In this document: in pieces, positions 1 through 64,000 of the stretch
Position numbering within the stretch: the stretch's first letter is position 1
Layout of the letters: each line of letters begins with the position of its first letter
The notes under the pieces: model-generated
What the model was told of the DNA's origin: nothing
Database searches by the model: none
What the model saw: the letters and a program-made list of their open reading frames with translations, nothing else
Origin: Bryum argenteum
Lineage: Eukaryota > Streptophyta > Bryopsida > Bryales > Bryaceae
NCBI GenBank assembly: GCA_037043015.1
Contig: CM073326.1
Location: 5,925,845 to 5,989,844, forward strand
Direction: 5' to 3'
DNA: 64,000 nt
Position numbers and translations under genes: made by a program

Positions 1-96
1 AGAGACAAAGCCCAATAGTACTGACCTCTTTATGGATATTATTTTTCTTAGTGATAGAGTATGAGTCAGTTTTGTATGGATCTTGATTGTGTGCAG

Positions 97-3000
97 GAAT
101 GAAAGTGAGCTCAAAAATGCTATTATTAATCGAGTTGAAGAGATGATCGATTCACTGCAAGTCGAAAGATCACAATGTGTTCCAAATTGTGTTGTTGGTC
201 GTAAGAAGCTGCTTGGATCGGCTCTCAGTAAACTTGAATTGATGGGGAATAATGTTGCCATACTTGGTATTTGGGGCGCGGGTGGCATTGGCAAAACAAC
301 TCTTGCGAAGGAATTATACAATCATTACTCAAGGCAACGATCATTTGGGTACCAAGCCTTCTTGGAGCTAGGCAAAGGTAAAGATGTGGTGCATTTGCAG
401 AATCAAGTACTTCAGCTGCTCGGCAAGAAGGAGAAAAATGTGGCTGAAACGTACGGAGGTTATTTCAAGAAACTTGGTTAGTGTGAAGGCACTTGTGGTA
501 GATGACATCTCCTACTTGCAACATTTCACAAAGCTCATACCTGACTTGAAGAAACTTGGAGGTGGAAGTCGTATCATTTTAACATCACGTGACAAGGATG
601 TCTTAGATTTGGCCTTCAAGGAAGCACCTCAAGCTCACTATCTAGTTGAGATGCCGGTGCTAAACTTTCATGAGTCATTGGAGTTGTTTTGTGTTCACGC
701 ATTTGTAAACAAATCAATTCCAAACCATAAGCACCCATTTTACCCTCTTGCAAAGAAAGTAACAGATATGTGTAAGGGATTACCATTGGCGGTGGAGATC
801 ATTGGAAAGCACTTATATAATAGGTCGGAAGAAGAGAGGGAAGAGGAAGCTAGAGAAATGAGCCCCAATTTGGACGTCCTTGATACACTAAGTATGAGCT
901 ACAAGGGACTTCGTTTGAAGTCGGACAAGATGATGTTCTTGGATATTGCTTGTCTCATGGTTGGACTTCCAAAGGAAGATGCTATAGACATTTGGGAGTC
1001 TTGTGCGTCACGTGATTCGAATCCTCTGTGGAGGCCAAACTACTGTTTGACCTCTAGAAAGGTGAAGGGCTCCTTGCAAACTTTAATAAACAAGTCTCTT
1101 GTGAAAGTGAGCTATGGCGGGAGATTGACCATGCACGACCTCATCCAAGAGATGGGTAGAAAGATGGTTCAAGATGAGTTGGTAGATGGAAAAGCTCGCA
1201 GCCTTGAAAAATACAGCCACTTGTGGGATCCTGCAGATGTCGAGGATGTTCTAAATAATGAAGAGGTATGTATATTAAACATCTTTGTATGTAGTACAAT
1301 CCAACATGTGTTGCAATTCTTTTTGCAATTTTGGAACTCTTTGAATTGTTTTACTTTTACTTTTCTAGTGTAGGAGTATTATGTGGAATTCATCCTATTT
1401 AATCTTATGCGTTTTGGATCCTTTAGGTATATGGAAAGTATTAGTGTCTCAAAATGAAAACTCTATTTTGGGGAATGATCTTGTCATATTCTTTGATTTC
1501 TTTAATAAAATCATTGAGTAATATATATGGTAATTTTTTAAAATCTAATTTTATCTTTGTATGGGATTCATTATTGGCTATATCGTTTGAAATTCAGAGA
1601 CGTACTGTATGTAGTAAAAAAATCTCCTGTTTGTGACTCTAAAGTATTTTCTGAAATTTCTCTCCTTTGTATTCAAGCTTGAGGCAATTGAATTCAAATA
1701 TTAGATCTAGATTAGATCAAACATAGTGAAAGAAGGTATTTCCACAAAAGTATAGCATTGTAGAGGCCCAACATGACATGAAGTTTACAACATGTCGTTA
1801 TAAATAGCAACTATTTCATTATAAACTAGAACACCTACTACCACCAAGTTCTAACACCTAAAGTTGCTATTAGAGCTTTGGTTAGGCATTGTATAAACTA
1901 ACTTCCTAATACTTTCTTGACATACATTCTCCTTTGCCAAATCGTCTAATGTGCATGTTTTGTTTTTACTTTGTGGTCTTTTATTTAAATTGATTTGGTC
2001 CTCCTGTTTTCTATGGGATTGAGGTGTTATAAATTTGGTAGGCATCGATCAATGTTCTGCACACCATTTGGTACGTAATGTTCAGCATTTAATTAATTAC
2101 TATTTAACAAAGTTTAATCCAAGAATTTCAAGAGCAATACATGTATACTATTTGTGACAGTTTCTCCCTCAGAAACTTTCTAAGGTATGTCAAAAATCAA
2201 CATACTCACGAATCATGTACATGCAATTGTAAATTCTCTCAACTTCAAACTTCTTGCAAATCTCATACTTGACATTAGTCTTTGTGTGTGGAAATTGAGC
2301 TTGATGTCGATAAAGTAATCCACATGATCAATGCAAATTGATTTTTAGATTTTATATTGACTTGAAAAAATGTGTTTATACTTCTCAAAAACAAGAGAAA
2401 TTTCCTTATAATTTCTTCAGCAACTTGCCAAATTTTCAACTCGATTGTAGACATTGCCAGAGTTTGGAGAGATGTTTTAAACTATATAGGGATCCAAGAT
2501 ATGTTGACACTTGGTTAGTTTCCCTAACTAACATCTGCGTATTGATTTGTGGCATTACATTAATAGCGGTTCTCATTTGAAACTTTTGGATCATGCCTAG
2601 TATTTGTGGAGCTCGTGTCATAAATAGTGTGACTCATATTGTAATTTTTAGTTACAATTTTTGAATGTTGTGTGTTCTCATTTAGTGGTTCTTGGTACTT
2701 GGCACTTATTCAGGGGACAAAAGAAGTCCGAGGCCTATCGTTGGTTGGCTTGAATGGGAAGACTTTCATGACTTCAGCATTTCGGAGCATGACTGAGATT
2801 CACTTGCTCCAATTAGATGGAGTTCATATAGAGGGAGACTTTTCACAAATGCCCAAAAAGACCCGTTGGATGCAGTGGAGGAATTCATATCTTTGGAGTC
2901 TGCCTTTGGAGCTGCATTGCTCGAACTTGGTAGTTTTGGATCTTTCGGGTAGTAAGAATCTCACTCAATTATGGGGAGATCATGATGCATTTCAGGTATA

Positions 3001-5061
3001 CAATTTGCGTCCATTTCTCACTTGAACTCTCTACTCTAGAAAGATACACATAGAATAGTAAGTGAATTCGGTGTTTAGTAGAGTATTGATAATTAAACTA
3101 GTGTAAATGTGCATGGTTAGTGAGGAGCTTGCAAATTATTTGTGTTGTGTTTTCTACGCTTCATTGTTGCTGTAGAGTCACTTTGTCATACGTTGAGTTT
3201 CTTGTATCAGACAGTTTGCACTATTAAGATGGTTCTCATTATGTTTGAGTGTATTTAAATACAGGTTCCGATGTTACTGAAGACTCTAATTCTTGTAAAT
3301 TGCACCTCGCTAGAGAAGATTCCAGAAAATATCAAGTTTCTTACGAGGCTAAGGAAACTCAATTAGTATAATTACGAGAAGCTCACATCTCTACCAAGTT
3401 CTCTTGGCGAATTGAAGGGACTCGTCACTTTGTACTTGAATGGTTGCAAGCGTTTGGAGGCCTTGCCTGATAGTGTGGTGAAGCTCTCAATTCTCAAGAC
3501 ATTCACCAGGACCGGATGCGTCAAGATACAAAATCTGCCAGCAAATTTTGGAAATCTCACGGCATTGGTTACATTCTCCGCTTTGGGAGCTTCCAGTCTA
3601 ACTGCCTTACCTGATTCTTTCTCCAAGTTAAGTCGTTTGGAGATGCTGGAGGTGCGTAGATGCAAATCTTTATCCCAGCTGCCGAGATCTGTGAAGAAAC
3701 TAACGCACTTGAGATATTTCTATGTAAGCGACACACCTATCCGAGATTTACCCAGTGACCTCGGGGATCTCAAAATCAGTACATGGCTTGATCTCTCAGG
3801 GTGCCACCAATTAGAGAGCCTCCCCGACAGTTTTGGAGACCTACTTAATCTCGAGTATCTCACCCTAGGTAGGAGCTTGATGTTCAGGAAGCTATCAAAC
3901 AACTTTGGACAGTTGAAACTTCTTCGTCACCTAAACCTTGCTGAGTGTCCCACTGAAGACGGAGATATACCTTCCAGCTTTGGAGGCTTGCAGAATTTAT
4001 CGTACCTTTATATGGAGAAAAATAAGATGACAAAGTTGCCTTGTAGCTTCAAGTTTTTGACAAGCTTGAAGAACTTGTATATGCAAGGAAGCCCTAATCT
4101 TGTTGTTGTTGAATCTCTGCCCGTGTCACTTGAAAGGTTGGACCTTGGAGATTGCCCCAAAATGGTGATTGTTTTTGTCAAGGAGCTATCGAAGCTTACA
4201 GTACTCATCCTGTACAATTGCAAAAGCTTCACTAAGTTGGAAGGGGTGGAACATGCGGAGTCCCTTGAGAAACTGAACGTGAGTGAATGTTGTAGTCTGT
4301 TGGAACTACAAATTGACCTCCTCCAACTAAGAATAACAGAGTGCTACATAAGTCGCAGTGGAGTGTGCGTGAAGTATAACAACGATTGGAACCAGGTATT
4401 AGACATTGTCCTCTAAACTTTTCCTGTATCCACAAGAAGCTCACAGAAAGCACTGTTTGCAATATTGAATGTTGGATTGACATTCCAAGTCCTAACATTT
4501 CTAAGCTGAATGTATACGAGGACTTTTTCAGGCTAGAGCTCCATTTCGACAAGTGGTCAACTACTATGACCATGCCATGGGGTTTGTTGAGAACTCAATG
4601 ACGAGAAAGATTTCTACATGAAAAGACGTAGCTGAGTTGTGCATGGAAACTGGAATCATGGGGAGCGGTGTTGCAGCCGTTGTCATTACGCTGGTGGCAC
4701 ACGACCAAGGTTGCTCGGACTATGTCTATTCTCAGTGGCGAAACTTCCTATACGAGGATTTCAAAGTGGGAATTGTTCGATCCGATGAAGGATCGGATGT
4801 GGAAGTGTTCACATGGCAACTTTTTAGCTTGCGCCAAGGAGACCATAGAGATCAAGTGTACTTGTGCTTAATACGCAAACCACACCCGCTCATTCAAAGC
4901 CTGAAGCAGGACGACAAGCTTTGTGTTTACACATCCTCCAGATATGAGGAACGGGAAATCATAGTCATACAAGGACAATTCATGTTGCATACGACCAGGA
5001 TACATTGGAAGATCCGTTTCACAATCTAATACCGAGAGATAATTTGAGCAGTAGTTTGTGA
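97..5061 (+). pseudogene. TNL copy A, NBS-LRR part, decayed (5' TIR exon outside window)
   Basis: This is the remnant of a TIR-NBS-LRR intracellular immune receptor. Exons by comparison with copy B: NBS 97-1265 (acceptor after GTGCAG), LRR-a 2714-2995, LRR-b 3265-4395, C-terminal 4532-5061. The NBS exon shows the P-loop GAGGIGKTT, kinase-2 VVDDISYL, RNBS-B GGGSRIILTSRD, GLPL, FLDIACL and MHDLIQEMGR. Four lesions are visible against copy B: an extra G near 476 shifts the frame just before kinase-2; TAG at 3364-3366 stops the first LRR of exon LRR-b; TGA at 4619-4621 stops the last exon; and a 1-base loss near 4977 shifts its end. The rest of the LRR stays open (3412-4395), so decay is recent. 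The window begins in the TIR-NBS intron, so the TIR exon is not seen. It is very unlikely to make a full receptor. Confidence 0.9.
1266..2713 (+). other. Intron between NBS and LRR exons of copy A
   Basis: A 1.45-kb AT-rich intron begins GTATGT after the NBS exon and ends TTCAG before GGGACA. The same intron, with the same length and clear similarity, lies in copy B (18762-20210) and copy C (48569-50010). I see no gene in it. Confidence 0.75.
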
Positions 5062-5810
5062 GCACAAACTTTTAAAAGCACTCACCGAAAACTATTGCAT
5101 CAAATTCACTATCAAATATACTTAGTGATGGTGATTTGCCTGTCAAAGTTCTCCGACGAATTGTGTATCAACCATCTTTCCGTCCAAGTCAATAGCGAAG
5201 GCCTCTTCTCAATAGCAGTAAGTTCCACTTCTTCAATTATTGAATCTTGAGCTTACAATCGTTCTCTTTTCCTCAAGCTTGCTATGGGTTCTCAGTGTTG
5301 CAGGTCATGGACCAAAGTAAGCCCTTAAAAATTTGTAATATCTGCGACAATATCTTCTAAGCGTGGTTATCATTACAACTCATGTGTTGATTTCAAAATG
5401 TGACAGAGTTGCAAGGAGGTGCAACAATCAGTCCATCCGTTGGCCCATCTTAAACGTTTTTTAGGCGAACGGCCATAATCGCATGTTGCATTATGAAAGC
5501 ACAGTTAAGAATTGGGGGTATGTGGTGGATGATTTCTTGTGAAGTGAGAACTTCCTCGTTTTCGGTGATTCTCTATGTGCTAGTACTAAAAGATTTTATG
5601 CTGCGGATCGATTATCCGTATTAAACCCAATTCACAAGATCGGCTACATCGTCGGTGTGCAAGAGTAAGTTTCAAAGAATCACTGTTGAAGCATCGGAAC
5701 TTGCACTATATGGTACCCGCACGAAATCAATGGCATTGAGGAGCTGAAAGTGAAACATTATTACGTGATTGGCTGCTTCACAATATCAAAGCTTTTAAAA
5801 TAGTCGTTTA
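4532..5810 (+). pseudogene. C-terminal module 1 behind copy A (exon 5 plus decayed downstream exons)
   Basis: It starts with exon 5 of TNL copy A. Further segments that resemble exons follow, each ending in GTAAGT: about 5130-5217 (reads ..SDELCINHLSVQVNSEG.., donor after GCA), about 5300-5460 (Cys pair C-N-I-C, then ..GYHYNSC.., frame broken by one base), about 5520-5665 and about 5690-5800. The same segments recur in order, less damaged, at 6190-7600, so the block is one half of a tandem duplication. Whether these were coding exons of the receptor or a neighbouring gene is inference. No intact frame joins them here. Confidence 0.55.
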
Positions 5811-6189
5811 CAAACAGGGATTGAGGCTTTACCTATTCCCGCCCGCGCTTGCAAAGGCTGGGCAAGCTAGACCACCTACCCGCAGCCCTTCCACGAGGGT
5901 TTGAAAATCCTTGCTCCGTTAGTCTCCTGCTTCTGCGCCAATGACGTTCTCTTCGGCCTCTCAAGCTCGCACATGCTGGTATACCTTCTGACTTCTCTCG
6001 GTGCTCGTCGTTCCTCTTAAGCAACCTTCCAGCAGCAGCGTAAGAACACGAACCTGCTGCTGTACAAAGATGAAGTGAAGTTTATATGACGAAGTGCAAT
6101 TTCTATAGACTTTCTACAAAAATGCAGTGTGATGTTCCGAGCACAATGTAAATCATAAGTTGCGGCGATCTGAGACCTCTTGAGCGTAG

Positions 6190-7600
6190 AATGGAAGGGG
6201 CAGCTCACAACATGCTGCTGGCAGAATGATGACACTTTCTCAAGCAGTTTGTCATAAGGTGGTATCTGATGTTGCTTTGATGGGACAAGAATGCATAGAA
6301 CGTGGTGGCACACGTTTGAGGTTAGTCAGACTTCACTCGTTCACATGGACGAACGATATCGTGTTGGCTACAATCTTGAAGCACGGCTGCAATCTTGAAG
6401 CACGACTCATACAATTAGAGGAAGGATGGATTGGATGTGGAGGTGTTTGCGAGCCGTCTTTACACATTACGCCACGCCACGCAGACCATAAGAATCCAAA
6501 TGTATATGTGCACATTACGCAGATTGCAACCGCTCATTCAATCTCAAAGGCTGAAGCAGGGCAACAAACTTATTGTGTTTGCACTATCCGGATAGCAGAA
6601 ATGGAGAATCTGAGTCATGTAAGGACAGATTCTTGTTGCTTCTGACCAGGATACAACGGAAGACCCGACCAGGATACTACGGAAGACCCATGTCAGAATT
6701 TGTTGCTGAGAGATAATTTGAGCAACGATATCCGAGCACAACCTTTTCCAAGAGTCTGCCAAGCATTCACCAAAAACCGTCACATCTTCACAATCAAAAA
6801 TAGTGATGTTAATTAGGTTGTCATAGTTTTTGCACGAGTGGTTTGTGAAGCACTTGCCGTCGAAGTGGATAGCCGATCCCCTCGCTCGGAAGTTGTAAGT
6901 TCCACTGCCAGGATCATTCAACAGCTTACCATCGTTGTCTTATCTTGGAGCTTGCTAAGAATTCTCTGTGTTGCAGTCAGGTGCCTACCATGTCCTTCAG
7001 AAGCTGTGGCATCTGCAGCGATGTCATTTCTGAACCGGGTTACCATAACAACGCATGTGCTGATTTCCGCATGTGTAAGAGTTTCAATGAGGTGCAGCAA
7101 TGAGCCCAACCATCGGAACATTCTTTGAAAGCGATTGAGGCGAATCCTGTTGCTTCACGATGAAAGCACAAATGAGGACTGGGGGTATCTGATGCGTGCT
7201 TTAGGGTGGTGTGATAGCTTTCCTGCTTCGGGTGATTCCCTCCTTCTACAAATGCTAGAGTTTGTGTGAAGCAACGACCGTCGGAATCAAACCCAAATTA
7301 CGATACTGACTACATCGTGGACGTGGACATGGACGAGGACATCGTGGACGTGGCATAGTAAGTTCTTTTGGTTCACTACTTGTGCATCAGAGGATGCACT
7401 GTGTTGTCTCTGCAGCAAATCAAAGGCGGTGGAGGGGTGGATATGAAACATCATCACTCGACGGTGATTGCTGCTTCGCAATATCACTCGAGCGGAGGGA
7501 GAAGAGGTATGTCCACTTACAATGGTCTCCCAACAACCCTTCTTGTGAGACCGTCTTCATGGTACGGATATCTATATATTCCGGCAGTAAGTTCCTGCAA
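6190..7600 (+). pseudogene. C-terminal module 2 behind copy A, decayed paralogue of exon 5 and following exons
   Basis: From about 6390 one frame reads LDVEVFASRLYTLR and MYMCTLRRLQPLIQ, matching exon 5 of copy B (SDVEVFTWDLF, VYLCTLRRPHSLIQ), but it is broken by stops near 6593 and 6610. A second block at 6840-6896 ends at a GTAAGT donor. A third, from 6990, reads MSFRSCGICSDVISEPGY and NNACADFRMCKSF, a Cys-rich segment resembling a ZZ finger. A fourth, at about 7262-7356, ends in an acidic Asp-Val run coded by repeated GTGGAC. A fifth, at about 7380-7590, reads RRWRGGYETSSLDGDCCFA. Module 1 has the same order, so this is a tandem duplicate. Exact exon limits are uncertain. Confidence 0.55.
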
Positions 7601-7654
7601 ATCTGAAGGACGCTCAGCATGTTGTAACAACTTACAATGCACTCTGGTGCATTT

Positions 7655-8325
7655 CATTGTGGAGTCATTCTATTGATGTGCCTCTACTTCTGGAGTAGCT
7701 GAAATGTATTCTGGATTGAGTAGGATCAGAAACTGGTCATTGTACTCTCGCCAGAGAACTCAATCCCCTTCGCATGCTTTTCCAAGTGGGCCACTATTGT
7801 GTTCACTCTTTAGCAAGTACTGCACATCGATTTATCTTTCTCCATTCAGTATACTTTTGAATCAAATTATTCGCATGTATCTGATGTGAGATGGAAACTT
7901 CCTCACTCGCTCAATTGTGATGTTTGTTTGATACAACAAGATCGAGATTCCGTTGGGCCGCAGATCGTTCCAGAACTGGCGCTTGGGTCATCCCACGAAG
8001 GAAATAGTTAGGTCTCAAGAAATGCAGGAGTGCAGTACATGAAGTAATACAGCACATATAACTTGGGGAGTTTTACAATAGAGAAAGTGGAGTGGGGCGA
8101 ATGGAATGTAGACATCAACCCCTGAAATCTGATGATCTGCAAAGGCTCCAAGTCCTCTGATTTATCTTTCGTGCCTTCAAATGCATGCAATTTTCTTTTT
8201 TGTAATTTCTTTTTTTGTTCCATGATCCCAACGGAGCGTGAAGTGAAGCTCATGGCAATTTTGCATTTGTGAATGCATGCACTTACACGGTAGGATGAAG
8301 AACATTAGTGGGCTCGTCGAAATCA

Positions 8326-8356
<31 letters not shown>

Positions 8357-9573
8357 CTTTATCTTGAAAACGGGCCTACGTAATGAAATTTTTACATGTA
8401 AATTGTTAAGCATTTCTTTAAGAATGATAAGAACTGTGAGGGTAAGAATTATGAGGACATGTACGTAACTCATCTATGTATGTGGAGAGCCTCATGTCAA
8501 ATTTAAATTGACTTCCAGTAATGGTGTTTTTGGCCCCAAAACATCACTTTCCCATACAAGAGCAAGAAAATTTATTTTTTCTTCAACTTTAATTATTATA
8601 GAAGCACAAATGGTGAGAATTCCAAACCTAAGATTTGGCAAACATGTACATGTATAGGCTAGGCACTAGATCTGACCATCACATCTCTCAAATCATGTTT
8701 AGAGTTGAAAAAGTGCATCTTGAATTACAAAATGGACAATTTAATGGGTTTTTGACTTTTTTTTTGTTTTTTCTTTTTCGTTAAACATGTATACGAAGGA
8801 AAATAGAAAAGAAATTTAGCAAGTTGTGAATAGAGTGTGTATTTTACCCGTGAATTATGTATGAAATCAAGCTCCAAAAATCAATATTTTAAACACCTTT
8901 TTAATTTCAAGTGGGTAGCTCCAAAATCATCAAATAACATTTTGAAGTCTTAGTTCCTAGTGCCTAGCTTTGAAGATTGATCATAGAATCAATTTGAAGT
9001 TGGGCATATCCGCATATGGAATAGTGCAGTTTTTGGAGTTGGGGCATGATGAATGAACCATAAAGCAATCAACAATGAGCTTGCAACCTCTATCAAGGCT
9101 ATGTACAATCTCAATTCTACCTACCACAATCCTTTAAAGCACAAGTGACTTTATCCCCAATAGAATCTTACTTAATATTACAAGGTAAATAAATATATGG
9201 TTTGTGATGATCATTGCTATTTAACAAGATATGTAAATGTGGTAATTAAGATATATATGTATTTTAATCAACTAGTCTAACCCCTCCAAATCCTTGTATT
9301 CTAAAGAGCTTCAGAACCAAAGCCAGGTTACACAACTCAAATTTTATGTCTACGCATATTGGCTTCCTTTTTAAAGCCTTCTTGTAAGACCCTCTTCAAT
9401 ATTCTTACTGTAAGTTATATGGATCCTTCCAACTAAGAAGGACGTTGAGCCCGTTGTTGCGACTTGTAATGCGCTCTTGTGCAATTTGATATGGTGTCAT
9501 CCTTATGATCGACGTGCTTCCACTTCTGAAGTATCTTTGGAATTCTGGTTAGAGAAGAATGTGAAACTCAGAA
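7655..9573. other. Intergenic DNA downstream of copy A, repeated behind copies B and C
   Basis: There is no supported gene. From 7655 this stretch is clearly similar to 36649 onward and to 53293-54540, which places it in the tandem repeat unit rather than as single-copy spacer. It contains a T-tract at about 8330-8356. The reading frames here are short, and those that span the T/A tract are low complexity. Confidence 0.7.
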
Positions 9574-9585
9574 GGGGAGAGACTT

Positions 9586-9680
9586 ATAGGTAGGTAGGTA
9601 GAAACTCGGGTCCTTTCTAAGGGGCCGGCATGAATGAAGTGTCTGTTCGTAATGCTAATATCCCGATGGCCACCAGACAA
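9586..9680 (-). mobile_element. Short retroposon fragment with microsatellite tail, 12-bp target duplication
   Basis: A 95-bp insert is flanked on both sides by GGGGAGAGACTT (9574-9585 and 9681-9692). The equivalent place in the next unit (about 38663-38676) has one copy of this site, with one substitution, and no insert. The left end is a short repeat of ATAGGTAGGTAGG, which on the minus strand would be a (CTAC)n tail. A longer relative lies at 53466-53587. Variable 5' truncation, a simple-repeat tail and long target duplications are hallmarks of target-primed reverse transcription (LINE or SINE). Placing it on the minus strand is inference. Confidence 0.6.
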
Positions 9681-9780
9681 GGGGAGAGACTTCTATTACA
9701 CTCTTAGAGATGCGAGCTCGAGGTGCATAAGATTTACAAACCCCTATGCTAGAGAGGGAAGATTTTTACATTCGAACCAT

Positions 9781-9840
9781 GCCTTAAAACCTTATTTTCC
9801 AAGTTGAAAAAAAAGTACTTGGAAAATAAGGTTTTAAGGC
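9781..9840. repeat. Perfect 24-bp inverted repeat (hairpin)
   Basis: Arms 9781-9804 and 9817-9840 are exact reverse complements around a 12-base A-rich loop. The paralogous hairpin at 38783-38842 has one mismatch in the arms. It could be a very small palindromic MITE, or a transcript hairpin if transcribed. No target duplication is evident. Confidence 0.8.
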
Positions 9841-10449
9841 ATAATCTCACCATTTGGATCTTTCATCCAATTATTCTTTACATGCCATTTTTATCATCAA
9901 AGAGGGGCCTTTGTAGTTGAATTTGAGTATAATTCCATGTGAACATTCAGCATTTCTTTAGGTTTTACAGGTCAAAATTGCATGAACATGTTCCTAACTC
10001 ACTTATGAACAAAGAATTTGAAGAGCCATATTTCAATTTTAGTCTTAAGATTACATCGAAAGTTGAAAATTTTCATCTTACATTGAAAGAGGGTGGTTTT
10101 AAGAAGTATTGGTAGTTTTGGGGGCTTTTGACTTTAGGAGTTAAGGGGATATTGTGTTTATGTATGAATTAACCATGTAGCTCTTGTTCCGTAACATAAT
10201 TTGTATGTTTGATTATCTGACTGGACTATTGTAAATGTTGAATTGTAAATTGGAATCCAACCGAACAAAGAACATTGAAAGCAAACAGTACGATGAACAT
10301 AGAGCTCTTAGAGAATATTAATAAGGTTTCTGAGTTAAAACTATCCCTTACAAATCTAAGATCGTACCTAGACCATATCACATATTTCAACTTGGATGGT
10401 GTTGGGTATCTTCCTAAAATACAATAGTACAGTGAAGTATGCATACATA

Positions 10450-10486
<37 letters not shown>

Positions 10487-10612
10487 GCTTGCAATGGAAA
10501 TATGCACCCCCTTGTTTATAACTTCAAAACAAGAGTTGCTTGCAAGAAATTGCATACCATTATTTCATTTGATCTTTGATCAACTTCAATATTTTATCAC
10601 ATAGAGCAGACT

Positions 10613-10868
10613 AACCCCAATTCCGTTAAAATGGCATTATTCCAGTAAAATGGCACACCTCAACTTTTTGAACTGTAGTTCAAAAACCATGTCATATAAC
10701 AGAATTTTAATGTGATATTAGGGAAAATGAGTGATAATGTGTATAAAGAAGTGATATTAGAAAAGAAATGTGATATTATAGAATATACCATTTTATATGA
10801 GCACAAATGTAAGATCTAGTGTGACAAAATGACACATGGCATAGTGCCATTTTAACGGAATTGGGGTT
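10613..10868. mobile_element. 256-bp MITE, copy 1 (5-bp target duplication AGACT)
   Basis: The terminal inverted repeats begin AACCCCAATTCCGTTA and are matched at the right end by TAACGGAATTGGGGTT. AGACT lies immediately on both sides (10608-10612 and 10869-10873). The interior is AT-rich with recurring GTGATATTA motifs and no coding capacity. Copies of the same length and ends lie at 39751-40007, 51820-52075 and 58789-59045. A 5-bp duplication does not fit the usual plant MITE superfamilies (2, 3, 8 or 9-11 bp), so I do not assign one. Confidence 0.85.
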
Positions 10869-10873
10869 AGACT

Positions 10874-11353
10874 TGATTAGCAATTTGAAGTTTTAGTATG
10901 TCAATCACATAGTCAAAGTTTGACGTGAGAAAGTTTAGAGGTCAACTTTAAAATCCAAAGATCTATGTTTTAAAGTTTACATTTATTTGAGGTTGGAAAA
11001 ATCTAAAAATTTGTCAAAAACAAGAAGAACCTTATGTCCAACTCTAAGCACAAAGATTTTACGTATGGTCATAGTTGTGAATATTAACATATGGCATACT
11101 TTTAAATATACGAGTTAGGTATTTGATCCTAAGATTTAGTCTTCAAATACATCAATGATTGAATTTTGATATTTCATGATAAAAGAGCAAATTCAAGGGT
11201 TAATTTGAAAACTTTTGTTACTTCATTTTAGAAACTAAAAAGATTAATTTCAACCCCTTCTTCTAGGCTACCCAAAACAACAAAAGCCCATTTCTTGTTC
11301 CTTAGGCCTTTAGGGATTAACCTCTATTTGTCATGGTATGTTTAATTTGAGTC
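10874..11353. other. Intergenic repeat DNA with an old TTAA-element end
   Basis: There is no gene. The empty TTAA site that is filled in the sister unit by the element at 40113 lies at 10970-10973. At about 11250-11317 is the right end of an older relative (CTTCTAGGCTACCC to TTTAGGGATTAA), also present at about 42267-42330. The remainder is AT-rich and shared with 41976-42355. Confidence 0.55.
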
Positions 11354-11357
11354 TTAA

Positions 11358-11964
11358 CCCTTAAGCGGGCCGAATGTCGAAAAACGACATTTTGGATGAC
11401 AGAAACTTTGGAGAGTCATAACTTCTTCATCCGGACTCCGTTTTGGACGAAATCACTTGGGTTGGGTCCCAAATCAAGTCTAGTTCACGTCATAAAAATC
11501 TCAGACCCATACAATGAAGTATGAATTAATGGCATGCATTTCAGTGACAGCAGCCTAGTTTTAGACATTTTTTCCTTTGTAAAATTTAGGGCAGTTTTCA
11601 CCATTGCAGGGCCATAATTTGCACAAAGAAATTTTTCTCATGGTTTTTTTTTGTTCAAGGATGCTACTGAGATGAAGGTGAACAACATTCTAATTGGTGA
11701 CTTTTTCATTGCAATAAGTCTAATGGTAGCATTTTCACTTTAAAGTGGAAATGATGAAATTATGTGATCATTTTTGAGTATTAATACATTATGATCTCGC
11801 AATCTATGAAGCCTCATGACTCAAAATTTGACCCACATGATGTTCAATATGTCTACGACAAGATTGTACGGTTGAGATTTGGATAACACACTTTTACCTC
11901 CACCTATGACAATGCTTTTGAGGATGTGTTCATTTTACTACAAATGAGTCAAACCATTTAGGGG
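11358..11964. mobile_element. TTAA-flanked transposon, 607 bp (family 1)
   Basis: TTAA lies at both ends (11354-11357 and 11965-11968). The ends read CCCTTAAGCGGG on the left and CCATTTAGGGG on the right. The sister unit carries a single TTAA (42356-42359) at the same place with the flanks joined (GAGTC-TTAA-ATTTC), which is direct evidence of a past insertion or a clean excision. There is no open frame of note, so it is non-autonomous. TTAA duplication with CCC-starting ends is typical of piggyBac, and TTAA is also used by Kolobok. The superfamily is inferred. Confidence 0.75.
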
Positions 11965-12195
11965 TTAAACTTCAAAGCAAATTGTAAGTGAAAGTAATTT
12001 GTTCAATTGTCGACCATACATTCTTATCCCCTTCAAAAACTAGACTCTACTTGGATCCAATCCTACAAATAACATCAAATTCATCGTTGAATTAAGGAGG
12101 TTCAACTCCTTTAAAAGCATGTATTATTTTAGTTGTTTTGGTATTATTAGTAGAGGAACATTATCCCAATCTAATACCAAACATCTTCTAGTTAA

Positions 12196-13136
12196 CCCTT
12201 TCATGACCAATCAACCAAATATGGTCGCTGAAGTGTGGTTATTCCATGATTGAGTAGAATCTGTGTAGAAAGAGCAAAATGTTAGAGAACAACGCTGGAA
12301 GAGGAGTGTGTACTGGATCTACTACACAAAACAACGATGCATTTGGACTTGTACTCCGCCTGCTAGAGCTGTCTATACATGGTGATGAGTATGCGATACA
12401 GTAGCTGGTCTGGAAAGAAGTCTGAAAGATTCAAGAAATAAGGCTGTCGAGGACACATGACACCAATTCTAAGGGTCCCTTGGGAACATGGGAACATGGG
12501 GGTACTACTCAATTGGCTCCATCGACAAAAGAACTGTTGATTTCTTTTGGCAACCCAACACCGTCTATCAAAGCGTATACGTTTGTACAACCTGAAATCC
12601 TCCCCAAAAAGAATCAACTACATGTTGTTTGCACACTAATTCTACGTCAAGGCTCGGCGTCCGATGAATGTGACCATGTCTGATTTTTCAATCTGACCAT
12701 ATTTGCTATGATATCCCATGTATTTCTCGTACGCTACCGTATACAAGGAACTGGGTTCTTGGTCTCTTTTCACAATTTCAATTTCATAAATGCTCGAAAT
12801 GCAACGCTCATGGTGTTGTTGGATAGATCTTCAAACTCTCTACAATATTGACCACATGTGTTTTGCCCAAATCTGGATATTCTGGTCTCTAATTCTAGTA
12901 AAAAGCTTTGAGGTCATGTATACGCTATGTACTACACTTGACTCAGAACATCATAATACTCTAGTTCATACGGTAGATCTGACCCATGTTTGGCCACTAG
13001 GATGTATATGAAGTTCACTACACATTTATACGGTCGGATCTTAATTTTGACCCTTCAATTGTTCGATGCATTCCAAAATACATCCAGACACCTCAAAAAA
13101 ACCTCGACTTCGAAAACAAGAGTGGTCATGAAAGGG
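12196..13136. mobile_element. TTAA-flanked transposon, 941 bp, with 14-bp perfect inverted ends (family 2)
   Basis: The left end is CCCTTTCATGACCA and the right end is its exact reverse complement. TTAA flanks both sides (12192-12195 and 13137-13140). The sister unit has one TTAA (42583-42586) and no insert. A CCCTTT start with TTAA duplication is a classical piggyBac-type structure. The interior holds only short frames (for example 84 codons on the minus strand, 12363-12617) that I do not recognise. It is probably a non-autonomous or decayed element. Confidence 0.85.
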
Positions 13137-13140
13137 TTAA

Positions 13141-14980
13141 AAAAACTTCCAAATAAAAGTTTGTTGGGCTTTATCATGAGTTTATACTTAAATATACTAG
13201 TAAGATCCCCGTCATCCTAGTTTGTTGGGCTTTTTCCTACGTTTATACTCAAATATATATTCTTATTCTCAGTCATGAAATACAACACTCTAATTCAAAT
13301 GATCGGAAACTAAAAGCCATACATTTCAAAAACCTACAAAAAAAAATTTGCTTGCACTTAAATGCATATCATAAAATCCTATGAACTTGGATAGATTTGT
13401 ACCTTTTATTGTCTTGATACGAAGCTAATATGAAATACAATCGAACAAACTTTGTCAAAATCAACTTTTTTGATGTATAAATCATGGCTCTTTAAAGTTT
13501 TAGTGCCTCACCAAATAATGTGTTTTTGGCTCACTGTTGATCCCGAATTTCGATGAGCAGTAGCACTCTAAATAAAGATTCCTTTCGGATTTATTTCTAC
13601 TTTCCAAAAGTTTGGTGAACTCTATTCAATTTACATAACCTTCTCTAGATTCATAGGTTGTTCATTAAGTCTTCAGACACAAACATTGCAAGGTTTCCTT
13701 AGTATTGGAGAACTTATTACTCTGGAAAAGTAATAGTGTTTCTCTTAGGTTATTGGTGGCCTTTCTCTATATTAACATATAGTATGTTATTTTAGCCAAT
13801 CACAACAATTTCCAACTACCGATAATAGAAAATGTATTTCCTAGTGATTTTTGAAGGTTTTACTCTCTGTAATGCATTGTAAAATCAATCATTACTATTT
13901 AGAAAAATTTAACCTTATTGTTCTTATTAAGCATTATAATTTTCATGTTTTCTTTTTAGCAAAATTCCAAAAGAATTACATAAGCATATTTTATAACACA
14001 TTTAAATTATTCTCCAAACTCGTTTGGCCTTTAGAGAACAAGTACAAAGTCCAAGTAAATTGTTGTTATACATGCTCATGACGTTTGTCTACCAATCGAG
14101 CGTGAAAGCGCAAAATTGGTACGTAGCAGCAAGCCAGTATGAGTCGTGGCTGGGGTGCTCGGCGTGCTACACAACGCAAGAAGTCAGCCTTAGGGCAGAT
14201 TGCCACCCATAAACACGGGCCTCCCATACTTGCCAAAAGCTTTTCACCTCCTTGAATTCGACCATGAGCAAGCAATTAAGAGTATTAATCCTAGTAAACA
14301 CTCTTTGCATGGCTGTTAACATTATAATAACTATATCTCTAGTACTAAAATGAAAAGTGTCATTAACCTCCTTCGCAAGAGAGCCAACAAAATGTGCCGC
14401 AATTACAAAGTTGAGCTGCTGTAGTATAATTGGTAGGCAAAATTGAGTGGCAAGCCACTTCAAACTTTAACCACATTCTTCGAGTTGTTGGATTTGTCGG
14501 CAATCTAAACATGCACGCCAAATTTCCGCATGTCCCGGAATTTCAAGCCATTTCATCTATACAAGCAAAATCCTGAACAAGTAATATGTCACTTTGCATT
14601 TTACTGCTTCTTGGTGTTTTGATATGCAATGTCCACTCAGAGGGTATTACTTTGTAGTCCTATACCACTCTTGTTATGTTCTGTGGGAATATATTCAAGG
14701 GTAGGCTGAGCGGACCCATCTGAAAGGATCTGGTATTCTTTTCATAGCGATGTTATCTCGAGAGACTTGATTCCCCTTAGGAATACCACTTTTTGATAAC
14801 GAACAATTTTCTTCCCTGAAATGGCAATCGATCGAGATGGGTTGGAGTTGACATAGTGAGCCTTTTTTGAAAAAGTGGCGCTGAAGATAAGAAGACTTTG
14901 ACTTTTGACTGAGTCTTGGCTTTCGGCACTAATGAAGAGAGTCCAGCTAATGGCAGCTACTAAACAAACAGTGCCAAGGA
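13141..14980. other. Intergenic DNA of the tandem unit upstream of copy B
   Basis: There is no supported gene. It is nearly identical to 42587-44138 and 44458-44747 upstream of copy C, apart from a 319-bp insertion there. The reading frames here are short and AT-rich and look like noise. The empty site of that insertion is the GAATATATTC at about 14688-14697. Confidence 0.6.
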
Positions 14981-14983
14981 TTT

Positions 14984-15265
14984 CTACTCATTTGATTGCT
15001 TCCTTTGTCTGTGAAGCCGTACTGTAATTTGAGGATGCGAGGCAAGGACCTTGTTTGACTTATTCACATGAGACAGGTGCCACTCACTCGCTCGCTCATG
15101 TAATTCTGAATAAAAATATTGGTCCCTGAAAGCGTAGAATACGTCAACGTGGATTGGAATTAGGCAAGTTCGCAGTTCGACACTTCCCACAATCCCGCCA
15201 GCTTCTCGGTCAGTAGAAAGATGCACGCCATAAAGCTTCAACTCAGGGTCGGAGATGTGTGCCAT
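14984..15265 (-). CDS. Hypothetical 93-aa frame, duplicated upstream of copies B and C
   Basis: This open frame starts MAHISDPELKLYGVHL and has an ordinary amino-acid composition, unlike the AT-rich noise around it. The same frame lies at 44751-45032 with only two residue differences that I see (S/P near residue 18, H/L near 56). It sits antisense to, and about 1.6 kb upstream of, the TIR start codon. I do not recognise the family. It might be one exon of a decayed gene (a possible acceptor-like CAG lies inside), a small gene or a chance frame. The high similarity alone proves little, because the whole unit is recently duplicated. Confidence 0.3.
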   Translation of the reverse strand: MAHISDPELKLYGVHLSTDREAGGIVGSVELRTCLIPIHVDVFYAFRDQYFYSELHERASEWHLSHVNKSNKVLASHPQITVRLHRQRKQSNE

Positions 15266-16835
15266 TTCAAGTGAACGCTATGTTACTCCGCACAATTGCT
15301 CCCAGTACCGACAGTTCACGATATCAGATATATGGTAGACTATAGCAGCTACATGGTTGTTGTTGTTTTGAGGAACGTACCACAGCAGCTGCAGAACTCT
15401 CAAGCTAAGGAGTAAGAGTCACTGCAAGTCAAGATTTCCTCTTGTGTTTGAGGATGTGAGATGGCGAGAGAGACGAAGAGAAATGCTCGGTAGAAACGTG
15501 CTGAAGGTGAGTCGTTTCCTGCTCACTCTTGTCTCCTGGACGTTCCGTTGCTGTTTCTTGTCCTCAGCTTCAGATGCCGCAACTACTCCCTTAGGGTTAG
15601 GTCATGGACAGGGGCACAAAGTTTTCGAACTTTTTGTAGGTGGTTTTTGAAGGAGAAATTCGCTGTGGAGAAGCCTCTGGCAACATGTAACCACGGAGGG
15701 TAGATTTACCACTTGTGTTTCTGCCAGATGCGTGATTATAACTGTGTTTGTACGTCTCTTTCGCTGTCAAGTGAACCTCTGGTAGTGATGATTGTTCGAT
15801 ATATTTGTATAATCTCCTTACTCCTCTTTCTGTAGAATATTGTTTTTAATCAAGCTCTTTGATTTCGCTACATCCACCACAAATTTGAAAATGAAATCTG
15901 AATAGAACTTGATCTAAAAGCGATAGAAATCAATTTCTTGAGGGGTTAAGAAGGTCCCCAAACACTTGAGCTATCAGCACCCACTGCGTGTGCGAGGCTC
16001 GAAAAGTATAATGCGTGGTTATGAGGAGAAAAAATAACGGAAATTTTTTAAAGAAATTTGAGCCACGAGTGATTCTCCGCTGGCTGGTGTTCTTCTCAGT
16101 AAAGGAGAGCTTGCAAGAGTGCGCAGGTTTTCTCTATTGAGTGTATCAAGTTCGTACCGAAGCGTGACTGCTCACTTGGGGTTGCAACGAGCAACGCTCA
16201 TGGCCTTGAACCAAATGTATTTCGCATGTGTGTTCAACTGTAACAGTATGCGGCCTCTTGCTACTGTGGAGCGCGAAGTCAACGGATGAATGTACGATTG
16301 TTTTGTTGTATATTCAGGTTAGTTATTAGTCTCTTTTCTTGGCGACATTCTGTTAGTTTACATGACACACAAAGACTTGTTGATACTGAAGCAGATAAGC
16401 TGAAGCTGCAACTTGCCGATTCTGAAGTAGAGAAGCTGAAGTTGTTACTCTGAAGTCAGTATTCATGGAGTCAGTGTGGAATTTTTGTTGAATATGTCAA
16501 AATTACCACATGTGCTTCACAACTTCCTCATTTGGTAGTTGTTGATAATTCATGGTGGACCACTGATTGAGTTATTTACATAAACATGCTTACACGTTTA
16601 CGGCATGGCCCTGGTAGCAGGAGATTGATGGCTGACGATGAACGTACCCTTCCAAAAGGGGGCAAGTTCTTGACGTCTGCATCAAGTGCAAAAAGCTGTA
16701 AACCATAGCTTGGGCCGACTGAAATTGTAAAAGTTTTGCGGAATCCTCAATCTTTGACTATAGAGGCGAGGAGGATCAAGAGGATCAGAGGTCAGTTTCT
16801 GAGCTAGCTTGAGGGTACCGTGAAGCGTCATCAAC
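15266..16835 (+). promoter_or_regulatory. Upstream region of TNL copy B (putative promoter and 5' leader)
   Basis: This is 1.57 kb between the hypothetical frame and the TIR start, shared with copy C (45033-46635). No TATA box or transcription start can be fixed by eye. A short frame near 16380-16453 reads DTEADKLKLQLADSEVEKLK and then stops; it is conserved with changes in copy C. Regulation is not evident. Confidence 0.35.
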
Positions 16836-19800
16836 ATGAAAAAATCCATGATCTCATGTCGAGGGTGGAAACGCTTAGCTGGAAATGTCCTTGAAGAGGC
16901 CGGTGCTGATGAACATCAGCAGTTGGGGATCGCGGAGAGTTGCAAACGTCGTCGTACCAAATTTGATATATTCATAAATCACCGGGGGCCTGATGGTAAA
17001 GCTTTTGCTTCTCATCTTGCGGAAGCGCTTATGTTAAAAGGGTACGCTCCTTTCTTTGATCAGACTGGACTGGTGCAAGGAGAGCACTTCCCCGAGGCGA
17101 TCAGAGCTGCAATTCAAGATGCGTGCGTTCACTTGGCAATATTTACCCCTCTCTACGCGGAGTCCAAGTACTGCCTGGACGAGCTAGCTGACATGTTGAA
17201 GTGCATAAAGAAGGGTACTCGTGGCACCGTGAAGTTGATACCTATCTTCTTGAAAGTGACTCCTTCGAGTCTTCGGTGTGTAGAGAGAGGGCTTTACCAG
17301 GAAGCATTCGAACACCACAAGCAGAGGGATCGAGGCTCGCGCATTCATGTTTGGAAGGATGCTCTTCATGAGGCTGCCGACATGATGGGCTTTGAAAGTG
17401 ATAAATTCATGTAAGTCTTGAAGCATCATACATGAATGATAATTTGACTTAGAAATGTTGGGATTGTCAATTAATAGTAGATTGAGGGCATGCCATATTG
17501 ACAGACAAAGCCCAATAGTATTGACCTCTTTATGGATATTATTTTTCTTAGTGCTAAAGTATGATTTCCTTTTGTATGGATCTTGATTGCGTGCAGGAAT
17601 GAATGTGAGCTCAAAAACGCTATTGTTGATCGAGTTGAAGAGATGATCGATTCAATGCGAGTCGAAAGAACACAATGTGTTCCAAGTCATATTGTTGGTC
17701 ATATGCTTGGATGTACTCTCAACAAACTTGAATTGATGGGGGATAATGTTGCTATACTAGGCATATGGGGCATGGGTGGCATTGGCAAAACAACTCTTGC
17801 GAAGGAATTATACAATCATTACTCAAGGCAACGATCATTTGGGTACCATGCTTTCTTGGAGCTAGGCAAAGGTAAAGATGTGGTGCATTTGCAAAATGAA
17901 GTACTTGAGCTGCTCGACAAGAAGGAGAAAAATGTTGGTGAAACGTACCGAGGTTATTTAAAGAAACTTGTTAGTGTAAAGGCACTTGTTGTTGTAGATG
18001 ACATCTCCTACTTGCAACATTTCACGGAGCTCATACCGGACTTGAAGAAACTTGGAGGTGGAAGTCGTATCATTTTAACATCACGTGACAAGGATGTCTT
18101 GGATTTGGTCTTCAAGGAAGCACCTCAAGCTCACTATTTAGTTGAGATGCCGGTGCTAAACTTTCATGAGTCATTGGAGTTGTTTTGTGTTCACGCATTC
18201 CTGAACAAATCAATTCCAAACCATAAGCACCCGTTGTACCCTCTTGCAAAGAAAGTAGCATATATGTGTAAGGGATTACCTTTGGCGGTGGAGATCATTG
18301 GAAAGCACTTATATAATAGGTCGGAAGAAGAGTGGGAAGAGGAAGCTAGGGAAATGAGCCCCAATTTGGACGTCCTCGATACACTAAGTATGAGCTACAA
18401 GGGACTTCGTTCGAAGTCGGACAAGATGATGTTCTTGGATATTGCGTGTCTCATGGTTGGACTTCTGAAGGAAGATGCTGTAGACATTTGGGAGTCTTGT
18501 GCGTCACGTGACTCGAATCCTCCGTGTAGACCTAACTACTGTTTGACCTCTAGAAAGGTGAAGGGCTCCTTGCAAACTTTAATAAACAAGTCACTTGTGA
18601 AAGTGAGCTATGAGGGAAGATTGACCATGCACGACCTCATCCAAGAGATGGGTAGAAAGATGGTTCAAGACGAGTTGGTAGATGGAGGACATCGCGGCGT
18701 CGGAGAATACAGCCACTTGTGGGATCCTGCAGACGTCGAGGATGTTCTAAATAATGAAGAGGTATGTATATTCAACATCTTTGTATATAGTACAATCGAA
18801 CATGTGTTGCAATTCCATTTGCAATTTTGAAACTCTTTGAATTGTTTTACTTTTACTTTTCAACTGTGGGAGGATTATATGGAATTCATCCTATTAAATC
18901 TTATGCGTTTCGGATCCTTTAGGTGTACGGACAGTATTAGTGTCTCATAATGAAAACTCTATTTTGGGGAATGATCTTGTCATATTCTTTGATTTCGGTA
19001 ATAAAATCATTGAGAAATATATGTGATGATTTTTTAAAAGTTGATTTTATCATTGTATAGGATTCATTATTGTCTACATCGTGTATAATTCAAAGATGTA
19101 TTGTATGTTGGGAAAAATCTCCTATGTGTGACTCTAAAGTATTTTCTACAATTACTCTCCTTTGTTTTCAAGTCTGAGGCAATTGAATTCAAATATTAGA
19201 TCTAGATTTGATCAAACATAGTGAGAGAAGGTACTTCTATGTAAAGTATAGCATTGTAGAAGCCCAACACGATATGAAGTTAACAACATGTCGTGATGAA
19301 TAGCAACTATTTCATTATAAAATAGAGCACCTACTACCACCAAGTTCTTACACCTCAAGTTGCTATTAGAGCTTCCATTTGGTTAGGCATTGTATAAATC
19401 AACTTCCTACTACACTCTTGACATATATCCTCCTTTGCCAAATCGTCTAATGTGCATGTTTTGTTTTTACTTTGTGGTCTTTCATTTAAATTGATTTGGT
19501 CCTCATGTTTTCTATGGGGGTTGAGGTATTATAAATTTGGTAGGCATCGATTAATGTTCTGCACACCATTACGTACGTAATGTTCACCATTTAAATAATT
19601 ACTATTTAACAAAGTTCAATCAAAGAATTTTAAGAGCAATACATGTACACTATCTATGACAATTTCTCCCTTAAAAACTTTGTAAGGTATGTTAAAAATC
19701 AACAGACTCACGAATCTTGTACATGCGATTGTATATTCTCTCAACTTCAAACTTCTTGCAAATCTCATACTTGACATTAGTCTTTGTGTGTGGAAATTGA

Positions 19801-22622
19801 GCTTGATTTCGATAAAGTAATCCACATATCAATGGAAATTGATTTTTAGATTTTATATTGACTTAAAAAAACGTTTATACACTTCTCTAAAACAAGAGAA
19901 ATTTCTTTATAATTTCTTGAGCAACCTGCCAAAATTTCAACTGGAATGTAGACATTGACAGAGTTTGGGGAGATGTTTTCAACTAAAGTTCCAAGATATG
20001 TTGACACTTAGTTAGTTTCCCTAACTCACATCTGCGTATTGATTTGTGGCATTGCAGGAATAGCAGTTCTCATTTGAAACTTTTGGAACATGCCTAGTAT
20101 TTGTGGAGCTTGTGTCATAAATAGTGTGACTCATATTGTGATTTTTAGTTACAGTTTGTGAATGTTGTGTGTTCTCATTTAGTGATTCTTGGTACTTGGC
20201 ACTTATTCAGGGGACAAAGGAAGTCCGAGGCCTATCGTTGGTTGGGTTGAATGGGAAGACTTTCATGACTTCAGCATTTTGGAGCATGACTGAGATTCAC
20301 TTGCTTCAATTAGATGGAGTTCATATAGAAGGAGACTTTTCACAAATGCCCAAAAAGACCCGTTGGATGCAATGGAGGAATTCATTTCTTTGGAGTCTGC
20401 CTTTGGAGCTGCATTGCTCGAACTTGGTAGTTTTGGATCTTTCGGATAGTAAGAATCTCACTCAATTATGGGCAGAACATGAGGCATTTCAGGTATACAA
20501 TTTGCGTCCATTTCTCACTTGAACCCTCTACTCTAGAAAGATACACATAGAATAGTAAGTGAATTGGGTGTTTAGTACAGTATTGATAATTAGATTAGAG
20601 TCAGTGTGCACGGTTAGTAAGGAGCTTGCAAATTATTTGTGTTGTGTTTTCCACGCTTCATTGTTGTTGTAGAGTCACTTTGTCATACTTGGAGTTTACT
20701 TCATCAGACAGTTTGCACTATTGAGGTGGTTTTGATTGTGTTTGAGTGTACGTAAATGCAGGTTCCAAAGTTACTGAAGACTCTGATCCTTGAGAACTGC
20801 ACTTCACTAGAGAAAATTCCAGAAAATATCAAGTTTCTTACGAGGCTAAGGAAACTCAATCTGTATAATTGCAAGAAGCTCACATTTCTACCAAGTTCAC
20901 TTGGCGAACTCAAAGGACTCGTCAGTTTGTACTTGAGTGGCTGCAAGGAGCTGACATCTCTACCAATTTCTCTTGGCGAACTCAAGGGACTTGTCAGTTT
21001 GAACTTGAGTGGCTGCAAGCGTCTGGAGGCCTTGCCTGATAGTATGGTGAAGCTGCCAATTCTCAAGACATTCGACATAGGGGAATGCGTCAAGATACAA
21101 AATCTGCCAGCAAATTTTGGAAATCTCAGGGCATTGGTTACATTTTATGCTGAGGGAGCTTCCAGTCTAACTGCCTTACCTGATTCTTTCTCCAAGTTAA
21201 GTCGGTTGGAGATGCTGAACGTGCGTAGTTGCAAATCTTTATCCCAATTGCCGAAGTCTGTGAAGAAACTAACGCACTTGAGACATTTCAATGTACGCGA
21301 CACACCTATCCGAGAGTTACCCAGTGACCTCGGGGATCTCAAAATCATTAGATTCCTTGATCTCTCAAGGTGCCACCAATTAGAGAGTCTCCCCGACAGT
21401 TTTGGAGACCTACTCAATCTCAGGGATCTCAACCTATGTGGGAGCTTGATGTTCAAGAAGCTATCAAACAACTTTGGACAATTGACATTTCTTAGCTTTC
21501 TAGACCTGGATGCGTGTCCCATTGAAGATGGAGATATACCTTCCAGCTTTGGAGGCTTGGAGAAGTTAAGATATCTTTGGATGATGAAAAATAAGATGAC
21601 AAAGTTGCCTTGTAGCTTCAAGTTTTTGACAAGCTTGAAGAACTTGTATATGCAAGGAAGCCCTAATCTTGTCGTTGTTGAATCTCTGCCCGTGTCACTT
21701 GAAAGTTTGCACCTTGGAGATTGCCCCAAGGTGGTGATTGTTTCTGTCAAGGAGCTATCGAAGCTTAGAAAACTCAACCTGCGCAATTGCAGAAGCTTGA
21801 CTAGGTTGGAAGGGGTGGAACATGCGGAGTCCCTTGAGAAACTGAACGTGAGTGAATGTTGTAGTCTGTCGGAACTACAAATTGACCTCCTCCAACTAAG
21901 AATATCAAAGTGCTACATAAGTGCGAGTGGAGTGTGCGTGAAGTATAACGACGATTGGAACCAGGTATTAGACACTTTCCTCTAAATTTTATGTGTATCC
22001 ACTAGAAGCTCACGGAAAGCATTGTTTGCAATATTGAATGCTAAATTGATATTCCAAGTCCTAACATTTCTAAGCTGAATGTATATGAGGACTTTTTCAG
22101 GCTAGAGCTCCATGTGATCAAGTAGTCAGCTACTATGACCATGCCATGGGGTTTGTTAAGAACTCGATGACCAAAAAGATTTCTACATCAAAAGACGTAG
22201 CTGAGTTGTGCATGGAAACTGGAATCATGGGGAGCGGTGTTGCAGCCGTTGTCATTACTTTGGTGGCACACGACCAAGGTTGCTCGGACTATGTCCATTC
22301 TCATTGGACATACCAGGATTTCGAAGTGCGAATTGTTCGATCCGAGGAAGGATCGGATGTGGAAGTGTTCACATGGGACCTTTTCAACTTGCCCCGAAGA
22401 GACCTTAGGGATCAAGTGTACTTGTGCACATTACGCAGACCACACTCGCTCATTCAAAGCTTGAAGCAGGGCAACAAGCTTTATGTTTACGCATCCTCCA
22501 AGAATAAGCATCGGGAATTTACAGTCATACAAGGACACATTCATGTTGCATACGACGAGGATACATCGGAAGATCCGTTTCACAATCTGGTACTGAGAGA
22601 TAATTTGAGCAGTAGTTTGTGA
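16836..22622 (+). CDS. TIR-NBS-LRR immune receptor, copy B, intact (1,248 aa predicted)
   Basis: This is a cytoplasmic or nuclear pathogen sensor whose family signals through TIR NADase activity. Exons: 16836-17410, 17597-18761, 20211-20492, 20762-21964, 22101-22622, all with GT-AG borders and matching phases. The TIR is residues ~43-185, with IFINHRGPD, an SH pair at 59-60 (the family's AE interface) and CLDEL with E116 at the place of the catalytic Glu. The NBS is ~192-580: P-loop GMGGIGKTT (250-258), kinase-2 VVVDDISYL, GGGSRIILTSRD, CKGLPLAVE, FLDIACL, MHDLIQEMGR. LRRs span ~581-1075, starting with the usual NLVVLDLSDSKNLTQLW segment. The C-terminal domain is ~1076-1248 (VEVFTWDLF, TLRRPHSLIQ). 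The start was chosen because copy C aligns from the same MxKSMISCRGWKR. It has one 24-aa LRR unit more than copies A and C. No stop or frameshift was found. Later exons behind 22622 are possible but unproven. Confidence 0.93.
18762..20210 (+). other. Intron between NBS and LRR exons of copy B
   Basis: It begins GTATGT after GAAGAG and ends TTATTCAG before GGGACA, with phase 0 on both sides. It is AT-rich, without a gene, and aligns through its length with the introns of copies A and C. Confidence 0.8.
20873..21016 (+). repeat. 72-bp tandem duplication adding one LRR to copy B
   Basis: Units 20873-20944 and 20945-21016 each encode 24 residues of the pattern K-L-T-x-L-P-x-S-L-G-E-L-K-G-L-V-S-L-x-L-S-G-C-K. 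Copies A and C have only one unit here, which accounts exactly for the 401 versus 377 codons in this exon. The two units differ at several bases, so it is not a very recent slip. Confidence 0.85.
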
Positions 22623-23515
22623 GCACAAACTTTTAAATGCATTCACCGAAAACTGTTGCATCAAATTCACTATCAAATATAGTGATGATGATTTGTCTGT
22701 CGAAGTTTTCTGACGAATTGTGTATCAACCTCTCCCCCTCCAAGTCAATAGCGAAGGCCTCTTCTTAGTAGCAGTAAGTTCCACTTCTTCAATTATTGAA
22801 GAGCTTACAATCGTTCTCTTTAATTTCCTCAAGCTTGCTATGGGTTCTCAATGTTGCAGGTCATGGACCAAAGCACGCCCAAAATACGTCATGAATATCA
22901 ACAACGATATCTTCAAAGCGTGGTTATCATTACAACTCATGTGCTGATTTCGAAATGTGTCAGAGTTGTAAGGAGGTGCAACAATCAGTCCATCCGTTGG
23001 CCCATCTTAAACGTTTTTGAGGCGAACGGCCATAATGGCATGTTGCATTATGAAATCACTTTTAAGAATTGAGGGCATGTGGTGGACATGTTTGTCATAT
23101 TGGACAAGTTCCTATTCATCCTATTGGACATATTGGACCAGTTCAATTCATCTCCCTTAGATTGACTCGATTATGAGGCTAGGATGCAAAGTTGTCCGAT
23201 ATGTCCAATAGGATGAATAGGAACTTGTCCGGTATGACAACCATGGTGGTGGATGACTTGTTGTGAAGTGAAAACTTCCTCGTTTTCGGTGATCCTCTTT
23301 GTGCTAGTACTAAAAGATTTTATGCTGCGGATTTATCATCCGTATTAAACCCAAATCACAAGATCGACTAAGTTACATCGTCGATGTGCGAGAGTAAGTT
23401 TCAACGAATCACTGTTGAAGCATCGTAACTTGCACTGTATGGTACCCGCACGAAATCAATGGCATTGAGGAGCTGAAAGTGAAACATTATTACGTGATTG
23501 GCTGCTTCACAATAT
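22101..23515 (+). other. C-terminal module 1 behind copy B (exon 5 plus possible downstream exons)
   Basis: It contains coding exon 5 (22101-22622). After it come segments equivalent to those at 5130-5800: a block ending at GTAAGT near 22773, a block from 22860 with ..RGYHYNSCADFEMCQSCKEV.. in one frame (about 22920-22978), a block ending at GTAAGT near 23394, and one ending in ..VKHYYVIGCFTIS.. near 23515. The frames do not join cleanly, so they are treated as remnants. A hairpin MITE (23087-23245) interrupts the series. Confidence 0.5.
23087..23245. mobile_element. 159-bp hairpin MITE with 8-bp target duplication (hAT-like)
   Basis: The left arm, running from CATGTTTGTCATATTGGAC, pairs with the right arm over about 50 bases with few mismatches. 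GTGGTGGA flanks both sides (23079-23086 and 23246-23253). The matching place behind copy A (about 5520-5533) has one copy and no insert. An 8-bp duplication is usual for hAT elements, though the CATG ends are not the textbook hAT end, so the superfamily is tentative. Confidence 0.75.
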
Positions 23516-23564
23516 CAAAGCTTTTTAAATAGTGGCTTACAAACAGGGATTGAGGCTTTACTTG

Positions 23565-23727
23565 TTCCCGCCCGCGCTTGCAAAGGCTGGGCAAACCAGA
23601 CCACCTACCCGCAGCCCGCAGCCCCTCCACGAGGGTTTGAAAATCCTTGCTCCGTTAGTCTCCTGCTTCTGCGCCCGATGACGTTCTCTTCGGCCTCCGA
23701 AGCTCGCACATGCTGGTACACCTTCTG
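23565..23727 (+). other. GC-rich segment shared behind copies A and B, ending at a recombination joint
   Basis: This segment (CCCGCCCGCGCTTGCAAAGG onward) matches 5837-5997. Copy A then continues for about 1 kb before module 2, whereas copy B jumps at ..CACCTTCTGA directly to ATGTCCTTCAGAAGC, which in copy A is at 6990. So about 1 kb is missing in B at this joint. Confidence 0.6.
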
Positions 23728-23728
23728 A

Positions 23729-24345
23729 ATGTCCTTCAGAAGCTGTGGCATCTGCAGCGATGTCATTTCTGAACCTGGTTACAATAACAACGCATGTGCT
23801 GATTTTCGCATGTGTAAGAGTTGCAAGGAGGTGCAGCAATCAGCCCAACCATCAGAACATTCTTTGAAAGCGATTGAGGCGAATCCTGTTGCCTCACGAT
23901 GAAAGCACAAATGAGGACTGGGGGTATCGGATGCGTGCTTTAGGGTGGTGTGATAGCTTCCCTGCTTCGGGTGATTCCCTCCTTCTACAAATGCTAGAGT
24001 TTTTGTGAAGCAACGACCGTTGGAATCAAACCCAAATTACGATACTGACTACATCGTGGACGTGGGCGTTGACGTGGACATCGTGGACGTGGCATAGTAA
24101 GTTCTATTGGTTCACTGCTCGTGCATCAGAGGATGCACTGTGTTGTCTCTGCAGCAAATCAAAGGCGGTGGAGGGGTGGATATGAAACATCATCACTCGA
24201 CGGTGATTGCTGCTTCGCAATATCACTCGAGCGGAGGGAGAAGAGGCATGTCCACTTACAATGGTCTCTCAAAAACCCTTCTTGTGAGACCGTCTTCATG
24301 GTACGGATATCTATGTACTCCGGCAGTAAGGACGCTGTGCGAGCA
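23729..24345 (+). pseudogene. C-terminal module 2 behind copy B (truncated), with best-preserved Cys-rich segment
   Basis: A 57-aa frame at 23729-23902 starts MSFRSCGICSDVISEPGY and continues through NNACADFRMCKSCKEVQQ to ..LKAIEANPVASR. Cysteines at residues 6, 9, 19, 25 and 28 follow the ZZ-finger order C-x2-C ... C-x5-C-x2-C, but the fourth position of a ZZ finger is Asn here. Next come the Asp-Val repeat block (about 24010-24095) and the RRWRGGYETSSLDGDCCFA block (about 24120-24330). The CACTA element begins 16 bases later. The link to the receptor gene is by position and by homology of the modules only. Confidence 0.5.
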
Positions 24346-24360
24346 TGTTGTACCAACTTA

Positions 24361-24475
24361 CACTACAAGGATTTGGCCCCCATAACAACGTTTGAGGAAC
24401 AACGTTTGAACAACGTTTGGCATTCTCAAGTGCTTTTGAGTACTTGGTGAACAAACCCTCATAATTACAACGTTT
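24361..24475. repeat. CACTA left end with subterminal ACAACGTT repeats
   Basis: After the CACTAC end, ACAACGTTTG recurs about four times within 110 bases (near 24383, 24399, 24411 and 24466). Short repeats of this kind are where the TnpA-type protein binds in En/Spm. The same core in both orientations recurs at the right end. Confidence 0.7.
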
Positions 24476-24779
24476 GTGAGAAACATGGTGTTCCCAAGGT
24501 TAGGCTTCTTGTTCCCCACGAGAGAACAAGGAGGGAACAAGGAGGGGTAAAAGAATTCTAACATTCAGACATTCTTGCGAATTCGTGTGCCTAGGTAATT
24601 TGGGTCGATGCGACTGTCGTGATGCGGCTCTCTCGATTCTGCGGTGGATCGGCCCGCTAGTTTGAAAATCGAAGAGCTTTACGATCGCTTGTCTTTTGCA
24701 GCGATTGTTTCTTTCTTTCTTCTTTTTTAATGAGTTTGATGTATTCTTGATTGAGATACAATACAATATTTGTAATCAC

Positions 24780-26520
24780 AATGTGGGGATCATATCATTT
24801 TGAAAAATAAAGTATATATATAATCTTTGCAAGGTCTTCTTTTGAAATTCAATTAAGAATCTCAAAATTAACAATTTTTTATTAAAGAAAGTTGTCACTA
24901 ATTTTGAATAGCATGTACTATGTGATGGAATAATTTCCAAATTTTTTATTCTACTTATTTTGGAAAATCATATTTAAGATCTCACTTTTTTGAACTAAGA
25001 ATGAAACTTGGTATGAACCAATTCTATGGATTTTCAAAAAATCACATGATCTTATTTTGGATATTCATAGTTACTGTGCAAATGATAGACAACTTCTTTG
25101 AGAACCAAGAGATTTTTGGATGAATGAAAAATGTCGCTAGCTACAGAAATGCAGCAATTGGAATTTATCTGGCGGCCACATTTTGGACAGACGCGCGCTT
25201 TTCAAAATTTGAGAGTTTGGTATTTTTCAAAAATAAATTCGCTTAAAATCACAAACTCATAAAGGCACCTATCCACCATTTAGTTTTTTCTAAAACCAAA
25301 TGTAAGTAATGTCATGCATGTTATACTATATTATTGTTTTTAGACATGCTTCTAAAAGATAATTTGCATGAAGATCAAAAAAGAGTATTCAGATCTCAAA
25401 TTTTGCATGGATGTACCCAACTTCATTACCTACATGGAAACAAATATTACCAAAATGTTTAGGTTCCACGGTTAGAGAGTTTAGGGGTTGAATGTGTGAC
25501 ATTATAGAGGTTGGATGTGATATTATAAAAAATCGAGTGATGATATTACAAAGATAAAACGTGTTCAGTGGACTTGGATACATTTTACTCACGATTGTGG
25601 CTCACGATGGTTGCCATGGTGGTCCAGTACATGGGCACATGATGGGAGGGTGATTACATGTAGGTGTGACATTGTAGGGGTTTTGGGGGTGGCATTATAT
25701 AGGACTGAGTGGTGAATTTGCAAAAGTTGGAGGTGAGATATTAGAAAGAAGGGGATGACATTTCAGAGGTTTTAGGGGTGATATTATAAAGGTTGAAGCC
25801 TTGAAGGGCTGATATTTCAGAGGTTCGTGAGGTAACATTCCAGATAAACGGATGGATATGTCTGGAAGACAGTGCTTCATTCATGTATGAGATATGAGAA
25901 GACTTATATAACAACTTTTTTTGTTCATCACATTTTTCAACCTCGTAATTATAAAACCTATACCTATAAACTTAATATTAATTATTTATGATAGAACTTG
26001 GATTTCTAACTTTTGGTTTAATTTTTAATTAACTTCAATCTAGCTTTGTTTTTAAAGTTATTTAAATAATTTACATTTTCACTTCATACTCAAAGCTAAT
26101 GCTCAAAAGATCTGTGAATAGTTGTATTAGTAACATTTTGCCAAGAAAAAAATTTAGTCGATTGTAAGCTTACATATACATTGATAACATTCTTTTTTCG
26201 ATCTTCATAAAATCATATTGAATTTATTTGTGATTTAACTACCTATTTAGAGTGTGCTCGATACACAATTCTCAAGCCTAAATGTTTCGGTGGTCGATTT
26301 AATCCATAATCTACACTCAAGTATGCCCTCTTTCTATGCATACAAGACCATCATATAATAGAATCCATTTGGGAGATTTTCAAATGCGTATAAGCCAAGG
26401 AGAGAACCCAAAGACCCTGTGAAAGCCAAAATTGATACTTTATGATAAAGTTGGCACACCAAATATGTATAGATAGAAATATATATAATTTATACATATA
26501 TATAAACAAATGCATCTGCT
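24780..26520. other. AT-rich CACTA interior left of the transposase, with repeat fragments
   Basis: There is no supported gene. Around 25240-25440 the sequence resembles the interior of the TTAA elements (TTTTGCATGGATGTACCC, CCTACATGG), so an old fragment is nested here. From about 25480 to 25860 a degenerate motif of the type GTGATATTATA-AGGTT recurs many times. The remainder, to the stop of the transposase, is AT-rich. Confidence 0.5.
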
Positions 26521-26528
26521 AATACTAA

Positions 26529-29500
26529 CTAATCCAAGTTCTCATTTTCGATGTCATCTTCTGCAAATTCCTCCTCTGAATCAACCTCAACATTAAGTTC
26601 ATCAACTGAAAGGAGATTTTCTGGTGCTATCAACTTCCTCAAATGAACTTCTTGATTCGATGGGGCTATCTCTTCTTCTTCCTCCTCCTCTTCTAGTATA
26701 TTTTCCTCTTCTGCTCTAGAATCCTCCTCCTCTATTTCCACTAATGATTCCACCTCTACCAAGTTATCTTCTACTGTATTTGTGGTCGGTGTTGTGCTTT
26801 CGATCTCACCTGAATACTTGTATGTCACTGGACGTGCACGAGGATGGGCTTCCAATACCAATCTCCATCCTAAGTTGATGGTATCATCAACATAAAACAC
26901 CTGGATGGCATCCTCTGGATACATAAATGGTTCAAATTCGACCTTATCCTGGTTAGGTATGAATTGGTTTCTAACTCTGGTAATGCCACACTCATCTACA
27001 ACCACTGTTGTACTAGGACTTCTTTGGCTGATGTTGTTGTTGTACCACTGGCCCATAAAAAGGGTTTGAGCGTATTGATCGTAAAAAAGTCGAATTATGT
27101 TGGTTAAAATTCCATAAAACTCTGTCTTTGTAGCCAAACCAATATCAAAATACCCAAGAATACCTGAGTCAGATGTTATTTTCTTCTGCACATCTCTGTC
27201 TGCAATTCGGAAATGCCTTCCTCCTTGTACTGCTGAGCCAAAAAAATGAGCCTTTCTTGATGGACCACTAACAAGGCACATAATAACTTCATCTATTGGG
27301 TCTCCATCCTCCAAAGCTTTGAATATAGTATATCGGATCCATTCTGTAAATGGAATAATATCATTTCCAGCTCTCAATCTTTCACTTTCATATGTAGCCC
27401 GCCAACCATCTAATTTAGGATGGTTCATAAGTACAAACCTATGGGCTTGTTCATATAAAACATTTGACAAGTTTTTCGATTGGAATGCTTTCGGTAAAAC
27501 TAGGCCTTTTACTCTGTCAAATGGAGGAGACCACAACAGTCTAGAAAATACGTCTTTCTTGGGTATATACTCAGTTAAATAAGACATAGCTTCATAAACT
27601 ATATGCCCCTCTGCCATTGAACTCTCTGGTTTCGCCCTATGCCGAACATATCCTTTCAGCTCCTTCAAATATCTCTCCACAAAATACATCCAACGGTAAT
27701 GTACCGGTCCCGCATACTCAATGTCATCTACTATGTGAACTATCAAGTGTACTTGGATGTCAAATATGCTAGGTGGAAAAAACATCTCTAAGTGGCATGC
27801 TAGCTCGGCTGCTTGAGTTCTCATCTCCTCCAAATCTGATAATTTGATCTCCTTAGAACACACCCATTTGAAAAACTGTGCAAGTCTGTAAATAGTCTCT
27901 CTAACATTTGCTGTTAAAGTTCCTCGTACGGCAATAGGTAAGAAATCATGGAGTAGGTTATGCCAATCATGGGTTTTCAAACCAACCACCTTCTTGTCAC
28001 TAAATTTAGAGTTAAAGCTTGCTCCATATCCTGTTGGAGTCTTAATTGTACGAATTACTTCTGCCACTTTCTCGAACTCTGCATTGCTCCACCTCCATGG
28101 TGCTTTCCGATATCTAAATTCTTGTTCTCCAGAAATTGGTTGAAGGTATTTCATTCGATTCTGAAACTGTAATTCTAGGCGTTGTTCAATAGAATCTGAC
28201 TTTGTACCCTTTGCATTGGACATGGTTTTAAAAACTGATGCACATATGTTTTTTTCCATGTGCATAATATCCAATAAATGAGGATTATCCAAGACCTGGT
28301 GCCATGCATGAAGTTAGTTCATTCTTCAATTTCATTTTTAATCACTAATACCTAGAATTAAACAACTTCTATATAACATGAGAATAAATAATTATTCTTT
28401 TTGTTTTAATCAAATTATTGTTTAGACGTTATATTCATATGTTCACCTACTATGAGATGAGATAAAACTTGCCTTAAAGTATGGAAGTTGGAAAAAGACT
28501 AATTGTTGCTTCATTCCAGATTTCTCCAATGGTATATTGCCTGCCTTCACTTCTTCCCATTGGTGCATCCAAAATTCCATACTTGGTTTAGAAGGGGGTA
28601 GCCTCTTTTCAACCACTTCGTTGAATAAATGAGCTTTTCTTGAGCTGCGCAACTCATGTCCGGCGGGCAAAAATCTTCGATACCCGGTATATAACATTTT
28701 GCTCAAAAATGATGATCTATGAGAATCCAATTCTGATGGTCCGCACCTTGGACATGCAAAATGCCCTTGAGTTTGTAAACCAGAACATACCCCATATCCT
28801 ATACATGAATGATTATAATATATGTTAGGGTAAAATAAAATAATTGATGGTAAAAACAAATAAATAAATAAAATAAAATAAATTAGTACACAATCGTGCA
28901 TTACAATTCATGCTTAATTTATTTTTAGGTTTAATAGTATGTTACACTACAAAAAAAAGTAAAATAATTCCATAGCCCTAATCATAATTTCTTTTATTCT
29001 ATATATTTTTGGAATAATTTTTTAAAGATACTAGTATCTCTCACAAGTGATTGAAAGACAACCAAATTCAACTGAGAATTATTTTATAATAGCTTAATGA
29101 ATATTAAAACATAATAGATTTTTATATATAACTACCCTAACATATGCATGCCCTATAAAATTAAGATGCCATAATATAGTGAAGACCAAAACTCACCTGG
29201 CCAATCGTGTATTGTCCAAAGTAATACTGCTTTCAATTTGAATACTTCTTGTGTTACATAATCAAACGCTTGAACTCCGTTCTCCCATAATTGAACCAAC
29301 TCTTGAATAAGAGGCTCAAGGAAGACTTGCATATCCTTGGGTTTATTAGGTCCTATAACATCAACAACACAACACATTTTTATTAGTATATTGAAACGTA
29401 ATTCAATAGAAATAAGCTTTTATAAGAAATACACTTTAGTTTAGTAAAAATTACATACCATGAATTATAGCACTCAATAAAATATGCTCTTTTTTGATAC

Positions 29501-31006
29501 TGAGCCATGGCGGCAAATTATAGTTCACAAGAACAACTGGCCATGTGGAGTGGCTTGTAGAATTGTTAGAATATGGATTCACACCATCCATAGATAAACC
29601 CAGCCGTACGTGACGTGGTTCAAGTTTTAGAAACTCAAATGTGTCATCCAGATTTTTCCACCCCTTTCCATCAGCAGGTCCCCTCATAATATCATCAAGA
29701 CTTCGGTTTTCATGATGCGCTCTCATCAATCTCGATAATGTTGGACTTCGATAATGTGCTAACAAACGAGGCGTTAAAGGAAAATAATGCATTTTCTTTC
29801 TCGGTACCTTTTTAGCTTCCGTATCTGGACGATATCGATATAAACCACAAAGAGGGCATTCTGTCAAAATACCTTTGGTGGGTCCATAATACAAGAATTG
29901 ATCACATGGACAACAATGAATGATAGTATATTCCAATCCCACTTCAGATAGAACTTTTCGTGCCTGTTGCCGGGCATTTGGCATGGTTGAATTTAAACTC
30001 CTTGGGATGATGGAATCTGCAGTCATCTTGAGTAGATCATCCAAACATACATTAGTCATCTTGTGTTTGACTTGCATATATAGAAATAGAAGAATGGTAG
30101 AAAGTCGACTCATAGGGGCTCCATCATATAGTGGAATAGATGCCTGTTGTTCCAAATAAGATTTCTCTGCAGATTTTGAAGAGCTTGGGGCTGACATATC
30201 AACATCAACCGCTGTTGGACTCATCCCCATATGTTGCACAAGCATTGCTTCTGAATTTAATTCATCCTCCCATTGCTCCGTATTTTGAGTACGACTCTCA
30301 AAATGTGGTTGATCAATACCTCGTTCAATAGATGATTCAATGCCTATTGGCTCAAGAGGAGGTGACAAGGCTTCAACATCAAGATTTGGCTGAGAATATG
30401 AAGCCATAGCCGCATCGTACAAGTCCTACAAGAAAAAATAATATACTATAAATGTTACACATCTCGTAAATAACAATTGCAAAGATGACCATTTATTAAG
30501 ATATCAATTAATCTATGACCATTGTTTAGGATTATTGTTACGAAAAATAAAAAGAACGTTGATTTCAACAATCACGTGAATAGAATATCATATTTTCAAA
30601 TGTAATAGCTCCGACAATTTTAAATCTTAGTTGATAATAGAAGAATATGTTATGGTCACTACAAAATAATTATAGAGCAAGTATTGAATGAACATACCTT
30701 ATATCTTCCTCCAACACCGTACTTTTGAATATGCTCATCTACCGTTTTTTTGTATCTCTTGCTTGGCTTATTTGATATTCTACACTTATTACACGGACAT
30801 ATAATAATAGTCCCAGTTCTCTTGGCTTTTGAAATACCGAGTTGTATATTTGGATTAGTGGTACCAGTAGTACTAACATGTTTTTTCTTATGTCTTCTTG
30901 TGTAAACAAGAGGTAAAAAACTTGCTTCTGCTTCATCCGGTTGTCTTTGAGTAATGTCCCTTTGTTCATAATCTTCCGGGTTCATCGATTTCCTTGGATT
31001 GGGCAT
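26529..31006 (-). CDS. CACTA transposase, TNP2/TnpD type, intact (1,174 aa predicted)
   Basis: This enzyme cuts the CACTA ends and rejoins them elsewhere, in the nucleus. Exons on the minus strand: 31006-30698, 30425-29459, 29352-29197, 28798-28473, 28295-26529; the phases agree throughout. The first intron follows an in-frame TATAAG, and the fourth intron uses a GC donor (GCAAGT). Domains in order: transposase-associated domain with CPCNKC (exon 1); TNP2 domain across exons 2-4, with CPLCGLYRYRPD, the LSMDGVNPY Asp, WPVVLVNYNLPPWL, DMQVFLEPLIQELVQLW and TIHDWPGYG; a DUF4218-like region (FFPPSIFDIQVHL, YLKELKGYVRH); a DUF4216-like region (VFYVDDTINLGWRLV); and an acidic Glu-rich tail. No stop or frameshift was seen. 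The start is the first ATG after a likely acceptor (TTTTGTAG). Domain names are from memory of the families. Confidence 0.93.
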
Positions 31007-33056
31007 TGTTGACCCTACAAAATAGATAAGACAATTAACGCATTTCATTAGGGAATATATATCATAAACACAAGAAATCTAATTCTAAAATTATGTAATA
31101 CCAATATAAATACTTAAGAAAAGAATGCTTTGACACAAATTTATTTGTCAACTGATTGGATTGGTTAGTTTCATATCATTATGATAATATCCTAGGTTAG
31201 CTTTAACCTGGTCAGTTTCATGTCATAATATAAGGATTGAGTTGAAGTAATTTATTCCAAATCCTAGAGGCTTGTATATGAAAACGAACAGGTGATCGGT
31301 GCAAACAAAGAAAAAAGTTTTTGGCGAAATGAAATGAACAATTTCATTGCAAAACCTGAAACACCTCGAAGACAACATGCACTACTACCGTGGCTGGAGG
31401 AGAGCAAAACACGTGTAAGTCGACCATACCCTTTGCTTGAAGCAAAGCCCGAGCAACTGTATTGGCTTACCTAAGATATTTTTTCATTTTTGCTCTAAAA
31501 CCGATACCCTCATGAAACTTTACATTGCAAGAAAACGAGTGCTGGTAAATAGTTTAAATTGTTGCGAGTGACTCACTGCTCAGTAACTAAACTGACTCAT
31601 TCGTTGGAAACCTGCGTGGTGGTTATCTTTTCCCCTGCCCAACTTTGGCTTCCAATATTCACTAGTTTTGCAGCCCAGAAGCGCAAAGGGAAGGAGATAA
31701 GGCCCAACTCGTAACCCTCAGCCCGTGTCATCATTACGGAATCGAGAACTCCCATTGGCCAAGAGCAGCACAGTTACTCGCAGTAACCTTGCGATCATGA
31801 TTGCTGGATGAAACGTCATGATTTCTAGATGAAAAATCGTGAGTTCTAGATGAAAAAAGAATTTAATCATGGATGTTGAGAGGAATCCATCCATTGGCTG
31901 AGGGTTACGTAAGGTAACGAGCGAGAAGAGGCTGGTTACCGGGAGAAAGATTCGTCGCTCCCGCCACTCATCTTTCTCCGGTAACCAGCCTCTTCTCGCT
32001 GGTTACCTAATACATTGACGCAGCAGCCGTTACGACCCAACTCACTCACGCGGCAGCCGTCTAGTCTCGTACGCCAAGCATCAAAGACATGTAACCTCAC
32101 CCGCGCGCACAATTACAGAAGAAGGAAAACCCAATCTCGCAAGCCAGCTCCAGCAACGTACTTCGAGAGAGGCACATTACCTTGTCAAGAAATCAAAATT
32201 TTCTGTCGTCGCAATTGTAAGACCCTAGCTACTCCTCCAGGTACGAAACGCTGATTGTCGTCCAATTTTACATATATAATGCATTTTCTAGTGTTGGGTA
32301 CTCGGTCCCTTTCTCAACACCCGGCTGCACAAGAGCAGAAATGTGTTAATATAGGGTCGAGATTAATTTCTACACTTATGATTTACTGTAACATTCGTAG
32401 AGATGATATTACAAGACTTCATAAAAGCATGAATTTTGTTACCAGCATGCGAAATGCAAGGAGAGAAAATGAAATCCGTAATTACTTCTGAATTTGGATA
32501 ATTTTGCGTCGTGTCAGTGGGAACCTTGATTTGTTGATTTGTAAGTGACGCATGGTGGTTCAAGTGAGCCTTCCGTTACTCTACGTACAGATTAAGCAAG
32601 TCTGATATTATATTATGTTAGAACGACGCAACAAAAGAAAAATTGTCACACTTAGCTATCACCTACCAGTGAGTAGACATGTAATTAAATTGTCTTGTAA
32701 TATCAACACATGACAATCAAATCAGGCTTGTCCTATCTTCTGCGCATGTGTACATTATTCTTGTAAGACTCTGTAAGCTTCGTTCATTATTGTTAAGCGG
32801 TACTTATTAGTAATGAGAACAAATTTAAAGATAGTGGACAAGCAAACTCTGGAAGCACCCTAACCTGCGCCCGGTGTCTTCTGCGATATGACTGGGCTAT
32901 TCCAGAGAGCCATCAAAGCTTGACTCCCCAGGCTGAGAAGAACGTTGAAAACGTAGGCAAGGTTTTTTTTTGGTGTTCCACTAGTTGAAGTTGCTCGTGG
33001 CTTTTAACTAAGGCAAGAGCTTATTGTGGGGGTACACTCTGGTCAACAGTACAATC
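31007..33056. promoter_or_regulatory. Divergent promoter region of the CACTA element
   Basis: This is 2.05 kb between the head-to-head transposase and second gene, with no convincing coding frame. It is more GC-rich than the rest of the element between about 31600 and 32250. It contains a strong palindrome (31912-32008) and repeated TCTAGATGAAAAAT-like words near 31800-31860. It presumably holds both promoters. Confidence 0.45.
31912..32008. repeat. Near-perfect palindrome in the CACTA promoter region
   Basis: Arms 31921-31950 and 31971-31999 pair over 29 bases with a single extra G on the left, around a 20-base loop. The pairing resumes outside with AGGTAAC (31912-31918) and GTTACCT (32002-32008). 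The arms contain two GGTTACC-type words each way. It may be a protein-binding site for both promoters or a small nested element. Confidence 0.75.
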
Positions 33057-34441
33057 ATGCAATGCCGGTCTTTCCCCTCCATTTGTTGTTCACCTCCATG
33101 TAAAGCTCATGTCAATGCCTTGAATGCAACAGGTGAGAAGAAAATGGAGAGAATACAAGAGGTTCAGGAGCACGTGGAGCAAGAAACATTCAACCACGAG
33201 GCCGATGTACTCATACGGGCGGAGGAGGTAGCAAAAAAGCAGTTGAAAGAAACAAGAAGGGCGCTTAGAGCATTCCAAAAAAGGAGGGCTACTGAGTGTG
33301 AAACTGAAGATGGGGAGTTGCAGCCAATTGTAAGCACAAGTCTACTGCCAGTGGAGTGCCCAACAACGTCTACTAAAAGTGCCAGTGGATCAAAAGAAGA
33401 TCATTTTCCACCTAAAAAGAATAAAAAGGTAACTCTTGAAGTTCCACTTTCAATTATGGATGTTGCATTGGTTCATCATGAACCAATGGAAGGAACTATG
33501 TCATGGCATGATTGGGATGAGGTAAAGGATATCCCCCCTTACACATGTGACACCTTAGGAATGCCTATTGGAGCTTATTGGAATCATATGAAAAATTATG
33601 CATTTGATAAAGCTTCAGTTACATTTCCTTGGCACTTGGATTGGAATAAACAAAATCCAAGAACTAAAGCTTGGTTTATGCGGAGGTTGAGGGTTGTTTA
33701 CAAAGATCCTTGGATAGACAGTATTGTTGCAAAACAAATAGGCAACAATATTAGAGAGAAGCGAAACCGACTAGTTAAAAAAATGAAAGAGGTCAAGAAG
33801 AAGAATTTGGTGGTGAGGCCATTTGGTTGTAGTCAAGAAGCATTTGATGTGATCTACAAAATGGCAACCAAAGAAGGCCCAAAAAAATCAAAAAGTGACA
33901 AGTGTAAGGCTGCTACAAAAGAGGTTTTAGAAGAACGTGGTTTCCACCATCGGTTTGGTGCAGGAGGAATACAAGGGGTTATCATGAAATTTGTAAGATT
34001 TATAATTCTTACTCTTTTATTACTTTGCATTTTGTATTTGTTGTTATTGCATAAGTTTTTAGTTTTTGTGGGGTTGTCGTTTTGGTGTTCTTATGGGTGA
34101 TAATTGTCAGTTATACGAAATGAGGACTAGATGTTTTTATAGGAGGCTGAATTCAATCGGCGTCCAATAGAAGAAGAGATACAATATGCAAGACGGAATG
34201 GGTGGATTGGATTGAAAACAATGATAAATGAAAAGTCAAGAGAACTTGATGACTCCGGTAAGCTCTCTAATTTTTATGGTATAAGGATTATAAATTGTGA
34301 TTTAAGAAAGCATAACAACTTCTTTTGATGTCCAACTTGTCACTATTTTTGCTTTTAGTGAGTAGACTTTCAATTTTTAATGCTGACATGGTTTATTTAA
34401 TAGGTAAAGGATATCCCCCTGTGGTTGTGACTGCAGTTTAA
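33057..34441 (+). CDS. Second gene of the CACTA element (TnpA-like position; family not recognised)
   Basis: Exons 33057-33992, 34143-34257 and 34404-34441 give 362 aa. The start could also be the ATG at 33144. The N-terminal half is basic and charged with a probable coiled coil (residues ~30-95, rich in E, K, R), followed by a Ser/Thr linker. The centre reads YTCDTLGMPIGAYWNHMKNY, TKAWFMRRLRVVYKDPW and KKMKEVKKKNLVVRPFG, and the end reads GWIGLKTMINEKSREL. Position opposite the transposase suggests the accessory DNA-binding protein of CACTA elements (TnpA, or a Transposase_24-like protein), but I see no diagnostic motif. The frame stops at TAA 34439-34441, beyond which the same frame continues open (AAAIIELHYSPTSHV) to a possible donor at 34492. 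The stop may be a recent C-to-T change. Confidence 0.6.
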
Positions 34442-34819
34442 GCGGCTGCCATTATTGAGCTGCATTACAGCCCTACCTCTCATGTATGCAGGTAAGAATC
34501 AGACAATTACTTTTAAGGGTCGCTGAACATTTACCATATTCATATGAATTGCATGCTTTTTGCATGAACATGAGAATTAAGTATAACACTTAGTTTGTTA
34601 AGCATTCAACATTGAGGCAGTGAATTGTCCAGTTTTGTCATGAGTTCAATCCACTCTAATTAGATAGTTGTAGGAGAGCAAAAGCCTCTCTCCCAATAAA
34701 TCAAACTCACTTTTGTTACCATCTCTAGACTTCTTGAAACAACTCTAAACTAAGTAACATGATTTTAAAATATCATTTTCGAATCCATGATTCTTGATTC
34801 TCAGGTTGGATACCTTTAC

Positions 34820-34987
34820 CATTTTAAAACTCCAACTACTGTGCAATATATTCAGCATAATGATGATTCCACTTGCTCTAGTTTTCTACTAATTTTCCCC
34901 ATGCACAAAAATTGCTTGCACCGGCAACATTCCTGTAGATTTTCTGTGCTGAAAATTGCGCCATTATAGGACACCTTACCATAATGA
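34820..34987 (-). mobile_element. Fragment of the 319-bp GGTA-ended MITE inside the CACTA element
   Basis: The reverse complement of this stretch (from GGTAAGGTGTCCTATAAT) closely matches the first 150 bases of the element at 44139-44457. It lies in an apparent intron of the second CACTA gene. Its other end is not clear. Confidence 0.6.
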
Positions 34988-35100
34988 TCACCATACCAGA
35001 ATGGCTATGGCGTGTGACAGTGGTTGATTTAGAGAACAGTAATTGCGCTTAACTATACACATAATCTTCTTTTTAGTATACGCATAATCTTCTTTTCAGT

Positions 35101-36148
35101 TGCTATGATCTTTTCCTGTGGATGTGAATGAAGAGTGGGACATGCATGGCAGGAAGTGCACGGGAGCTTTTCCGCGTGTGTGCAAGGATGCATTCAACCC
35201 CATGCTCTTTGCTCCAGGCGAGCTTTGTAGTGCGCCCGTGATGCAGAATAAGAAATTTGAAGTTTTGAAAGACGGCCCAAAGAACGTGACCGATCACACA
35301 GGTACTACCAATTTATTCGTCCGGAAGATATGAGCTTTCGGAAGCTACGCGCCCAAGTCAAGGAGAAGGTAAGCCTTGTTTCTTTTTCTTAGAAACATTT
35401 AAACGTGACGTCAGTAAAACGGTCGCCTTGGTTGGAACATCTCTGTTGAATGCTTCAAAGACTATATTGAATGCTTCAAAGACTATATGCTGAGCATTTA
35501 TTGTTACCTTAACAGGTCCGGCAGCTTCAGACGTCGGAGGTCCCCGCACTCAAGAGTTGGAACTGAAATTTAAGGTACTGAACATTGTGATTAATTTACA
35601 TTCTTGATAGCCTTCTACCTTGTTTTAAATAAGTTCCAAAAACGTTCTGGTGTACTCAAACAACTATCTAAATGTTACTCAATTTGTGGGAAATGATAGT
35701 ATTATAGTAGTTGCTTATATTCTTCATTTGCAAAGAAAAGTTCAAAAGAAAGCTCACTAAACCCTAACTCTGAACTGACTAATCGAGCTTTTGTTTGCTG
35801 TCAGTTGGTTGACAAGCACCATTTTCCTCGCTCTTTCTGGTTTCATGTGAAGAAACACGCTTCCCAGAAGCAACGGCAACAACAACCAAAAGCTACACCA
35901 TCAAAGACTAAGAATGTCAAGCCAAAGAATGCTCCCGATTCCGTTTTGCTTTTCAACGTCGTCCGGTGCCGTGGGACAGTGGGCGAGATGATATTCCAGC
36001 CATGGTAGCAGCAATGCAAGACAGGGGGTGTCAATTCCTGTCAAAAAAACGAGTGACAGATCTCGTGTTGGATGAAGCTGCAGGCCCAATCTCTGTAGTT
36101 TTATGTGGCCATGCCACAGAATCGTATATTTGCCAGATTAGTGAATGA
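35101..36148 (+). CDS. Further 3' exons of the CACTA second gene (frame uncertain)
   Basis: Coding-like blocks separated by GT-AG borders continue beyond 34441: about 35101-35300 (VNEEWDMHGRKCTGAF, FNPMLFAPGELCSAPV), about 35330-35368 before a GTAAGC donor, about 35517-35573 before GTACTG, and about 35806-36148. The last block is open in two frames: one reads LVDKHHFPRSFWFHVKKH and stops at 36008; the other reads RRPVPWDSGRDDIPAMVAAM and ends ..DLVLDEAAGPISV and a stop at 36148. A frameshift or an alternative acceptor would join them. Together with the TAA at 34439, this suggests either damage to this gene or alternative splicing. Confidence 0.4.
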
Positions 36149-36439
36149 CTGTATTGGAAAGATTAGAAGAGGATTAGATTAGAACAGTGTAATTTTATCA
36201 ATGTAATTTTATTCCATAAATATACAAATCTACATATATGTAGATTCTCCTAATATTTATTGTCTCATTCAACCCCATGTAAGAAAAGGTGGATTACTAA
36301 AAATATCACCTTACATTCACCTTTTACCCCAAAAAAAATGCATTCACTTTTGTCAAAAATTTGTTACGAAATGTAATTCTACATGAGTAACATTTAATCC
36401 AATAACAATGCATGTCCAATTGCAATGGGTCCCACAAAA

Positions 36440-36645
36440 TTGAGTTCCCAAAGAAATTGAGGAAGTTCTCACAACGTTGTAAAAACACCTTCCAAAACGT
36501 TGTTTTGCTCCACCCTCCTCCTAGCACTTGTAGAACCGTTGTAAAAACAACGATTGAGAGGCTCTCCACTTGCTCCCATTCTTTGTACAAAACAACGTTG
36601 TAACAACGTCTGTGGCGTTGTAAATGGGGGTCTTTCCTAGTAGTG
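36440..36645. repeat. CACTA right end with subterminal ACAACGTT repeats
   Basis: The core ACAACG or CGTTGT occurs repeatedly in both orientations from about 36472 to 36621, before the terminal TCCTAGTAGTG. It mirrors the left end. Confidence 0.7.
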
Positions 36646-36648
36646 TTA

Positions 36649-39574
36649 TGATTCACTCTGGTGCAATTCATTGTGGAGTCATTCTATTGATGTGCTTCCA
36701 CTTCTGGAGTAGCTGAAATGTATTCCGGATTGAGTAGGATAAGAAACTGGCCATTGAACTCTCGCCAGAGAACTCAATTCCTTCGCATGCTTTTCCAAGT
36801 GGGCCACTATTGTGTTCACTCTTTAGTAAGTACTGCACATCGATTCACCTTTAGACTCCATTCAGTATACTTCTGATTCACATTATTCGCATGTATCTGA
36901 TGTGAGATGGAAACTTTCTCACTCGCTCAATTGTGATGTTTGTTTGATTCAACAAGATTGAGATTCTGATTCAGTTGGGCCGCAGATCGTTTCAGAACTG
37001 GCGCTTGGGGCATCCCACGAAGGAAATAGTTAGGTCTCAAGAAATGCAGGAGTGCAGTACATGGAGTAATACAGCACATATAACTTGGGGAGTTTTACAA
37101 TAGTGAAAGTGGAGTGGGCGAATGCAATGGAAATATCAACCCCTGAAATCTGATGATCTGCACAGGCTTCAAGTCCTCTGATTAATCTTGGTCCCTTCAA
37201 ATGCATGCATTTTTCTTTATTTTTTATTTTGATTGTTCATTGATCCCAACGGAGCGTGAAGTGAAGCTCATGGCAATTTTGCATTTGTGAATGCATGCAC
37301 TTACACGGTAGGATGAAGAACAATAGTGGGCTCGTCGAAAGCAAGTTTTCTTTTTTTATTCTTTTTTTTCTTGAAAACGGGCCTATGTAATTAAGTTTTT
37401 ACATGTAAATTGTAAAGTATTTCTTTAAGTTTGAAAAGAACTGTGAGGGTAAGAATTATGAGGACATGTACGTAACTCACCTACAAATAAATATGTGGAG
37501 TGCCTCATGTCAAATATTTAAAATTGACTTCCAGTAATGGTGTTTTTGGCCCCAAAACATCACTTTTCCATTGAAGAGCAAGAAAATTTACTTTTTCTTC
37601 AACTTTGATTATTATAGAAGCACAAATGTTGAGAATTCCAAACCTAAGATTTGGCATACATGTACATGTATAAGCTAGGGACTAGATCTGACCATCACAT
37701 CTCTCAAACCATAATTACAAAAGGGCAATTTTATGGGTTTTGACTTTTTCTTTTCTTTTTTTTTTATAATTTTTTAGGCCACTCGCCTTTATGGTTAACT
37801 ACTTTGTGTTAAACATGTAAACGAAGGAAAATAGAGAAGAAACTTAGGGAAGTGTGAATAGAGTGTGTATTTTACCCCTCAATTTTATATGAAATCAGGC
37901 TTCAAAAATAAATATTTCAAACACCTTTTTAATTTCAAGTGGGTAGCTCCAAAATCATTTCGGAACATTTTAGTTCCTAGTGCGTAGCTTTGAAGATTGA
38001 TCATAGACTCAATTTGAAGTTTTAGTTCCTAGTGCGTAGTTTTGAAGATTGATCATAGAATCAATTTGAAGTTGGGCATATCCGCACATGGAACAGTGCA
38101 ACTTTTAGAGCTAGGGCATGATGAATGAACCATGAACCAATCAACAATGAGCTTGCAACCTCTTTCAAGGCTATGTACAATCTCAATTCTTCCTACCACA
38201 ATCCTTCAAAGCACAAGTCACTTTATCCCCAACAGAATCTTATTTAATATTACAAGGTAATTAAATATATGGTGTATGATATTCATTGCTATTTATCAAG
38301 ATATGTAAATGTGGTAAATAAGGTATATATGTATTTTTAATCAACTAATCTGACCCCTCAAAATCCTTGTATTTTAAAGAGCTTCGGAACCAAAGGTTAC
38401 ACAACTCAAATTCGAAAGGCCGGAGAAGTTTCATGTCTATGCATATTGGCTTTTTTTTTAAAGCCTTCCTGTAAGACCCTCTTCAATATTCTTACTGTAA
38501 TTAAGTTATATGGATCCTTTCAACTAAGAACAACGCTGAGCCCGTAGTTGCGACTTGTAATGCGCTCTTGTGCGATGTGATAGGGTGTCATTCTTATGAT
38601 CGACGTGCTTCCACTTCTGATGTAGCTTGAGAGTTCTGGTTAAAGAAGAATGTGAAACTCGGAAGGAGAGAGACTTCTACATATAGAAACGTATTACACA
38701 CTTAGAGTTGCGAGCTTGAGGTTGTAAGATTTACAAACCGCCTATGCTAGAGAGAGAGGGAAGATTTTTACATTCCAGCAATGCCTCAAAACCTTATTTT
38801 CCAAGTTGAAAAAAAAGTACTTGGAAAATAAGGTTTTAAGGCATGATCTCACCGTTTGGATCTTTCATTTTATTCTGTATATGTCATTTTTATCATCAAA
38901 GAGGGGCCTTTGTAGTTGAATTTTGGTATAATTCCATGTGAACGTTCAACATTTCTTTAAGTTTTGTGGGTCAAAATAGCATAGACATGTTCCTAACTTA
39001 CTTCTAAACAATGATTTGAAGAGCCATATTTCAAATTTAGTCTTAAGATTGGTTTTCGGGGCACACAAAAAACATGGAACGCAATTTGCAACATGGGAAA
39101 AAACTTCAACTTTGAATGTTTTGATCTCACAATTGGTAAGGAATTCAGAACTAAGTTTTGGTACACACATACATGAACAAGTTAGGTGTAAGATCTTAGG
39201 GTCACATACTTGAGATTACGTCGAAAGTTAAAAATTTCCATCTTACATTGAAAGAGGGTGGTTTTAAGAAGTATTGGTAGTTTTGGGGGCTTTTGACTTT
39301 AGGAGTTAAGGGGGTATTGTGTTTATGTATGAATTAACCATGTAGCTCTTGTTCCATAACATAATCTGTTGGTTTGCTTATCTGACTGGACTATTGTAAA
39401 TGTTGAGTTGTAAATTGGAATCCAACCGAACAAAGAACATTGAAAGCAAACAGTACGATGGACATAGAGCTCTTAGAGAATAATGAGGTTTTTGGATTAA
39501 AACTATACCTTACAAATCTAACATCATACCTAGACCATATCACATATTTCAACTTGGATGGTGAAGTATGCATA

Positions 39575-39618
<44 letters not shown>

Positions 39619-39745
39619 GGTGTGGCTTGCAATGGAAATATGCACCCCCTTGTTTATAACTTTAAAACAAGAGTTGCTTGCAAGAAATTGCATGCCATTA
39701 TTTCATTTGATCTTTGATAAACTTCAGTATTTTATCACATAGAGC
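36649..39745. other. Intergenic DNA of the tandem unit downstream of copy B
   Basis: This resumes the unit interrupted by the CACTA element and aligns with 7655-10607. There is no supported gene. It contains the hairpin 38783-38842 and a poly-T tract of about 40 bases near 39579-39617. The stretch 39053-39213 has no counterpart in the first unit (about 10048). Frames that span the T tract are low complexity. Confidence 0.65.
38783..38842. repeat. 24-bp inverted repeat (hairpin), paralogue of 9781-9840
   Basis: The arms, about 38783-38806 and 38819-38842, pair with one mismatch around a 12-base A-rich loop. It occupies the same place in the tandem unit as 9781-9840. Confidence 0.75.
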
Positions 39746-39750
39746 AGACT

Positions 39751-40007
39751 AACCCCAATTCCGTTAAAAAGGCATTATTCCAGTAAAATGGCACACCTCA
39801 ACTTTCTGAACTGTAGTTCAAAAACCATGTGATATAACAGAATTTTAAGGTAATATTAGGGAAAATGAGTGATAAATGTGTATAAAGAAGTGATATTAAA
39901 AAAGAAATGTGATATTACAAAATATACCATTTTATGTGAGCACAAATGTAAGATCTAGTGTGACAAAATGACACATGGCATAGTGCCATTTTAACGGAAT
40001 TGGGGTT
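39751..40007. mobile_element. 256-bp MITE family, copy 2 (AGACT duplication)
   Basis: It has the same ends and interior as 10613-10868, flanked by AGACT (39746-39750 and 40008-40012). It sits at the paralogous place, so it was inserted before the units duplicated and is not an independent event. Confidence 0.85.
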
Positions 40008-40112
40008 AGACTTTATTAGCAATTTGAAGTTTTAGTATGTCAATCACATAATCAAAGTTTGACGTGAGAAAGTTTAGAGGTCAACTTAAAAATCCAAAAA
40101 TCTATGTTTTAA

Positions 40113-41971
40113 CCCCTAAAAATCCAAGCGTTTTTTGGTCTTCCAAAACCAAAAACTGCGATTTTCTACCACCTTGTTCGAATTGAGATATGGTCAAAAA
40201 AATTATTGTTTTTCTGTACTTTCAACCGTAAGATCTCAAACCCACCTACTATTTGTACTACCATGTGAAATTTCAACCGTTGGATCTTCACCATTTGTGA
40301 GATCGAAACATTCAAAGTTGATGCAGAAGTTTTTTTGGGCATTGCCTGTGAGACATTGTTTCCATGGAGCAAAGGGAAAATTGAAGATCGTTACCCCAAA
40401 CATACTTCCCATATTTTTTTCCATGTAGATAATCAAGTTCGGTACGCTCATGCAAAATTTTGGGAACTCATTCCATTTGTGTGACCTTCATGCAAATTAT
40501 TTCCTAGAAGAAGGTCTAAAAACAACAATATAGTAAAACATGCATTTCATTCAATATATTTGGTTCAATTTAAAATCCGAACGGTGAGTAGGTGCCTTTA
40601 TCTGTTTGTGAAATTTGAGAAAAAAAAAAATTTGGGAAAATTCCAAAACCTCAAATTTTGACAAATTTTGTAAGAGTTAATTCAGAAATTACTAAAAATT
40701 GTGAAGATTGTTTTTGTAATTTTTGAGGGCTGCCCTTGTGAAATTCACAAACTTTTTGAGTTAGCTCACTTTGGAACTCAAGTAGTGATTTGGTCATGAA
40801 CATATTTCCAAAAAAAAATCTCAAAAAAATACTAAATTTAAACTGCCCCAGTTCGGCTCGCAAAACAAGAATTGTTGTAGAAGACTCAAAAATTGGAATT
40901 TGGCTTTGCAAACTTTACCACGTAAACTTTGCAGTATAGGGAGCACCCATTAAAAAAATTGGGCAAAAATATTACTTTTAACCCCTAAAAATCCAGGAAA
41001 GCCGATTCGGTTTTCTGAGATTTCGGGCAGCTCATTTTAAGCATTTAAACTGATATTTTTGCCTAAGATTTTTATTGGGTGCTCCACATGCAGTAATGTG
41101 TATGTGGTAAAATTTTCAAAGTCAAATTTTAATTTTATAACCTTCATCTAGAAATTTTAGGTTTCAAGTCCAAATCGGGCAGTTTAAAATAATTTTTTTT
41201 AATTTTTTTTTTTTTAGAAATATGTTCATTACCAAATTACTATTCAAATTCCAATGTGTCCGAAGTCAAAAAGTTTACCAATTTTACAAGGGCAGCCTCC
41301 AAAACTTTCAAAAACAATCTTCACAATTTCTAGTAATTTTACAATTTTTCTTTCAAAAATTGCCAAAATTCGAGATTTTGGATTTTTTCCAAGATTTTTT
41401 TCAAAATTCACATTATCATAAATGCACCTTCTCACCGTCGAGATTTTTCTCAAACTAAATATATCATACGTGGTGCTTGTTTTACTATATGGTTGTTTTT
41501 AGACCTTCTTTCATAAAATATTTTACATTAAGGTCAAAAAGTGGAATTGGTCTCTAAAATTTTGCATGAGCATAACCAACTTGAATACCTACATGAAAAA
41601 AAATGAGGGAAAAATATTTGGAATAACAATCATCAAGTTGCCCTTGGCACCATTTAGACAATGCCTCTCACGCAGCGGCAAAAAAAAGTGTTGGTCAAAC
41701 TTTGATTGTTATGATCTCACAAATGAAAAACATCCAACGGTTGAAATTTTGACCAGTCCTTTGTATACAAGTTAGGTACAAGATCTTACGGTTCAAAGTC
41801 TAAAACCAGAAAAAAAAGTTTCTCCATTTCCCCATCTCCCAACGAAGGTGAAAAATGGCAGTTTTTGGTTCTGGAGGTCGAGGAAACCCCTGGATTTTTA
41901 GGGGTTAACCTATTCATCTAGGCTGCCCAAAATAGCAAAAGCCCGATTTGGTCCTCTTGGATCTTTAGGGG
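40113..41971. mobile_element. TTAA-flanked transposon, outer element interrupted by a relative (family 3)
   Basis: TTAA flanks both sides (40109-40112 and 41972-41975). The ends read CCCCTAAAAATCCAAG and TTGGATCTTTAGGGG. The first unit has the single empty TTAA at 10970-10973. A second element of the same family (40982-41904) sits inside with its own TTAA pair. Removing it and one TTAA leaves about 932 bp, close to the size of the inner one. There is no coding frame of note. Confidence 0.85.
40982..41904. mobile_element. Nested TTAA-flanked transposon, 923 bp (family 3, opposite orientation)
   Basis: TTAA lies at 40978-40981 and 41905-41908. The ends read CCCCTAAAAATCCAGG and CCTGGATTTTTAGGGG, a perfect 16-bp inverted repeat. 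The host sequence restored across the joint (ACTTTTAACC then TATTCATCTAGGC) matches the continuous version in the element at 57329-57907. Because it lies in reverse orientation to its host, the pair forms an approximately 900-bp imperfect palindrome. Confidence 0.85.
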
Positions 41972-41975
41972 TTAA

Positions 41976-44138
41976 AGTTTACATTTATTTGAGGTTGGAA
42001 AAATCTAAAAATTTGTCAAAAACAAGAAGAACCTTATGTCCAACTCTAAGCACAAAGATTTTACGTATGGTCATAGCTGTGAATATTAACATATGGCATA
42101 CTTTTAAATATACGAGTTAGGTATTTGATCCTAAGATTGAGTCTTCAAATACATCAATGATTGAATTTTGATATTTCATGATAAAAGAGCAAATTCGAGG
42201 GTTAATTTGAAAACTTTTGTTACTTCATTTTAGAAACTAAAAAGATTAATTTCAACCCCTTCTTCTAGGCTACCCAAAACAACAAAAGCCCATTTCTTGT
42301 TCCTTAGGCCTTTAGAGATTAACCTCTATTTGTCATGGTATGTTTAATTTGAGTCTTAAATTTCAAAGCAAATTGTAAGCGAAAGTAATTTGTTCAATTG
42401 TCGACCATACATTCTTATCCCCTTCAAAAATTAGACTCTACTTGGATCCAATCCTACAAATAACATCAAATTCATCGTTGAATTAAGGAGGCTCAACTCC
42501 TTTAAAAGCATGTATTATTTTAGTTTTCTTGGTATTATTAGTAGAGGAACATTATCCCAATCTAATACCAAACATCTTCTAGTTAAAAAACTTCCAAATA
42601 AAAGTTTGTTGGGCTTTATCATGAGTTTATACTTAAATATACTAGTAAGATCCCCGTCATCCTAGTTTGTTGGGCTTTTTCCTACGTTTATACTCAAATA
42701 TATATTCCTATTCTCAGTCATGAAATACAACACTCTAATTCAAATGATCGGAAACTAAAAGCCATACATTTCAAAAACCTACAAAAAGAATTTGCTTGCA
42801 CTTAAATGCATATCATAAAATCCTATGAACTTGGATAGATTTGTACCTTTTATTGTCTTGATACGAAGCTAATATGAAATACAATCGAACAAACTTTGTC
42901 AAAATCAACTTTTTTGATGTATAAATCATGGCTCTTTAAAGTTTTAGTGCCTCACCAAATAATGTGTTTTTGGCTCACTGTTGATCCCGAATTTCGATGA
43001 GCAGTAGCACTCTAAATAAAGATTCCTTTCGGATTTATTTCTACTTTCCAAAAGTTTGGTGAACTCTATTCAATTTACATAACCTTCTCTAGATTCATAG
43101 GTTGTTCATTAAGTCTTCAGACACAAACATTGCAAGGTTTCCTTAGTATTGGAGAACTTATTACTCTGGAAAAGTAATAGTGTTTCTCTTAGGTTATTGG
43201 TGGCCTTTCTCTATATTAACATATAGTATGTTATTTTAGCCAATCACAACAATTTCCAACTACTGATAATAGAAAATGTATTTCCTAGTGATTTTTGAAG
43301 GTTTTACTCTCTATAATGCATTGTAAAATCAATCATTACTATTTAGAAAAATTTAACCTTATTGTTCTTATTAAGCATTATAATTTTCATGTTTTCTTTT
43401 CAGCAAAATTCCAAAAGAATTACATAAGCATATTTCATAACACATTTAAATTATTCTCCAAACTCGTTTGGCCTTTAGAGAACAAGTACAAAGTCCAAGT
43501 AAATTGTTGTTATACATGCTCACGACTTTTGTCTACCAATCGAGCGCGAAAGCGCAAAATTGGTACGTAGCAGCAAGCCAGTATGAGTCGTGGCTGGGGT
43601 GCTCGGCATGCTACGCAACGTAGGAAGTCAGCCACACGGCAGATTGCCACCCATAAACACGCGCCTCCTATACTTGCCAAAAGCTTTTCACCTCCTTGAA
43701 TTCGACCATGAGCAAGCAATTAAGAGTATTAATCCTAGTAAACACTCTTTGCATGGCTGTTAACATTATGATAACTATATCTCTAGTACTAAAATGAAAA
43801 GTGTCATTAACCTCCTCCGCAAGAGAGCCAACAAAATGTGCTGCAATTACAAAGTTGAGCTGCTGTAGTATAATTGGTAGGCAAAATTGAGTGGCAAGCC
43901 ACTTCAAACTTTAACCACATTCTTCGAGTTGTTGGATTTGTCGGCAATCTAAACATGCACGCCAAATTTCCGCATGTCCCGGAATTTCAAGCCATTTCAT
44001 CTATACAAGCAAAATCCTGAACAAGTGATATGTCACTTTGCATTTTACTGCTTCTTGGTGTTTAAATATGCAATGTCCACTCAGAGGGTATTACTTTGTA
44101 GTCCTATACCACTCTTGTTATGTTCTGTGGGAATATAT
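41976..44138. other. Intergenic DNA of the tandem unit upstream of copy C
   Basis: This aligns with 10974-11353, 11969-12191 and 13141-14693 of the first unit, with the two TTAA elements of that unit absent here. There is no supported gene. Confidence 0.65.
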
Positions 44139-44457
44139 GGTAAGGTGTCCTATAATAGCGCAATTTTCAGCACAGAAAATCTACTGGAATGTTGCGAGTG
44201 CACGCAATTTTGGTGCATGGGGAAAATTAGTAGAAAACTAAAGCAAGTGGAATCATCATTTTTGGACTCTTCTACAGTGAGTAATGAATTTTTAAAGATG
44301 GAAATATAGGTGTTCCTAAAATGGTGCCCTAAAGTGACGCCCTACAATCTTTGCAGAGTGTACATGGTACTATTGTAAGGAGAAGCTATTATGTACGTGA
44401 CAGTGAAGATTACTAGGGCTCCATTTTCGGCACTGCGCCATTTTTGGCTGCTCTACC
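44139..44457 (+). mobile_element. 319-bp MITE with GGTA...TACC ends
   Basis: It is absent from the first unit, where GAATATATTC is continuous at about 14688-14697. Here ATAT lies on both sides of the insert. The ends are GGTAAGG and CTCTACC, and the interior has no coding capacity. Relatives lie in reverse orientation at 34820-34987 (in the CACTA element) and, more decayed, at about 61436-61582. Target duplication is 2 or 4 bp; the superfamily is unassigned. Confidence 0.7.
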
Positions 44458-44750
44458 ATATTCAAGGGTAGGCTGAGCGGACCAACCTGAAAGGATTTGG
44501 TATTCTTTTCATAGCGATGTTGTCTCGAGAGACTTGATTCCCCTTAGGAATCCCACTTTTTGATAACGAACAATTTTCTTCGCTGAAATGGCAATCGATC
44601 GAGATGGGTTGGAGTTGACATAGTGAGCCTCTTTTGAAAAAGTGGCGCTGAAGAAAAGAAGACTTTGACTTTTGACTGAGTCTTGGCTTTCGGCACTAAT
44701 GAAGAGAGTCCAGCTAATGGCAGCTACTAAACAAACAGTGCCAAGGATTT

Positions 44751-45032
44751 CTACTCATTTGATTGCTTCCTTTGTCTGTGAAGCCGTACTGTAATTTGAG
44801 GATGCGAGGCAAGGACCTTGTTTGACTTATTCACATGAGACAGGTGCCACTCACTCGCTCGCTCTAATAATTCTGAATAAAAATATTGGTCCCTGAAAGC
44901 GTAGAATACGTCAACGTGGATTGGAATTAGGCAAGTTCGCAGTTCGACACTTCCCACAATCCCGCCAGCTTCTCGGTCTGTAGGAAGATGCACGCCATAA
45001 AGCTTCAACTCAGGGTCGGAGATGTGTGCCAT
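44751..45032 (-). CDS. Hypothetical 93-aa frame, paralogue of 14984-15265
   Basis: The frame MAHISDPELKLYGVHL.. has two residue changes from the upstream copy. It is antisense to and upstream of TNL copy C. The family is not recognised, and it may be a chance frame preserved only because the unit is young. Confidence 0.3.
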   Translation of the reverse strand: MAHISDPELKLYGVHLPTDREAGGIVGSVELRTCLIPIHVDVFYAFRDQYFYSELLERASEWHLSHVNKSNKVLASHPQITVRLHRQRKQSNE

Positions 45033-46635
45033 TTCAAGTGAACGCTATGTTACTCCGCACCATTGCTCCCAGTACCGACAGTTCACGATATCAGATATAT
45101 GGTAGACTATAGCAGCTACATGGTTGTTGTTGTTTTGAGGAACGTACCACAGCAGCTGCAGAACTCAAGCTAAGGAGTAAGAAACACTGCAAGTCAAAGA
45201 TTTCCTCTTGTGTTTGAGGATGTGAGACGGCGAGAGAGACGAAGAGAAATTCTCGGTAGAAACGTGCTGAAGGTGAGTCGTTTCCTGCTCACTCTTGTCT
45301 CCTGGACGTTCCGAGACTGATTCTTGTCCTCAGCTTCAGATGCCGCAACTACTCCCTTAGGGTTAGGTCATGAACAGGGGCACAAAGTTTTCGAACTTTT
45401 TGTAGCGATATGATCCTGCTGGTTTTTGAAGGACAAATTCGCTGTGGAGAAGCCTCTGGCAACATGTAACCACGGAGGGTAGATTTACCCCTTGTGTTTC
45501 TGCCAGATGCGTGATTACAACCGTGTTTGTACGTCTCTTTCGCTGTCAAGTGAACCTTCGGTTGTGATCATTGTCGAGTATATTTGTGTTTCCCAAATTC
45601 CCTTTGTATAGAAAATTATTTTCAATCAAGCTCTTTGATTTCACTACATCCACCACAAATTTGAAAATGGATCTGAATAGAACTTGATCTGAAAGCGATA
45701 GAAATAAAAATATTGAGGGGATAAGAAGGTCCCCAAACACCTGAGCTATCAGCAGAGGCTCAGCACCCTCTGGGTGTGCGAGGCTCGAAATGTAGAATGC
45801 GTGGTCATGAGGAGAAAATCATAACGGAATTATCGGCAATTGAGCCACGAGTGCTTCCCCGCTGGCTGAAGTTCTTCAGAGTAAAGGAGAGCTTGCAAGA
45901 GTGCGCACGTTTTTCTATTGAGTGTATCAAGTTTGTACCGGATCGTGACTAGTCACTTGGGGTTGCAACGAGCAACGCTCATGGCCTTCAACCAAATGCA
46001 ATCTGCGTGTGTGTTCAACTCTTACAGCCTGCTGCTTCTTGCTATTGTGGAGCGCGAAGTCAAGAGATGAACGTACACTTCTTTTGTTGCATATTTAGAT
46101 TAGTTATTACGTCTCCTTTCTTGGCGACATTTTTATAGTTTGCATGACCCACAAAGACTTGTTGATACTGAAGCAGATAAGTTGGAGTTGCACCTTCCTG
46201 ATTTTGAAGTAGAAAAGCTGAAGGTGTTGCTCTGAAGTCAGTATTTATGTAGTCGGTGGGGAATTTTTGTTGAATTCGTCAAAACTACCACATCTTTTTC
46301 ACAACCTCCTCATTTGGTAGTTGTTGACTAACAAGCTGCCCAGTTGTGATAATTCATGGCGCAATATTGACAAAGTTATATACAAAAACGTGCTTACATG
46401 TATACAACATGGCCTTGGCAGTAGGAGATTGACGCTTAATGGTGAACCTACCCTTTCGAAAGGGGGCAAGTTCTTGACGTCTCCTTAAAGTGCAAGAGGT
46501 TGTAAACCATAGCTTGGGCCGATTGATTTGTAAAATTTTCGCGGAATCCTTAAATGACTGCAAAGGCGTGAAGGATCAGGAGGACCAGGGGCCAGTTTCT
46601 GAGAGAGCTTGAAGGTACTGCGAAGCGCCATCAAT
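45033..46635 (+). promoter_or_regulatory. Upstream region of TNL copy C
   Basis: It aligns with the region upstream of copy B, with small indels. There is no gene. The short frame DTEADKLELHLPDFEVEKLK near 46164-46232 corresponds to that near 16380 and has more changes. Confidence 0.35.
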
Positions 46636-49600
46636 ATGGAGAAATCCATGATCTCATGCCGAGGGTGGAAACGCTCTGCCGGAAATGTTTTAGAGGAAGC
46701 TGGTGCTGATGAACATGAGCAGCTCGAAAGTTTGGAGAGTTGCAAACGTCGTCGGACCAAATTTGATATATTCATAAATCACCGGGGGCCTGATGGTAAA
46801 GCTTTTGCCTCTCATCTTGCGGAAGCGCTTACGTTAAAAGGGTACGCTCCTTTCTTTGATCAAACAGGACTGGTGCGGGGGGAGCGTGTCCCCGAGGCGA
46901 TCAGAGTTGCCATTCAAGATGCGTGCGTTCACTTGGCAATATTCACCCCCCTCTACGCGGAGTCCAAGTACTGCCTGGACGAGCTAGCTAACATGGTGGA
47001 GTGTGTAAAGAAGGATTCTCATGGCAGCGTAAAGTTGATACCTATCTTCTTGAAAGTGACTCCTTCGAGTCTTCGGTGTGTAGAGAGAGGGCCTTTCTAT
47101 GAAGCATTCGAGCACCATAAGCAGAGAGATCGAGGCTCACGCATTCATGTTTGGAAGAATGCTCTTCATGAGGCTGCCGACATGATGGGCTTTGAAAGTG
47201 ATAAATTCAAGTAAGTCCTGAAGCATCATACATGAATGGCGATTTTGACTTTGAAATATTGTGATTGACAATGAATAGTAGATTGAGGGCATGGTGTATT
47301 GAGAGAGAGAGCCCAATAGTACTGACCTCTTTATGGATATTAATTTTCTTAATGATAGAGTATGAGTCCGTTTCGTATGGATCTTGATTGTGTGCAGGAA
47401 TGAAAGTGAGCTCAAAATCGCTATTGTTGATCGAGTTGAAGAGATGATCGATTCAGTGCGAGTCGAAAGAACAGAGCGTATTCCAAATCGCATTGTTGGT
47501 CGTAAGCATCTGCTTCGATTAGGTCTCAGTAAACTTGAATTCATGGGGAACAATGTTGCCATACTTGGCATTTGGGGCGCAGGTGGCATTGGCAAAACAA
47601 CTCTTGCGAAGGAATTATACAATCATTACTCAATGCAACGATTATTTTGGTACCAAGCTTTCTTGGAGCTAGGCAAAGGTAAAGATGTGGTGCATTTGCA
47701 AAATCAAGTACTTAAGCTGCTCGGCAAAAAGGAGAAAAATGTGGCTGAAACGTACCGAGGTTATTTCAAGAAACTCGTCAGTGATAGAGTGCTAGTTGTA
47801 TTAGATGACATCTCCTACCTGCAACATTTCACGGAGCTCATACCGGACTTGAAGAAACTTGGAGGTGGGAGTCGTATCATTTTAACATCACGTGACAAGG
47901 ATGTCTTAGATTTGGCCTTCAAGGAAGCACCTCAAGCTCACTATTTAGTTGAGATGCCGGTGCTAAACTTTCATGAGTCATTGGAGTTGTTTTGTGTTCA
48001 CGCATTCCTGAACAAATCAATTCCAAACCATAAGCACCGATTGTACCCTCTTGCAAAGAAAGTAACAGATATGTGTAAGGGATTACCATTGGCGGTGGAA
48101 ATCATTGGAAAGTATCTATATAATAGGTCGGAAGAAGAGTGGGAAGAGGAAGCTCGAGAAATGAGCCCCAATTTGGACGTCCTCGATACACTAAGTATGA
48201 GCTACAAGGGACTTCGTTCGAAGTCGGACAAGATGATGTTCTTGGATATTGCGTGTCTCATGGTTGGACTTCTGAAGGAAGATGCTGTAGACATTTGGGA
48301 GTCTTGTGCGTCACGTGATTCGAATCCTCCGTGTAGACCTAACTACTGTTTGACCTCTAGAAAGGTGAAGGGCTCCTTGCAAACTTTAATAAACAAGTCA
48401 CTTGTGAAAGTGAGCTATGAGGGAAGATTGACCATGCACGACCTCATCCAAGAGATGGGTAGAAAGATGGTTCAAGACGAGTTGGTAGATGGAGGACATC
48501 GCGGCGTCGGAGAATACAGCCACTTGTGGGATCCTGCAGACGTCGAGGATGTTCTAAATGATGAAGAGGTATGCATATTAAACATCTTTGTATATAGTAC
48601 AATCCAACATGTGTTGCATTTCCATTTGCAATTTTGAAACTCTTTGAATTGTTTTACTTTTACTTTTCAACTGTGGGAGGATTATATGGAATTCATTCTA
48701 TTGAATCATATGCGTTTTGGATCCTTTAGGTGTACGGAAAGTACTAGTGTCTCAAAATGAAAACTCTATTTTGGGGAATGATCTTGTCATATTCTTTGAT
48801 TTTGATAATAAAATCATTGAGTAATATATGTGATGAGTTTATAAAATTTGATTTTATTATTGTATAGGATACAGTTCTGTCTATATCGTGTGTAATTCAG
48901 AGACGTATTGTATGTAGGGAAAAATCTCCTATTTGTGACTCTAAAGTTTTTCTAATAATTCTCTCCTTTGTATTCAAGTCTGAGGCAATTGAATTCAAAT
49001 ATTAGATCTAGATATGATTAAACATAGTGAAAGAAGGCATTTCCACAAAAAGTTTAGCATTGTAGAGGCCCAACATGGCATGAAGTTTACAACATGTCGT
49101 CATAAATAGCAACTATTTTATTATAAAATAGAGCACCTACTACCACCAAGTTCTAACACCTCAAGTGGCTATTAGAGCTTCCATTTGGTTGGGCATCGTA
49201 TAAACGAACTTCCTAATACTTTCTTGACATACATTCTCTTTTGCCAAATCGTCTAATGTGCATGTTTTGTTTTTACTTTGTGGTCTTTTATTTAAATTGG
49301 TTTAGTCCTCATGTTCTCTATGGGATTGAGTTGCTATAAATTTGGTAGGCATCTATTAGTGTTTAGGCACATAATGTTAAACATAAAAAATAATTACTAC
49401 TTAACACAATTTAATCAAAGAATTTTAAGAGCAATATATGTACACTATTTGTGACAGTTTCTCCCTCAAAAGCTTTCTAAGGTATGTCAAAAACTAACAT
49501 ACTCACGAATCATGTACATGCGATTGTAAATTCTCTCAACTTCAAACTTCTTGCAAATCTCATACTTGACATTAGTCTTTGTGTGTGGAAATTGAGCTTG

Positions 49601-51713
49601 ATGTCGATTAAGTAATCCACAAAATCAATGCAAATTGATTTTTAGATTTTATATTGACTTAAAAAAACGTTAACATACTTCTCTAAAACAAGAGAAATTT
49701 CCTTATAATATCTTCAGCAACTTGCCAAAATTTCAACTCGAATGTAGACATTGCCAGAGTTTGGAGAGATGTTTTAAACTATATAGGGTTCTAAGATATG
49801 TTGACACTTGGTTAGTTTCCCTAACTAGCATCTGCGTATTGATTTGTGGCATTACAATAATAGCAGTTCTCATTTGAAACTTTTGGATCATGCCTAGTAT
49901 TTGTGGAGCTCGTATCATAAATAGTGTGACTCATATTGTAATTTTTAGTTACAATTTTTGAATGTTGTGTGTTCTCATTTAGTGGTTCTTGTTACTTGAC
50001 ACTTGTTCAGGGGACAAAGGAAGTCCGAGGCCTATCGTTGGTTGGGTTGAATGGGAAGACTTTCATGACTTCAGCATTTCGAAGCATGACTGAGATTCAC
50101 TTGCTCCAATTAGATGGAGTTCATATAGAAGGAGACTTTTCACAAATGCCCAAAAAGACCCGTTGGATGCAGTGGAGGAATTCATTTCTTTGGAGTCTGC
50201 CTTTGGAGCTGCATTGCTCGAACTTGGTAGTTTTGGATCTTTCGGATAGTAAGAATCTCACTCAATTATGGGGAGAGCATGAGGCATTTCAGGTATACAA
50301 TTTGCATCCATTTCACACTTGAACCCTCTACTCTAGAAAGATACACATAGAATAGTAAGTGAAATGGGTGTTTACTCCAGTATTAATAATTAGATTAGAG
50401 TCAGTGTGCAAGGTTAGTAAAGAGCTTGCAAATTATTTGTGTTGTGTTTTCTCCACTTCATTGTTGCTGTAGAGTCACTTTGCCTTACTTGGACTTTACT
50501 TCATCAGACAGTTTGCACTATTGAGGTGGTTTTGATTGTGTTTGTGTGTATGTAAATGCAGGTTCCGAAGTTATTGAAAACTCTGATCCTTGAGAATTGT
50601 ACTTCGCTAGAGAAGATTCCAGAAAATATCAAGTTTCTTACGAGGCTAAGGAAACTCAATTTGTATAATTGCGAGAAGCTCGCATCTCTACCAAGTTGTC
50701 TTGGCGAACTGAAGGGACTCGTCAGTTTGAACTTGAGTGGCTGCAAGCGTTTGGAGGCCTTGCCTGATAGTGTGGTGAAGCTCCCAATTCTCAAGACATT
50801 CAAGATGAAGGGATGCGTCAAGATACAAAATCTGCCAGCAAATTTTGGAAATCTTAAGGCATTGGTTACATTCTCTGCTAGGGAAGCTTCCAGTCTAACT
50901 GCCTTACCTGATTCTTTCTCCAATTTAACTTGTTTGGAGAGGTTGGACGTGAGTGGATGCAAATAGTTATCCCAATTGCCGAGGTCTGTGAAGAAACTAA
51001 CACACTTGAGAGATTTTAATGTCAGCAACACACCTATCCGAGAGTTACCTAGTGACCTCGGGGATGTCAAAATCAGTCAATGGCTTGATCTCTCAAGGTG
51101 CCACCAATTAGAGAGTCTCCCCGATAGTTTTGGAGACCTACTTAATCTCAAGCATCTCACCCTAGGTAGGAGCTTGATGTTCAAGAAGCTATCAAACAAC
51201 TTTGGACAGTTGAAATTTCTTTCCTCGCTAGACCTCGCCGAGTGTCCTATTGAAGACGGAGATATACCTTCCAGCTTTGGAGGCTTGCAAAATTTATCGG
51301 AGCTTCATATGGAGAAAAATAAGATGACAAAGTTACCTTGTAGCTTCAAGTTTCTCACAAGCTTGTACTACCTGAATATGCAAGGAAGCCCTAATCTTGT
51401 CGTTGTTGAATCTCTGCCCGTGTCAGTTAGAAGATTGGACCTTGAAGATTGCCCCAAGGTGGTGATTATTTCTGTCAAGGAGCTATCAAAGCTTACAATA
51501 CTCATCCTGTGCAATTGCAAAAGCTTGACTAAGTTAGAAGGGGTGGAACATGCGGATTCCCTTGAGGAACTGAACGTGAGTGGATGTTGTAGTCTATCGG
51601 AACTACAAATTGACCTCCTCCAACTAAGAATATCAAAGTGCGATATAAGTGGGAGTGGAGTGTGCGTGAAGTATAACAACGATTGGAACCAGGTATTAGA
51701 TACTGTCCTCTAA
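46636..51713 (+). pseudogene. TIR-NBS-LRR copy C, one stop in the LRR and last exon lost
   Basis: Exons: TIR 46636-47210, NBS 47398-48568, LRR-a 50011-50292, LRR-b 50562-51692, with borders and phases as in copy B. All TIR and NBS motifs are present: IFINHRGPD, CLDEL, GAGGIGKTT, VVLDDISYL, GGGSRIILTSRD, CKGLPLAVE, MHDLIQEMGR. TAG at 50964-50966 (TCT in A and B) stops the protein at about 810 aa, after roughly five LRRs. The remainder of the exon is open to 51713 when read into the next intron. Exon 5 is missing: a 256-bp MITE and then unrelated module-2 sequence follow. A truncated TIR-NBS-partial-LRR protein could still be made, so it may not be inert. Confidence 0.88.
48569..50010 (+). other. 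Intron between NBS and LRR exons of copy C
   Basis: A 1.44-kb AT-rich intron from GTATGC to TTGTTCAG, aligned with those of copies A and B. No gene is seen in it. Confidence 0.75.
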
Positions 51714-51819
51714 ACTTTTCCTGTATCCACTGGAAGCTCACAGAAAGCATTGTTTGCAATATTGAATGTTGAATTGACATTCGAAGTCCTAACATTTCTA
51801 AGCTGAATGTATACGAGGA

Positions 51820-52075
51820 ACCTCCATTCCGTTTAAATGGCACTATGCCATGTGCCATTTTGTCACACCAAATCTTACATATGCGCTCACGTAAAGTGGT
51901 GTATTCTGTGATATCACAATCTTTTTGATAATATCACTCCTTTATATACATTGTCACTCATTTTTCATAATATCACCTTCAAATTCTGTTATATCACATG
52001 GTTTTTGAACTGCAATTCAGAAATTTGAGGTGTGTCATTTTAGCAGCATAACGCCATTTTAACGGAATTGGGGAT
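51820..52075. mobile_element. 256-bp MITE family, copy 3, in the last intron of TNL copy C (GAGGA duplication)
   Basis: GAGGA flanks both sides (51815-51819 and 52076-52080). In copies A and B the same intron reads ACGAGGACTTTTTCAG with no insert. The ends read ACCTCCATTCCGTTTA and TAACGGAATTGGGGAT. It is an independent insertion from copies 1 and 2, because its target differs. Confidence 0.87.
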
Positions 52076-52081
52076 GAGGAC

Positions 52082-53290
52082 ATTTTCAGGCTAGCCTTGC
52101 AATCTTGAAGCACGACTCATACAATTAGATGAAAGATGGATTGGATGTGGAGGTGTTCACGAGCCGTCCTTACGAATTACGCGACGCCACGTAGACCATA
52201 AGAATCCGAGTGTATATGTGCACGCTACGCAGATTGCACCTCGTCATTCAATTTCAAAGGCTGAAGCAGGGCGACAAGCTTTGTGTGTATGCACTTTCCA
52301 GATATCAGAAATGGGGAATCTCAGTCATGCAAGGACAGATTCTTGTTGCTTCCGACCAGCATACAACGGAAGACCCATTTCAGAATTTGTTGCTGAGAGA
52401 TAATTTGAGCAACGATATCCGAGCACAACCTTTTCCTAGAGTCTGCCAAGCATTCACCAAAAAACCGTCACATCTTCACAATCAAAAATAGTGATGTTAA
52501 TTAGGTTGTCATAGTTTTTGCACGAGTGGTTTGTGAAGCACTTGCCGTCGAAGTCGATGGCCGATCCCCTTGCTCGGAAGTTGTAAGTTCCACTGCCAGG
52601 ATCATTCAGCAGCTTACCATCGTTCTCTTTTTTTGGAGCTTGCTAAGAATTTTTTGTGTTGCAGTCAGGTGGCTACCATGTCCTTCAGAAGCTGTGGCAT
52701 CTGCAGCAAGGTCATTTCTGAACCGGGTTACCGTAACAACGCATGTGCTGATTTCCGCATGTGTAAGAGTTTCAAGGAGGTGCAGCATTGAGCCCAACCA
52801 TCGGAACATTCTTTGAAAGCGATTGAGGCGAATCCTGTTGTTGAAAGCACAAATGGGGACTGGGGGTATCTGATGCGTGCTTTAGGGTGGTGTGATAGCT
52901 TTCCTGCTTCGGGTGATTCCCTCCTTCTACAAATGCTAGAGTTTGTGTGAAGCAACGACCGTCGGAATCAAACCCAAATTACGATACTGACTACATCGTG
53001 GACGTGGACGTTGACGTGGACGTTGTCATAGTAAGTTCTTTTGGTTCACTGCTCGTGCATCAGAGGTTGCAGTGTGTTGTCTCTGCAGCAAATCAAAGGC
53101 GGTGGAGGGCTGGATATGAAACATCATCACTCGACGGTACTTGCTGTTTCGCATTATCACTCGAGCGGAGGGAGAAGGTGCATGTCCACTGACAATGGTC
53201 TCTCGACAACCCTTCTTGTGAGACCGTCTTCATGGTACGGATGTCTATATACTCCGGCAGTAAGGACTCTGTTCGAGCATGTTGTACCAA
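52082..53290 (+). pseudogene. C-terminal module 2 fused behind copy C
   Basis: Right after TTTTCAGGCTAG the sequence switches to that found at about 6380 behind copy A (CTTGCAATCTTGAAGCACGA), so about 1.8 kb including true exon 5 has gone. One frame reads LDVEVFTSRPYELRDAT, a stop, and then from 52210 an open 93 codons (MYMCTLRRLHLVIQ .. QGQILVASDQHTTEDPF), which matches exon 5. Next come a block ending GTAAGT near 52585, the Cys-rich segment SCGICSKVISEPGYRNNAC (from 52679), an Asp-Val repeat near 52985-53027 and the RRWRAGYETSSLDG block (about 53040-53260). Confidence 0.55.
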
Positions 53291-54560
53291 CTTATGATTC
53301 ACTCTGGTGCAATTCATTATGAATTCATTCTATTGATGTGCTTCCACTTCTGGAGTAGCTGAAATGTATTCTGGATTGAGTAGGATAAGAAACTGGCCAT
53401 TGAACTCTCGTCCGAGAACTCAATCTCCTTCGCATGCTTTTCCAAGTGGGCCACTATTGTGTTCAGATAGATAGGAACTCCGGTCCCTTTTCAAGGGGCC
53501 GGCGTGAATGAAGTGTCTGTTCGTAATGCTAATATCCCGATGGCCACCGGACAAGGGGAAATTGAAACAATACTACTTCCCCTCAAATATTGTGTTCACT
53601 CTTTAGTAAGTACTGCACATCGATTCACCTTTCTCCATTCAGTATACTTCTGAATCACATTATTCGCATGTATCTGATGTGAGATGGAAACTTCCTCACT
53701 CGCTCATTTGTGATGTTTGTTTGATTCAATAAGATGAGATTCTGATTCCGTTGGGCCGCAGGTCGCTTCGGAAATGGCGCTTGGGGCATCTCACGAAGGT
53801 AATACTTAGGTCTGAAGAAATGCAGGAGTGCAGTACATGGAGTAATACAACACATATAACTTTGGGGAGTTTTACAATAGAGAAAGTGGAGTGGGCGAAT
53901 GCAATGGAAACATCAACCCCCTGAAATCTCATGATCTGTAGAGTCTTCAAGACCTCTGATTTATCTTTGGTCCCTTCAAATGCATGCAATTTTCTTTTTC
54001 TTTTTCTTTTTTTTGTTCCATGATCCCAACGGAGCGTGAAGTGAAGCTCATGGCAATTTTGCATTTGTGAATGGGCATGCACTTACACGGTAGGATGAAG
54101 AACAATAGTGGGCCCGGCGAAATCAAGCTTTTTTTTTTTCGGGCCTTTGTAAATAAAATTCAGTACACCTTCGTGTAAATTTTTAAGCATTTCTTTGATA
54201 AGTATTGTGAGGGTAAAAATTATGTAGACACTTACGTACGTACGTCACCTACGAGTAAGAATGTGGAGAACCTCATGTCAAATTGACTTCCAATAATGGT
54301 GTTTTTGGCCCCCAAACATCACTTTCCCATTTAAGAACAAGGAAAATTACTTATTTTTCGACTTTGATTATTACGAAAGCACAAATGGTGAAATCTAGAC
54401 CTAAGATTTGGCATACATGTACATGTGTAAGCTAGGTGCTAGATCTTACGGTCACATCTCTCAAATCATGTTTGGAAGTGAAAAAGTGCACCTTGCATTA
54501 AAAATGGGCTATTATTGACGGATTTGAGACCACTCGCCTTTAGGGTGAAGCAATTTCAAC
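53291..54560. other. Third copy of the downstream intergenic DNA, then end of the tandem array
   Basis: It aligns with 7655-8760 and 36649-37770 until about 54540, where similarity stops. This marks the edge of the repeated array. There is no gene. Confidence 0.6.
53466..53587 (-). mobile_element. Short retroposon with microsatellite tail, 11-bp target duplication
   Basis: A 122-bp insert flanked by TATTGTGTTCA (53455-53465 and 53588-53598). The other two units have one copy of the site, uninterrupted (for example CCACTATTGTGTTCACTC near 7792). The core (CCGGCGTGAATGAAGTGTCT onward) is shared with 9586-9680. GATAGATAG at the left end corresponds to a TATC-type tail on the minus strand. The source (LINE or SINE) is unknown. 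Confidence 0.7.
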
Positions 54561-54726
54561 ATTCAAGAATAGATTTAATCTTATTGAAGAAGTTAATATG
54601 GTCTACAAGAATATATCCAACAATAAAAGCATCTTAGGATTGTATAATAAATCTATTTTAGAAATAGTAAAAATATATAGGTTCTAAGCAAAGTCTTTAT
54701 GAAAATGAACCAAAATAAAGAAAGTT

Positions 54727-54777
<51 letters not shown>

Positions 54778-55310
54778 TGAGATAAAATTATTAATATCTA
54801 GAGATTTATGTTAATTGGCTATATATATAGAGACAAAACTTTAGATTGCAAACTAGTTATACAAGCAAATGAGACCTTGGTTGAACTCTTTTGAAAATGT
54901 GATTCTCATTGGAATCATAGTAAATATTTGGGAATTATCAAAATTAATTTGCATAAGACTTACAACAACTTATGAGAAAGACCTGATCCTTTTTGGCACC
55001 GTAAAATTTAAAACTTGATATAAGAGCAGAGAGACAAATACAATATAGGAAGAGTGAGCGAAGTACTTGTTATTGGTGAATGATAAAGAAATAGGATAAT
55101 CGAACGTGCAATTTATCCCTTATAGTGAGCCAATTTCATGCACACTTATGATTTCCATGAAACTAGAAAACTGCATTTATATTAAGATTTTTAGGTATCA
55201 TGAACTATGAATATATAAAACTATCATTGAAGTATATTATTGATATTATCATTAATTTGAGATTTTTAGATATTGTGAAGTATACAAGGAATTATCAAGA
55301 TATATATTAT
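54561..55310. other. AT-rich DNA with a dinucleotide microsatellite
   Basis: There is no gene. An (AT)n tract of about 45 bases lies at 54730-54775. Confidence 0.7.
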
Positions 55311-55314
55311 TTAA

Positions 55315-56228
55315 CACCTAAGAATCCAAGAACACCGATCTGGTTTTTTAGGCAGCTGAAGGGGTTAAAATTGATATTTTTGCCTAAGATTTTACAGGAT
55401 GTTTTCAATATTGTAATGTGTATGTGGTAAAATTTTCAAAGCCAAATTTCAATTTTAAAACCTTCATCCAGAAATTTTAGGTTTGAAGTCCAAAACGAGC
55501 AATTCAAATTTAGCTTTTTTGAGGTATTCTTTTGTGGAAATATGTTCATTACCAAATTACTGTTCAAATTCCAAAGTGACCAAAGTCAAAAACTTTACAA
55601 TTTTACAAGGGCAACCTCCAAAACTTTCAAAAACAATCTTCACGATTTCTAATAATTTTACGGTTTTTTCTTTCAAAGATTGCCAAAATTTAAGATTTTG
55701 AATTTTTTCCAGAATTTTTTTTTCGAAATTCAGATACTCATAAAGGCACCCCCTCATCGTCCAAATTTTTCTCAAACTAAATATATTATATGTGGTGCTC
55801 GTTTTACTATATTGTTGTTTTTAGACCTTCTTTCATAAAATATAACATGAAGGTCAAAAACGTGAAATGAGGCTTAAAAATTTTGCATGAGCGTACCCAA
55901 CTTGATAACCTACATGGAAAAAAATGAGGAATTTTTTTTTTGGAGTAACAATCATCTTGTTGCCCTTGGCACCATTTTGACAATGCCTCTCAGAGAGCGG
56001 CAAAAAAATTGTGTTGGACAAACTTTGATCGTTACCACCTCACCAATGACAAACATCCAACGGTTGAAATTCTTACCATTCCTTTGTATACAAGTTAGGT
56101 ACAAGATCTTACGGTTCAAAGTCTATATTCAGAAAAAAAAACTTTCTCCATTTCCCTATTTCTCAACGAAGGTGAAAAGTCACAATTTTTGGTTTTGGAG
56201 GTCGAGGAAAGGCTTGGATTTTTACGAG
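55315..56228. mobile_element. TTAA-flanked transposon, 914 bp (family 3)
   Basis: TTAA lies at 55311-55314 and 56229-56232. The ends read CACCTAAGAATCCAAG and CTTGGATTTTTACGAG, diverged at the tips. The interior aligns with 40982-41904 in the same orientation. Small open frames inside are AT-rich and unrecognised. No empty site is available here. Confidence 0.75.
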
Positions 56229-56592
56229 TTAATTTCAAATACGTACTTTGAACTTGACAAAAAAGTTCTTATACTTAGAATATGCAAGGAAGTCAAATGA
56301 TAGTAAGTGTTCATATCTAACCTTTGATTCAATTGAGTTTATTAGAGGGTGTTGGCTAAACAACCATAGGGGGTCAAAAATACACATGTATTGCTTGATA
56401 TTCTACCATGAGATTGTTCATTGTGTAGTAAGCATAATACTTGTTACTTGAAAATGGTACAAAAACTATTAAATTTTGTACAATTTGGTTCATATGACAA
56501 AAATATGTTGACTATAGATCTTAATTCATATTTGATTGAATTCATATTGATTTTTAGTGTGCAAATTTCACACTTAAATATTTGTATTTTAA

Positions 56593-57158
56593 CCCCTAAA
56601 TTTTCAATGTGTTTTTAGGAGCTTAAAACCTTAAAATTGTGATGTTCTACATTAATGCACTCCTGGGGTGTGAAACAATTTATTTCTTTTTTTTAAACTT
56701 CCAATTGTAAGATCTTGTAACTAAGATTATTTTTTGTTTTTGTTTTAAAAATTGATCGATGGATGTTTACCATGTGAGAGATCATAATATCCAAAGTTTG
56801 TCTCCCAAGTTTTTTTGGGCATAGTCAAGATTGTTTTTAAATTTTTTATGGAGGTTGTCCTTTTAAAAGTGGTAAACTTCTAGAATTGAGTTACTTTGAA
56901 TATTGAGTAGTGATTCAGTGATGAACACAATTCATTAAAAAAATCAAAATAAATACTTTTTTAAGCTGCCCCATTTCACCTTGCAACCTAAGGATTGTTC
57001 TAGAAGACTCGGAAATTGAAATTTGACTTTAAATATTTTACCACATATACTTTGCAGCACCTAATAAAAATCTAAGGCAAAAATATTGCTCTTGACACCT
57101 TCATCTAGGCTACCTAAAATTGCAAAAATCTATTTCAAGCTTCAAGGAACTTTAGGGG
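56593..57158. mobile_element. TTAA-flanked transposon, 566 bp (family 3, internally deleted)
   Basis: TTAA lies at 56589-56592 and 57159-57162, with ends CCCCTAAATTTT and ACTTTAGGGG. The interior shares the GTAAGATCTTGTAACTAAG, TTTTTTGGGCAT and TTCATCTAGGCTACC segments with the longer copies. Confidence 0.75.
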
Positions 57159-57328
57159 TTAAACAATCAATACTTCATTTGATCGATTAGAAATTCCCCA
57201 CTTTTGACAGAAATTCTACAAATGAGTGGATCCAACTTTTGCGAACACTATCTTGCTAGGATATCAACGCTATTCTATGGGATGTGGAAAAGTAAACACC
57301 GCTTCAAGCACTTCAAGAAAACCTTTAA

Positions 57329-57907
57329 CCCCTAAATCTTCTTGGTACTTTTTGGGAGCTTGAAACCTCAAAACTGCAATTCTCTACATCTAAGCACTTG
57401 TGGGGGTGTGAACCAATTTCTTTTCCTTTTTAAGAACTTTCAACCGTAAGATCTTGTACCTAAGAACATGCTTGATTACTGTTCAAAAAATTGACCGTTG
57501 GATGTTTACCATTTGAGAGATCATAACATCCAAAGTCTATCTCCCAAGTTTTTTTGGGCATTGCGAAGATTGGTTTTGAAAATTTTGAAGGCTGCCCTTG
57601 TAAAATTGGTGAACTTTTTGACTTGAGTCACTTCGAAATTTGAGTAGTGGTTTAGTAATGAACATGTTTCAAAAAACAAAATTTAAAAAAGTTACTTTTT
57701 TTAAGTTGCCCCATCTCGGCTCGCAACCCAAGGATCGTCCTAGAAAACTCAAAAATTGGAATTTGACTTTGCAAGTTTTACCACATACACTTTGCAATAT
57801 AAGGAGGACCCGATAAAAATCTTAAGCAAAAATATTACTTCTAACCCCTTCATCTAGGCTGCCCGGAATTGCAAAAACCCATTTCGGGCTTCAAGGAAAG
57901 TTAGGGG
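57329..57907. mobile_element. TTAA-flanked transposon, 579 bp (family 3, internally deleted)
   Basis: TTAA lies at 57325-57328 and 57908-57911, with ends CCCCTAAATCTTC and AAAGTTAGGGG. It is similar throughout to 56593-57158 and in the same orientation. The two lie only 170 bp apart. Confidence 0.75.
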
Positions 57908-58242
57908 TTAAGAACATGCAAATTGGCGGTTCATAGTTGAGGACTTCGTCGAGGTAGGCATGTTTTCTAAGCAAAATTACAGTGACTTTTACGCATGGAT
58001 AGACTACCTTTTCACTAGTTGTATCTAAAAACCCATAACCCAATTGAAGGTTTGTAAGCGGCTACCATCTTCCTAGATACCCTATTTGACTTCCTAAAAA
58101 TCGCGTCCTTAAAAGTGAAATATTGAATCTCGCCTCGTCCAAAACGGTTGTCATGCTTCAACAGATCGACTAGGATTTACTTCCTTGTTAATTGTTTATA
58201 ATTAAGATACTAGCATCACATAGCCATAAAATTTGTATAATA

Positions 58243-58560
58243 GAGAAATCCGCTAAGTAGTGCGGACTGGGGATCAAAACACCCAATTTTTGTCGGACTA
58301 GGGACCAAAACGTCAAACTGGGCATCAAAATCGAACTGGGGACTAAACTGGGCACTAGAATCGAACTGGGGACCAAACTCAGAAATGCACCGATCGCGAT
58401 GGTTTTCTGAGTTTGGTCCCCACTTCGACTAGTTTGGTCCCCATTTTGGTACATTTGGTCCCCAATTTTCTTTACTTAGCGGACAACCGAAAAGTGGGCA
58501 CGAAACGACGAATTGGGGACGAACTGGGGTCCAAATTGGGGACTACTTAGCGGATTTCTC
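58243..58560. mobile_element. 318-bp inverted-repeat element with internal GGGGACCAAA repeats, flanked by TAATA
   Basis: The left end GAGAAATCCGCTAAGTAG is repeated exactly, inverted, at the right end. TAATA flanks both sides (58238-58242 and 58561-58565). The interior consists largely of about ten copies of an ACTGGGGACCAAA-like word, in both orientations. It has no coding capacity. The flank could be read as a 2-bp TA or a 5-bp duplication. Confidence 0.8.
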
Positions 58561-58788
58561 TAATATTGTTAAATTTCTATGAATTATTGAATTTCTGTAG
58601 AAGATAATTGTAGTCACAACCATTACAACTATTTGTGAAATTATGTTTAGAAGTTTCTTCAGATAAATAGATTAACTGCATATATTTAGACCTACATGGA
58701 ACTGACAACGTCAAAACTTTGTGTTGTCAGGAGTTGGAAGTTTACTGATTGTATTCTTAAAATGTAAAACGAATCATAAATCAATTGA

Positions 58789-59045
58789 AACCCCAATTCC
58801 GTTAAAATGGCACTATGCCATGTGCCATTTTGTCACACTGGAACTTGCATTTGTGCTCATACAAAAAGGTGTATTCTATAATATCACAATTTTTTTGGTA
58901 ATATCACTTCTTCATATACATTGTCACACATTTTCCCTAATATCACCTTAGAGTTCTGTTATATCACATAGTTTTTGAACTGTAGTTCAGAAAGTTGAGG
59001 TGTGCCATTTTACCGGAATAATGCCATTTTAACAGAATTGGGGTT
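58789..59045. mobile_element. 256-bp MITE family, copy 4
   Basis: The ends are AACCCCAATTCCGTTA and TAACAGAATTGGGGTT, and the interior matches the other copies (GTGCCATTTTGTCACA, ATATCAC words). I find no clear 5-bp flanking duplication here, so the flank has mutated or the ends are off by a base or two. Confidence 0.8.
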
Positions 59046-59131
59046 TTTAACATATTCTTTGTGATTACAAAAAGATTTACGAAGTATACAACATCAGTTT
59101 CATATAAATGTTTTGTACAACTCATCTAATA

Positions 59132-59482
59132 GGAAGACGAAAAGAAACTCCAACCTATTTAGAGGCCGACAAGAATAGAGTTTTCGTTCTAACTATCCTT
59201 GGATGCATGTCCGGAGGTCATCACACCAATGGCGAGACGACTAACCCCTCTCGGGGTGAACACTATGCTAGTTCCTACCTAGCCACTAGTGCCTTAGAGA
59301 TACCCGAAATGGTATCCCCCCAAAGGGTTTTTGAGGTACCCATACAACAAGGTCCAAGAACCCCCCACCATAGTTGGGTAGACTATGGTGGTGAGCACCA
59401 TGCCGGCATGGAAAATAGAACTCACGACCTCCTCATTGGGGGCTATGAGCCCTAACCACCAAGCCAAGGCTTCCGTTGCCTT
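59132..59482 (-). mobile_element. tRNA-derived SINE, full length (351 bp), 10-bp target duplication
   Basis: On the minus strand it begins at 59482 with a tRNA-like head. The box A-like TGGCTTGGTGGTTAG (59452-59466) and box B-like AGGTCGTGAGTTCTA (59416-59430) are about 20-25 bases apart, as in an internal RNA polymerase III promoter. TCATCTAATA flanks both sides (59122-59131 and 59483-59492). The body is more GC-rich than its surroundings. The 3' end (TTTCTTTTCGTCTTCC) has no poly(A). A 115-codon plus-strand frame through it is a by-product. Confidence 0.82.
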
Positions 59483-59492
59483 TCATCTAATA

Positions 59493-62198
59493 ACTCATAA
59501 ATGCTCTTGGCTTTTGTTAACCAAAAATTACAATTTTAAAAAAGTGTGATAAATGAAAATGAAGGCAAGCTATTCAATTCTTAAATTGTATAAACTTGTA
59601 ATAGACTTATTGTACACTATGTGGATCAAGATTTGATTCATGAGGCCTTACAAATTGCGAGATCTTAGCGTATTAGTATGCAAAATAAACTACAAATAAC
59701 CATAGGTTTCACATTGTAGTGGAAATTCTACCAACGAACAAATTGCAATAAAAAATTTACCAACTCCAAATTTCTTTACATTCATCTCAAAAACACTCTT
59801 ATCCAACAACAACACCAAATAAAAGAAAAAAAGAAAAAAATAAAAAAAAAAGAAAAAAAAAAAAAAAGAAAAAAAAAGAAAAAAAGAAAAAACAACAACT
59901 TGGTTTGAAGAATAGCCTTGCAATGGTGACAACTGCGAAAAGGTTCACAAGGAGAAAATGCTCCAAAACCATATCTCTTGCACCCAAATCTATACCTTGC
60001 CTTCAAAACACCTTTGATTGGGTCAAGCTTTCTACCATTAAAACAATGCTCTATTTGGAATCCATCCCAAAAAATGAAGTTGAATTCCAACTATAGATGA
60101 AGGGGATGTAGCTCCTCAAAATAATCCATTTTTTCACTTTTTTCCATTATAGAAACATCATAGCAAATCTAATACCAAAATTATCTGAATAAAAATCTTT
60201 CTCTTGAAAAGTTGTTGAAATTATCCTAAGATCACACTTTTATGAATAAAATTTCCTAAAAAATAAATTCTCGATTCAAATAAAGGATTGGAATAATAGA
60301 ACATGTCACATGTTCCAAAAAGTAGAAATTAATGTAACGGTTAGAAGAAGTCATGCCATAAGATTGTACCATTTTAAATATAGGACAAGATTTTCACCAT
60401 TCGGAAATAGACTCAATCTGGAATCCGACCAAACAAATTTTGTCAAGAACAAAGTTCATATCAAAGTATATATGGCTCTTCAAAGTTTTGGGTTGTCATC
60501 CAAAATGATCAATTCAACATTTGGCGCGTTCAAGGGGCTAATTATCTAAAATCATAAATTTAATGGTTGGATTCTGGTAGCAAGCCAAAGTAATATACAC
60601 TAGTTTGTAAAAGAATTTGTGATGATACGTAATATCTTGTGGTTCAAAAATTACAAATACTATCTTATTTTGTTGAACAATATTGGAAGAAATATATTCG
60701 ATGATAAAATAACTCATCGTCAAAATATAAGTCACCAATAAGTACAAAATGTAGTCCATGCTCTCAAGTATAAGGTACACTCTTATTCAAGTTTATTTCA
60801 TAAATTAGCTTCACGCATACCAAAATTAGCTTATGCATACATTTTTTTGTTGATTTTTTTGTTTTTTATTGCTTGTATTAGTGTCACATTCTATATATAT
60901 TTATTTATTTTGTATAGAACATACTTAATTCTATACCATATCATGTATGTATTGTTATTTGGTGAAAAACTTGATGAATTTGTTTATATGATTATCATAA
61001 CTATGATACAAAAACTATCAAATAACCTCATACACAAACTCTGTTATCATAATTACTCTAATCTACGTTAATCTTTATCATATATGTGTGAGAAGGATGG
61101 TTGTTATGTCCTGTAGGCATATCATTAAGGGTAGGTCGAACGAACACTATATTCACGCCAACCCATAAGGGTCTGGTGTTCTTCTTCTTTGGTGAGAAGG
61201 ACGTTCAAATATATACTCATGCAACAGTCTTAGTAGTTGATATGGATGGCTACATGAACAACACAAAAAAGGGTTAATAACCGACTTCTTTTTGATACAC
61301 TAAGAGAGAGTGCTCTAAAGTGGAGCAGTATCAATAATGAATTACTAGGCTTGTTCATTCACTCTTCTTCATGATGAATACATAATACCTTCTTCACTCA
61401 ACAGTAGCACGTACTCACGGTAAACATTATATGGTGCAAAATTAGGGCACCATTTCAAAAGCACCTACGAGACCACCTTCGAAAATTCACAAGAAATTGT
61501 GGAAGAAGTCAAAAATGATGAATCCACTTTGACCATCCTTCCATTTACTTTTCCCATGCACAAAAATTGCTTACACTGTATACTTCACTACAAACTAGAA
61601 AATTCAAGCCATCATTAAACACTCTCTTTTAATCTATAGGAACTCAAAACAAAGAATTTGCAACAAGTGATAAGAGATTTTCTAGCAAAAAATTGAACGC
61701 ACAACCTCTACACAACTTTATACTTTGCAAAATAAATACTATTGTCTAGTAAAGTACTCCTAATTTTTTATTTATTTTTTAATTCACTGCCACAAAACTA
61801 CAAAACCCTGCAAGATCCCACTATACAGCCGCCCCACAGACTGGCAATAAACCCCAATTTGTTGAAGTGAGCATTTAGATTCCCTAAACAAAATGGAATA
61901 TTAATTACACTATTTAATAAGCTTACTGCAACAGCCCCATGTGAATCGATACCGACATTACCGCGCTGGGGCCCACACGAGGCCCCGCCCCAATCACATC
62001 CCGCCACTCGGACGGCCAGGTCACGCCCTCCCAGCCTTTTACTTTTTTCGATAAAACTTTTGTCTTTAAAGGTGCTCGCCTCTTCGCGCTTCTCCGTTTA
62101 GTTTTGTGTGGTGTTTGCGGGAGAAACGAGGTCGTTGTTTGCCATTCTCAAGCGGCCGGCTCCCGACGGAGGTTCAAAATCTACCTGAGATCGAGGTA
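59493..62198. other. AT-rich intergenic DNA upstream of the BSL gene
   Basis: There is no supported gene. A purine-rich A/G tract lies at 59822-59891. A decayed relative of the GGTA-ended MITE lies at about 61436-61582 (GGGCACCATTT, AATGATGAATCCACTTT, CCCATGCACAAAAATTGC). From about 61930 the sequence becomes GC-richer, as expected for a promoter and leader. Confidence 0.6.
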
Positions 62199-62305
62199 AT
62201 GGAAATGGTGTTGTTGAGTGGATTGGTTAGTGCGATTTGCGCCAGTGGTGGAGCTTCGAGATGAAGGAGGAGGTGCAGTGCCGTGAGTTAGGGTTATGGA
62301 GGTAG
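62199..62305 (+). promoter_or_regulatory. Two overlapping upstream ORFs in the BSL 5' leader
   Basis: uORF1 is 62199-62264 (21 codons plus stop), and its TGA overlaps the ATG of uORF2 in the string ATGA. uORF2 is 62261-62305 (14 codons plus stop) and ends 10 bases beyond the main ATG at 62296, in another frame. If the leader is not spliced here (GAGGTAATGG could be a donor), ribosomes would have to leak past or reinitiate. Confidence 0.5.
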
Positions 62306-64000
62306 ATGCAATGGGGGATCAGGAGCATCAGAAGCAGCAGGGAGAATCGGAAGCGGTAGTAGAGGTGGCGAAGGAGAGTAGTAGTGAGGTTGAGGGAATA
62401 GAGAAAGTGACGGACGAGATTGAGAACCAGCAGCAGGTTGAGACGACGACATCTGAGAATGGAGTGAAAGAGAGTTCGCCACCGCCATCACATGGGGTGG
62501 CTGAGCAAGCCGCGCAGCCTGTCCAGCAGCAGCAGTCGCCGCCGCAGCAGCATCAAGTGCCTTCGGGACCTCGGCCGGCTCCTGTGTACAAGGTTGTGAG
62601 CTCGGTAATTGAGAAGCGGGATGACGGACCCGGTCCTCGTTGTGGTCACACATTGACGGCCGTCGCCGCTGTCAATGAAGAAGGCTCCCCGGGTTATATT
62701 GGTCCTAGACTGATTCTCTTCGGTGGCGCTACGGCTTTGGAAGGGAACAGTGCTGCCGGTCCTCAAGCTGCCTCGCCTGGTGCTGGCATTCGTATGTTTC
62801 TACCTACTTGAGACCTCAATCCAATTCACGACCTAGTATCCGGTGCTGCTATCTTTCAATCGAACTATTTAGAAAGCGGTGAATTCTAGTGACGGAATCG
62901 AAGCCTTCTTCTCCTTGAAGTTAGGTCTAAAAATGAGGATTTATTTACTTGAATCTAGAGCTCAAGTTTTGCTGGTTCTACAGGTTTGGCAGGGGCTACA
63001 GCGGACGTGCACTGCTTTGACATACAATCTAATAAATGGACAAGGTTAGTTGAATTGGCTGGATTGTCAAGCCTGTTTTGTTTTCAATAAGCGGTGGATT
63101 TCACTTTACTGCTGGCTTGTGCGAAGAGTTTCTGTTCTAGGTTAGCTTCAGTACTATGAAGTGTTGTGAAGAAGTGATATTAGGGTTTGTACTATGATTA
63201 GTTAATGCTAAGATTCGGTGGTTATCGATAGATTCTGGAGCTGCTTTTAATCCACAATATATTACTTGCTGTGTTACAGACTCACGCCTGTCGGGGATCC
63301 TCCTTCGCCTCGAGCTGCTCATGCGGCCACTGCTGTAGGCACAATGGTGGTGATCCAGGTACGATGTTTTGGTTTTTATACTTCATGGTGTTTCTTGTCT
63401 AAGTGTTCATAAGGAGCTGACAGAGTGGAGGATCCGCAGGGGGGTATCGGACCAGCAGGGCTTTCTTCAGAGGATTTACACGTTTTGGATCTTACTCAAG
63501 CTAAGCCGAGATGGCACAGGTTAGTGATCAATCATATGTTGGCGGGAACCTACATGAGGGTGATCAGAGCTCTACATGTTGGAAGTTTATATTTGCCCTA
63601 ATTTGACAGTCATCCAGTTGTCTGCTATGATAAGTTCTACCTAGTTCTTTCGATCAATCATTTGTGGTGAACAGGGGAGCTGAGGGCATGCTTGGTGGAG
63701 GATTTCAATATGAGGAGGTCATTAACAGTACACGGACACTACTGTGGCAGGGTGGTCGTGCAAGGACAGGGTCCTGGGCCTCGCTATGGGCACGTTATGT
63801 CTTTGGTTGGACAGCGGTTCCTTCTCTCCATCAGCGGGAACGATGGTGCGTTGATCAGAGAGTGTGAATGTTTGAAAATATAACGATTTGATGGAATATT
63901 GTACTGACGGAATCTCTGTTTGCCAGGCAAACGTCCTCTTGCGGATGTATGGGCTCTAGATACGGCAGCTAAGCCGTATGAATGGAGAAAGCTGGAGCCA
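62296..64000 (+). CDS. BSL: BSU1-like (BSL) Kelch-repeat Ser/Thr phosphatase, N-terminal part (runs off window)
   Basis: BSL proteins are PP1-like phosphatases with an N-terminal Kelch propeller; in Arabidopsis BSU1 and the BSLs act in brassinosteroid signalling. Exons in the window: 62296-62791, 62984-63044, 63280-63358, 63440-63519, 63751-63845 and 63927-64000 (295 codons), all GT-AG with consistent phase. Residues 1-95 are a low-complexity Glu/Gln/Pro-rich leader. The family-wide DGPGPRCGHTLTAV and GPRLILFGGATALEGNS follow, then LAGATADVHCFD, PPSPRAAHAATAVGTMVVIQ, GGIGPAGLSSEDLHVLDLTQ, GPGPRYGHVMSLVGQRF and GKRPLADVWALDTAAKPYEW. It is closest to the BSL2/BSL3 type as I remember it. LSISGNDG replaces the usual AIGGNDG. 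The phosphatase domain lies beyond the window. Confidence 0.95.

Follow-up and report, generated by a model that had tools for sequence, protein, structure and literature searches.

Two transposons of Bryum argenteum, here called e1 and e2, are with a probability of about 90% non-autonomous, miniature-type piggyBac elements that would depend for their movement on piggyBac transposases supplied in trans from other parts of the genome. Judged from sequence comparison, this assignment is strongly supported for e1 and very probable for e2, where its basis is the TTAA duplication, the ends and the context. Both elements lie in the 64,000-nucleotide stretch that we analysed (the window; G000:C6:5925845-5989844), and their relatives were sought in the 258.8-Mb assembly of 25 contigs. 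In the mechanism that we propose, the transposase would cut at the CCC ends, the element would insert into a TTAA that would become the 4-bp duplication, excision would be seamless, and e2 would be mobilised by a piggyBac partner. We also lean, at slightly better than even odds, toward a multi-family piggyBac system that is currently or very recently active, in which near-identical full-length transposase elements would be spreading together with several miniature families.

Elements and empty sites in the window

The TTAA boundaries given for e1 and e2 in the preliminary description were exact on re-reading (Table 1). The e1 ends, CCCTTAAGCGGGCC and, as the reverse complement, CCCCTAAATGGTTT, both start with CCC and are inverted just loosely, the match being weak past CCC(Y)TAA. 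The e2 ends, described earlier as perfect over 14 bp, were confirmed as the inverted repeat CCCTTTCATGACCA, which also starts with CCC. The longest stop-to-stop frames are 56 codons in e1 and 85 codons in e2. The paralogous unit does contain, as had been reported, exactly one TTAA at each joint, and the flanks of the two units are 99.0% (388 bp), 97.4% (231 bp), and 98.4% (1,555 bp) identical.

Table 1. Positions of TTAA-bounded elements and their empty sites in the window
Feature	Position	Strand	Remarks
e1, non-autonomous, 607 bp	11358-11964 (11354-11968 with TTAA on each side)	.	TTAA at 11354-11357 and 11965-11968
e2, non-autonomous, 941 bp	12196-13136 (12192-13140 with TTAA on each side)	.	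TTAA at 12192-12195 and 13137-13140
e1 empty site, paralogous unit	42356-42359	.	One TTAA, flanks joined
e2 empty site, paralogous unit	42583-42586	.	One TTAA, flanks joined
Element A	40109-41975	-	TTAA-bounded, B nested inside; ends TTAACCCCTAAAAATCCAAGCG / TTAACCCCTAAAGATCCAAG
Element B	40978-41908	+	TTAA-bounded, nested in A; 20-bp perfect inverted ends (TTAA included)
Empty site of A/B, first unit	10970-10973	.	One TTAA
Element C	56589-57162	.	TTAA...TTAA; CCCCTAAA ends; 77.8% identical to D
Element D	57325-57911	.	TTAA...TTAA; CCCCTAA ends

The two units are reciprocal: e1 and e2 are found in the first unit only, and element A, inside which B is nested, in the second only. Elements A, B, and D resemble a 5.7-kb transposase element found elsewhere in the genome (L074, see below). 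Over alignments of 409 and 62 bp, the outer parts of A show 77% and 79% identity, respectively, to the ends of that element, the ends of B are 69-73% identical to them, and D has three stretches of 41-131 bp that are 73-88% identical to its terminal parts.

The units themselves (window positions 1-24500 and 36600-54500) are paralogous, belong to a resistance gene cluster of the TIR-NBS-LRR type, and carry TIR, NB-ARC, and LRR frames. Where they align over long stretches, identity is mostly 83-99%, and they are separated partly by transposon insertions. A DUF4218 frame, a domain of CACTA-type transposons, was seen at window positions 26529-28313 (-).

Copies, target sites, and age

The preliminary description had proposed a genome-wide search for e2 ends flanked by TTAA, and the outcome bears it out. 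The e2 14-mer CCCTTTCATGACCA occurs at 277 places (142 + 135), and in 269 of them it is preceded by TTAA (TTAACCCTTTCATGACCA; 138 + 131). Exact matches to the left and right ends of e1 number 351 (175 + 176) and 413 (201 + 212), respectively, and none of these four patterns was found when reversed. On contig C2, 48 of the 57 e1 left ends had a right-end partner no more than 700 b away, leaving 9 left ends and 22 of the 70 right ends unpaired. DNA searches with the whole elements gave 40 matches at 95-100% for e2 (40 scored of 180 candidates) and 40 long matches at 99-100% for e1 (40 scored of 6,121 candidates), the latter with 2 further short matches at 75% and 87%. The claim of two different TTAA-target families is supported.

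Target sites were compared in a set drawn from loci L001-L068, comprising 31 rows for e1, from 30 distinct places, and 37 for e2, from 34. The copies fetched were the best matches and are biased to similar ones, except that L001-L008 were picked by end pattern alone. Two loci with one e2 end missing each (L002 and L004) and partial e1-like matches of 66-83% were left out. The duplication was TTAA/TTAA at all 34 e2 places and at 29 of the 30 e1 places. At the remaining e1 place (L063, G000:C6:7612909-7613522), TTAG was present on both sides, which points to a true duplication. TTAA accounts for 342 of the 63,997 tetramers of the window, so that flanking of nearly every place by chance is excluded. 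With 22 matching bases out of 30 on a side taken as the mark of relatedness, the flanks were otherwise unrelated between copies. The exceptions were rows from the same place, the e2 places L001 and L003, which have flanks in common, and the pair L028/L036, which has the right flank alone in common (28/30 bases, compared to 5/30 on the left).

Relative to their majority, the e1 copies showed 1-3 differences over 607 sites in a sample biased to close matches. The e2 copies, in a likewise biased sample, showed 14-45 differences over approximately 941 sites, with a median pairwise divergence of 4.7%. By these counts, the e1 burst looks very recent and the e2 burst older. The proposed recent activity is supported for e1 and for the 5.7-kb family.

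These ages also bear on whether the joints of the second unit are seamless excisions, e1 and e2 having once been present in both units. Excision by piggyBac restores a single TTAA with no footprint, as stated in the accessible part of one source (PMC7351741), and for this reason insertion and excision histories leave the same sequence. However, the reciprocal pattern would require several separate excisions, and the few differences among e1 copies (in the biased sample) compare with 1.0-2.6% between the flanks of the two units. This comparison favours insertion of e1 after the duplication. We regard excision as unlikely and insertion into one unit as the better account of the joints.

piggyBac transposases and the proposed partners of e1 and e2

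A profile search of the genome with PF13843 found 775 candidates, of which 116 were scored. All 116 matches lay above the cut-off, and 93 of them (counted from the table) had no stop in the matched stretch. The same profile was found in none of 14 control genomes. At two loci, L074 and L075, an element of 5.70 kb is held in common at 99.84% identity. Its ends are CCCCTAAAGGCCCA, CCCC-ended, and it is flanked by TTAA/TTAA in L074 and by ATAA/ATAA in L075 (G000:C8:13521752-13527451), the second non-canonical duplication. In a DNA search for this element, 26 of 3,988 candidates were scored, and all 26 were full-length and 100% identical after rounding, indicating at least 26 full-length copies; one of the matches starts at base 2.

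The L074 end preceded by TTAA occurs at 533 places genome-wide (276 + 257) and at none when the pattern is reversed. Among the 100 places listed, there were 14 inward pairs 5,700-5,716 bp apart, 26 pairs 268-273 bp apart, and one pair at a distance of 11,156 bp; the remaining 18 places had no partner. The 26 short pairs represent miniature forms of the family (approximately 269 bp), which were seen as pairs of ends. When the 22 PF13843 matches on C1 and C2 (from the 116 scored of 775) were compared with these places, 4 lay inside 5.7-kb pairs. The other 10 of the 14 pairs were without a listed match, possibly because 116 of the 775 PF13843 candidates were scored. At G000:C2:1907221-1918618, two end pairs of this family stand back to back with one TTAA in common, as if one had inserted into the duplication of the other.

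The 831-codon frame of L074 matched PF13843 (DDE_Tnp_1_7) with an E value of 1e-75, piggyBat in the PDB (9c0f) with 3e-28, and PDB entries 6x67/6x68, whose chain is named "Transposase" and which we take to be insect piggyBac, with 4e-25. Aspartates 537, 628, and 745 of the frame, which sit in TIDEMM, MDNYFTS, and RGVDVADQ, were aligned with the piggyBat aspartates (DDD triad); for insect piggyBac, the accessible part of the source gives D268, D346, and D447 (PMC7351741). The transposase frame is followed by a Cys-rich stretch that lies in another frame, reads differently in L075, and gave matches below the cut-off to zf-Tnp_2 (E=0.05) and to zf-HIT (E=0.0015). Some piggyBac members lack the C-terminal cysteine-rich zinc-binding domain. 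Given the change of frame and the different reading in L075, the L074 and L075 copies may lack a full transposase, the gene being either spliced or broken, and these copies may themselves be moved in trans. Upstream of the transposase, a 168-codon frame (L074:5666-6169, -) matched no Pfam family. In viral contigs, 2 stretches fit a peptide pattern of the L074 transposase, and neither was confirmed as a relative.

The link of e1 to these genes comes from two e1 left ends on C2 (C2:24942685 and C2:1099528), which lie 3,292 and 3,232 bp upstream of PF13843 matches on the same strand. These are 2 of the 17 PF13843 matches on that contig (116 scored of 775). Among 20,000 random placements, two or more such cases arose in 62, and offsets within 60 bp arose in none. 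The 421 b read at each locus contain TTAA followed by the first 46 bp of e1, at 96% identity in L077 and 85% in L076. Past these 46 bp, neither locus resembles e1, although over 410 b the two are 74% identical to one another. The sequences before the TTAA are unrelated. The match at C2:1102760 has a stop inside, and that at C2:24945977 lies in a 1,226-codon open frame. We infer that each of the two e1-type left ends and the transposase match downstream of it belong to one element. The left end of e1 would then be shared with elements that encode a PF13843 transposase.

An exact search did not find the e1 right end near these two transposase matches, and e1 may therefore combine the ends of two relatives or families. 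The exact 18-bp left end followed by a different second base identified no other element genome-wide. One e1 right end (C2:22527934) lies 4.4 kb upstream of a transposase match (C2:22522369), a single case that may be due to chance.

For e2, 100 of the 269 exact ends were listed, and not one of these was within 8 kb of the 116 PF13843 matches; the exact end with a different next base gave one match, which is itself an e2 copy (L023). A looser search based on the e2 end gave 328 matches compared to 25 for the control, of which 100 were listed. Among the 61 of these listed with letters, 14 were e2's own exact ends, and 13 read CCC(C/T)TAAATG(A/C)CCA. Two of the 100 loose places were within 8 kb of a PF13843 match, and nothing is drawn from either: the place at C2:16640251 is directed away from a 5.7-kb family element, and that at C3:19635350 (+), which precedes a same-strand match by 3.7 kb, was listed without letters. 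The transposase-bearing element with e2 ends that had been sought was accordingly not found among the listed ends (100 of 269 exact, 100 of 328 loose) and the 116 scored of 775 transposase matches.

Long intervals between e2 ends (4.1, 6.7, 8.3, and 11.7 kb; L069-L073) were considered as autonomous elements and rejected, being interrupted e2 copies. By eye, retrotransposon-like frames were seen in L070 and L072 and none in L069 or L071. In L070, the e2 copy is broken by retrotransposon-like sequence in which an open frame of 1,287 codons is, again by eye, apparently Gypsy-like. Bases 47-190 of e1 recur in L069 at 86-88% identity, without the ends.

The piggyBac type that had been proposed for both elements is thus strongly supported for e1, whose left end stands upstream of PF13843 matches; for e2, no transposase-bearing relative was found among the ends and matches listed. 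Kolobok also duplicates TTAA, and a Kolobok-type or other TTAA-using transposase might move e2, and perhaps e1, the piggyBac genes being coincidental. The result for e2 among the listed places agrees with such a history. The position of the e1 left end upstream of piggyBac transposase matches speaks against it, as does the resemblance of the e2 end to the common TTAA|CCC ends, a likeness that arises partly by search design. We consider a Kolobok-type mover very unlikely and place e1, and very probably e2, in piggyBac. That the joints are deletions of a longer shared sequence, or the TTAA a chance match, found no supporting evidence and deserves next to no weight, given that exactly these boundaries, with TTAA on either side, recur at dozens of independent places and that TTAA precedes nearly all e2 14-mers. 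Neither finding that the preliminary description had named as contrary to it, the same ends with non-TTAA flanks or joints that are deletions of a longer sequence, was seen.

Comparison with known systems

The piggyBac type is best known from animals, and a footprint-free transposon tool derived from one of them is in wide use. If the active system proposed here is real, it would be a native plant counterpart of that tool. The hundreds of copies, the near-identical full-length elements, and the reciprocal empty sites offer material for asking how piggyBac could multiply in a plant, whether it is still mobile, and whether a transposase native to plants would be of use there. They also show that transposon insertions separate paralogous units within a cluster of disease-resistance genes.

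The preliminary description called this type of transposon rarely described in land plants. The accessible parts of several sources already report it from plants: plants are among the hosts of piggyBac (PMC8086355, PMC10813416), PiggyBac is among the plant superfamilies (PMC10794571) and among the seven MITE superfamilies of angiosperms (PMC10004981), a table of a fern genome has 1,230 PiggyBac-labelled repeats (PMC6890710), and an account of the feather grass genome mentions piggyBac once (PMC8319324). Word searches of the open-access literature found no report of a large, young piggyBac burst in land plants, bryophytes included. The kind is therefore known in plants, and the scale and youth seen here look new.

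Kolobok resembles the present elements in its TTAA duplication and differs in that its transposase belongs to another family. The piggyBac-type MITEs of animals are short non-coding elements flanked by TTAA and present in many copies, and the elements described here are like them and those of angiosperms in these respects. A possible point of difference is that one family here has full-length as well as miniature forms, both abundant and with the same ends, and that further families (e1, e2, and A-D) occur besides. Members of the piggyBac superfamily such as insect piggyBac and piggyBat share with the present system the TTAA duplication, the ends starting with CCC, and a PF13843 domain with three aligned aspartates. 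The occasional other duplications, TTAG in L063 and ATAA in L075, are a further likeness, and TTAG is listed among the non-TTAA duplications of animal piggyBac elements in the accessible part of one source (PMC10813416). In contrast to that superfamily, the host here is a land plant, the 5.7-kb element has an 831-codon frame together with the upstream 168-codon frame, and the Cys-rich domain is weakly seen and in another frame.
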